Positions 1-34,413 of a stretch of DNA of 34,413 nucleotides are shown here, one piece after another. The DNA lies in IMG/VR virus record IMGVR_UViG_3300042468_000353, positions 1 to 34,413 of that record; one strand, 5' to 3'. How positions within the stretch are numbered: the first letter of the stretch is position 1; each line of letters begins with the position of its first letter. The position numbers were made by a program, and so were the translations under genes. The notes under the pieces were generated by a model. That model saw only the letters and a program-made list of their open reading frames with translations. It had not been told where the DNA came from and did no database searches. Source of the DNA: a virus.

Positions 1-713
1 CCATGACACATACTGTGGAAGTTGCAGTACTTACACTCGTGCCACGCTGGGTCAGATGAAACCTTACTGGCCGGTCTTGGTGAGAAAATGATGCGCTTGG
101 CCTTCTCAATAAACTTCTCGGCTTCGCCCTGATCGTACTCAGTGACAACGCTCGTAATGTCGCGCACACCGGCAGAGGCAGCGGTCAGATAATGTTTCGG
201 CGCATTGAAGAAGTGCATATAGATCTGAGCTTGTGCGTAATACACATAGTCCCAGTTCTTCAACGCTTCAGATTCGTTCTTGATTTTGAGCGACACCAGC
301 TTCTTGTACTTGATGTCGTTAATGACTTTGCATTCCCAGACGTAAAGCGTGTCTGGATCTTGGATCAGGCCCGTAATCAGCCCGTCGCAGTTACCGCGAA
401 AGTGTCCGCCTAGCGACTCAAAGGAGTGCTGAACACCGGGTTCCTTTTCCGTGGAAAGATCTAGCCCCGCTACCTTGCGGAGTAGGTCTGCAACTACCTG
501 TTCACCCCGGTGCCCATCGTTAATTCGACGTAGCCCAGCGGCCTCAATAAACCCTCGCTTGACCCAACGGAAATTTAACCACAGTTTGCGGTCACATACA
601 TCCCCAATAGCCGATGCCCCTAGATAATTCCTAGGGCGACTTTCTTGCTCGGCTTCCAAGGCAGCGTCAACCGCCTTCAAAGTGGGATCTTCAAAGTCTG
701 GAATCTTAACCAT
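1..713 (-). CDS. PD-(D/E)XK nuclease, Cas4/RecB-like (partial)
   Basis: The reading frame opens at ATG 713 and is still open at the window edge, so the C-terminus is missing. A GGAGGGG ribosome site lies just upstream. The visible 237 residues have the core of a PD-(D/E)XK exonuclease: GNCDG followed by VWECK supplies the catalytic D...ExK set. An early cysteine (GDVCDRKLW) and a late CKYCNFHSMC cluster look like the iron-sulfur ligands of Cas4/AddB-type nucleases. Phage enzymes of this class resect or degrade DNA during recombination-dependent replication. That fits the next genes upstream, a DUF669 protein and a Sak4-like ATPase. Family assignment is firm; substrate polarity cannot be judged. 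Confidence 0.85.
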   Translation of the reverse strand, partial: MVKIPDFEDPTLKAVDAALEAEQESRPRNYLGASAIGDVCDRKLWLNFRWVKRGFIEAAGLRRINDGHRGEQVVADLLRKVAGLDLSTEKEPGVQHSFESLGGHFRGNCDGLITGLIQDPDTLYVWECKVINDIKYKKLVSLKIKNESEALKNWDYVYYAQAQIYMHFFNAPKHYLTAASAGVRDITSVVTEYDQGEAEKFIEKAKRIIFSPRPASKVSSDPAWHECKYCNFHSMCH

Positions 714-727
714 GGCCCCTCCAAAGG

Positions 728-791
728 GAGGCGTGACACCCGGAAGTAGTGGGGTTGGGCAGAGGTAAATGCCCTCCGGATGCCACGCCTC
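728..791. repeat. inverted repeat GAGGCGTG / CACGCCTC
   Basis: GAGGCGTG at 728-735 is the exact complement of CACGCCTC at 784-791. A smaller GAGG...CCTC pair is nested between them. The structure fills the gap between the DUF669 stop codon and the nuclease start. On the leftward transcript it could fold just ahead of the nuclease ribosome site and act as a translational or processing element. There is no U-tract, so it is not a standard terminator. Confidence 0.35.
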
Positions 792-796
792 TTTAC

Positions 797-1273
797 TTAC
801 TTCTTATGCCGTTCCCAAGGTTTGGGAGCAGCACCCGCAGGAGCCGCCGGAGCAGCCGTTTCCGTCGCCACAGGAGCATTCACCCCGTAGTACGCCGGAC
901 GCACTTCCAGCTTGCCTTGCTTGTTCTCTTTGTGCGTGATGACCACTTTCAGCGCCTTGTTGTGCAACTGAACCGAGTCATTCGGCAACGACGAAAAGTT
1001 CAAGGCCGAGCAAATGTTGCTCAGAGTCTTACGAGCAATCTTCACCGCCGTCTCGTTCTTGTTAAAGAGATTCAGGCGATCCCAGAACTTGCGACCGACA
1101 TACTTCGGCCCGAGGATTTCAAACTCCAGCCAGAGGTACTGACCGTCGCCCATCTTCGTATCGCGAAGCTCCGAGTTGATGATGTGCATCTGGTACTCGC
1201 CAACCGGCAGAATCTCAGGTGCGCCGTCGCTGATGTTTTCAAAGTCAGCAGGATTCAAATTAAGCAATGCCAT
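797..1273 (-). CDS. DUF669 protein, putative ssDNA-binding protein
   Basis: The 158-aa protein matches the DUF669 pattern: an N-terminal NPADFENISDG, then LPVGEYQMHI, the GDGQYLWLEFEI strand and GRKFWDRLNLFN. The C-terminus is an Ala/Pro-rich linker ending in a basic tip. DUF669 proteins in phages sit beside Sak4/RecA-like ATPases and nucleases and are thought to bind single-stranded DNA during recombination. The same arrangement is seen here: the ATPase gene ends 4 nt upstream and the PD-(D/E)XK nuclease follows. The DNA-binding role is inferred from context and family, not from a visible catalytic motif. Confidence 0.8.
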   Translation of the reverse strand: MALLNLNPADFENISDGAPEILPVGEYQMHIINSELRDTKMGDGQYLWLEFEILGPKYVGRKFWDRLNLFNKNETAVKIARKTLSNICSALNFSSLPNDSVQLHNKALKVVITHKENKQGKLEVRPAYYGVNAPVATETAAPAAPAGAAPKPWERHKK

Positions 1274-1277
1274 GTTA

Positions 1278-2042
1278 TTACTCTCCGATCACGTTGTTCA
1301 TAGAAGTGCCAAGCGCCTCTGCAAACTTGGCGTATTCAAGGGGAAGTTGATCCGGCAACGGCCAGCGGGACTTAGCCTGCCAACCCGGACGCTCTTGGGT
1401 GTACAGCACACGATTACCGCTACCGACAGCGCGAGTGACCTTCTGGTTGAAACCCACATCACTTTTCACAGTGCTGTACTGCTGGTTCGCAAACATCAGG
1501 ATGTCGCACCATTCGCTGATCAGGCTTGCGCTGCCATGATGCAGGTCCAACTGGTAACGGTCATACGGGTCAGCCAGCGGGTCATCAAAACGCTTTACTT
1601 GCGTATGTGCCAGCAGGATGACTTGCATATTCTTATCGGAGCGGAGGTGATCCAGCCCTTCCAGAATCTGCTTCCAGTAATCCGTTGCCGCCTTGTAGCC
1701 GCGACCGTAGCCGATGGCGTCGATGGTAGCCACGTTGTTGTCCTTGGCAACACGCTTGTGAACCAGTTGCTCAGCCCAGTCAGCCGAGTCAATCACAACG
1801 GTTCCGAAGTCGTGATCTTCCTGAGCCAGTGATCCAATCGCATCTATGATCTCTTCATACGATTGGCACAGCGGGAAGGCCGTGACGTTTATTGCATCCA
1901 ATCCTTCCTCGGTTTGAATGAAGACAGGATTCGGTGCTTGGGCGGCGAAAGTGGACTTACCGATACCGTGAGTTCCGTACAGAACAATTCGGGGCGGTCG
2001 TGCTACGCCGGTCTTTCTCAAACTTTTAAGTGATATGGCCAT
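1278..2042 (-). CDS. Sak4-like RecA-fold ATPase (AAA_24)
   Basis: This 254-aa protein starts with a basic segment and then has a Walker A loop, GTHGIGKST (about residues 24-32). TVVIDSADW (about residues 81-89) follows as Walker B and VILLAHTQVK (about residues 130-139) as a sensor strand. These belong to the AAA_24 / phage nucleotide-binding family that includes the Sak4 single-strand annealing ATPases. Sak4 proteins need a partner SSB to promote strand annealing, and the DUF669 gene immediately downstream is the natural candidate. It overlaps neither neighbour but is spaced by 1-4 nt, so the three genes are clearly one operon. Confidence 0.85.
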   Translation of the reverse strand: MAISLKSLRKTGVARPPRIVLYGTHGIGKSTFAAQAPNPVFIQTEEGLDAINVTAFPLCQSYEEIIDAIGSLAQEDHDFGTVVIDSADWAEQLVHKRVAKDNNVATIDAIGYGRGYKAATDYWKQILEGLDHLRSDKNMQVILLAHTQVKRFDDPLADPYDRYQLDLHHGSASLISEWCDILMFANQQYSTVKSDVGFNQKVTRAVGSGNRVLYTQERPGWQAKSRWPLPDQLPLEYAKFAEALGTSMNNVIGE

Positions 2043-2043
2043 C

Positions 2044-2418
2044 TCAAGCTCCCATTACGATAGATACAGTAGTTTTAGCGGGTTCAACAGTTAAAGCGGG
2101 TGACAACACTTTGTAGAGTTGCGGCTCGTTGTTCGCGAGGTACTTGACCCCGGTTACATCCAAGGTTCGCTTTACTGGCCACAACGTCTCTGGAATCTTG
2201 CTCGACACTTGGTCAAACAACTCCCAGTCAATCTTGCGATTGATACGACCGGTGATCGTGACTTTGTAGCTGCCAACAGCATGGGTTTTGCTGCCTTCCT
2301 CTCGTTTGCCTAGTACGGCTACGAGTTCCTCTTCTAGTGCTATCCGTCTTTCTTCGGCTTCGCGTTCAGCTTGCTTAGCCTTGAAAAGATCATCTGCTAT
2401 TTCAAACTCATTTCGCAT
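2044..2418 (-). CDS. hypothetical protein of recombination module
   Basis: I do not recognise a named family. The 124-aa product begins with a charged helical stretch (ADDLFKAKQAEREAEERR) and ends in a beta-rich region (YKVTITGRINRKIDWELF). The start is set at ATG 2418 because GAGGAA lies 8 nt before it; an in-frame TTG at 2445 would extend it by 9 residues, but those codons lie inside a 7-bp repeat array. It is the first gene of the leftward recombination operon, 1 nt from the Sak4-like gene, and probably assists that machinery. Confidence 0.7.
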   Translation of the reverse strand: MRNEFEIADDLFKAKQAEREAEERRIALEEELVAVLGKREEGSKTHAVGSYKVTITGRINRKIDWELFDQVSSKIPETLWPVKRTLDVTGVKYLANNEPQLYKVLSPALTVEPAKTTVSIVMGA

Positions 2419-2467
2419 ATTCAGGGTTCCTCGTTCAGTGTTCAAAGTTCAGGTTTCAGTGTTCAGT
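2419..2467. repeat. seven tandem 7-bp repeats (GTTCAGT type)
   Basis: Units start at 2419, 2426, 2433, 2440, 2447, 2454 and 2461 with no break in phase. Five match GTTCAxx or TTTCAxx closely, one is ATTCAGG and one (2426, GTTCCTC) is degenerate. The array is the 5' leader of the leftward recombination operon and its proximal units include the ribosome site of the 2044-2418 gene. It could be a multi-site operator or an RNA-binding array. Confidence 0.75.
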
Positions 2468-2479
2468 CGGTTACCCGAC
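2466..2479. promoter_or_regulatory. candidate operator palindrome GTCGG-ttac-CCGAC
   Basis: A perfect 5-bp-arm palindrome lies between the divergent genes, abutting the heptad array. It would fall at about +1 to +14 of a transcript from the leftward promoter at 2487-2515. The adjacent rightward gene encodes a double-HTH protein, which makes an operator plausible, but the arms are short. Confidence 0.35.
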
Positions 2480-2486
2480 GAAATGG

Positions 2487-2515
2487 ACTCTACACCCCCT
2501 TGTGACGGTTTGCAA
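2487..2515 (-). promoter_or_regulatory. candidate leftward promoter for recombination operon
   Basis: On the minus strand TTGCAA (2515-2510) is followed after 17 nt by TAGAGT (2492-2487), each matching four of six sigma70 consensus positions. The predicted start is near 2480, giving a leader that contains the palindrome and the heptad array. It overlaps the rightward promoter, so the two would compete. Confidence 0.4.
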
Positions 2516-2528
2516 GTGCTGGCATGAT
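2500..2528 (+). promoter_or_regulatory. candidate rightward promoter of HTH gene
   Basis: TTGTGA (2500-2505), a 17-nt spacer and CATGAT (2523-2528) form a reasonable sigma70 promoter. The expected start, 7 nt past the -10 box, is base 2535, the A of the ATG of the HTH gene. No Shine-Dalgarno sequence precedes that ATG, so the mRNA may be leaderless. Confidence 0.5.
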
Positions 2529-2534
2529 GTCACC

Positions 2535-2906
2535 ATGGAAACACAAATTTTATCTCTTGCAGAGTGGCTGGAAGAGAACAACTTGACACACGAAGAGTTT
2601 GCGCTTATGTGCGGCTGTACTCGCGCTGCCGTGACCCGGTGGGCCAGTGGTTCCAGAGCGCCATCGCCTAAGTGGTTGAAGGTTATTGAGCGCAAGACCA
2701 AGGGTCAAGTGGGTATAGCGATAGAAGGCCGTTTAACCGAGGGAGAACGCATCTATTTAAGCCTTCGGAAACAGGGGCTTACGCTATCTGCTGCGGCGAA
2801 AAAGATACGCATTCATCGCAATACTTTGGCTCGTTTTGTGAGCGGCCAAACAGATACGCCGTCAAACATTGTTGAACGTATATATAAGGTAGCGGGGTTG
2901 AAATGA
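2535..2906 (+). CDS. double helix-turn-helix transcriptional regulator
   Basis: The 123-aa product has two helix-turn-helix units. One spans about residues 16-38 (LTHEEFALMCGCTRAAVTRW) and the other about residues 83-105 (LTLSAAAKKIRIHRNTLARF), joined by a basic linker. Both look like XRE-type domains, so it probably binds DNA as a regulator of the divergent early operons. ATG 2535 is preferred over the upstream GTG 2502 because the best promoter places the transcript start at 2535. No ribosome site precedes either codon. Its stop overlaps the rusA start by 4 nt (ATGA). Whether it represses itself or the leftward operon is not shown. Confidence 0.75.
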   Translation: METQILSLAEWLEENNLTHEEFALMCGCTRAAVTRWASGSRAPSPKWLKVIERKTKGQVGIAIEGRLTEGERIYLSLRKQGLTLSAAAKKIRIHRNTLARFVSGQTDTPSNIVERIYKVAGLK

Positions 2907-3277
2907 TTGACTTAGTGATTCATGGGAAGCCTGTGGGCAAGGCTCGTCCCCGATTTAGCCGTCGCGGAAATAAAGTCGTGACGTTTACGCCGAGAGAAAC
3001 GCAGATTTACGAACAAAACGTAAAGTCTTTGGCTCAGGTTGCGATGATCGGTAAGGCCATGCTAGAAGGGCCAGTCAAAGTCACTATTACAGCGTACTTT
3101 GCACACAAGAAAAAAACGGGGTGGCACATCTCTCGTCCTGACATTGATAACGTCGTCAAGGCGATTCTGGATGGGCTAAATGGCGTTGTCTTTGCTGATG
3201 ACGCAGTGGTAGCACAGCTCGTTGCCTCAAAGCATTACGGCGAGGAGCGGGTAGAGGTTCAAGTAGAAAATGTCTGA
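2903..3277 (+). CDS. rusA: RusA-family Holliday junction resolvase
   Basis: The 124-aa protein fits RusA length (about 120 aa) and has its hallmarks. PVGKARPRFSRRG is the N-terminal basic strand. RPDIDNVVKAILDGLNG carries acidic residues D80, D82 and D90, and VFADDAVV carries D99 and D100. These match the metal-binding aspartates of E. coli RusA. RusA dimers cut four-way DNA junctions and in phages resolve recombination and replication intermediates before packaging. It is translationally coupled to the HTH gene (ATGA overlap) and overlaps the next gene by 8 nt. Confidence 0.93.
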   Translation: MIDLVIHGKPVGKARPRFSRRGNKVVTFTPRETQIYEQNVKSLAQVAMIGKAMLEGPVKVTITAYFAHKKKTGWHISRPDIDNVVKAILDGLNGVVFADDAVVAQLVASKHYGEERVEVQVENV

Positions 3278-5510
3278 CAATTACGTAGAAAAATACGGCG
3301 AGAAGCTCGTCGATGGCGGCTATCGCATCATTCCAATTATGCCGGGTACAAAGCGCCCCGGTCGTTGGGATGGCGAAAAGTGGGGTGAGCTTTCACGCTG
3401 GACTGAGATGAATGCCCAGCAAGTCCATGTCGATTTGTGGTCTAAGTGGCCCGGTTGCGGCATCGGCATTCTGACCGGTGAAGTGGTCGCGATTGATATC
3501 GACATTCTGGATGAGTCGATTGCCGTTGCCATCGGGGAGATTTTCCAAAAGAAGCTCGGTCGAACCGATCTGATACGAATCGGCAAGTCACCCAAGGCAC
3601 TTTACCTTTACCGGACATTGGAGCCTTTTACCAAAATTTCTCTGCACCCGATTGAGGTGCTGGGTCAAGGTCAGCAATTCGTTGCATACGCTACGCATCC
3701 CGAAACCGGCAAGCCCTACAGTTGGCCGCTGGAATCGCCTCACCAGATGCCCGTAGAGTCGTTGCCGATTGTAACCCGTGAACAGGTCATGGAGGCTGCG
3801 GAAGAGGCTTACAAGGCGCTCCCGCCGTCAATGCGACGTACTCGGCTCGTCACTACGGTTATCCCCGACAAAGACGCTAAGACTTCGTATGACGGTCTGG
3901 TGGGTACACTCGCTGCCGTTGAGGATGCGCTCAAGTTCATTCCGAATCCCGACCTTTCGTGGGATGACTGGAACCGTATCGGCATGGCGATTTATTGCGC
4001 TACGGAAGCCAAGGGTCTACATATCTTCGACCAGTGGTCACGCGCATCTGGCAAGTACAACAGCAGCGAAACAACTCAGCGTTGGGAGCATTACAGCAAA
4101 TCGCCGCCTTCCAAGATTGGTGCAGGTACTCTGTACTATCACGCACAGAAGAATGGCTGGCTCCCACCGCCGCACTTGGATTTGAATCCCATCAAGCCCG
4201 TTAAGATTGATCTGACTGGACTCAAAGAACCTAAGCGACTACCGAAGAGCACCAAGGAAAATTTCCCGAATGACTGGTTCACTAGCCCGTCATTGGTAGG
4301 GCGAGTCGTTCGCTGGATCAATTCAACGTCGCAGCAACCCCAGCCGACTTTCGCGCTGATGAATACGCTCTGCATGTTCGGGGCTATGTTCGGGCGACGG
4401 TACGCCATGGCGCATCTCAATACACGCTGCAACCTGTTTGCTATTGCCGTGGCTAAGCCCGGTGCGGGTAAGGATCACAGTCGCCAGCGCGTGAAGGAGC
4501 TTATGGCTGCGGCAGGATTGCACCAGTTGATCTGCGGTGATCGCTTCAGCTCCGGCGTGGCCATCTTGCGAACGCTGTTTGAGTTTCAGTCGCGCATCTC
4601 GCACTTAGATGAAATGGGCTTATATCTTCAAAGCCTGACTGCCAAGAACGCAGCGAGTCACCAGCGAGACATCATCAAGACATTGCTTGAGGTGTACTCC
4701 AGCAGCAGCGGCATGTATCACGGCCAAGAGTACGCAGACTCGACCAACCGCGTTCGCCTCGACATCAACCAGCCTAACTTCAACTTCTTCGGCACTACGA
4801 CTCCGAGAACCCTGATCCCCGCGTTGAACTTCGACATGGTGGATAACGGTACGCTGAGCCGTATCTTGATGGTTCCACCGTTTGAGGATTATCCAGACAC
4901 GCAGATTCCGCAGATGACACCGCCGCCTGAAGACATCGTGAAAGACATGATGGACTCTTACAACGTCGTGCCTGCGGGTGTTGGCAATCTCACCAACATG
5001 CCATCGCTCCCCAACTCTCCGGTCGTGCCCATGATCGTGCACTGGGAAGAAGCCGCGTTTGAAGAGTACAAGCTCGTCCGAGAATGGCAGGTCAAGCAGT
5101 CCCGTGGCGACGATGCTCTCTGGGTGCGCTACGGTGAAATTACGGTCAAGCTCGCCATGATCGAAGCCATTGCGCGTGATCCCATCTCGCCTACGGTGAC
5201 GTTTGAAGTCTTTAAGATGGCGAATGATTTGGCTCGTTGGTCGTTCAACTACACCGCTGACTTGCTGGTTCGGGAAGTGGCTGAGAACGAAATCGAAGCC
5301 TCGCACAAGCGCGTCCTGAACTTTATCCGCAAGCAAGGGGAACTCGGAGCCAGTAGCACCCAGCTCGCTAAGTCGCTCCAAGGCATGAAGGCTCGGGATC
5401 GAAACGAAATCCTACAGACGCTCTTAGAGTCGGGCGACATCGTAGAGGATGTCATCAAGAAGGATGGTCCGGGTCGGGATCGCCGCGTCTACAAGATCAG
5501 GGGGAAGTGA
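3270..5510 (+). CDS. prim-pol / ATPase replication protein
   Basis: This 746-aa multidomain protein has four parts. Residues about 10-165 form an archaeo-eukaryotic primase (prim-pol) fold, with AIDIDILD giving D76 and D78 as metal ligands. Residues about 212-297 form a PriCT-2-like helical domain (SWDDWNRIGMAIYCA). Residues about 335-620 form a DUF3987-type P-loop ATPase with Walker A AKPGAGKD (397-401 core) and HLDEMG (D447, E448) as Walker B. A C-terminal winged helix (about 675-746) resembles a DNA-binding tail. Such fusions prime and unwind phage DNA. It is the last gene of the rightward operon. The P-loop lysine is followed by aspartate rather than the usual Ser/Thr, typical of this divergent ATPase group. 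Confidence 0.85.
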   Translation: MSDNYVEKYGEKLVDGGYRIIPIMPGTKRPGRWDGEKWGELSRWTEMNAQQVHVDLWSKWPGCGIGILTGEVVAIDIDILDESIAVAIGEIFQKKLGRTDLIRIGKSPKALYLYRTLEPFTKISLHPIEVLGQGQQFVAYATHPETGKPYSWPLESPHQMPVESLPIVTREQVMEAAEEAYKALPPSMRRTRLVTTVIPDKDAKTSYDGLVGTLAAVEDALKFIPNPDLSWDDWNRIGMAIYCATEAKGLHIFDQWSRASGKYNSSETTQRWEHYSKSPPSKIGAGTLYYHAQKNGWLPPPHLDLNPIKPVKIDLTGLKEPKRLPKSTKENFPNDWFTSPSLVGRVVRWINSTSQQPQPTFALMNTLCMFGAMFGRRYAMAHLNTRCNLFAIAVAKPGAGKDHSRQRVKELMAAAGLHQLICGDRFSSGVAILRTLFEFQSRISHLDEMGLYLQSLTAKNAASHQRDIIKTLLEVYSSSSGMYHGQEYADSTNRVRLDINQPNFNFFGTTTPRTLIPALNFDMVDNGTLSRILMVPPFEDYPDTQIPQMTPPPEDIVKDMMDSYNVVPAGVGNLTNMPSLPNSPVVPMIVHWEEAAFEEYKLVREWQVKQSRGDDALWVRYGEITVKLAMIEAIARDPISPTVTFEVFKMANDLARWSFNYTADLLVREVAENEIEASHKRVLNFIRKQGELGASSTQLAKSLQGMKARDRNEILQTLLESGDIVEDVIKKDGPGRDRRVYKIRGK

Positions 5511-5550
5511 AAAAAATGCCCCGGCGGAGCAAGAGCTACAACACCGGGGC
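5510..5550 (-). terminator. leftward intrinsic terminator
   Basis: GCCCCGG (5518-5524) pairs with CCGGGGC (5544-5550) across a 19-nt loop. On the minus strand the stem is followed by A and then seven Ts (5516-5510), so it would end the leftward accessory operon. Plus-strand transcripts lack a U-run after the stem. It lies where the two operons converge. Confidence 0.8.
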
Positions 5551-5588
5551 CAAGTCTCTAGGAGAATAGAGATAGCACGGGGGGGATC

Positions 5589-5807
5589 TTACCCCCTCGG
5601 ATCTTTTCCTGCAAGCCATGAGACGTACCAGAGGGTTTTACGGGCGTCTTGCTCTACGGCGTCCTTATGGCCAAGCCGCCACAGATAGGCAATCGCTGTC
5701 CCCTTCAGGAACCCCCGCCACTCATCCTCGGTCAAGGCAGACTTAATGGCGTCGATAGCCTCAATCTCACCCTTCTTGTAATGGTTCGGGTTTATCGGAT
5801 CGCTCAT
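5589..5807 (-). CDS. DUF3310 family protein
   Basis: The 72-aa product starts MSDPINPNHYKKG and continues to FLKGTAIAYLWRLGHKD, the signature of DUF3310, a short family widespread in phages and sometimes described as nucleotide-kinase-like. ATG 5807 is chosen because AAAGGAA lies 8 nt upstream and the conserved NPxHY motif starts there. An upstream in-frame ATG at 5954 would add 49 residues that overlap the next gene. It is the last gene of the long leftward operon, just before the terminator. The biochemical role is unproven. Confidence 0.85.
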   Translation of the reverse strand: MSDPINPNHYKKGEIEAIDAIKSALTEDEWRGFLKGTAIAYLWRLGHKDAVEQDARKTLWYVSWLAGKDPRG

Positions 5808-5970
5808 CGGATTTTCCTTTCTTTTTGGCCTTTCGTTTGGCGTGGCTAAGTTTTGCCATTCGCTGGTAATGCTCTCTAGATCTTCGCTTCTTATCGCCTG
5901 TAGCAGAGCTTCCGCCTCGGCTTCCGATAGACGCCAAGTATTCTCGGATTGCATCTTTATCCCCTTCCAT
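5767..5970 (-). CDS. small basic protein
   Basis: This 67-aa protein is strongly positive in its second half (KRRSREHYQRMAKLSHAKRKAKKKGK), with IGSRGG before it. Similar short proteins with an SKEHYxxxAxxxxxKRK tail are common in phages, with no assigned function; nucleic-acid binding is a guess from charge. It overlaps the DUF3310 gene by 41 nt in another frame and the preceding gene by 14 nt. The codons read as a real protein rather than a shadow. Confidence 0.6.
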   Translation of the reverse strand: MEGDKDAIREYLASIGSRGGSSATGDKKRRSREHYQRMAKLSHAKRKAKKKGKSDERSDKPEPLQEG

Positions 5971-6166
5971 TTCTTAATAACTCCAACTCAGTCTTCAAAA
6001 GATTTAATTCCATTTGGATGACCTTGTGCTCATCCCAGAGTCCGGCCTTGTGGACGTTGTTCAAAGCAACCTCAACCTTTTTGGCTTGGCTTTGACCGTA
6101 GCCCCATGGCGCGGCTCGTAGTTCTTCTGCCCATGCTCCGGGCGGGGATTCTCTATCTATTGTCAT
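5957..6166 (-). CDS. hypothetical protein
   Basis: The 69-aa product has WAEELRAAPWGYGQSQAKKVEVALNN followed by a C-terminal amphipathic coil (VIQMELNLLKTELELLRNG). No family is recognised. The start has GGAGGG 8 nt upstream, located within the end of the glycosyltransferase gene, which it overlaps by 14 nt. Confidence 0.6.
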   Translation of the reverse strand: MTIDRESPPGAWAEELRAAPWGYGQSQAKKVEVALNNVHKAGLWDEHKVIQMELNLLKTELELLRNGRG

Positions 6167-7532
6167 GGATCATTCCCTCCACCACTTTTGTGACTTGTTC
6201 GATGACGTTATCCCAAGGTGCAATCATGTTGTCCCTCGGGAAGACTCGGATGCTGGGATACCACAGGCTCCGGTCGCCATCTTTGTTACCCCAGTACCAG
6301 AGCTTATTCGCATCCATCAACAGCACCGGTCGTCCCAGCGCCCCGGCCAGATGCACAGTCGAGCTACTGATAGCTACGATTACATCGCACATCTGACACA
6401 GCGCAGCGAGGCCGTCGATGTCTTTGTATAGATCCACCGAAGTCGTGACGATGTTTGTGCCGTGCTGCTGGTTGAAATAATCGACCGCCTTTTTGTCGCT
6501 GCCGTATTGCAGGTTCACTAGGTTCACATCCTGCTTCATGATCGGCAGGAGCTGCTCAAGGTTGACGCTCTTATGAGGTCCGATCTTGATGGCTGCGCTC
6601 ACCCACGATAGACCCACAGTCAACTTGTTCGGGTCGAGTCCTGCTTCTTCGCGATACTTCTTCACCAACTCCGGGTCGGCCTGCAAGAAGTTCCGCGCTG
6701 CGTACTTCTGGATGTCGTCCTTCTCGTTGATGAACGACCAGCCCACACTCGCGAACGGAATCTGTTCCTCGTGCAGCGCAGCCGGTACCTGATCGCTGTT
6801 GGCGATGAAGTCAATGTCCGGCATCGAAGTCTTGAAGATCTTGATCAAGCGCGGGTCAACCATCGCGGTGACCTTATCGGTTCGCTGCCGGATAGCGGGT
6901 AACAGAGAGCCATAAATGATCTGATCACCGATGCCCTGCTCGCCCCATACCAACACAGACTTGGCTTTGGACTCCAAACTCCATTGCGGTTTCTGGGTTA
7001 CGAGACGGCGGCTCTTGAACCGGTCGCTCCGCCAGCGCGTTTCATACAACGGCCAGCCTTCTTTGAACTCGTTCTGTTGCAGTAGCAGTAGCCCGAGAAT
7101 CCACTGCGCGTTGGCGTCGTTGGGTTCAATCTCGTTCGCCTTGCGAAAGTTCTCAAGCGCCTCACTCCACCGTCGCATCTCCCAACTGGCTGCGCCTCGC
7201 TGGATATAAGCGTGTAGATAGTCCGGTTTGATTTTGATCGCAGCCGTGAAGTCTTCGATGCCAGCGTCATACTTCTGCTGCTCGCTCTTCACGATGCCAC
7301 GATTCACCAGATCATCTGCCGTGAGTTTGCCGCGCTTTTCGGAGGCATCGTAGTATTTCTCCGCTCCCGCAAAGTCCCGCTGAATCTGTAACAGTCGAGC
7401 CTTCGCCCGGTACGCTACGATGTCCTTTGGGAATAGGCTGATCGCGTAGTTGCAGAGATCCATCGCCTCGGCGTATTTCGCAGCCTGAAACGCGGTTTCA
7501 ATCTTTTGAATTGTCTTTTGGTACTTGTTCAT
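6153..7532 (-). CDS. TPR-glycosyltransferase fusion
   Basis: The 459-aa product starts at ATG 7532, overlapping the upstream stop by 4 nt (ATGA). Residues about 1-165 are tetratricopeptide repeats (for example AEKYYDASEKRGKLTADDLV and ALENFRKANEIEPNDANAQW). Residues about 185-459 are a GT-B fold resembling GT9/GT41-type enzymes: VWGEQGIGDQI for the N-lobe and VIVAISSSTVHLAGALGRPV for the nucleotide-sugar lobe. It likely transfers a sugar to a protein or glycan. It is the third glycosyltransferase in a row, so a shared pathway is likely. Acceptor and donor are unknown. Confidence 0.8.
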   Translation of the reverse strand: MNKYQKTIQKIETAFQAAKYAEAMDLCNYAISLFPKDIVAYRAKARLLQIQRDFAGAEKYYDASEKRGKLTADDLVNRGIVKSEQQKYDAGIEDFTAAIKIKPDYLHAYIQRGAASWEMRRWSEALENFRKANEIEPNDANAQWILGLLLLQQNEFKEGWPLYETRWRSDRFKSRRLVTQKPQWSLESKAKSVLVWGEQGIGDQIIYGSLLPAIRQRTDKVTAMVDPRLIKIFKTSMPDIDFIANSDQVPAALHEEQIPFASVGWSFINEKDDIQKYAARNFLQADPELVKKYREEAGLDPNKLTVGLSWVSAAIKIGPHKSVNLEQLLPIMKQDVNLVNLQYGSDKKAVDYFNQQHGTNIVTTSVDLYKDIDGLAALCQMCDVIVAISSSTVHLAGALGRPVLLMDANKLWYWGNKDGDRSLWYPSIRVFPRDNMIAPWDNVIEQVTKVVEGMIHDNR

Positions 7533-8200
7533 AGCGTCGATGCCACGGCCATCCATTCCTTGCCGTACTCCACATGAGTCCAATCCTGAAACCACGGACC
7601 ACCTCGGGTCATGTGTACTGCTATCGGATTGGGGCAGTCGTTCTTGGTGTACCAACCTTCGAGGTAGTTGTACGCAATCGGTAAGTGTCCGATCACATCG
7701 TCAGATAACCACTCGAACCGGTGAAGATAACTCGGCGTCGCGATGTTCACAATCTCTGGCGTTAAGCGTTTAACTTGTTCATGCTCACAGTTCAGGAACA
7801 TGAAACTAGACCAGTTCTTTCGGGGGTAAACGTGTTGCGCTTGGTTGTTCATTTTGACCGTTTCGGTAGGCCGGTAATCGTGCGGTACCACGAAGCACGC
7901 TTTTGCCCCGTCGGCGTAGTCAAGCAGAGTCGCGATGTCCCCCCGGAAAAGAAAATCGCAGTCTACAAAGACTGCCCAGCCGGTGTACCCCGCGAGGTGT
8001 GGAGTAAGAAACCGCGTGAGGCTGAACTCCGTAGACGCGAGCGTATCGACCCCACGCCAATAGATACCCTGCTCGCGCAGATCGTTTTGCTTTATGGGGG
8101 TGATGTCGAGCGGGACTGAAGTGTGAAGCTCAAGCGACTTCTTGCATACCTCATACGCTGCCTCTTCGCGGCTGTCCCAGCCAATAAAGACTTTAAGCAT
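7529..8200 (-). CDS. glycosyltransferase, GT-A (GT8-like)
   Basis: The 223-aa product starts at ATG 8200 with AAGGAGG 9 nt upstream. It opens with MLKVFIGWDSREEAAY and contains VFVDCDFLFRGD, a DxD metal/nucleotide-sugar motif typical of GT-A enzymes. IAVHMTRGGPWF near the end resembles the HxxGxxKPW-type loop of GT8 relatives. It overlaps both neighbours (8 nt upstream, 4 nt downstream), so it is co-translated with two further glycosyltransferases. The acceptor cannot be read from sequence. Confidence 0.8.
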   Translation of the reverse strand: MLKVFIGWDSREEAAYEVCKKSLELHTSVPLDITPIKQNDLREQGIYWRGVDTLASTEFSLTRFLTPHLAGYTGWAVFVDCDFLFRGDIATLLDYADGAKACFVVPHDYRPTETVKMNNQAQHVYPRKNWSSFMFLNCEHEQVKRLTPEIVNIATPSYLHRFEWLSDDVIGHLPIAYNYLEGWYTKNDCPNPIAVHMTRGGPWFQDWTHVEYGKEWMAVASTL

Positions 8201-8864
8201 TGAGGAATGCCTCCTTACGAGCGGGTCCTTTGAAGTGCAGAATCTTGGGTACGTGTCCCCCAATAACACGCTCCGGTAGACAGGCATATTCGCTCTCCTC
8301 CATCTCGCCAACGAGGTGCGTATATAGCATGTGCGAGTAGACCTTGAGCGCCTCCTGATCTCCGTACCACGAGCGCAGATTCTGATCCATGAATCCCATC
8401 AGGATCGCCATGCACTTCCACGCATGGTAGTTGCTCGTGATCGTCGCGCAGCCGAGATAGGGGTACAGCGTACCAAGCGGGATGTTGTGGTATTTCTTAA
8501 ACACCCCACCTCGTTGCTCGCCGTTGAATCCCATATCACGATCAAACGATCTGCGACAGAAGATCACTTCTTTGTTACCCAGAATCGCCTCTGGGTTAAC
8601 CGGTAGAACGAACAGCATGTCGGTGTCGATATACATAGCAGGCTTTGTTAGCCGTGCCTCTGCAAATGCGCGGGTACGCCAGTACATGATCTGCGCGGGA
8701 TCGCCTTTAGAGTATTTGTACTCGTCCACGCCCTCGACCTTCGGGGTGGCGTCATCCGTACACATGATGACTTCGGCATCGGGCATTACATCTTTTAATG
8801 AAGCCACCATCTTGGTCGGGAAGGTAATGTCCGCCCCAACGTGAAAGAAAACAAAGCGGCTCAT
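8193..8864 (-). CDS. glycosyltransferase-like protein, GT-A type
   Basis: The 223-aa product has an N-terminal FVFFHVGADITFPTKM strand, AMYIDTDMLF giving a DTD (DxD) motif, and ILHFKGPARKE near the end, the usual GT8-type His loop. Its length and motif order parallel the next gene downstream, but their sequences differ clearly, so these are distant relatives rather than a recent duplication. It starts with an ATGA overlap with the 59-aa gene upstream. Confidence 0.75.
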   Translation of the reverse strand: MSRFVFFHVGADITFPTKMVASLKDVMPDAEVIMCTDDATPKVEGVDEYKYSKGDPAQIMYWRTRAFAEARLTKPAMYIDTDMLFVLPVNPEAILGNKEVIFCRRSFDRDMGFNGEQRGGVFKKYHNIPLGTLYPYLGCATITSNYHAWKCMAILMGFMDQNLRSWYGDQEALKVYSHMLYTHLVGEMEESEYACLPERVIGGHVPKILHFKGPARKEAFLNA

Positions 8865-9040
8865 TGCTCCTCTCGCTCCTTCAGCATGGCGTCGGCTACG
8901 CGATAAGCATCTCGCGCAAGGCTATGAATGTTCGGGTGCGCTCCGTCTTGATGTCCCGCAAGAATTCCCTGAACAGCGGCTGCTGCAAAGTAATCGCGCA
9001 GTTCCATACCGTAGGCTGCGCTATCGTCCTTCTTGCTCAT
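8861..9040 (-). CDS. small phage protein (MELRDYFAA type)
   Basis: A 59-aa gene bridges two larger ones with 4-nt overlaps at both ends. Its GMELRDYFAAAAVQGILAG core and C-terminal ARDAYRVADAMLKEREEQ match a very common short phage/prophage protein type of unknown function. The exact fit between neighbours makes it a secure gene. Confidence 0.8.
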   Translation of the reverse strand: MSKKDDSAAYGMELRDYFAAAAVQGILAGHQDGAHPNIHSLARDAYRVADAMLKEREEQ

Positions 9041-9366
9041 GCTTCCTCTCCCAATGGGTCTTTCAATACGATGACGGATGAAACAGCGGAAACGTCCTTG
9101 TACTTCAAGAGTGCCTGCGCTGCCTGTTCTAGTGTCTGCTGGCGGATCAAGACCGCGAGCTTGCAGATTATCTGCGCGTTGTTCTTCGGGGCTACCGCTC
9201 CGGCTGCGTCAAACTCTCGCGCTGTCTTCTCCACAAAGTTCCAATCAAAATGCTCTAGCTTCCCTTCCGGGTTGATCTTGCACCAGACCTCTTCTTCAGT
9301 CTTGGTCGTCGGGTTAGCAAGGTAATCAAAGTCCACCTCGCTGCTGATAGAACTACTGTCAGTCAT
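9037..9366 (-). CDS. hypothetical protein
   Basis: The 109-aa product is acidic at the N-terminus (SSSISSEVDFDY) and has a helical C-terminal half (NNAQIICKLAVLIRQQTLEQ). AAAGGTG precedes ATG 9366 at good spacing. It overlaps both neighbours by 4 nt. No family is recognised, and nothing in it suggests catalysis. Confidence 0.65.
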   Translation of the reverse strand: MTDSSSISSEVDFDYLANPTTKTEEEVWCKINPEGKLEHFDWNFVEKTAREFDAAGAVAPKNNAQIICKLAVLIRQQTLEQAAQALLKYKDVSAVSSVIVLKDPLGEEA

Positions 9367-10076
9367 GTTTCACCTTTGCGAATCACTAAAAGTTGGGGGT
9401 AGTAACTAAACTCTGCGATCTGACTTCGTGCATCCACATTTCGCATGATGTTGTCCACAAAAGTCATAATCGTTTGACGACTATTGAATGCGTTCGCATC
9501 GAAGTGCTCTCGGAACTGTCGGGTGTAAGCGTCGTTATACGTACACTTCAGATCTTCTATGACGTAGTACCCGCCGGGGCGGATTTGATCCCACACGTTC
9601 CCAAACATCTCAACCATCTGCTCAGAAATGTGGCTCGCGTCATCAATGAACAAGTCATACATCGCGTCATCGGGCGGTGCGTTCTTGCACAAGTCGAGTA
9701 TATGAATGTCTACGTTCGACAGGTCTTTACACAGGCTCGCGCACTCCTCGCGGATGTCGAAGCCCGTGATGTTCGATGCCGGTAGGTAATGCGCCCACAT
9801 GTGGAGTGATGCGCCACACGCTACACCGGCTTCGGCTATCTCGAACACGCACTTGTGCCGGGGCTGTCCCTCGGTGCGGATCATCTCGGCTACGATGCGC
9901 TCGTATACCTCTGTATAGCAATGCTTTACATTGCCCTTGTCGCTGCCGAATAGATCCGCCAGCCCAGTGAGCGTCATCTCTTTCAGATTCACCTCGCCCG
10001 TGTCGGGGATGTATTCCTCGGGCTTTACAATGTCTAAGTAGCGGCGTACTCCGCCTCGTGCCATTGGATCGTTCAT
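9363..10076 (-). CDS. class I SAM-dependent methyltransferase
   Basis: The 237-aa product has LADLFGSDKGNVKHCYTEVY near the N-terminus, then FEIAEAGVACGASLHMW as the SAM-binding loop, ITGFDIRE as motif II, DLFIDDASH, and GGYYVIEDL. The LFGSDKG...Y opening is known from methyltransferases of polysaccharide and macrolide clusters. ATG 10076 is preferred (GGAGG 7 nt upstream, ATGA overlap). With the three glycosyltransferases nearby, glycan O-methylation is a reasonable inference, but the substrate is not shown. Confidence 0.85.
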   Translation of the reverse strand: MNDPMARGGVRRYLDIVKPEEYIPDTGEVNLKEMTLTGLADLFGSDKGNVKHCYTEVYERIVAEMIRTEGQPRHKCVFEIAEAGVACGASLHMWAHYLPASNITGFDIREECASLCKDLSNVDIHILDLCKNAPPDDAMYDLFIDDASHISEQMVEMFGNVWDQIRPGGYYVIEDLKCTYNDAYTRQFREHFDANAFNSRQTIMTFVDNIMRNVDARSQIAEFSYYPQLLVIRKGET

Positions 10077-10378
10077 GGTTCTACCTCCCACTTGATGCCG
10101 CTTTCTTTTAACATGTCATCAGAACGTGTTAATGATTTGGCTTGCTCGTTAACATGACCCCTCGCACGGATGGCAACGGCGCAGTAAAGCGGGCCAACAT
10201 CTGGTAATGATCTAGCGTCCTCACACACCTTCGCACACGCCTCACGCTCGGCTGCGGCAACGAGGGCGGCGAAGCATTCCAGCTGCTCGACTGTAGTAAA
10301 CCTAAAATCAAACGGGTTAGGGTTGCTATGCGTGATGATGGCCTCTTGAGCCATCGCGATAATGTCGTCGCGGTTCAT
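10073..10378 (-). CDS. hypothetical protein (common phage type)
   Basis: The 101-aa protein starts MNRDDIIAMAQEA and contains ECFAALVAAAEREACAKVCE and CAVAIRARG, a layout very frequent in phage accessory genes. The AAAEREACAKVCE segment is a long helix with paired cysteines. The function is unknown. It overlaps the methyltransferase gene by 4 nt. Confidence 0.75.
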   Translation of the reverse strand: MNRDDIIAMAQEAIITHSNPNPFDFRFTTVEQLECFAALVAAAEREACAKVCEDARSLPDVGPLYCAVAIRARGHVNEQAKSLTRSDDMLKESGIKWEVEP

Positions 10379-10587
10379 AACTTCGCCCCGTAATAACGCC
10401 CCACCAACTTGAATGCGTCGATGTGCTGCTTCAGTTCAAACAGATCCGCTGCCTTGTCGGCGCTGAATATGTACATCTGCTTCCCTGCCTTGCGATCCCT
10501 GTAATCTCTCTGAAGCGACTTCAAGGTGATCTTTAATTCCGCTGCCGTGATTTCTTCAAGCAAGTCGCAACTAACTTCAATCTTCAT
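10375..10587 (-). CDS. hypothetical protein
   Basis: This 70-aa protein (MKIEVSCDLLEEITAAELK ... LKQHIDAFKLVGRYYG) is predicted to be mostly helical. The type recurs in podovirus early regions without a known role. It has 4-nt overlaps on both sides. Confidence 0.7.
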   Translation of the reverse strand: MKIEVSCDLLEEITAAELKITLKSLQRDYRDRKAGKQMYIFSADKAADLFELKQHIDAFKLVGRYYGAKL

Positions 10588-10808
10588 ATCTGCTCACCCT
10601 GCTTCCACAGCACATAGTCGTACTGCTTAATCCCTCGGCGTATGGCGGTGCCGATAACGGACTGGCGGATGCCCCACTCTTTTACGAGATCTTTGTAGCG
10701 CACTCGCTCGTTCTCTTCTCTGGCTAATTTCTTGCGCTTCAATACGATCTTGTACTGCTCAAAAGACAGGCGCGGGTTGTAGCGCGAGATCTTGGTATAT
10801 TCGCTCAC
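10584..10808 (-). CDS. small basic protein, possible HTH
   Basis: The 74-aa product is basic, with ENERVRYKDLVKEWGIRQSVIG followed by AIRRGIKQYD. The VKEWGIRQSVIGTAIRR segment has the spacing of a helix-turn-helix, so DNA binding is possible but unproven. It overlaps both neighbours by 4 nt. Confidence 0.65.
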   Translation of the reverse strand: MSEYTKISRYNPRLSFEQYKIVLKRKKLAREENERVRYKDLVKEWGIRQSVIGTAIRRGIKQYDYVLWKQGEQI

Positions 10809-10993
10809 AACACTCGCCCTGCTGCGAAGCCCAGCATCAAGCCAAAAACAAACACCATGATCTCAATGAAGATCATCTCGGCTCGCTCTCTGGCCTTTTC
10901 AACTTCTATGGCGTCAATCTCTGCCAGTAGTTTGGCAATCTCTTCCATTTGCGCGTCTTTTGAGGTGCGCGGCTTTCTAGTTTCAATCTTCAC
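10805..10993 (-). CDS. small single-pass membrane protein
   Basis: The 62-aa product has a charged, coiled N-terminal part (EEIAKLLAEIDAIEVEKARER) and one C-terminal membrane helix (IFIEIMVFVFGLMLGFAAG). I place the start at GTG 10993 because GGAGGG lies 8 nt before it and the GTG overlaps the upstream stop by 4 nt (GTGA). The longer ATG at 11056 has no ribosome site and would run through the 42-aa gene. Confidence 0.65.
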   Translation of the reverse strand: MKIETRKPRTSKDAQMEEIAKLLAEIDAIEVEKARERAEMIFIEIMVFVFGLMLGFAAGRVL

Positions 10994-11118
10994 CAGTAAT
11001 TCCCTCCGCTGCGTCGGCGTGAGCAAGCCCAGTTCGGCTCCGGTACGCTTGCCCATTCTCGGTATGCTTCTGCCTTGCGGCGTTCAATCCAATCTAGGAT
11101 CGTGATCCAGATATTCAT
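10990..11118 (-). CDS. 42-aa hypothetical protein
   Basis: This short gene encodes MNIWITILDWIERRKAEAYR and ends SGGNYW. AAGGA lies about 10 nt upstream, and the end is coupled to the next gene by GTGA. Aromatic-rich small proteins with a WASVPEPxW segment occur in phages. The function is unknown. Confidence 0.55.
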   Translation of the reverse strand: MNIWITILDWIERRKAEAYREWASVPEPNWACSRRRSGGNYW

Positions 11119-11269
11119 CGTTGTCAGTCCTTGCGAGTTCTATTTCGAGTAAGCGTATTTCTCTTTGATGATCTTTTATCCGCTGCCACAGCCAATCGAC
11201 TTTTCGCACTCGGCTTTCGACCAAGCCAACTCTTGGGTCGGGCTGCTCTCCTTCCTGCTTCGACCGCAT
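11084..11269 (-). CDS. small coiled-coil protein
   Basis: The 61-aa product has VDWLWQRIKDHQREIRLLEI, a clear amphipathic helix, and an acidic end. GGGAG lies 7 nt before ATG 11269. It overlaps the 3' part of the 11124-11477 gene by 146 nt in a different frame, and the reading in this frame looks more protein-like across that stretch. Confidence 0.5.
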   Translation of the reverse strand: MRSKQEGEQPDPRVGLVESRVRKVDWLWQRIKDHQREIRLLEIELARTDNDEYLDHDPRLD

Positions 11270-11477
11270 CACACAACTCCCTTATAAGACGATAAACCTT
11301 CGCCATCTTTATGCGCTGCTTCTTGGTTTCTAAATACCGTAGCGACTCCTCTACCGTAGTCGGTCGATGCCGCTTTGAGCGCATGAAATGGCACTTGCCT
11401 TTGTGCTCCGTCTGACAGGTCGGGCATAACTCCACCGGCTTCGGCGGTATACCCCAAGACTGTCTAAAGTCACTCAT
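11124..11477 (-). CDS. small CxxC protein with basic tail
   Basis: The 117-aa product starts at ATG 11477 (GAGGAG upstream) and has LCPTCQTEHKGKCHF, a likely Zn-binding CxxC...C/H site at about residues 17-31, then a basic helix. After about residue 70 the sequence is low-complexity (RRAARPKSWLGRKPSAKS) and coincides with the overlapping 11084-11269 gene. Either the overlap is real or the gene has been extended by a frameshift. The N-terminal half is convincing. Confidence 0.5.
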   Translation of the reverse strand: MSDFRQSWGIPPKPVELCPTCQTEHKGKCHFMRSKRHRPTTVEESLRYLETKKQRIKMAKVYRLIRELCDAVEAGRRAARPKSWLGRKPSAKSRLAVAADKRSSKRNTLTRNRTRKD

Positions 11478-11649
11478 CAATCTCCTCACACTCTTCTTCG
11501 TACTCGTCGATGTTCTCGCTGCCACAAGAGGGGCAACTCTCACATTCAAAGTAACTGACAGATACATACCCGTAGGCGTCATACGCATCCCACACCGTCG
11601 CCCTGTCAGGCTCGTAAAACTTCTCATCACAATTCAAACAGGTGAACAT
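11470..11649 (-). CDS. small zinc-ribbon protein
   Basis: The 59-aa product starts MFTCLNCDEKFYEPDRA and continues to CESCPSCGSENID, giving two CxxC pairs (CLNC, CPSC) for one zinc ion. The C-terminus is very acidic. GGGAGGAG precedes ATG 11649. It is a paralogue of the gene directly upstream, with the same length, pair spacing and FxEP motif after the first pair. A role as transcription or protein-protein adaptor is only a family-level guess. Confidence 0.75.
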   Translation of the reverse strand: MFTCLNCDEKFYEPDRATVWDAYDAYGYVSVSYFECESCPSCGSENIDEYEEECEEIDE

Positions 11650-11813
11650 GGCGGCTCCTCCCACAGTTGAATGGAACCGCTGCCGCAGTAGGGACACACC
11701 TCTTTAATGAGTTCATGGCTACCCAGTTCCTCAGAGAAGTGATGCGTCTCTTTCAACTCACGATACTCAGGCTCGTCAAAGCCCTTCAAACAACTACGGC
11801 AGCGGTACTTCAT
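11634..11813 (-). CDS. small zinc-ribbon protein (paralogue)
   Basis: This 59-aa protein starts MKYRCRSCLKGFDEPEYRE and has EVCPYCGSGSIQL, again two CxxC pairs. It overlaps the downstream paralogue by 16 nt and the upstream gene by 4 nt (ATGA). The FDEPEYRE / FYEPDRA similarity to its neighbour suggests a tandem duplication. Confidence 0.75.
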   Translation of the reverse strand: MKYRCRSCLKGFDEPEYRELKETHHFSEELGSHELIKEVCPYCGSGSIQLWEEPPCSPV

Positions 11814-11977
11814 GCAAATAACTTCGCTATAAAGTGATTCACCATCCGCAGAGCTGCTTCGCTCTCCGCTGCCATCTGCTTTGCAGTCTCCTGCGCCGCT
11901 TTCTCTAACTGTTCCTGCACCTGTGCATATTCTTGATACGCACGATCTAACTCTTGACTCTCTTGCTCGTTGTCCAT
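11810..11977 (-). CDS. small helical protein, first gene of sub-operon
   Basis: The 55-aa product is almost entirely helical and Glu/Gln/Ala-rich (ELDRAYQEYAQVQEQLEKAA ... QMAAESEAALRMV). ATG 11977 has GGAGGG upstream at good spacing. It is the first gene after the promoter-like site at 12003-12031 and is coupled by ATGA to the zinc-ribbon pair. Confidence 0.6.
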   Translation of the reverse strand: MDNEQESQELDRAYQEYAQVQEQLEKAAQETAKQMAAESEAALRMVNHFIAKLFA

Positions 11978-12002
11978 GTGCGTCCCTCCTCGGAACACTA
12001 TT

Positions 12003-12031
12003 GGTATATACAACCGGCTTGCTCAGGTTAC
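12003..12031 (-). promoter_or_regulatory. leftward promoter with spacer palindrome (D)
   Basis: On the minus strand: GTAACC (-35, weak), 4 nt, CAAGCCGGTTG (12021-12011), 2 nt, TATACC (-10). The geometry is the same as three stronger sites at 15456, 15907 and 18302. It lies 26 nt upstream of the 55-aa gene. The poor -35 box suggests a weak or activator-dependent promoter. Confidence 0.5.
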
Positions 12032-12062
12032 GCTCCGCCGATATAAGACGCAACCCCCTTGC

Positions 12063-12710
12063 TTACTGCGCTACAAATCGCAGCATATTTGGGTGAATCA
12101 TTAACGCTGTCTTGCCGCCTAATCGGGGGTACACCAGTATGTGGGGAGAAAATCGACTGCTTAAAAACAAAGTCGCATTAGCTACGCCCTTCTCGACCCC
12201 CTCAAAGTCGTCCAAGATAATCAGCGCGTTCGGGTTCAACCCGCACATCAGATCCACATCATCAGAGGACAGCCGTCCGTCAATATAAAAGCAGTCAATG
12301 TGCTGCTTCTTGAATACGAATTGCTCCTCACAAGGCCAGTCAATTAACTTGCGAAACATCTGCGTCGATGTCGTCTTCGGGAATTGCTCCAAGGCCACCC
12401 CAATGTCGCCCAACCGAATGTCGTTAGACGCATCACAGGTATAAATAACGCCCTGCCGCATACCCGCAGCCAGAGCCTTGGTGGATCGCCCGATATACGT
12501 CCCCACTTCAGCCACCGATACTGGTCTGAAATAGTTAGCAATAGCGCGTAGCTCTCCCATGTCCATCGCTGTCAGGGAGCCAGTTTGATAGTCGGCCTGT
12601 ATCTGCAAGCCCTCGTCGTCAGGCAACGGCATCGGGGTAATCCCATCAGGGGCAATCGCTCCCCATACCGCAGCCGAAAGAGTCATTCGATTTATTTTCA
12701 ACGGATTCAC
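12063..12710 (-). CDS. class I SAM-dependent methyltransferase (Methyltransf_24-like)
   Basis: The 215-aa product has VAEVGTYIGRSTKALAAG (SAM-binding motif I), VIYTCDASNDI (motif II), IDCFYIDGRLSSDDV and ALIILDDFEG, the motif order of methyltransferase family 24. It overlaps the next gene upstream by 4 nt. It is distinct from the 9363-10076 methyltransferase, so the early block carries two different enzymes. The substrate is unknown; small-molecule or glycan methylation is a family-level inference. Confidence 0.8.
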   Translation of the reverse strand: MNPLKINRMTLSAAVWGAIAPDGITPMPLPDDEGLQIQADYQTGSLTAMDMGELRAIANYFRPVSVAEVGTYIGRSTKALAAGMRQGVIYTCDASNDIRLGDIGVALEQFPKTTSTQMFRKLIDWPCEEQFVFKKQHIDCFYIDGRLSSDDVDLMCGLNPNALIILDDFEGVEKGVANATLFLSSRFSPHILVYPRLGGKTALMIHPNMLRFVAQ

Positions 12711-12910
12711 TTGGGTTCCTCCAATATCTGCCCAACGTATTTAGGTATCTCTTGAGTGTGAAAGTAAGACTTGCCCCTCGGGTGCGGGTTGTTCGGATCG
12801 TATGCCGCCCAATAAACCACATCCCTCCCCGTTGCCGTTACTTGACAGAGCAGGGGCATATTCTTGGTGTCGAGCCAATGCTTATGCTCAAAGATCGTTC
12901 CGCGCTTCAT
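12707..12910 (-). CDS. hypothetical protein
   Basis: The 67-aa product contains MPLLCQVTATGRDVVYWAAY and a GKSYFHTQEIPKYV end, predicted as a small beta-barrel-like fold. No family is recognised. 4-nt overlaps on both sides support it as a gene. Confidence 0.65.
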   Translation of the reverse strand: MKRGTIFEHKHWLDTKNMPLLCQVTATGRDVVYWAAYDPNNPHPRGKSYFHTQEIPKYVGQILEEPK

Positions 12911-13116
12911 GCGTCTCCCCCCGCGTGGTCAGTCTCCAAATAGTCCAATGCGGCCTCGTGCATCCGATCACGCTCGGTTTCGTTGCTTGTGTAATACAGG
13001 ATGAAGTTATCCAACACTTCCAGATGTTGCGTCAGGGTGAGTGTTACCCCACCCGATACCTTCCAGACGGGTTCGGATCGCTTGCTGTAATTCGGCGGCG
13101 GGATTAGGTCGGTCAT
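12907..13116 (-). CDS. hypothetical protein
   Basis: The 69-aa product has GVTLTLTQHLEVLDNFILYY followed by ETERDRMHEAALDYLETDH. No family is recognised. It is co-translated with its neighbours through ATGA overlaps. Confidence 0.65.
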   Translation of the reverse strand: MTDLIPPPNYSKRSEPVWKVSGGVTLTLTQHLEVLDNFILYYTSNETERDRMHEAALDYLETDHAGGDA

Positions 13117-13313
13117 GCGGCTTTCTCCCCAAACGGATCGCCAATGTTTGCGTCATATTCAATCTGCAACTCATCGTCGGATAAATGCTCGTAGCCCTTG
13201 AAGCCAAATTGCATATAGTCAGAGAGCAAACCTACGTCACCCCGAAACATGGCTTCGCGGATGTAAGAAATAGATTCTTCCACCAATGCGTCGATCATTT
13301 CTTCGCGGGTCAT
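13113..13313 (-). CDS. hypothetical acidic protein
   Basis: This 66-aa product starts MTREEMIDALVEESISYIRE and ends with DDELQIEYDANIGDPF. It is acidic and helical at the N-terminus, resembling small phage proteins of the TREEMIDAL type. The function is unknown. ATGA overlaps flank it. Confidence 0.65.
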   Translation of the reverse strand: MTREEMIDALVEESISYIREAMFRGDVGLLSDYMQFGFKGYEHLSDDELQIEYDANIGDPFGEKAA

Positions 13314-13537
13314 GCGGCCTCCTCAATCTTGTTAAACCACTCATCCAACACGCCTACTTCTTGCAGAGCGACTTCGATGTTGAAAACAAAATCATGCAAC
13401 ATCTTCGGCATCTCGTTATGCCCGTAGGCTTCGCGTATTGATTCAACCAAACGATAAGCGTATTCCGTATCGCCCTCGTATAACAAACCTTTCTCTCTTA
13501 CTTTGATGATTACTATGTCGTTAGAAATTGCGCTCAT
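13310..13537 (-). CDS. hypothetical protein
   Basis: The 75-aa product has YAYRLVESIREAYGHNEMPK and a helical C-terminus (VLDEWFNKIEEAA). No family is recognised. It has ATGA overlaps with both neighbours. Confidence 0.6.
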   Translation of the reverse strand: MSAISNDIVIIKVREKGLLYEGDTEYAYRLVESIREAYGHNEMPKMLHDFVFNIEVALQEVGVLDEWFNKIEEAA

Positions 13538-13704
13538 GCGACTTCCTCCACGCGCAGGGTTTCTTCTTCGTAGTCCTCTAGGTCGTCTGTTAAATCGACC
13601 GTGAAGTCTTCATGCGCTAACACATAGGCAGCGTCTTCGTCCTCTGCCTCCACGCGCAAGGTTTTAACTACGGTTGCTCGGATCGTCACGTTGTAGGCTT
13701 TCAT
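13534..13704 (-). CDS. MKxY-type acidic mini-protein 1
   Basis: This 56-aa gene sits exactly between its neighbours with 4-nt overlaps. It reads MKAYNVTIRATVVKTLRVEA, then an acidic helix (EDEDAAYVLAHEDF) and LRVEEVA. The beta-beta-alpha layout, with VEA/EAxDxxxA after the second strand, is shared with the gene upstream. The function is unknown. Confidence 0.7.
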   Translation of the reverse strand: MKAYNVTIRATVVKTLRVEAEDEDAAYVLAHEDFTVDLTDDLEDYEEETLRVEEVA

Positions 13705-13898
13705 GCGGCCTCCCGCTTTTCTTTAACGTCTTCGATGAAATCTTCAGCATGGACAACACCGCAATCGGTAAAAGCCTCGTCGTCGTCGTCCCATGTCTCC
13801 ACGGCTACGTCGTGCGCTTCATCCGGCGTGTCGGCCTCTACTTCAATTTGATAAATGCGATGCTCAACTCGGCATAGCGAAACAGTAAAGCGTTTCAT
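13701..13898 (-). CDS. MKxY-type acidic mini-protein 2
   Basis: The 65-aa product starts MKRFTVSLCRVEHRIYQIEV and continues with EADTPDEAHDVAVETWDDDD. It has the same beta-beta-alpha layout as its downstream neighbour (MKxF/YxV...VEA...A), so the two are likely paralogues. It is strongly acidic. The function is unknown; phage mini-proteins of this kind can be host-takeover or anti-defence factors, but that is speculation. Confidence 0.7.
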   Translation of the reverse strand: MKRFTVSLCRVEHRIYQIEVEADTPDEAHDVAVETWDDDDEAFTDCGVVHAEDFIEDVKEKREAA

Positions 13899-14080
13899 GC
13901 GATCACCTCCACGCCCTCTGCATCAATACGCAATCGCTCAACAGGTTTTTCAGTAACGTCAAACACCTCCCAACCTGTTACCTCGTTGCCGATTAGTTCG
14001 TCGAATTGCCATTTCACGGGATGACAAAAACCCTCATCCCCATCTAATTCAATGTGGACTACAACGGCATACTTTTTCAT
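13895..14080 (-). CDS. MKxY-type mini-protein 3
   Basis: The 61-aa product starts MKKYAVVVHIELDGDEGF and ends with VERLRIDAEGVEVIA. It shares the MKxYxV opening and an LRxxAE strand with the two genes downstream, though the middle differs. It is linked by ATGA overlaps. Confidence 0.65.
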   Translation of the reverse strand: MKKYAVVVHIELDGDEGFCHPVKWQFDELIGNEVTGWEVFDVTEKPVERLRIDAEGVEVIA

Positions 14081-14283
14081 GCTGCTACCCCTTGCGGAAA
14101 ATCCGCGTCAATCGTTTGCAGTTGGTACTCGTAACACCAATAACCGTTGTCTAAGTCGTATATTGGCCGCTCGTTCTTCTCAGCTAAATCAATAATGGTT
14201 GCGGGTTTTGGCGGCTCCGTTCCCCATGAACCAGACCACATAACTCGTTGTCCTACTTGGTAGGCATGACTAATTTTTTCCAC
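14077..14283 (-). CDS. hypothetical small beta-rich protein
   Basis: The start is set at GTG 14283, preceded by GAGAGGAATAGCACAA, the same leader type found before three other early genes. The 68-aa product has YQVGQRVMWSGSWG, PKPATIIDL and DLDNGYWCYEYQLQTID, suggesting a small SH3-like barrel. A longer frame to 14343 has no ribosome site and would overlap the upstream gene. The function is unknown. Confidence 0.65.
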   Translation of the reverse strand: MEKISHAYQVGQRVMWSGSWGTEPPKPATIIDLAEKNERPIYDLDNGYWCYEYQLQTIDADFPQGVAA

Positions 14284-14297
14284 TTGTGCTATTCCTC

Positions 14298-14480
14298 TCA
14301 GTTGTTTGTTTGTTCGTTTGTCTTCTTCAGCTCGTCGCCGCACTTCTCACAATAGAAAGCCTTGAACGGCTCACCATCTAGGTCGGCGTAACACTTGCTC
14401 TCCGGCTCCCACTTGTTGCAGCAGATACAGAGAACATTCCACGGTAGCGTCGAATACTGTTTGAGTCGTTGCAGGTTCAT
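14298..14480 (-). CDS. small zinc-finger protein
   Basis: The 60-aa product contains LCICCNKWEPE and FYCEKCGDELKK, giving two CxxC pairs 23 residues apart. The C-terminal KKTNEQTNN is encoded by a short (GTTT)n-like run. ATG 14480 overlaps the preceding stop by 4 nt. A single zinc ribbon is likely; its partner is unknown. Confidence 0.65.
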   Translation of the reverse strand: MNLQRLKQYSTLPWNVLCICCNKWEPESKCYADLDGEPFKAFYCEKCGDELKKTNEQTNN

Positions 14481-14638
14481 ACGCCCTCCTCGCAGTCGCG
14501 CTTGTGATATGGGCAAAGGTTGAGCCGATTCCATTCCTCGCGGGGAACCCTCACCAGTAAAGAATCATCGAAAACCTCGACAACCTCTGCTGATTCCAAA
14601 ATGTCAAAGGCCAATTCAATTTGCTCAAAGTCGTTCAC
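14477..14638 (-). CDS. small hypothetical protein with C/H cluster
   Basis: This 53-aa gene begins at GTG 14638 (a GTGA overlap with the preceding gene) and ends in an ATGA overlap. It reads FEQIELAFDILESAEVVEVF and ends LCPYHKRDCEEGV, with a possible C-H-C metal site. No family is recognised. Confidence 0.55.
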   Translation of the reverse strand: MNDFEQIELAFDILESAEVVEVFDDSLLVRVPREEWNRLNLCPYHKRDCEEGV

Positions 14639-14910
14639 GATTGCACCCCCGTTGCCTTGTTGATAGCGGATCGAATCGCCGCCAGTTTTTTAGAAATGAT
14701 GGGCTGTTGTAGGTCGTCGTCCTCAAAGCCGGACATGAAGATTTCAGCGTCTTGCAATGCCGCCAGAAGATCAGGAGCCGCTGCCATCAATAGCGCGGAA
14801 TTCTCGCTGCTTACTCCCTTGGCTACGGCATTCAATGAGCGCGTCGAGATAACGTCATACGTCGGGGGTGAACCGCATCCATGAAAGTGTTTGAAGACTG
14901 ACCAGTTCAT
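14635..14910 (-). CDS. hypothetical protein
   Basis: The 91-aa product contains SSENSALLMAAAPDLLAALQ, a helical segment very common in phage and prophage accessory proteins, and a C-terminal SKKLAAIRSAINKATG. The common family has no assigned function. ATG 14910 overlaps the preceding stop by 4 nt. Confidence 0.7.
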   Translation of the reverse strand: MNWSVFKHFHGCGSPPTYDVISTRSLNAVAKGVSSENSALLMAAAPDLLAALQDAEIFMSGFEDDDLQQPIISKKLAAIRSAINKATGVQS

Positions 14911-15410
14911 GCTACGGCTCCCAGAGCAGCGGATACTTGATGAGCTTTCATGCGGAACGGCTGCCCATCTGCTACGCGAGTCACCATCCACCCGCGCCGA
15001 TTGCCTTGCGCTCTCTCATTTAGAATGTAAGAAACGCCGCCGTAGTTAATTCGCATTCCCGTGATCGGGCGCGGCTTGGATGCTTTCTTCTTCCAGTATT
15101 CCCGCACCGCTTCGCGCCATCTGGTTGCGCTTTCGTTTAACGGCTCCGTTGCCGTATCAATCAGTCGCAGGGGGCAGTCGTAATAGTAGGGGTGCATGGT
15201 TTCATCCATGTCTTTATATCCCCATCGACCGCTAGACTTGCCTAGTAGAAACAGACCAATCAGCTGCCTTCCTTCTGGCGTTTCAAATTGCGCCCAGAGG
15301 TGATTTCCCCGCAGCGAGTGATCGACAATCTTGGCGTTGCTGTATTGGTTCGGATCAAGCAGATGCTCGACTAGTGCCTCTTTCGATGGCTTACAAAATA
15401 ACCAACCCAT
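14907..15410 (-). CDS. DUF6927-like protein
   Basis: The 167-aa product begins MGWLFCKPSKEALVEHLL and runs through DHSLRGNHLWAQFETPEG, DMDETMHPYYYDCPLRLID and WREAVREYWKKK. This layout (MGW start, YYDCP...) recalls the DUF6927 proteins of phages and plasmids; I name the family from memory and with caution. Its leader CTAGGAGTAGCACAA is one of four near-identical ribosome sites. It is the first gene after the promoter at 15456-15484 and heads the long leftward operon. Confidence 0.65.
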   Translation of the reverse strand: MGWLFCKPSKEALVEHLLDPNQYSNAKIVDHSLRGNHLWAQFETPEGRQLIGLFLLGKSSGRWGYKDMDETMHPYYYDCPLRLIDTATEPLNESATRWREAVREYWKKKASKPRPITGMRINYGGVSYILNERAQGNRRGWMVTRVADGQPFRMKAHQVSAALGAVA

Positions 15411-15455
15411 TTGTGCTACTCCTAGTTGTGTGCTTCGTTGTCGTCGATGGCCTGA

Positions 15456-15484
15456 TCATTACTCAAGCCGCTTGTGTATGTCAA
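15456..15484 (-). promoter_or_regulatory. leftward promoter with spacer palindrome (A)
   Basis: On the minus strand: TTGACA (15484-15479), 4 nt, CAAGCGGCTTG (15474-15464), 2 nt, TAATGA. The -35 box is perfect; the -10 is weak (AATGAT with an 18-nt spacer fits 4 of 6). It heads the long leftward operon beginning with the gene at 15410. Confidence 0.75.
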
Positions 15485-15490
15485 CTGGTC

Positions 15491-15520
15491 AGAAGAAAAG
15501 GCGGGTTTGAAGTCCCCGCC
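15491..15520 (-). terminator. leftward intrinsic terminator
   Basis: On the minus strand GGCGGG (15520-15515) pairs with CCCGCC (15505-15500) across a 9-nt loop, followed by TTTTCTTCT. It lies 7 nt after the stop of the 15527-15844 gene and just before promoter A, so that gene is probably a single-gene unit. Confidence 0.7.
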
Positions 15521-15526
15521 CATGCG

Positions 15527-15844
15527 TCAGGCTGCTTTTCGTCCTCTGGACTTTTTGGTACTTGCGCGGAAATTAACGTGATAGAGAGGCGTTACTTCTT
15601 TCTCTTTATGATCTCCGCTGCTGTCAAAGACCCGTCCGTTTTGCCACCAGTATTCCTTGATACCAGAAACATCGAACACGGCAATTTCAAACTCCTCGCC
15701 GTCGATCTTGAACATCGAACCCATGTCCATCTCGAAAATCTTTTTGCACCGTTCAATCGCGTCGAAAGCCGTCTCGCCGTTGCAGTACGAGCCAACGCCG
15801 CCCATATCAATCAATGCAAAAAACTTGTATGACTTGATAGCCAT
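15527..15844 (-). CDS. hypothetical early protein, own transcription unit
   Basis: The 105-aa product starts MAIKSYKFFALIDMGGVG and includes AFDAIERCKKIFEMDMGSMF, EFEIAVFDVSGIKEYWW and a basic end (STKKSRGRKAA). No family is recognised. AGGAGAA precedes the ATG. It has a strong promoter (15907-15935) and its own terminator (15491-15520), unlike every other gene in the block, which points to an immediate-early product made in quantity. Confidence 0.65.
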   Translation of the reverse strand: MAIKSYKFFALIDMGGVGSYCNGETAFDAIERCKKIFEMDMGSMFKIDGEEFEIAVFDVSGIKEYWWQNGRVFDSSGDHKEKEVTPLYHVNFRASTKKSRGRKAA

Positions 15845-15906
15845 GCGTCATTCTCCTGAGTCAGTTGTTATAGAGCGCGATGGTCGCTTCGTACCACCGT
15901 AACTAC

Positions 15907-15935
15907 ATTATGACACAAGCCGCTTGAGCAGTCAA
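15907..15935 (-). promoter_or_regulatory. leftward promoter with spacer palindrome (B)
   Basis: On the minus strand: TTGACT (15935-15930), 4 nt, CAAGCGGCTTG (15926-15916), 2 nt, CATAAT (15912-15907). Both boxes match five of six consensus positions with a 17-nt spacer. It is the best-matching of the four sites and drives the 105-aa gene. Confidence 0.85.
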
Positions 15936-15941
15936 TGGGAG

Positions 15942-16016
15942 TTTTGCAAAGTTTTGTTAAGATTTGTCAAGACAGATTGTTGTATTGATGCAACAGTTGT
16001 TGTTTTTGTGCAACGT
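15942..16016. repeat. tandem 10-bp and 20-bp repeats
   Basis: Three 10-bp units (TTTTGCAAAG, TTTTGTTAAG, ATTTGTCAAG) run from 15942 to 15971. Then come two 20-bp units at 15977-15996 and 15997-16016, both beginning TTGTTGT and containing TGCAAC (15 of 20 identical). The periods equal one and two helical turns, as in iterons bound on one face of DNA. Confidence 0.65.
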
Positions 16017-16337
16017 CGCCAGAGGGGTCGAGCAATTAGTTTATAAGAAAGAATTGATGAGGCAATTTTTGGGTGGATTCGTAAGTCATTGATTAGGTTG
16101 GATAATTAGGCTGTTTTTTTATTTCTTTATTTTTTATATTTCTTTCATGGTAAATAGACACAGAGGGGTACTGGATAGATATACAGAAAAGAGATATAAG
16201 AAAGAAATATAATAAATATATATATATATATATATAAAATATACTATTTTAAGTCTAATCAATGACTTACGAGCGTCCAATTCTTTCATGTCGAGGGGTA
16301 TTATTTCGTAGAAAGAAATGGGGTAGCAGGTTTCGGG
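16017..16337. other. AT-rich non-coding region with modular repeats, candidate origin
   Basis: No convincing gene lies here. The 17-bp CGTAAGTCATTGATTAG at 16080-16096 recurs inverted at 16255-16271, and GAAAGAATTG (16047-16056) recurs inverted at 16278-16287, in matching order. TCTTTCATG occurs directly at 16141-16149 and 16282-16290, each followed by GAGGGGTA; GAGGGGT also occurs at 16022. Between the arms is a very AT-rich stretch with an AT-dinucleotide run at 16216-16236. Together with the iteron-like repeats just left, this resembles a replication origin or a divergent control region. Confidence 0.55.
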
Positions 16338-16366
16338 TTGCTCAAGCAGGTAGCGGCCTATATACT
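16338..16366 (+). promoter_or_regulatory. candidate rightward promoter of packaging genes
   Basis: TTGCTC (16338-16343), a 17-nt spacer and TATACT (16361-16366) precede the small terminase gene, with an expected start near 16373. The -10 box is good and the -35 moderate. It is the best plus-strand promoter I can see for the late operon. Confidence 0.45.
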
Positions 16367-16406
16367 CAAGCACTAGGCAACGGGCTAACCATGGGAGCGC
16401 GTAAAC

Positions 16407-16958
16407 GTGACGGAGAAGACGCAAGAGGCAACGAACAAGCAGGGGGGCTACCTAGGTAGCGGGTCAGTCGAGAAAGCCGCTCAGAGCGTCCTAGAGCGTC
16501 AAGATGAGAAAGCCGGTGTTATACATAACCACAACACCAGTTCGGCCATAGCCACTATAAAAGACAGTCGCAAGCATCCAGACGCGGCAGTTGCTCAGAC
16601 AGTTGCTCAGATGGTGTTCGCAGGGATGACGCAAGACACGATAGCCAAAGTCCTAAAGATCGGCCTAGACACGCTCCACACGCACTACAAGCATGAGTTA
16701 GACACGGGACAGGCAAGCATGGTGACCGACATTGCCCAAAGTCTCGCGCAACGTGCAAAGGCGGGAAGTGATACCGCTGCGATCTTCTTGCTTAAGACAC
16801 GGGGAGCCGGAAAGTTTACGGAGCGCAACGGGATAGAGCTAACGGGGAAAGACGGTGGAGCAATCGAGATCGCGCAACGTACGGAGATACTCCAGACTGT
16901 CAGCGGCTTACTGAATAAGGGGATCACGATAGACGGGGAAGCCGAGCCCCTAGACTGA
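16407..16958 (+). CDS. terS: small terminase-like HTH protein
   Basis: The 183-aa product has an HTH in VAQMVFAGMTQDTIAKVLKI and LDTLHTHYKHELDTG, followed by AKAGSDTAAIFLLKTRGAGK. This arrangement is typical of putative phage small terminase subunits, which bind the packaging site and load the large subunit. Start GTG 16407 has GGGAG 9 nt upstream. It is separated from terL by a leftward cassette (17015-18330), unusual because the two terminase genes are normally adjacent. The assignment rests on family resemblance and position. Confidence 0.7.
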   Translation: MTEKTQEATNKQGGYLGSGSVEKAAQSVLERQDEKAGVIHNHNTSSAIATIKDSRKHPDAAVAQTVAQMVFAGMTQDTIAKVLKIGLDTLHTHYKHELDTGQASMVTDIAQSLAQRAKAGSDTAAIFLLKTRGAGKFTERNGIELTGKDGGAIEIAQRTEILQTVSGLLNKGITIDGEAEPLD

Positions 16959-16962
16959 GCGC

Positions 16963-16990
16963 AAAAAAAAAGGGGGAGAAAATCCCCCCC
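16963..16990 (-). terminator. leftward intrinsic terminator
   Basis: On the minus strand a run of Gs (16990-16984) pairs with CCCCC (16976-16972) across about 7 nt, followed by nine Ts (16971-16963). It ends the ArdC cassette against the terS gene. It is G/C-only in the stem and has a clean U-tract, so confidence is high. Confidence 0.85.
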
Positions 16991-17014
16991 CTAGTGTTGA
17001 ATTGTGGCGGCTTG

Positions 17015-17203
17015 TTAGGCGGCTTCGACTATTTCGGCAACGGTCGACCCTGCTCTAATTCTGTACCCTGTTTCGATTCTCTCAAGCCGAAATGTTTTCT
17101 TGTTTCTTCGATACCCTTTTAACAATTTAGCGATTTTTTCTCGCGTTTCTATTTCTTGAATCATTGGACTATCAACGAATCGGAAAATAAATTGCTTTTT
17201 CAT
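17015..17203 (-). CDS. hypothetical small basic protein
   Basis: The 62-aa product (MKKQFIFRFVDSPMIQEIET ... VAEIVEAA) is basic with a beta-alpha-beta look. AAGGGG lies 6-7 nt upstream. No family is recognised. As the last gene of the ArdC cassette it may share an anti-defence role, but that is only guilt by association. Confidence 0.6.
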   Translation of the reverse strand: MKKQFIFRFVDSPMIQEIETREKIAKLLKGYRRNKKTFRLERIETGYRIRAGSTVAEIVEAA

Positions 17204-17214
17204 GTTGTTTCCCC

Positions 17215-18111
17215 TTAGGCGGCTTCGGTAACGTCTTCGGCTTCGGCTTTCCCCGTGAGCATTTCGGCGGCTTCACGCGCTAGGCTTGCGGCTTTGAAAA
17301 TGGCTTTCTTATCTTGCTTCAATACCGTGAGCCAGTTGTTAAGATACTGAGCGTGATCGACTCGCGGTTCGTTTGAAATACTGAGAGCAGCACAGCAAAA
17401 AGCCGCACCTAACTCTGCGACCAATTCTTCAAAGGCGTAGGCATTGCTTCCGAAATTGTTCAGAAGTTTGCGATTCTTGCGCGACTCATGGCCTGTCCAA
17501 TGTACCAATTCATGCGCGAGTGTTGAGTAATAGCACTCCGTTGCGCTACTGGTTGCCGTTGCCGTGAATAGTTGTTTCTCCGGCATTTTGATAACGTCAA
17601 GCATAGGCGAGTAACAGGCTCGCGGCTCCATGGAGTGCCGGATATTCGCGCCAGTATTTCGCGCCCATGCTTCTACACGCTCGATAGTTTCAACATCGTT
17701 CTTATGATCGTCTTCGGTAACGTATCGGCAACGCTCCGCCAATGCTCCGTCAACTTGATCGGCATTAAAGACATTGAAGTATTTAAGCATCGGAAAAACA
17801 GACTTCTTGCCAGTTTGCTTATCTTCTTTCTCTAACTTAGTGAAGAAGACGACAATGCTGCTTTTCTGCCCTTTCTTAACTGAACATCCGGCGGCTTGCC
17901 ATTGCTTGAATGACGCAAACGCGCAAGATTCGAACGGAGTGAAATTCAGAAGAAGACTATTCATTCCCCGATAGTTTTTTCCCGTTGTCGCGTTATATGG
18001 CCGGAGCGCGTTTCTCTTTTTGTTGAATGGGTTAGTCCAATTCTTGCCGGAAGTCTCCATCTGTTTGATGACTTGATCGGTTACGGACTGATAGAGATCG
18101 AATGTTGCCAT
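17215..18111 (-). CDS. ardC: ArdC-like antirestriction protein
   Basis: The 298-aa protein has both ArdC domains. The N-terminal ssDNA-binding part (about 1-125) includes NPFNKKRNALRPYNATTGKN and YRGMNSLLL. The C-terminal zincin-like metalloprotease part (about 140-290) has HELVHWTGH at 200-208, giving H200, E201, H204 and H208, with a downstream EELVAELGAAF. ArdC family proteins protect incoming DNA from restriction enzymes. The gene follows an early-type promoter and a conserved CTAGGGAATAGCACAA leader, which fits expression early after injection. All visible active-site residues are intact. Confidence 0.9.
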   Translation of the reverse strand: MATFDLYQSVTDQVIKQMETSGKNWTNPFNKKRNALRPYNATTGKNYRGMNSLLLNFTPFESCAFASFKQWQAAGCSVKKGQKSSIVVFFTKLEKEDKQTGKKSVFPMLKYFNVFNADQVDGALAERCRYVTEDDHKNDVETIERVEAWARNTGANIRHSMEPRACYSPMLDVIKMPEKQLFTATATSSATECYYSTLAHELVHWTGHESRKNRKLLNNFGSNAYAFEELVAELGAAFCCAALSISNEPRVDHAQYLNNWLTVLKQDKKAIFKAASLAREAAEMLTGKAEAEDVTEAA

Positions 18112-18127
18112 TTGTGCTATTCCCTAG

Positions 18128-18268
18128 TTATTTGTTGATATTGATGACGCAAAGAATCCAGAGCGTTACGAAAAGAAAGCAATTTAGGCGAAAGAGAAAA
18201 ACGTCCATTTTTTTGCTCATAAGAAAGTGATTAAGCCGGAAAAGAAAAGCGTTTGATTTTTTGCTCAT
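18128..18268 (-). CDS. 46-aa protein with internal tandem duplication
   Basis: This short gene reads MSKKSNAFLFRLNHFL and then repeats the block as MSKKMDVFLFRLNCFL before a hydrophobic tail (FVTLWILCVIN). The two 48-nt halves align end to end. It is likely membrane-associated through the tail. AGGGA lies 8 nt before the ATG, in a CTAGGGATAGCACC leader. It is first in the ArdC cassette. It could instead be a duplicated leader fragment; a product has not been shown. Confidence 0.5.
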   Translation of the reverse strand: MSKKSNAFLFRLNHFLMSKKMDVFLFRLNCFLFVTLWILCVININK

Positions 18269-18301
18269 GGTGCTATCCCTAGTTGGTTATTCGACGGGGA
18301 T

Positions 18302-18330
18302 ATAATGAGCGCAAGCCGTTTGTGTGTCAA
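18302..18330 (-). promoter_or_regulatory. leftward promoter with spacer palindrome (C)
   Basis: On the minus strand: TTGACA (18330-18325), 4 nt, CAAACGGCTTG (18322-18312), 2 nt, CATTAT (18307-18302). The -35 is perfect and the -10 is fair. It drives the ArdC cassette. Confidence 0.8.
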
Positions 18331-18620
18331 CATATATTTATCCCCCCATGATGCTATGTAATTCTGACTAGTATTTAGTTGCAGATAGTGGCGGCAAGAT
18401 TGGTGCAAGAATGAGAACGGAAAGCAATGCGCGAATGATTCTCAAAAAGTCCCTGAGACTCCCTATCAACTGAAAATGAGAATCAGTCGCATGGGTGCTG
18501 GCATGGGGGAGCGCGAAAACGACACACGGGGGTACGGGTCCCATCTGCCCAAACAATCTCCCAACCCCACTCCAACTTTTACTTGCCCTACCCCCTTGCG
18601 CACGTTTACTCTAGGGTCCC
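18331..18620. other. non-coding gap with inverted repeat
   Basis: No gene is convincing here. TGATTCTCA (18436-18444) and TGAGAATCA (18477-18485) form a perfect 9-bp inverted repeat separated by 32 nt, and a related TGAGAA occurs near 18412. Two GGGTCCC sites lie at 18536 and 18614, the second touching the ATG of the next gene. I see no clear plus-strand promoter. Confidence 0.45.
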
Positions 18621-19175
18621 ATGCTATATACCGGAGCCGCCCCCCTACCCCGCCACACCTACTGCTACGTGCAGCCCGACACATTCGGCAACGAAGACTG
18701 GGTACGGGTAGCGTGGTTTGGATTGGTGAGTCATCCGGGCAGAACGTGGGGATGTCATGTGATGTTGGAATGTGGGGCGGTGTACCGGAACGTCCCGCTG
18801 CACAAGCTCGCGCACAAAATCACAGGGACCCCTTGGGACCCCGCCGACGCACAAACGTGGGATTGCTACGGGAACCAGTTCAGCGTGCTGGAGTATCCGT
18901 TTCTCGAAGGGACCCGAATGCGTACCCGGCTACGGTCTAAGCAGGAACACACCGGTAACTACTTGTTTACCGCGATCCCGATGATGGACGGATTCAGTCT
19001 AGAGCCGGAGCAGAGCAAGGAGTTCTACTTCATCAAACTGGACAACGGGCGTTATACAGCGCAACCTACGAACCACGTTTTGGTGCTAGATAAATCGTTC
19101 ATCACCGAAGCCAACTGGCCGAAGTTGAAGCGTCAAACTGAGATTTGGAGTGTTGACAATGGCAACGAAGTCTAA
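18621..19175 (+). CDS. hypothetical protein upstream of terL
   Basis: The 184-aa product is rich in aromatic residues and strands (DWVRVAWFGLVSHPGRTWGC, CGAVYRNVPLHKLAHKI, GNYLFTAIPMMDGFSLEPE). I recognise no family. The only ribosome-like site is AGGG within the GGGTCCC that touches the ATG, so the start is tentative. Its end overlaps the next gene by 17 nt. Position suggests a packaging or virion role, not proven. Confidence 0.6.
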   Translation: MLYTGAAPLPRHTYCYVQPDTFGNEDWVRVAWFGLVSHPGRTWGCHVMLECGAVYRNVPLHKLAHKITGTPWDPADAQTWDCYGNQFSVLEYPFLEGTRMRTRLRSKQEHTGNYLFTAIPMMDGFSLEPEQSKEFYFIKLDNGRYTAQPTNHVLVLDKSFITEANWPKLKRQTEIWSVDNGNEV

Positions 19176-19341
19176 AGTAAACGCAGCGGGTAACTACACG
19201 AAACCCGAGATGCGCAAGAAGTTGTTTAACGAGATTAAGGCATCCGCAACCCAAGGCACCGCAGCAGGCCAATGGTCAGCCCGTAAGGCGCAGCTCTTAG
19301 CCAAACGCTACAAAGAGAAGGGCGGCGGGTACAAGGACTAA
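19159..19341 (+). CDS. DUF5872-like small basic protein
   Basis: The 60-aa product has NYTKPEMRKKLFNEIKASAT and WSARKAQLLAKRYKEKGGGY. This pattern (YTxPExRxxL... QWSARKxQLLAxxYxxxGGGYK) occurs in phages and large algal viruses, called DUF5872 in my recollection. GGAG lies 8 nt before ATG 19159. The high Lys/Arg content suggests nucleic-acid binding; the function is unknown. Confidence 0.65.
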   Translation: MATKSKVNAAGNYTKPEMRKKLFNEIKASATQGTAAGQWSARKAQLLAKRYKEKGGGYKD

Positions 19342-19344
19342 GCC

Positions 19345-19578
19345 ATGAAAGCACCTCAGAAATCTCTTAAGGATTGGACCGCGCAAGAATGGCGCACCAA
19401 GTCAGGCAAGCCGTCATCGCAAACTGGCGAGCGGTATTTACCTAAGGCAGCGATCAACGCGCTTTCTCCGCAGGAATATGCAGCCACCACTCGTGCTAAG
19501 CGTGAGGGCAAGGCGCAGGGTAAGCAGTTTGTAGCGCAGCCGAAGAAGATTGCGAAGAAGACCTCGCGATACCGGTAA
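19345..19578 (+). CDS. small basic protein (KSLKDWT/RTKSGKPS type)
   Basis: This 77-aa product contains LKDWTAQEWRTKSGKPSSQT and GERYLPKAAINALSPQEYAA, a motif pair seen in short proteins of phages and giant viruses, often next to the GGGYK-type proteins. It ends in a strongly basic tail. It follows its neighbour by 3 nt and precedes terL by 3 nt. The function is unknown. Confidence 0.65.
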   Translation: MKAPQKSLKDWTAQEWRTKSGKPSSQTGERYLPKAAINALSPQEYAATTRAKREGKAQGKQFVAQPKKIAKKTSRYR

Positions 19579-19581
19579 TCC

Positions 19582-21072
19582 ATGTCGCAACAAGCGTCTG
19601 GGACCCCGCCCAAAGTTGATCTCAACGATCCGCTGATCAAGGAGCTGAATAAGCTACCGCTGCCGGATTTGTTGGCATACAAGAGCCGGTTGGAGTGGGC
19701 GAGTAAACGTCACAAACACCAAAAGCCGCCGAAGGGTGATTGGACTGTGTGGTTGATGCTCGCTGGTCGTGGCGCGGGTAAGACTCGTGCGGCAGCGGAG
19801 TGGGTGTGGTGGCAGGCGTACAAAGCGCCGGAAACGAGATGGCTGGTGTGCGCACCGACCTCGGCTGACATTCGCGACACTTGCTTTGAGGGTGATTCCG
19901 GTTTGATCTCGGTCATGCCAGAGAAAATCGTGGGCGAATACAACCGCTCGCTCTCGGAGATTATTTTAACCAATGGGTCCCTGATCAAAGGGATCAGCGC
20001 GGAGACTCCCGACCGGCTCCGTGGTGGTCAGTGGCATGGTGCGTGGACGGACGAGCTGGCTGCGTGGCAGTACGACCAAGAAGCGTGGGACATGATTATG
20101 TTTGCGCTACGTCTAGGGTCCCATCCACGAATCGTTGCCACCACCACTCCGAAGCCCAAGGCCATCATTCGGGATCTGGTGGAGCGTGACGGAGCCGATG
20201 TACACGTTACGAGGGCCTCGACTTACGAGAACATTGCGAATCTAGCGCCGACTTTCCAGCAACAGCTCTTGAAGTTTGAGGGCACGACGCTCGGACGGCA
20301 GGAAATTCACGCCGAAGTCTTAAATCCGGAAGAGCAGGGCATCATCAAGCGCCCTTGGGTTCAGCTCTGGCCAGCGAAAAAGCCCCTGCCCATACTGGAA
20401 CACATCGTGATGAGCCTAGATACGGCCTTTACGGAGCAGACTCGCGACAAGAAAACCTCAGATTCCGACCCCAGTGCGTGTGTGGTACTCGGACTTTTCT
20501 ACGAAAACGAGAAACCAAACATCATTTTGCTCGATTGTTGGGAAGATCGGCTTGGAATGCCCGATTTGATCCAGCGAGTGAAGCGAGAGATGGAGGTTTT
20601 CTACGGCGACGATGAGCAAAAGCCGATGATTAAGCCGAAATTTGGTCCCGGTCGCATGTTAAACACCGGAAGAAAGCCCGATACCATCGTAATCGAAGAC
20701 AAAGGCAGCGGAATTTCGCTTCGGCAGATGCTGGCACGCGAGGGAATCATCGCTCACGCTTACAATCCGGGAAAAGCGAGCAAACTCACTCGATTGCACA
20801 TGGTTTCGCACCTATTTGCGAGCGGAATGGTGTGGTTTGTGGAGTCTGATAAGCGAAAAGGTCAGATTCGCTCGTGGGCGGAGCCATTGTTGTATCAACT
20901 GTGCTCGTTTTCGGGTGAGGGAACCATCAAGCATGACGATTTGATGGACGCTTGCACCCAAGGTTTACGTTTCCTTGCCGATAAAGATATGATAAGCGTG
21001 AGTAAGCCTAAGCCGTTGCAGCCTAGGATGATTGTGAACGAGCGCCCAAGAGGTAATCCGTATGGCGTCTAA
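19582..21072 (+). CDS. terL: terminase large subunit
   Basis: The 496-aa product carries both terminase activities. The ATPase has Walker A AGRGAGKT (61-68) and Walker B GAWTDE (D157, E158), followed by ATTTPKPK as the coupling motif. The RNase H-like nuclease has SLDTAF (D280), IEDKGSG (E372, D373) and HDDLMDA (D452, D453). It translocates DNA into the prohead and cuts it. Length is typical. Its end overlaps the next start by 11 nt. It is separated from terS by the ArdC cassette and three small genes. Confidence 0.97.
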   Translation: MSQQASGTPPKVDLNDPLIKELNKLPLPDLLAYKSRLEWASKRHKHQKPPKGDWTVWLMLAGRGAGKTRAAAEWVWWQAYKAPETRWLVCAPTSADIRDTCFEGDSGLISVMPEKIVGEYNRSLSEIILTNGSLIKGISAETPDRLRGGQWHGAWTDELAAWQYDQEAWDMIMFALRLGSHPRIVATTTPKPKAIIRDLVERDGADVHVTRASTYENIANLAPTFQQQLLKFEGTTLGRQEIHAEVLNPEEQGIIKRPWVQLWPAKKPLPILEHIVMSLDTAFTEQTRDKKTSDSDPSACVVLGLFYENEKPNIILLDCWEDRLGMPDLIQRVKREMEVFYGDDEQKPMIKPKFGPGRMLNTGRKPDTIVIEDKGSGISLRQMLAREGIIAHAYNPGKASKLTRLHMVSHLFASGMVWFVESDKRKGQIRSWAEPLLYQLCSFSGEGTIKHDDLMDACTQGLRFLADKDMISVSKPKPLQPRMIVNERPRGNPYGV

Positions 21073-21763
21073 ATATGGCAAGTTTGGATTCAAGCGTTTT
21101 TCCGAGGGTGGCCTTGGTTACGAGGAAGATCCGCCGGAGTTTCGCGCAGATCGTAAAGGCGAGGCAGCTCGCAAGTCTGTTATCAAGAAGTCCAACGAGA
21201 TTAAGGCTGTTGAGAGCAAGAAAGAGAGTGCTCGCGGCCCGTCTACTCGTAAGAGCTTCGGCACTAAGTCTGAATCTCGTGTTTCCAGAAAAGAAACGGG
21301 ACTTCCGAGTGATCGCGCTACTGGCTATCGCAGCCAAGTAGAAGAAACCGGCATGACTGCTGAAGAGCGCAAAAACTTGGTTAAGAGTGGCGCTTTGGCT
21401 GCGGCTTCGATGCTCCCGGCTGGTCGTGCTTTGAGGGCTGGTGATAAGGCGTATGATGCCGCCAAGGCCGCTAAGGCTGCGCAGAAAGCAGAAGATGCTG
21501 TTGTGGAAAAGGCTGCGCGTGGATTGTCGCGTCGTGATATGCCGAGCTACTCCGAAAGATACCGTGCCCGTAAGCGAGCCGAGGAGCAAAGGGCTGCTAA
21601 GCGTGAAGGCCGAGAGCCTAGAGACATTCCAGATTGGCGCGGCAATATAGACGTAGCAACTGGTAAGCCGGGGCCGGGACAAGGGTTTAGAGACAACGAA
21701 GTCTTTAAGAAAGGCGGCGCTGTGCGCAGTAAGAAGTCCAAGAGCTATTTTTCTAATTACTAA
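21062..21763 (+). CDS. basic virion-region protein with KGG motifs
   Basis: The 233-aa product is Lys/Arg/Ala-rich and largely disordered, with one helical Ala-rich stretch (AAASMLPAGRALRAGDKAYD). It has FKRFSEGGLGYEE near the start and FKKGGAVRSKK near the end, the aromatic-x-K/E-G-G pattern also seen in later structural-block proteins. GAGGT precedes ATG 21062. It is wedged between terL and the portal. A packaging or internal head role is guessed from context. Confidence 0.6.
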   Translation: MASKYGKFGFKRFSEGGLGYEEDPPEFRADRKGEAARKSVIKKSNEIKAVESKKESARGPSTRKSFGTKSESRVSRKETGLPSDRATGYRSQVEETGMTAEERKNLVKSGALAAASMLPAGRALRAGDKAYDAAKAAKAAQKAEDAVVEKAARGLSRRDMPSYSERYRARKRAEEQRAAKREGREPRDIPDWRGNIDVATGKPGPGQGFRDNEVFKKGGAVRSKKSKSYFSNY

Positions 21764-21774
21764 TGGTGAGCGCC

Positions 21775-24297
21775 ATGTCATCTGAGCCGAACGATCTGGA
21801 CGAAGCCCAAGAAGACCTTGGTGAGATGTTTGAACTCCCTGAGGAGGTTTCGGACGTTGAAGACACCGAGGATGGTGGGGCGATTGTTCGCTTTGGCGAG
21901 GATGAGGAAGAGCCGTCGGGTGAAAGCGAGTTCTATGCGAACTTAGCGGAGAAGCTCCCTGAAGGCGTCATGGACGAGGTGGCTCAAGACTTCTTGGGTC
22001 TGATTGCGAAGGACAAAGAGGCGCGTAAGAAGCGCGATGAGCAGTACGAAGAGGGAATCCGACGCACAGGACTTGGTGACGATGCACCGGGCGGCGCTCA
22101 GTTTCAGGGCGCAAGTCGGGTCGTCCATCCCATGCTCACTGAAGTCTGCGTGGACTTCTCTGCCCGAGCTATTAAGGAGCTTTTCCCGCCCGAAGGACCC
22201 GCCAAGGACCACATCGTAGGCGACGAAACTGCCGATAAGGTAGCCAAAGCCAAGCGCAAGACGCGGTATCTGAACTGGCAGATGACCCAGCAGATGCCGG
22301 AGTTCCGTGCAGAGTTGGAGCAGTTGCTCACTCAGGTTCCGCTCGGTGGCGCTCAGTATCTCAAGCTTTCTTACGATCCGAACAAGAAGCGACCGGTGCC
22401 CCTCTTTATCGGCATCGACGATGTGTACCTGCCCTATGCGGCAACGAACTTCTACAGCGCGGAGCGCAAGACGCACGTTCAGTACGTGACGGAGATTGAG
22501 TATCTCCAGCGCGTGAAGTCGGAGATGTACCGGGATGTGGATCTCGCTCCGACGACGATGGAGCCGGATGTTTCGAAGGCTGAGAAAGCCAACAACAAGA
22601 TCGAAGGCCGTGATGGCAGCGCGTATGACGTTGATGGTCTGCGCACGATCTTTGAGATTTACGCCATTGCTGACATCGAAGAGGAATATGGACTCGCGCC
22701 GTATATCTTCTCCATCGACAAAGTGACGGGCAAGGTCCTCGCGGTTTATCGCAACTGGGAAGAGGATGACGAGACGCTGCAAGAGATGCAGTGGATTGTG
22801 GAGTTCCCGTTCGTTCCGTGGCGTGGTGCGTATCCAATCGGCATCCCGCAGATGATCGGCGGTATCTCAGCAGCGGCGACGGGTGCATTACGCGCTTTGC
22901 TCGACTCTGCACATATTGCGAACTTCCCCGGCATGTTGAAGCTCAAGGGCGGTCGTGAGGGCGGACAGTCCGAGCGTATTGATCCGACGGAAGTCAAAGA
23001 GATTGAGGGTGGTGCATTCTCGGATGACATTCGCAAGATTGCGATGCCGTTGCCGTTTAATCAGCCCTCCCCGGTTCTGTATCAGCTCCTAGGATTCTTG
23101 GTTGAGTCGGGTAAGGGCGTTGTTCGCACTACATTAGAGGACATTGCCGACAATCAGGGCAATATGCCGGTTGGCACGCAGTTGGCGCGTATTGAGCAGG
23201 GCATGGTGGTGTTTAACGCCATTCACGCTCGCTTGCATGATGCGATGGGTCGCACGCTCAAAGTGTTGCACCGCATCAACGCGATGTATCTGGAGAACGA
23301 CGAGGTTAAGGACGAGACGGGGCAGTTGCTCGTTCGCCGTTCTGACTTTGAAGGCCCGATGGATGTGGTGCCGGTTTCGGACCCGAACATCTTCTCTGAG
23401 GCCCAGCGTTTTGCTCAGGTTCAGGCGCTTTCTCAGCGTGCGATGGCGCTCCCTCAGGTCTACAACATCCGCAAGGTTGAAGAGCGCATTCTTCAGCAGC
23501 TACGGGTTCCGAACGCCAAGGAACTGCTCGTTGCAGCTCCCGAGCCGAAGGAGATGAATGCGATCAATGAGAACGTCGCAGCGACGTTGGGTCGTCCGAT
23601 TTCGGCATTCCCAGAGCAGGACCATCTTGCTCACTTGCAAGTGCATTTGGACTATTTGACCAGTCCCATTTTGGGATCTTCAATGCTGATGGCTCCGACT
23701 TTTGTTCCGGGCATTTTGAATCACATCAAGGAGCACATTGCGCTGTGGTACGCGACTCATGTGTTTGAGGTTGCATCCAAAGCAGCGGGTCAAGACATCA
23801 GCGAGTTCCAGAAGATCCGAGACGTTGAGGTCAAGAAGAGCTTTGACCAGCTTCTGGCTGCGGCTTCTCAGAAGGTCGTTCCGGATGCGACTCAGGCGTT
23901 TGGCGCTATTCCGCAGATCGTGCAGCAGGCCATGGGTATGTTGCAGCAGCTCTCGGGTATGAACGCGCCGCAAGACCCGCGTATGGCAGCTCAGATGGCC
24001 GAGACGCAGCGTAAAGCTCAGGCCGATCAAGCCTCGTTGCAAGTCAAGCAGGCCGAGTTGCAGCTTGAACAGGCGAAGGCCCAACAGGCAGCGGCAGAAA
24101 CCGCGCAGCGTCAGTCGGATAACCTCAAGCGCGAGATGATCAAGCAAGATCGCCTTGACAACCGTCAGGCTGCGGAGCTTGAAGTTAAGATGATAACGAA
24201 CCGTGAAGACAACGATACGGCGAAGCAAATTGCCGCGATGGAAGCGATCACGGGCGAGAAGGTTGGTGTTTCAACAGGTACGGGTATCAATCCTTAA
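21775..24297 (+). CDS. portal protein (P22-type, large)
   Basis: The 840-aa product fits long P22-like portals. It has an acidic N-terminus, SRVVHPMLTEVCVDFSARAI, PLGGAQYLKLSYDPNKKRPV, VPWRGAYPIGIPQMIGGISA, and a C-terminal Gln/Ala-rich coiled coil (ASLQVKQAELQLEQAKAQQA). Portal dodecamers form the DNA entry channel at one capsid vertex. ATG 21775 has GGTGA just upstream; ATG 21763 overlaps the previous stop and lacks a ribosome site. Gene order (terL, one gene, portal, chaperonin-like, scaffold, capsid) supports the call. Confidence 0.9.
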   Translation: MSSEPNDLDEAQEDLGEMFELPEEVSDVEDTEDGGAIVRFGEDEEEPSGESEFYANLAEKLPEGVMDEVAQDFLGLIAKDKEARKKRDEQYEEGIRRTGLGDDAPGGAQFQGASRVVHPMLTEVCVDFSARAIKELFPPEGPAKDHIVGDETADKVAKAKRKTRYLNWQMTQQMPEFRAELEQLLTQVPLGGAQYLKLSYDPNKKRPVPLFIGIDDVYLPYAATNFYSAERKTHVQYVTEIEYLQRVKSEMYRDVDLAPTTMEPDVSKAEKANNKIEGRDGSAYDVDGLRTIFEIYAIADIEEEYGLAPYIFSIDKVTGKVLAVYRNWEEDDETLQEMQWIVEFPFVPWRGAYPIGIPQMIGGISAAATGALRALLDSAHIANFPGMLKLKGGREGGQSERIDPTEVKEIEGGAFSDDIRKIAMPLPFNQPSPVLYQLLGFLVESGKGVVRTTLEDIADNQGNMPVGTQLARIEQGMVVFNAIHARLHDAMGRTLKVLHRINAMYLENDEVKDETGQLLVRRSDFEGPMDVVPVSDPNIFSEAQRFAQVQALSQRAMALPQVYNIRKVEERILQQLRVPNAKELLVAAPEPKEMNAINENVAATLGRPISAFPEQDHLAHLQVHLDYLTSPILGSSMLMAPTFVPGILNHIKEHIALWYATHVFEVASKAAGQDISEFQKIRDVEVKKSFDQLLAAASQKVVPDATQAFGAIPQIVQQAMGMLQQLSGMNAPQDPRMAAQMAETQRKAQADQASLQVKQAELQLEQAKAQQAAAETAQRQSDNLKREMIKQDRLDNRQAAELEVKMITNREDNDTAKQIAAMEAITGEKVGVSTGTGINP

Positions 24298-24309
24298 ACG
24301 GGGTGAGTT

Positions 24310-24480
24310 ATGGAAAAGCAATTCATCAAGCAGCACAAGTTGCTCGCGATGGGCGTGAAATTGGACGGTCAGAAGATGCCTTCTGGCGGAAAGATGGGAG
24401 CCGATACTGGCTCAAAGGGTGTTAAGGGCGACCCTAAGGCAACGCCTGCAATGATCTCAAAGGGTAAACAAAACGCATGA
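24310..24480 (+). CDS. 56-aa hypothetical protein
   Basis: This short gene follows the portal by 12 nt with GGGGTGAG upstream. It reads MEKQFIKQHKLLAMGVKLDG, then GGKMGADTGSKGVKGD, and ends KGKQNA. It is Lys/Gly-rich. Its stop overlaps the next start by 4 nt (ATGA). The function is unknown; its conserved place beside the portal suggests a head-assembly role. Confidence 0.65.
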   Translation: MEKQFIKQHKLLAMGVKLDGQKMPSGGKMGADTGSKGVKGDPKATPAMISKGKQNA

Positions 24481-24674
24481 TTGAACGCATCATTGACGAA
24501 TTGGAGTTGGCCAAGGCTCGCGTTGCACACGACGCGATGAAGCGGCAACTGGAAGGTAAGGATGCTTCGTTTGAATATGGCAAGGCAGTGGGCACTTACG
24601 CCGGGTTGCAGGCCGCATTAACTTATATTGATCGTCTTCTCAAAGCCGACGAAGAAGACGGAGAGGAGTTCTAA
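24477..24674 (+). CDS. hypothetical helical protein
   Basis: The 65-aa product is a helical hairpin type (IERIIDELELAKARVAHDAM ... LQAALTYIDRLLKADEED), often seen next to portals in podoviruses. The function is unknown. It touches the next gene directly, its stop adjacent to the ATG of the GroES-like gene. Confidence 0.7.
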   Translation: MIERIIDELELAKARVAHDAMKRQLEGKDASFEYGKAVGTYAGLQAALTYIDRLLKADEEDGEEF

Positions 24675-25073
24675 ATGTCAGCATTGGAAGAGGCTTTCCC
24701 TAGTGTAGAGCCGGGTTTGATTCCGTTTGGTTCGCGAGTCCTCGTGCAGATTCGCTCAGCAAAAAAGACTTCTGCTGGTGGCATTATTTTGCACACCGAA
24801 ACTCGTGAGACTGAGATCTGGAATACCCAGATCGCAAAAGTTGTAAAGCTTGGGCCGTTGGCTTTCAAGAATCGCAACACGATGGAATCTTGGCCGGAAG
24901 GTAATTGGTGCAAGGACGGCGAGTTCGTCCGTGTACCGAAGTACGGCGGTGATCGTTGGAAGGTGCCGTTTGGCAAAGACGGGGAAGAAGAAGCCCTGTT
25001 TGTAATCTTTAACGATCTCGACATCGTGGGTGGTGTAGTGGGTGACCCGCTTGCCATCAAAGCGTTTATTTGA
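24675..25073 (+). CDS. GroES-like co-chaperonin (cpn10 fold)
   Basis: The 132-aa product carries the cpn10 core (PFGSRVLVQIRSAKKTSAGG followed by IILHTETRET). Positions that form the mobile loop in GroES are present as SAKKTSAGGI. It is longer than bacterial GroES (about 97 aa). T4 gp31 and related phage cochaperonins replace GroES to fold the capsid protein, and placement just before the scaffold and capsid genes fits that. No GroEL gene is visible, so it would work with the host's. Confidence 0.8.
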   Translation: MSALEEAFPSVEPGLIPFGSRVLVQIRSAKKTSAGGIILHTETRETEIWNTQIAKVVKLGPLAFKNRNTMESWPEGNWCKDGEFVRVPKYGGDRWKVPFGKDGEEEALFVIFNDLDIVGGVVGDPLAIKAFI

Positions 25074-25083
25074 GGGCTAAATC

Positions 25084-26097
25084 ATGGCTAAAGATAACGT
25101 GTTATCGGAAGACGATGACAAGGGAGTGGAAGAATATGTGGCAGTTGAAACTCCTGTGGATCAACCTGAAGTGGAAGGTGAAGAGCCTTCTGGGCAAGTT
25201 GCGCAAGGATCAGATGATAGTGACGCCGACTCCGACGACGACTATCAAGAAGACGCCCGACTCTCCGAAGAAGAGTCCGAAGAAGATGAAGGCAAAGGTT
25301 CGAAAAGGCAGCTAACGCCTGACGAGAAGCGTGCTCAGCGTCAGAACCGCAAGTTCCGAAGGCGAGCTGCTATTGAGCACAAAGAGCGCGAGCTGGCGTT
25401 CCTGCGTGCGGAGAATGAGGAGTTCAAGCGCCGCTTATCAAGCGTCGAAAAGCAGACCTCCCAGTTCAATATCAGTGCGGTTGACCAGAAGCTGAACGAG
25501 GCCATTAACGAAGCCCAGTTGGCTGAGCGCATCATGGCGAAGGCCATTGAGCAGGGTCAGGGCGAAGATGTCACCAAGGCACTTCAGATCCGTGATCAGG
25601 CTTTAGAGCGTGCGCGTCAACTGAAGGCGGTCAAGGAAGAGGCTGAGAAGCCCCGCCAACCGGCTAAGCCCCAGAAAGATCCCCGCGTGGCTGCGTATGC
25701 CCAAGAGTGGGTTCAGGCCAACAACTGGTACGACCCGTCCGGCAAGGATGAGGATTCGGCCATTGTGAAGGTCATCGACCAGCGTCTTGCCGCTGAGGGC
25801 TTTAACCCGGCTTCGGAAGATTACTGGATTGAGCTGGATAACCGCGTAGCAAAGCGTCTACCGCACCGATATGCAGAGGATACCCCGATGGAAAAAGCCA
25901 AACCGGCTGCGAAACGGGGCGGTCCCCCGGTGGGTGGTAAGCGCGAATATGCCGCGCCGTCTACCCGAAAAGAGGTTTATATCAGCCCTGAGCGCAAGCA
26001 GGCGCTCATAGATGCAGGCGTCTGGGATAACCCAGAGTTGCGTCAACGCTACATAAAGCGTTATGCTGAATATGATCGTAATTCTTCTTCTCGCTAA
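25084..26097 (+). CDS. putative scaffolding protein
   Basis: The 337-aa product has a strongly acidic N-terminal region (about 1-75, rich in D/E/S), a basic patch (KRAQRQNRKFRRRAAIEHKE), a long coiled coil (about 95-195) and a Pro/Lys-rich C-terminus with ISPERKQALIDAGVWDNPE. Charged, coiled, low-hydrophobicity proteins between portal and capsid are typical phage scaffolds, which shape the prohead and then leave. The call rests on composition and position, not a family motif. Confidence 0.65.
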   Translation: MAKDNVLSEDDDKGVEEYVAVETPVDQPEVEGEEPSGQVAQGSDDSDADSDDDYQEDARLSEEESEEDEGKGSKRQLTPDEKRAQRQNRKFRRRAAIEHKERELAFLRAENEEFKRRLSSVEKQTSQFNISAVDQKLNEAINEAQLAERIMAKAIEQGQGEDVTKALQIRDQALERARQLKAVKEEAEKPRQPAKPQKDPRVAAYAQEWVQANNWYDPSGKDEDSAIVKVIDQRLAAEGFNPASEDYWIELDNRVAKRLPHRYAEDTPMEKAKPAAKRGGPPVGGKREYAAPSTRKEVYISPERKQALIDAGVWDNPELRQRYIKRYAEYDRNSSSR

Positions 26098-26115
26098 AAA
26101 AGGGAGCGAGTTATC

Positions 26116-26652
26116 ATGAGCGATGAAAGACTGAAGAAAGTTCTTGGCGAAGGGCGGGAAAATCGGCTTGCGTATGATCGCGCAGCAACTGAGAACCGAG
26201 AGTTGTCAGACGATGCCCGAGTTGAGATGTTTCGACAGCAGTTTATTCAGGCCGCGTTGCCTGATCTGCCAAAGATTCCGGGTTACCACACTTGCTGGTT
26301 GACCACCACAAATCCGAGAGATTCGATTCAGGCTCGCATTCGGCTGGGTTATGAGCCGATTAAACCCGAAGAGGTTCCCGGTTGGGAATACTGTTCGATT
26401 AAGACTGGCGAATGGACAGGTTTTGTTGGGGTTAACGAGATGCTTGCGTTCAAGCTTCCTCTTTCGCTGTACAAAAAGTACATGCAGGCGGTGCACTTCG
26501 ATGCCCCCAATGAGGAAGAAGAACGGCTGGTCGGCACGAATGAGCGTATGCGTGAGCAGGCTGAACGTGCTGGTTCAAGAGTGGACGAAGGTGATGGCAT
26601 GTCGGCAATACGGGATTCCGCTAAGGTACGCGCACCAATAGAGTGGGCGTAA
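26116..26652 (+). CDS. hypothetical head-region protein
   Basis: The 178-aa product includes PGYHTCWLTTTNPRDSIQAR, EEVPGWEYCSIKTGEWTG and a LFRCT-free helical end (ERMREQAERAGSRVDEGD). It resembles a recurrent phage protein located just before the capsid gene, without an assigned role. GGGAG lies upstream of ATG 26116. Confidence 0.65.
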   Translation: MSDERLKKVLGEGRENRLAYDRAATENRELSDDARVEMFRQQFIQAALPDLPKIPGYHTCWLTTTNPRDSIQARIRLGYEPIKPEEVPGWEYCSIKTGEWTGFVGVNEMLAFKLPLSLYKKYMQAVHFDAPNEEEERLVGTNERMREQAERAGSRVDEGDGMSAIRDSAKVRAPIEWA

Positions 26653-26683
26653 TTAGTAATTACGTTTTGTGAGGATTTAAATT

Positions 26684-27244
26684 ATGCCTTCGACCAGTGC
26701 AGCTTTTGGCCTGCGTCCGGCTTTTCATCCGTCGGGAGTTGTTCGTCCCGTCGCGATGACTATTGAGTCGGGCTACAACGCCAACATTCTCCAGTTCCAG
26801 CCAGTCCTGATTAGTGCCACGGGCAACATTCAGGCTGCTGGTGCCAGTACCCCGTTCGTGGGTTCGTTCATGGGTGTCGAGTTCACCGATACCGATGGTC
26901 GCCGCCGCGTTAGCAACAAGTGGACCGCTGGCACTTCTGCCACGGACATCATTGCTTATGTGACGACCGATCCGGCTATCGTCTACGAGATCCAATCGGA
27001 TGCGACCTTGACGATTGCGGATATTGGTTCCCAGATGGACTTTGACAGTGTGACCGCTGGTAGCACGACGACTGGCCTCTCTGCGGCTATGTTGGACGTT
27101 GCTTCCAAGACCACTTCGGGAAGCGCTCTTTGCCGTGTTGTTAACCTCCAGCCGGATGTCAACAACAACTGGGAAGACGCTTATGTCGTTGTTCAAGTCC
27201 AGATCAGCGAGCACCAGTTTGTCGCTGACCGCGTAGCCATTTAA
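26684..27244 (+). CDS. putative head decoration / structural protein
   Basis: The 186-aa product is strand-rich with Gly/Ser/Thr (NANILQFQPVLISATGNIQA, PFVGSFMGVEFTDTDGRRRV). Such beta-rich proteins directly before the major capsid protein are frequently virion decoration or stabilising proteins. GAGGA precedes the ATG. No firm family match. Confidence 0.6.
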   Translation: MPSTSAAFGLRPAFHPSGVVRPVAMTIESGYNANILQFQPVLISATGNIQAAGASTPFVGSFMGVEFTDTDGRRRVSNKWTAGTSATDIIAYVTTDPAIVYEIQSDATLTIADIGSQMDFDSVTAGSTTTGLSAAMLDVASKTTSGSALCRVVNLQPDVNNNWEDAYVVVQVQISEHQFVADRVAI

Positions 27245-27257
27245 GGAGGACTAGAAC

Positions 27258-28172
27258 ATGGCAGTCCCAATGCGTAGTACTGACTTTCGTTCCATCGTCG
27301 AGCCTATTCTTAACGAGGCTTTCGATGGCGTTTATGACCAGCGTGCTGACGAGTGGAAGCAAGTCTTCGTCCAGCAGCAGGGCATTCCCCGCAACTACCA
27401 CGAAGAGCCGGTTCTGTACGGATTCGGCGCTGCTCCGGAACTTCCGGACGGCACCGCTGTCACGTATGACGCTGGCGGCGTGCTCTTCTTGCAGCGTTAC
27501 GTCTACAAGGTCTACGGCCTTGCGTTCGCGCTCACGAAGGTGCTCGTGGAAGATGGTGACCACATCCGTATCGGCCAGACCTATGCCAAGCACTTGGCGC
27601 AGTCGCTGATCGAAACGAAGGAAACCCTCTGCGCTAACGTGTTGAACCGCGCCTTCACGCCCGGCTTCAACGGTGGCGACGGCGTGACGCTGGTGAATAC
27701 GGCTCACCCGATTGCTCAGGGTACGTTCAGCAACCAGCTGACGACTCCGGCAAACCTGTCGCAGACCTCACTTGAGCAGATCCTCATTCAGATCCGCAAC
27801 GCTGTTGACAACAACGGCAAGCGCATCCGTTTGAACCCGGAGAAGCTCGTTGTGTCGCCGTCGAACGTGTTCCAAGCGGAAGTGCTCCTCAAGAGCGTTC
27901 TCCGTACCGGCACGGCTGACAACGACATCAACCCGGTGAAGTCGATGGGCCTCCTCGCTGGCGGTCAGGCTAACCTGTCGCGTTTGACTTCAACCACTGC
28001 CTGGTGGGTGAAGACGGATGCTCCGGAAGGCTTGAAGTTGATGATGCGTCGCGGTCTTGAGAAGTCTATGGAAGGCGACTTCGAGACTGATTCAACTCGC
28101 TTTAAATCGACAGAGCGTTACGCAGTTGGGTTCACGGACCCGCGCACTGTGTACGGCACGGCTGGCGTTTAA
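27258..28172 (+). CDS. major capsid protein (HK97 fold)
   Basis: The 304-aa product fits the HK97-fold capsid family: N-arm MRSTDFRSIVEPILNEAFDG, an E-loop-type region (YDAGGVLFLQRYVYKVYGLA), a spine helix (HLAQSLIETKETLCANVLNR) and an A-domain (RLNPEKLVVSPSNVFQAEVL, PEGLKLMMRR). AAGGAGG 7-8 nt before the ATG is the strongest ribosome site in the window, consistent with the most abundant virion protein. Fold assignment is by pattern and gene position. Confidence 0.85.
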   Translation: MAVPMRSTDFRSIVEPILNEAFDGVYDQRADEWKQVFVQQQGIPRNYHEEPVLYGFGAAPELPDGTAVTYDAGGVLFLQRYVYKVYGLAFALTKVLVEDGDHIRIGQTYAKHLAQSLIETKETLCANVLNRAFTPGFNGGDGVTLVNTAHPIAQGTFSNQLTTPANLSQTSLEQILIQIRNAVDNNGKRIRLNPEKLVVSPSNVFQAEVLLKSVLRTGTADNDINPVKSMGLLAGGQANLSRLTSTTAWWVKTDAPEGLKLMMRRGLEKSMEGDFETDSTRFKSTERYAVGFTDPRTVYGTAGV

Positions 28173-28200
28173 GTCCTTGATTTGTAAGGGATTTTTTCTC

Positions 28201-28230
28201 TAGACAAATCCTTGCCCGGCTCTGTATGAT
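28201..28230 (+). promoter_or_regulatory. internal promoter for endonuclease gene
   Basis: TAGACA (28201-28206), an 18-nt spacer and TATGAT (28225-28230) match sigma70 boxes at five of six positions each. The expected start, near 28237, lies inside the loop of an 11-bp inverted repeat, so this transcript would lack its left arm. Confidence 0.6.
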
Positions 28231-28277
28231 GGTTGCCTACTTTGAAACAGGTAATCATTATGCAGCAGCCGGGCAAG
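28211..28277 (+). promoter_or_regulatory. inverted repeat around endonuclease start
   Basis: CTTGCCCGGCT (28211-28221) is the perfect complement of AGCCGGGCAAG (28267-28277). In a read-through transcript from the capsid gene the hairpin would enclose the AGGT ribosome site and the ATG (28260), with the right arm inside the initiation region. It could reduce endonuclease translation from late mRNA. Confidence 0.6.
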
Positions 28278-29198
28278 TTTTATGTGTATGTTTATCTTGA
28301 TCCCCGTCCGGGGAAAGGGCTTCAGCCCATCTACGTCGGCAAAGGCACCGTAGATTTAGACCGCGCCAGTTATCACTGGGAACGTCGGTGCGTTAATCCT
28401 TTTTTGCAGAGCGTGCTGGATAAAATCCGGGTGGCCGGTCTTGTTCCGCAGATCACTATTGCCGCGTACATGGAGGACGAAGAAGATGCGTTCGCTATGG
28501 AGCGCGACTTAATTGCCCAATACGGGCGGCGAGATTTGCGTACTGGGTCTCTTTGCAATTTAACCGAAGGTGGCCAAGGCACTGCTGGCCTAAAGTACAG
28601 CGAAGAAAGGCTACGTAAAAAGCGCGAGCAATGCTCTACTCCAGAATGGAAAGCTTTAATGTCAAAGCTAGCCTCAGAAAACTGGACATCTACTGAGTAC
28701 AGAGAAAAAACTCTTAATGCCAGAAGAGTCTATGAACAAGACCCCGCCTACCGCGCTCGTCTCCGCGAAGCCATCCTGAAGAGCCGCACCGAGCAAGTTC
28801 GCAACAAGATCAGCGTAGCCATGCGCACCAACTGGGAGTCCGAGGAGTACCGGACTAAGCAGGCAACGTCACGAGCAGAAGCGCACGCACGACCTGAGGA
28901 GAAAGTCCGTAAGAGCAAAGCCTCGAAAAAGGTGTGGACAGAGCATGGCGATAAGATTAGATTAGCGATTAAGACCGCGAAATCGACTCCGGAGCGAAAG
29001 GCCGAGGCTTCTAGAAAGTCAAGGCAGTATTACGAGAGTGAAGAAGCTCGTAAGAAAGCAGGGGAGTATTCGAAGGCGTACAACACGCCAGAGGTTCGCG
29101 CAGCGAAGGCAGAATTGTTGAAGCAGCGTTGGGCCGACCCCGAGTTCAGAGCAAAGATGCTGGCAAACCGGAAACCCAAGGCTGCAAAGGGTGTTTAG
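28260..29198 (+). CDS. GIY-YIG homing endonuclease-like protein
   Basis: The 312-aa product starts at ATG 28260, better than the upstream TTG 28233. FYVYVYLDP and PIYVGKG are the variant GIY/YIG pair of this nuclease family. RASYHWER and AMERDLIAQYGRR supply the catalytic Arg and Glu, followed by LCNLTEGGQG. The rest (about 120-312) consists of repeated NUMOD3-like segments such as EYREKTLNARRVYEQDPAYR, which bind DNA. Free-standing enzymes of this kind spread by inserting beside conserved genes, and this one sits directly after the capsid gene. Confidence 0.85.
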   Translation: MQQPGKFYVYVYLDPRPGKGLQPIYVGKGTVDLDRASYHWERRCVNPFLQSVLDKIRVAGLVPQITIAAYMEDEEDAFAMERDLIAQYGRRDLRTGSLCNLTEGGQGTAGLKYSEERLRKKREQCSTPEWKALMSKLASENWTSTEYREKTLNARRVYEQDPAYRARLREAILKSRTEQVRNKISVAMRTNWESEEYRTKQATSRAEAHARPEEKVRKSKASKKVWTEHGDKIRLAIKTAKSTPERKAEASRKSRQYYESEEARKKAGEYSKAYNTPEVRAAKAELLKQRWADPEFRAKMLANRKPKAAKGV

Positions 29199-29213
29199 TT
29201 CTAGGTGTAACCA

Positions 29214-29256
29214 GCTCATCTGACCGGCCTAGCGGACGATGCACAGACAGATGAGC
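29214..29256. repeat. 9-bp inverted repeat after endonuclease gene
   Basis: GCTCATCTG (29214-29222) and CAGATGAGC (29248-29256) form a perfect stem with a 25-nt loop in the gap before the next gene. There is no U-tract. It may be an mRNA-stabilising hairpin or mark the edge of the endonuclease insertion. Confidence 0.5.
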
Positions 29257-29279
29257 GACTCGTGCATGAGGATATTTCA

Positions 29280-29513
29280 ATGGGATCGACGACATTTTCT
29301 GGGCCGGTTAACTCGCTGAATGGGTTCTCTGGCACCATCCTTTCTAACTCGGCCAACATCACCAATCTTGTTTGCAGCACGCTGACGATTGGTTCGACTC
29401 AGCTCACCAACGGTTCTGTGTCTGGCACGGTCGCCACTCAGGCGGGTCGCATTCCCGTTCTCGTTGGAAGCACCACGCTCTACATCGCTCTGTACAGCAG
29501 CCTGACGCCGTAA
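29280..29513 (+). CDS. small Gly/Ser/Thr-rich virion-region protein
   Basis: The 77-aa product is strand-rich and hydrophilic (MGSTTFSGPVNSLNGFSG, NITNLVCSTLTIGSTQL) and ends in a hydrophobic strand (TTLYIALYSSLTP). It resembles the repeats of tail-fibre or decoration proteins. ATG 29280 has GAGGA at 7 nt. A minor structural role is inferred. Confidence 0.6.
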   Translation: MGSTTFSGPVNSLNGFSGTILSNSANITNLVCSTLTIGSTQLTNGSVSGTVATQAGRIPVLVGSTTLYIALYSSLTP

Positions 29514-29519
29514 TGACGA

Positions 29520-29540
29520 GGGGGCTTCGGCCCCCTTTTC
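29520..29540 (+). terminator. rightward intrinsic terminator
   Basis: GGGGGC (29520-29525) and GCCCCC (29530-29535) enclose a TTCG tetraloop, followed by CTTTTC-type T-rich sequence starting at TTTT 29536. It lies 7 nt after the 77-aa gene and probably attenuates capsid-level transcription into the tail genes. Confidence 0.8.
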
Positions 29541-29567
29541 TCAATGTGATTGTGAGGGAAAGCAACC

Positions 29568-30197
29568 ATGCGTCCTATTAGTTTTACAAGATCACAACCG
29601 GCGGCAGATGCGGACAGTATCGTTTCAGCCCAGTCGCTGAGCGTATCTGGCGCGATTACGTTGGATGGAGTGTTGGTATCGAACGGCGTAGCCGTGTTGA
29701 CGGTACCGGCTGTCTTGACAGCAACTAATGCAGCCTCTTCTACCATCAACTTTGTGGTGACCGGTACGGGTCCTGCGGGGCAGTCTCAGGTTGAGACACT
29801 GGCTCTGACGGCTTCGGGTACGGTGACGGGTTCGCTGTCGTTTGCGACGGTGACCGGCATTACGTCAAGCGCAGCAGCGGCATCTACCATCAGCATCGGC
29901 AACGGTGTGTCTGGGTATACGTCGTGGATTCCGCTCGACATCTACACGCCGAACCAAGTGACCAACATCTCTGGCAAGACCAGCGGTACGGTCAACTACT
30001 CGGTTGAGTACACGAACGAAGATCCGTTTGATCTTAGCATCCAGCAGTTAGCGGTTCCGCACCCAAATGCGAGCCTGACAGCAGCGAGCGGCGATGAGAC
30101 GCAGTTCACGACCACGTTGATGCGAGCGGTTCGCTTGAAGATTAATTCGGGCGGTGGTTCGGTTCGCTTCACGATCGTCCAGCAATCGACGGCTTGA
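29568..30197 (+). CDS. putative virion structural protein
   Basis: The 209-aa product is beta-rich with many Thr/Ser/Val (SLSVSGAITLDGVLVSNGVA, TGTGPAGQSQVETLALTASG), typical of phage Ig-like or surface proteins, and ends in AVRLKINSGGGSVRFTIVQQ. GAGGGAA precedes the ATG. No family is recognised; surface decoration or adhesion is a guess. Confidence 0.6.
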   Translation: MRPISFTRSQPAADADSIVSAQSLSVSGAITLDGVLVSNGVAVLTVPAVLTATNAASSTINFVVTGTGPAGQSQVETLALTASGTVTGSLSFATVTGITSSAAAASTISIGNGVSGYTSWIPLDIYTPNQVTNISGKTSGTVNYSVEYTNEDPFDLSIQQLAVPHPNASLTAASGDETQFTTTLMRAVRLKINSGGGSVRFTIVQQSTA

Positions 30198-30200
30198 TAA

Positions 30201-30896
30201 ATGGCTAACATCAAGATCACCGATCTTACGGCGGCGACTGCGCTTGGCGGGACTGAGCTGTTTGAAGCGGTTCAGTCTTCCTCGTCAGTCAAGGCATCGG
30301 CTCAGCAAATCAAAACGTATGTTGGGAGTTCTCTTAACATCACGGGCGGTGTGCTGGGATCGGTCACGATCACCAATGGCGTAGGTAGCTTTAGCTCGCT
30401 TTCGGTAACGGCGGGAACAATCCCGTTTAACACCATTACGAATCGCGCTATTGGCCAGTTTGAATCTCACATTGATCAAACAGCCGCATCAGCTAACGTC
30501 GGTTATGTCGTGCAGATGAATAACGCAGCCGACTTTAACGCTGGAATTACGATTGCTTCTAGCACAAACGTCACGGTAGCAGCTACTGGTGTCTATTCTA
30601 TTAATGCTAGCATTCAGTTTGCAAACTCTGACAGCACCAACCACACATCGACGTTCTGGTTCACTAAAAACGGAACAAACATTCCGAACTCTGCATCCAT
30701 TATTTCTGTGCCTAAGGTAGCGGATGGCGGTAAAACACTGGCTCAAGTGACTATTTTTGAGTCAATGACTGTTAGCAGTTATGTACAGTTGGTTTGGTCT
30801 GCAAACAATATCGCTGTTAGTTTGGATTACTCGTCTGCAACCGTAACTGCTCCGGAAGTTCCCTCTGTTATCTTCAACATGCAGAGAATTAAGTGA
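30201..30896 (+). CDS. putative tail-fibre-type protein, C1q-like end
   Basis: The 231-aa product begins MANIKITDLTAATALGGTEL, a short virion-binding N-terminus like that of the fibre at 33596. The C-terminal 130 residues (VQMNNAADFNAGITIASSTN, GVYSINASIQFANSDSTN, VQLVWSANNIAVSLDY) have the strand pattern of C1q/TNF-like trimeric heads. It probably contributes to host recognition or capsid decoration. Fold assignment is by pattern only. Confidence 0.6.
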   Translation: MANIKITDLTAATALGGTELFEAVQSSSSVKASAQQIKTYVGSSLNITGGVLGSVTITNGVGSFSSLSVTAGTIPFNTITNRAIGQFESHIDQTAASANVGYVVQMNNAADFNAGITIASSTNVTVAATGVYSINASIQFANSDSTNHTSTFWFTKNGTNIPNSASIISVPKVADGGKTLAQVTIFESMTVSSYVQLVWSANNIAVSLDYSSATVTAPEVPSVIFNMQRIK

Positions 30897-31219
30897 TGAA
30901 GATTCGCGGTAACTGGGAAGACTGGGAAGACTTTGAGAACTTTGCCAAGGGCGGCGGTGCATTTAAGACTGGAGCTTGGCAACGCAAGGCTGGAAAAAAT
31001 CCAGAAGGCGGCTTGAACGAAGCTGGTCGTCGTAGTGCGAAGCGTGAAGGGATGAACTTGAAGCCGCCAGTGAGCGCGAGCCAAGCAAAGAAATCTCCAA
31101 AAGCAGCGGCACGACGCAGATCGTTCTGTGCGAGGATGTCCGGAATGCCGGGTCCAATGAAAGATGACAAGGGCAGGCCGACGCGCAAAGCGTTGTCTCT
31201 CCGTAAATGGGATTGTTAA
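30896..31219 (+). CDS. DUF6321-like basic protein
   Basis: The 107-aa product has GAWQRKAGKNPEGGLNEAGR, LKPPVSASQ and RRRSFCARMSGMPGPMKDDK followed by GRPTRKALSLRKWDC. This is the DUF6321 signature (GGLNxxGR, FCARMxGM, KGRPTRKALxLRKWxC) seen in viruses of bacteria and algae. It starts FENFAKGGGAF, the aromatic-x-KGG motif. The start is the second ATG (30896), overlapping the previous stop. The function is unknown; strong positive charge suggests DNA association. Confidence 0.8.
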   Translation: MKIRGNWEDWEDFENFAKGGGAFKTGAWQRKAGKNPEGGLNEAGRRSAKREGMNLKPPVSASQAKKSPKAAARRRSFCARMSGMPGPMKDDKGRPTRKALSLRKWDC

Positions 31220-31231
31220 GAGGAAACCATC

Positions 31232-32218
31232 ATGGGCGTTAAGTACGTTAAAGATTTTGCTTTCCCGTCTGACCGTGGTTTCCACGGATCAAACAAAATG
31301 CCGCGAGCCGCGATGGCTTCTGAGCGCGGAATGCCGCGAGTCGTTCGCCGCCCGATGCCTTTGACGCCGGTTCCGGAAGAGCCGATGTATGGCAAAGGCG
31401 GAAAAGTTACAAAAGTTCCTGCTAAAGCCAAAGAGTCTTATAAAGATGTTCCTGCTCGCGCTAAACCAAATGCACCTGCGCGTGGCGCTCCGAAGATGGA
31501 ATCCAAGCCTAAAGTTGGCAAGGGACAGGGTTACGCCGAGGGCGGATACGTTCCGGGTTACGAAATGGATCGTCTTCCGGCCAAGAAGCCGCCGGGTCGC
31601 GGAATGGACTTGGCTCCGTCAAAGCGATTCAAGGGCGAGTACGAAGGCTACGCCAAGGGCGGTAACGTAAAGGGCAAGAAGATCGCTAAAGTCATGCGCG
31701 AGTACAAAGAGGGCAAGCTGCACTCAGGTTCCAAGAAGGGTCCTGTGGTGAAGAACCCGAAGCAAGCGATGGCGATTGCGCTGTCGGAAGCTCGTGCTGC
31801 GAAGAAGGCCGCGGGTGGCGCTGTTGACAGAGATTACGACGATGTTATGAAAAAGTTCGTGCCTTACGAGTCCAAGGGTCCGAAGACTCGCTATACCGCT
31901 GCTAAGGGTCGTCGTATGGCGAAAGAGCGTGCCATGGAACGTCGTGCTTTGGATAAGGCGCGTCACGCTGAGAAGTATGCTCCGGGCCTGAGTTTGGATA
32001 TGGAAGACGAGAGCATGGTCCGTGAGGGCAAGATGCTCAAGTACGCCAAAGGCGGAAAGGCCAAGCATTCTGATGTGAAGATGGACAAGGCCGTGGTGAA
32101 GAAGGCTGTCCACAAACATGAGAAGGCGATGCATCCGGGCAAAAAGCTAACTAAGCTTAAGCATGGTGGTGTCCCCGCTCATGGACGTAAGCCAATGTAC
32201 GGCGGCGGTAAGTGCTAA
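31232..32218 (+). CDS. Lys-rich KGG-repeat protein with DUF6496 domain
   Basis: The 328-aa product is about one-fifth lysine. It repeats an aromatic-x-x-G-G motif (MYGKGGKV, YAEGGYV, YAKGGNV, YAKGGKA, MYGGGKC). Residues about 150-190 (KIAKVMREYKEGKLHSGSKK and VVKNPKQAMAIALSEARAAK) form a DUF6496 domain, found in bacterial and phage proteins of unknown function. GAGGAAA precedes the ATG. It could be a DNA-binding internal virion protein; the location between structural genes supports virion association. The repeats may be tags or a processing signal. Confidence 0.75.
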   Translation: MGVKYVKDFAFPSDRGFHGSNKMPRAAMASERGMPRVVRRPMPLTPVPEEPMYGKGGKVTKVPAKAKESYKDVPARAKPNAPARGAPKMESKPKVGKGQGYAEGGYVPGYEMDRLPAKKPPGRGMDLAPSKRFKGEYEGYAKGGNVKGKKIAKVMREYKEGKLHSGSKKGPVVKNPKQAMAIALSEARAAKKAAGGAVDRDYDDVMKKFVPYESKGPKTRYTAAKGRRMAKERAMERRALDKARHAEKYAPGLSLDMEDESMVREGKMLKYAKGGKAKHSDVKMDKAVVKKAVHKHEKAMHPGKKLTKLKHGGVPAHGRKPMYGGGKC

Positions 32219-32283
32219 AATAACTTCCGTGTAGTCAGAGGGGTCTGCTCAGTGCAGTGGACCATGGCGCAAGAGGGACCCTG

Positions 32284-33279
32284 ATGGCGACTTCCGGTAC
32301 AGTTTCGACAACTCAATTCACGACTAGGCAGGTCATTGACCATGCCTTTAGGCGTTGTCGCTTGGGTGCGCAGCAGATCACCTCTGAGATGATCGACGTT
32401 GCGAATGACCAGCTTTATCTGATTCTGTCTAATCTGGCTAACCGTGGCGTTCAGCTCTGGTGTATTGAGCGGTTGATTATGCCGCTGTATGAGGGTAACG
32501 GTGCTGTTGTTCTGCCGTTGGGAACGGTGGATGTTCTTAATACGAACTTGCGCACGCTCCAAGAGGCGACGGGTACAACGGCTACGACATCAACGACGTA
32601 TCAGAATTACAGCGTAGATGGCCTGACGGTTACGACGGTAGGCATCAAATGGTCTGCCGTATCGGAGCCGTTTGTTATTGAGCAGTCTAATGACGGCATT
32701 CTTTGGACGGCGGTAGAAACTCAAGAGCCCACTAGCGCTCCTACTCAAGTAGCGGGTGAGTGGCTTTGGGTTGATACCGAAGTTCCAGTGACCACAGATT
32801 ATTTCCGTGTTCGCGTAACAAGCGGAACCCTATCGGCCTCGGAGATTTACTTTGGGAACACGCCCAACGAGATCCCTATTGCACGATTGAATCGTGATGA
32901 CTATACGGCGCTGCCCAACAAGTCTTTCCTTGGCCGTCCTTTGCAGTTTTGGTTTGATCGTCAGCGTGATCAACCAGTGATGCGTCTCTGGCCGGTGCCG
33001 AATGCGCAGGCAGAAACCCAGCAGATCGTGTTGTGGCGTCACCGCTACATTCAGGACGTTGGAACCATGACTCAGGAGCTGGATGTTCCGCAGCGTTGGT
33101 TCGATGCGATTGTCGCTATGCTGGCTTCTAAGCTTGCGGAGGAGACTCCGGAAGTGGATGCCAACTTGATGCCGATCTTGGAAGCCAAGGCTGAGAAGGC
33201 GCTGGCTCAGGCGGAGAACGAGGAACGAGATAACTCGCCAATTTATTGGACTCCGAACCTTAGCATGTATACGAGGTAA
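32284..33279 (+). CDS. head-tail connector (T7 gp11 / P22 gp4-like)
   Basis: The 331-aa product fits the podovirus tail-tube-A / head-tail adaptor family: an N-terminal helical bundle (TTRQVIDHAFRRCRLGAQQI and MIDVANDQLYLILSNLANRG), then a beta region, the long insert around residues 100-200 with repeats of Thr/Ser, and a C-terminal YIQDVGTMTQELDVPQRWFD followed by helices. It would sit under the portal. ATG 32284 has GAGGG 6 nt upstream; ATG 32257 lacks one. Gene order (capsid, tail genes, fibre) supports it. Confidence 0.75.
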   Translation: MATSGTVSTTQFTTRQVIDHAFRRCRLGAQQITSEMIDVANDQLYLILSNLANRGVQLWCIERLIMPLYEGNGAVVLPLGTVDVLNTNLRTLQEATGTTATTSTTYQNYSVDGLTVTTVGIKWSAVSEPFVIEQSNDGILWTAVETQEPTSAPTQVAGEWLWVDTEVPVTTDYFRVRVTSGTLSASEIYFGNTPNEIPIARLNRDDYTALPNKSFLGRPLQFWFDRQRDQPVMRLWPVPNAQAETQQIVLWRHRYIQDVGTMTQELDVPQRWFDAIVAMLASKLAEETPEVDANLMPILEAKAEKALAQAENEERDNSPIYWTPNLSMYTR

Positions 33280-33281
33280 TC

Positions 33282-33596
33282 ATGGGTTTGTACCTAGATA
33301 CTCGTGGATTAACTTACGCAGCGATTGGCATTTGTGATCGTTGTTCTCGCAAGTTTCCTTTGGCAGAGCTGATGCCTGATCGAAACTCTCCGGGTCTTCG
33401 GGTCTGCAAAGTAGATTGGGATGAGCTTGATCCGTATCGCTTGCCTGCGCGTCAAACAGAACGAATTACGCTTCCGTTTGTAAGACCAGACGTTCCGCTC
33501 ACTTCGCAGCCGTATGGCGTGATTAGTGAGGACGGCAATACGTTCTTGGTTAATGAATCGGATGATAATTATCTTGAGCCGGAGCAACCGCTGTAA
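33282..33596 (+). CDS. CxxC protein between connector and fibre
   Basis: The 104-aa product has GICDRCSRKFPLAELMPDRN and a later single cysteine in LRVCKVDWDELDPYRLPARQ, giving a possible small metal site. The rest is polar and proline-rich. It overlaps the fibre start by 1 nt (TAATG). No family is recognised; the position suggests a connector accessory or minor tail protein. Confidence 0.6.
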   Translation: MGLYLDTRGLTYAAIGICDRCSRKFPLAELMPDRNSPGLRVCKVDWDELDPYRLPARQTERITLPFVRPDVPLTSQPYGVISEDGNTFLVNESDDNYLEPEQPL

Positions 33597-34413
33597 TGGC
33601 TAACGTCCCAAGTAATTTGATCCCATCGCGGATCAGCCAGTTACCGGAAGCGCCAAACGCAGATCCGGCTGGATACTTTCCGATTACGATTTCTGGCACG
33701 ACCTATAAGGTTCAGTTCAGCCAGATGATGTCGAACATCGAAGTTCCGGCTTCTCGTGTGATTAATGCGGGGACGGGGCTGACGGGTGGCGGTTCGCTTT
33801 CAGCGGACATTACGATTGCCGTAGCCAATGATGGCATCGGTGATCAACAGCTTGATGTAACGGGTGTTAGCGCCGGGACGTATGGTAGTGGGGCAAATGT
33901 CCCTGTTATCACGGTCAACACGAAAGGTCGTGTTACTTCTGTTAGCACGACTCCGCTGGTCATTAGCGGCTACGTTCCGGATTCGCGCCAGATCGTTGCG
34001 GGCACAGGTTTATCCGGAGGGGGAAACCTTAGTGCCAATCGCACTCTGGCCATCGACTTCTCCAGCGCCAACCCTCAGCCCCTAGGCTCGGTCACAGCGG
34101 GTACGGGTGTTAATGCAGCGCGTGATGATCACGTTCACCCGGCGGTGGATCTGTCGGATGCAAATGAAACTACTGGCGTTCTGCCGATGGGTCGCGGTGG
34201 TACTGGCTCAGCGATGTCGCCGGTTGCGGGTGCGGTCGTTGTCAGTAACGGAACTAACTTTGATCTGACAACCGTGGGTTCGCCGGGGCAAGTTCTGGCA
34301 TCTACCGGGGCTGGTATCCCAACTTGGCAGACGCTGACTGGTGCGGGTACGGTCACCAGCATTGACGTAAGCAGTACTGTTTCGGGCGTGGTGTTCACAG
34401 GCGGTCCAGTTAC
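33596..34413 (+). CDS. tail-fibre / receptor-binding protein (partial)
   Basis: The frame from ATG 33596 is open to the window edge (272 residues seen). The N-terminus MANVPSNLIPSRISQLPEAP is similar in layout to the 30201 protein and likely anchors to the virion. Then come the repeated fibre motifs GTGLTGGGSLSADITIAV and GTGLSGGGNLSANRTLAI, DDHVHP, and GRGGTGSAMSPVAGAVVVSN with SPGQVLASTGAGIPTW. These are typical trimeric tail-fibre modules. The receptor-binding C-terminal part is missing. Confidence 0.85.
   Translation, partial: MANVPSNLIPSRISQLPEAPNADPAGYFPITISGTTYKVQFSQMMSNIEVPASRVINAGTGLTGGGSLSADITIAVANDGIGDQQLDVTGVSAGTYGSGANVPVITVNTKGRVTSVSTTPLVISGYVPDSRQIVAGTGLSGGGNLSANRTLAIDFSSANPQPLGSVTAGTGVNAARDDHVHPAVDLSDANETTGVLPMGRGGTGSAMSPVAGAVVVSNGTNFDLTTVGSPGQVLASTGAGIPTWQTLTGAGTVTSIDVSSTVSGVVFTGGPV

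What the first reader, a model, noticed from the sequence alone, without database searches (positions are those of the whole stretch)
15527..15844. One unknown gene with its own strong promoter and terminator
Within a block otherwise read as long operons, the 105-aa gene is bracketed by promoter B, the best-matching of the four, and a terminator just before promoter A. This is the layout of an immediate-early, highly made protein.
Basis: partly seen in the sequence, partly recalled or inferred. Interest (0 to 1): 0.5.

Follow-up and report, generated by a model that had tools for sequence, protein, structure and literature searches.

The report
Swappable early phage gene under repressor-type promoter
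In an uncultured group of bacterial viruses, this small gene is one of several swappable passengers behind matching promoters that carry the same switch-like sequence, one of which drives a known anti-restriction gene, so it is probably an early tool against the host, though its function is untested.

Summary
The 105-aa gene (15844-15527, minus) is a real gene (dN/dS about 0.02-0.08). It starts 62 nt after an extended -10 promoter (B) and ends at a hairpin terminator that is conserved in relatives through compensatory changes. Promoter B is one of three minus-strand promoters (A, B, C) that carry the same 15-bp palindrome, CNCAANCNGNTTGNG, between -35 and -10; these are its only copies in the window. 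C leads to an ArdC anti-restriction gene, A to a 167-aa unknown. In 81 loci of the virus family the palindrome occurs 74 times (0 for the reversed control), mostly inside promoters, whose first genes fall into about 25 families. In one relative the 105-aa coding sequence is replaced almost exactly from start to stop codon, while promoter and terminator stay nearly identical. I read this as a repressor-switched early regulon of exchangeable host-takeover or anti-defence genes, working like plasmid establishment regulons and Aca-controlled promoters. The repressor is unproven; the best candidate is a tandem-HTH protein at 2502-2906. 'Immediate-early' is plausible but untested, and 'highly made' rests on promoter sequence alone. 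The function of the 105-aa protein is unknown.

The parts
15527..15844 (-). 105-aa payload gene of unit B (the finding)
   Evidence: homologs in L002 (same contig as L011, L047, L102) and L003, 93 and 94% identical, and a 28% relative in Citromicrobium phage vB_CbaS-RXM
15907..15935 (-). promoter B (-35 TTGACT 15935-15930, -10 CATAAT 15912-15907, TG extension)
   Evidence: conserved in relatives
15914..15928 (-). operator in promoter B, CTCAAGCGGCTTGTG
15491..15520 (-). terminator of unit B: 6-bp GC stem, conserved 9-nt loop, T-rich tail
15455..15484 (-). promoter A (TTGACA-18-AATGAT) with operator CACAAGCGGCTTGAG at 15462-15476
14907..15410 (-). first gene of unit A, 167 aa, unknown function (phrog_21047, 1e-09)
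18302..18330 (-). promoter C (TTGACA-17-CATTAT) with operator CACAAACGGCTTGCG at 18310-18324
18128..18268 (-). 46-aa leader ORF of unit C, containing a 48-bp tandem duplication
17215..18111 (-). ArdC-like anti-restriction protein, 298 aa, unit C
   Evidence: ArdcN 3.7e-28, MPTase-PolyVal 3.2e-48; phrog_7245, 8.5e-76
2502..2906 (+). tandem-HTH protein, 134 aa, candidate operator-binding repressor (inferred, not shown)

Best explanation
The 105-aa gene is the exchangeable payload of one unit in a phage early regulon. Each unit has a strong host-sigma70-type promoter with a 15-bp palindromic operator (CNCAANCNGNTTGNG) in the -35/-10 spacer; in unit B a conserved-loop terminator follows the gene. 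Steps: (1) on entry the host RNA polymerase transcribes A, B and C because no repressor is present (inferred); (2) payload proteins, among them ArdC and the 105-aa protein, act against host defences or functions (ArdC by homology; the 105-aa protein inferred from the shared operator and the swapping); (3) a phage DNA-binding protein accumulates, binds the operator and excludes polymerase, ending expression (operator shown by conservation, binding inferred); the best candidate is the tandem-HTH protein encoded just before RusA and the primase (2502-5510); (4) recombination in the near-identical flanks swaps payloads between related phages (the swap is shown, its route inferred).
For: Operator: 74 sites in 890,034 bases of 81 family loci, 0 for the reversed pattern, 0-4 for ten permuted palindromes; of 57 distinct sites 38 have a promoter with 3 or fewer mismatches of 12 around them, against 6 of 600 random centres. 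Exactly 3 in the window, all in promoters; 16 in ten long records, window included (8 of 10 have any), control 0. Shared with ArdC: 9 of 9 ArdC loci (8 exact, 1 with one mismatch); TerL 0 of 82 exact, 1 with one mismatch. Payload diversity: 71 promoter-operators, 62 with a called first gene, 25 clusters. Exact swap: window against L025 aligns on both sides but not over 15537-15839; from the -35 region to the start codon there are 4 substitutions and from the stop codon through promoter A 2, while the CDS differs. Terminator: 96.7% of cells paired, 14 compensatory cells, 0 of 500 shuffles for either. HTH candidate: match in 8 of 9 long relatives. Analogues in print: PMC8708921, PMC9410906, PMC9410881, PMC11065993.
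Against: No expression or binding data. The tandem-HTH gene has no operator copy near it, and none of 10 non-family records that matched the operator-promoter pattern showed it (most are short fragments, some matches are probably chance, and the tool warns that an empty answer without a positive control shows little). In G004 the slot-B stretch is replaced, but the 103-aa ORF there lies upstream of the operator, not behind it, and three other stretches of the window also fail to align to G004. In L047 the exact operator before ArdC has no clear promoter (6 mismatches). No counter-defence activity is known for any payload except ArdC, and that by homology. The Citromicrobium relative lies five genes from one annotated AcrVA2, weak support. 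Sites come from related loci and are not independent.
Confidence: 0.55

Rival explanations
1. Lysogeny switch: the palindromes are operators of a CI-like repressor that keeps early promoters silent in a prophage, and unit B is an ordinary early lytic gene.
For: Several operators read by one HTH-type repressor fit this; the candidate is HTH_3 type and weakly RstR-like, far below that model's cut-off.
Against: No tyrosine integrase domain (PF00589) in 10 of 10 records, control ringing in 14 of 14 genomes; records may be fragments and other integration routes were not tested. The HTH gene precedes RusA and primase genes with no operator near it.
Confidence: 0.18
2. Moron or accessory cassette: a foreign gene that came in with its own promoter and terminator and is expressed independently of phage regulation.
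For: Own promoter, own terminator, payload swapped between relatives.
Against: The promoter is not foreign: it carries the family operator, also found before ArdC and the 167-aa gene.
Confidence: 0.12
3. The palindrome is read by a host regulator, or acts as an activator site, not as a phage repressor site.
For: The binding protein is unproven; some viral contigs outside the family match the same pattern.
Against: A promoter-operator pattern with the exact CAAGCSGCTTG core has 3 hits in the genome collection, all in Bacillota contigs; two of them look like one conserved coding stretch (gene calls not made). A site between -35 and -10 usually represses (general knowledge).
Confidence: 0.1
4. 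The 105-aa protein is a replication accessory: the gene sits beside an AT-rich, inverted-repeat region at the GC-skew minimum that may be the origin.
For: Position; strong purifying selection.
Against: The gene is replaced by ORFs of no detectable sequence similarity in close relatives, which an essential replication gene should not be.
Confidence: 0.12

Closest known systems
Aca-controlled anti-CRISPR operons (PMC9410906 and PMC9410881, passages seen)
   Same: Inverted-repeat operator inside the core promoter of an early counter-defence unit; HTH-type regulators; for Aca10 two 10-bp half-sites one base apart, overlapping -35 and -10.
   Different: Here one operator type serves at least three separate promoters, no HTH gene was recognised in units A, B or C, and no anti-CRISPR activity is known.
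Establishment regulon of Bacillus plasmid p576 and relatives (PMC8708921, passages seen)
   Same: ardC and unknown genes behind several promoters with one shared operator type; genes replaced between relatives; transient expression on entry is the proposed logic.
   Different: There a ribbon-helix-helix repressor (Reg) binds direct TTATCCC pairs upstream of -35 (at two of four promoters also downstream of the start) and controls its own gene; here a palindrome lies in the spacer, the candidate is tandem-HTH, and no operator was found near its gene.
Early regulatory sequence of archaeal viruses such as SIRV2, used to predict anti-defence genes (PMC11065993, abstract and passages seen)
   Same: Many small, mostly single genes share one strong promoter plus regulatory motif within a genome; most payloads unknown.
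   Different: Archaeal TATA/BRE promoters and Aca8; here sigma70-type promoters in a tailed phage family, a conserved terminator in unit B and an observed exact CDS swap.
Phage P1 C1 repressor with many scattered operators (recalled; one search gave listings only)
   Same: One repressor type reading many operators over a phage genome.
   Different: P1 sites are recalled as asymmetric and serve lysogeny; no integrase domain was found here.

Membership tests
acr-aca operon | inverted repeat within the core promoter | tested here: met
acr-aca operon | aca (HTH) gene in the same operon as the payload | tested here: not met
   unit B holds one gene before its terminator, with no domain hit; the HTH gene recognised is at 2502-2906
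acr-aca operon | payload inhibits CRISPR-Cas | not testable with these tools
   needs an assay
p576-type establishment regulon | ardC under the shared promoter-operator | tested here: met
   window; family: 9 of 9 loci (8 exact, 1 with one mismatch; in L047 the site lacks a clear promoter)
p576-type establishment regulon | same operator on several promoters of one element | tested here: met
   3 sites each in the window, G001 and G005; promoters
p576-type establishment regulon | RHH repressor whose own promoter carries the operator | tested here: not met
   candidate is HTH_3; no operator with up to one mismatch near 2502
early regulatory-sequence regulon (archaeal-virus type) | strong promoter plus regulatory sequence shared within one genome by small, mostly single genes | tested here: met
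early regulatory-sequence regulon (archaeal-virus type) | transcribed immediately after infection | not testable with these tools
   no transcriptome at hand
moron | own promoter and terminator | tested here: met
moron | carried and expressed by a prophage | tested here: inconclusive
   no integrase domain in 10 of 10 records, but records may be fragments
same protein family as the 116-132-aa payload found in slot B of relatives | sequence-profile homology | tested here: inconclusive
   hhalign probability 1.9% and 0.6%, HMMER E about 300, none; yet the predicted order of strands and helix agrees

The most novel reading that the evidence does not exclude
A whole lineage of uncultured, possibly strictly lytic tailed phages carries a plug-in counter-defence regulon: a single-chain tandem-HTH repressor that reads one palindrome without needing a dimer switches off several separately promoted units, and the roughly 25 payload families, the 105-aa protein included, are mostly new anti-defence proteins that can be mined with the operator as bait.
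Probability: 0.3. Interest if true: 0.8.

Novelty: new variant of a known kind. Interest (0 to 1): 0.58.

Why it matters
It gives a sequence handle, one operator-promoter code, for finding early host-takeover and anti-defence genes in a virus family that has no close record in the phage collection searched (no megablast match; best TerL about 50% identical). It would extend to tailed bacterial viruses a regulatory bait already used for archaeal viruses (PMC11065993) and plasmids (PMC8708921). An exact CDS swap inside a fixed promoter-terminator frame makes the exchange of early genes directly visible and testable.

Tried and rejected
Tried without result for the 105-aa protein: Pfam, PHROGs and NCBIfam (none); PDB sequence profile (five matches, best E 0.23); Foldseek PDB and BFVD (none at E <= 0.001); VIA-align (best Z 4.6, within what the tool calls common for chance). 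The model is only moderately confident (pLDDT 74.6, 3 sequences). The plasmid collection and the genome collection gave no homolog; a second viral scan gave only the two already known contigs. Rfam over 14000-19000: none at gathering score. The two best BFVD matches of the 131-aa payload (E 0.007 and 0.018, probability 1.00; the second an uncharacterised protein of Pseudomonas phage PaMx11, the first without a name) were not followed up.

Rejected: that the 105-aa and 116-132-aa slot-B payloads are proven homologs (profile tests failed; only a short motif around FLA/FFA..G..GS[WY] and the order of predicted elements agree). That the tandem-HTH protein explains every operator match: none of 10 non-family records showed it. 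That DnaA boxes mark an origin in the window: no exact box, 9 one-mismatch hits against 5.1 expected, reached by 6 of 100 shuffles. A print search for CAAGCGGCTTG gave 6 papers, unrelated by title and abstract start. The listings showed no description of this regulon; only that library was searched.

Full report
What was checked. The window is a virus record of 34,413 bases, probably part of a genome of about 56 kb: its close relative G004 is 56,247 bases and aligns at 97.5% over 12 kb. The minus-strand ORF 15527-15844 (105 aa) has an AGGAG ribosome site and starts 62 nt after the -10 box of promoter B. Codon-position counts and dN/dS of about 0.02-0.08 among three sequences show a protein under strong purifying selection. 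The promoter is TTGACT-17-CATAAT with a TG extension. It ties at 10 of 12 with two others, A and C, and promoter-like sites as such are at chance level in 9000-22000 (10 found, 10.5 expected).

The shared operator. The spacers of A, B and C hold the same odd palindrome, CNCAANCNGNTTGNG. It occurs exactly three times in the window, always there (also no further copy with one mismatch); over ten long records, window included, 16 sites lie in 8 of 10, none for the reversed control. In 81 family loci (80 of the 172 TerL relatives, plus the window; 890,034 bases) there are 74 sites, 0 for the reversed pattern and 0,0,3,0,0,0,4,0,0,0 for ten permuted palindromes. Of 57 distinct sites 38 have a promoter with at most 3 mismatches of 12 (13 have 4, 5 have 5, 1 has 6), against 6 of 600 random centres. 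These loci are related, so the counts are not independent events. A pattern with the exact core has 3 hits in the genome collection, all in Bacillota contigs, two of them in what looks like one conserved coding stretch (gene calls were not made), so I see no host regulon. The same kind of pattern gave 17 viral stretches; 10 of these lie outside the family and some look like chance matches.

What the promoters drive. C leads, past a 46-aa leader ORF, to an ArdC-type anti-restriction protein. In 84 family loci searched, ArdC is found in 9 and the operator lies within 330 nt upstream in all 9 (8 exact, 1 with one mismatch); several of these are near-copies (W and L022, L023 and L101, L031 and L059), and in L047 the site has no clear promoter (6 mismatches). 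For the 105-aa gene it is 3 of 3, for the 167-aa gene of promoter A 4 of 6, for TerL 0 of 82 exact and 1 with one mismatch, for TerS 1 of 57 and 7, for the gene at 18621 8 of 62 and 23. Of 71 distinct promoter-operators 62 had a callable first gene, in 25 clusters at blastp 1e-4 (the ORF caller is simple and may miss genes behind leaders or split diverged families). Nine payload types were put to Pfam: one hit DUF7007, one DUF7249, two GP88, five nothing.

The payload is swapped. Between the window and L025 there are 4 substitutions from the -35 region of promoter B to the start codon and 2 from the stop codon (TGA against TAA) through the terminator and promoter A, but the coding sequence between is a different 132-aa ORF. 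In L025 the 167-aa gene is missing too. In G004 window 15436-16181 has no counterpart and a 103-aa ORF stands there; however, that ORF lies upstream of G004's operator and not behind it, and window 13128-13521, 17028-17214 and 28287-29293 also fail to align, so that replacement is less clean. L014 and L071 keep operator-promoter and hairpin around a 90-aa ORF in a cluster of its own. The 116-132-aa payload is itself widespread: 53 viral loci. In the 18 with at least 55% identity the operator is exact in 17 and one mismatch off in 1, about 80 nt before the start codon; of the 35 more distant loci none has it with fewer than 2 mismatches (one had no upstream DNA).

The terminator. GGCGGG-GACTTCAAA-CCCGCC-TTTTCTTCT follows the stop codon. 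Of 15 slot-B downstream stretches all have such a hairpin; 13 beat all of 100 shuffles and 2 are reached once; in 5 of 15 (L002, L030, L036, L054, L070) the T-run is weak. Over 13 distinct 25-mers, window included, 96.7% of pair cells are standard, 14 cells are compensatory and the covariation score is 0.491, each reached by 0 of 500 shuffles; the number of pairs changed on both sides (4 of 7; 177 of 500) and of pair types (86 of 500) is not unusual; slid registers score 0.07 or less on covariation. Most of these hairpins were picked by their loop, so loop conservation is partly by selection; still, the loop recurs behind other genes (L003:7287, L063, L064, L091).

The regulator. A 134-aa protein with two HTH stretches at 2502-2906, just before RusA and a primase, has a match in 8 of 9 long family records, one of them with an internal TGA. 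Seven aligned relatives at 45-100% identity keep R41, A43, V44, R46, R106, N107 and T108 (their role in DNA reading is inferred). Scans of 62 of 84 ORFs of G004 showed HTH domains in one member, by position this gene (one search hid 1 of 26 families). Records with close copies have more operator sites (99%: 2, 93%: 3, 70%: 3, 66%: 2, 62%: 1, 59%: 1, 44%: 1 and 0, no match: 0), but kinship confounds this. Against it: no operator near its own gene and no match in 10 non-family records. I put it at about 0.45 as the binder.

The 105-aa protein itself. No domain hit. Besides L002 and L003 its only relative found is a 28% identical protein of Citromicrobium phage vB_CbaS-RXM, five genes from one annotated AcrVA2. 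AlphaFold models of the 105-aa and the L031 131-aa payload, both of moderate confidence, show the same leading order, beta-beta-alpha-beta-beta-beta and a further strand, but sequence profiles do not link them and no solved or viral model matched the 105-aa model well. Homology is therefore open.

Reading. The closest working analogues are the p576 plasmid establishment regulon, where ardC and replaceable unknown genes share an operator-promoter and are expressed transiently on entry (PMC8708921, passages); Aca-repressed anti-CRISPR promoters with inverted repeats in the core promoter (PMC9410906, passages; PMC9410881, passages); and the early regulatory sequence of archaeal viruses used as bait for anti-defence genes (PMC11065993, abstract and passages). 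It works like these but is not a member of the first two as defined: no HTH gene was recognised in the payload units, and the candidate repressor is neither RHH nor, as far as seen, self-controlled through this operator. No integrase domain was found in 10 of 10 records, so a lysogeny switch is less likely but not excluded. Shown: gene, promoters at sequence level, operator by conservation, terminator, swap, shared operator with ArdC. Inferred: early timing, repression, counter-defence role, identity of the repressor.

Noticed in passing
window 16000-16300: AT-rich, TA-repeat region with an 18-nt perfect inverted repeat (16079-16096 / 16255-16272) at the minimum of cumulative GC skew, between TerS and unit B; recognisable in L003 and more weakly in L002, where an exact DnaA-box-like TGTGGATAA lies nearby. 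Possible replication origin.
   Followed up: partly
window 15491-15520 and L003:7287, L063:84, L064:4669, L091:3768: Hairpin with a conserved 9-nt loop GACTNCMAA reused behind different genes; loop conservation is more than an intrinsic terminator needs, though the hits were picked by loop.
   Followed up: partly
L002 7827 and 7909; L003 5113 and 5195: A further exact CAAGCGGCTTG core 82 bp upstream of the promoter-B core in both relatives, not seen in the window.
   Followed up: no
window 18173-18268: 48-bp tandem duplication (77% alike) inside the 46-aa leader ORF before ArdC.
   Followed up: no
family loci, upstream of the gene matching window 18621-19175 (probably sites such as L073:194, L076:8701, L077:7289): Operator-like palindromes also occur within 330 nt upstream of this gene in relatives (8 of 62 exact, 23 with one mismatch, counts only; the link to the named sites is inferred).
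   Followed up: no
L154, L156, L158, L163-L166: Distant relatives of the 131-aa payload in other phages share a different upstream block, CTTGACAAGTATGGGAT: the payload seems to move between regulons.
   Followed up: no
L009, L010, L017: Contigs without a tandem-HTH match that share a promoter TTGACACACAAGCCGCTTGAGTGTATAAT; what reads it is unknown.
   Followed up: no
L115:3475-4120 (G004): In G004 the operator is followed directly by the hairpin GGCGGGGACTGCTAACCCGCC and only then by a 78-aa ORF and the 167-aa gene; an odd order, possibly a deletion scar.
   Followed up: no
window 6153-7655: TPR-repeat protein of up to 500 aa in a leftward block of small genes that also holds two methyltransferase-like genes.
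   Followed up: no
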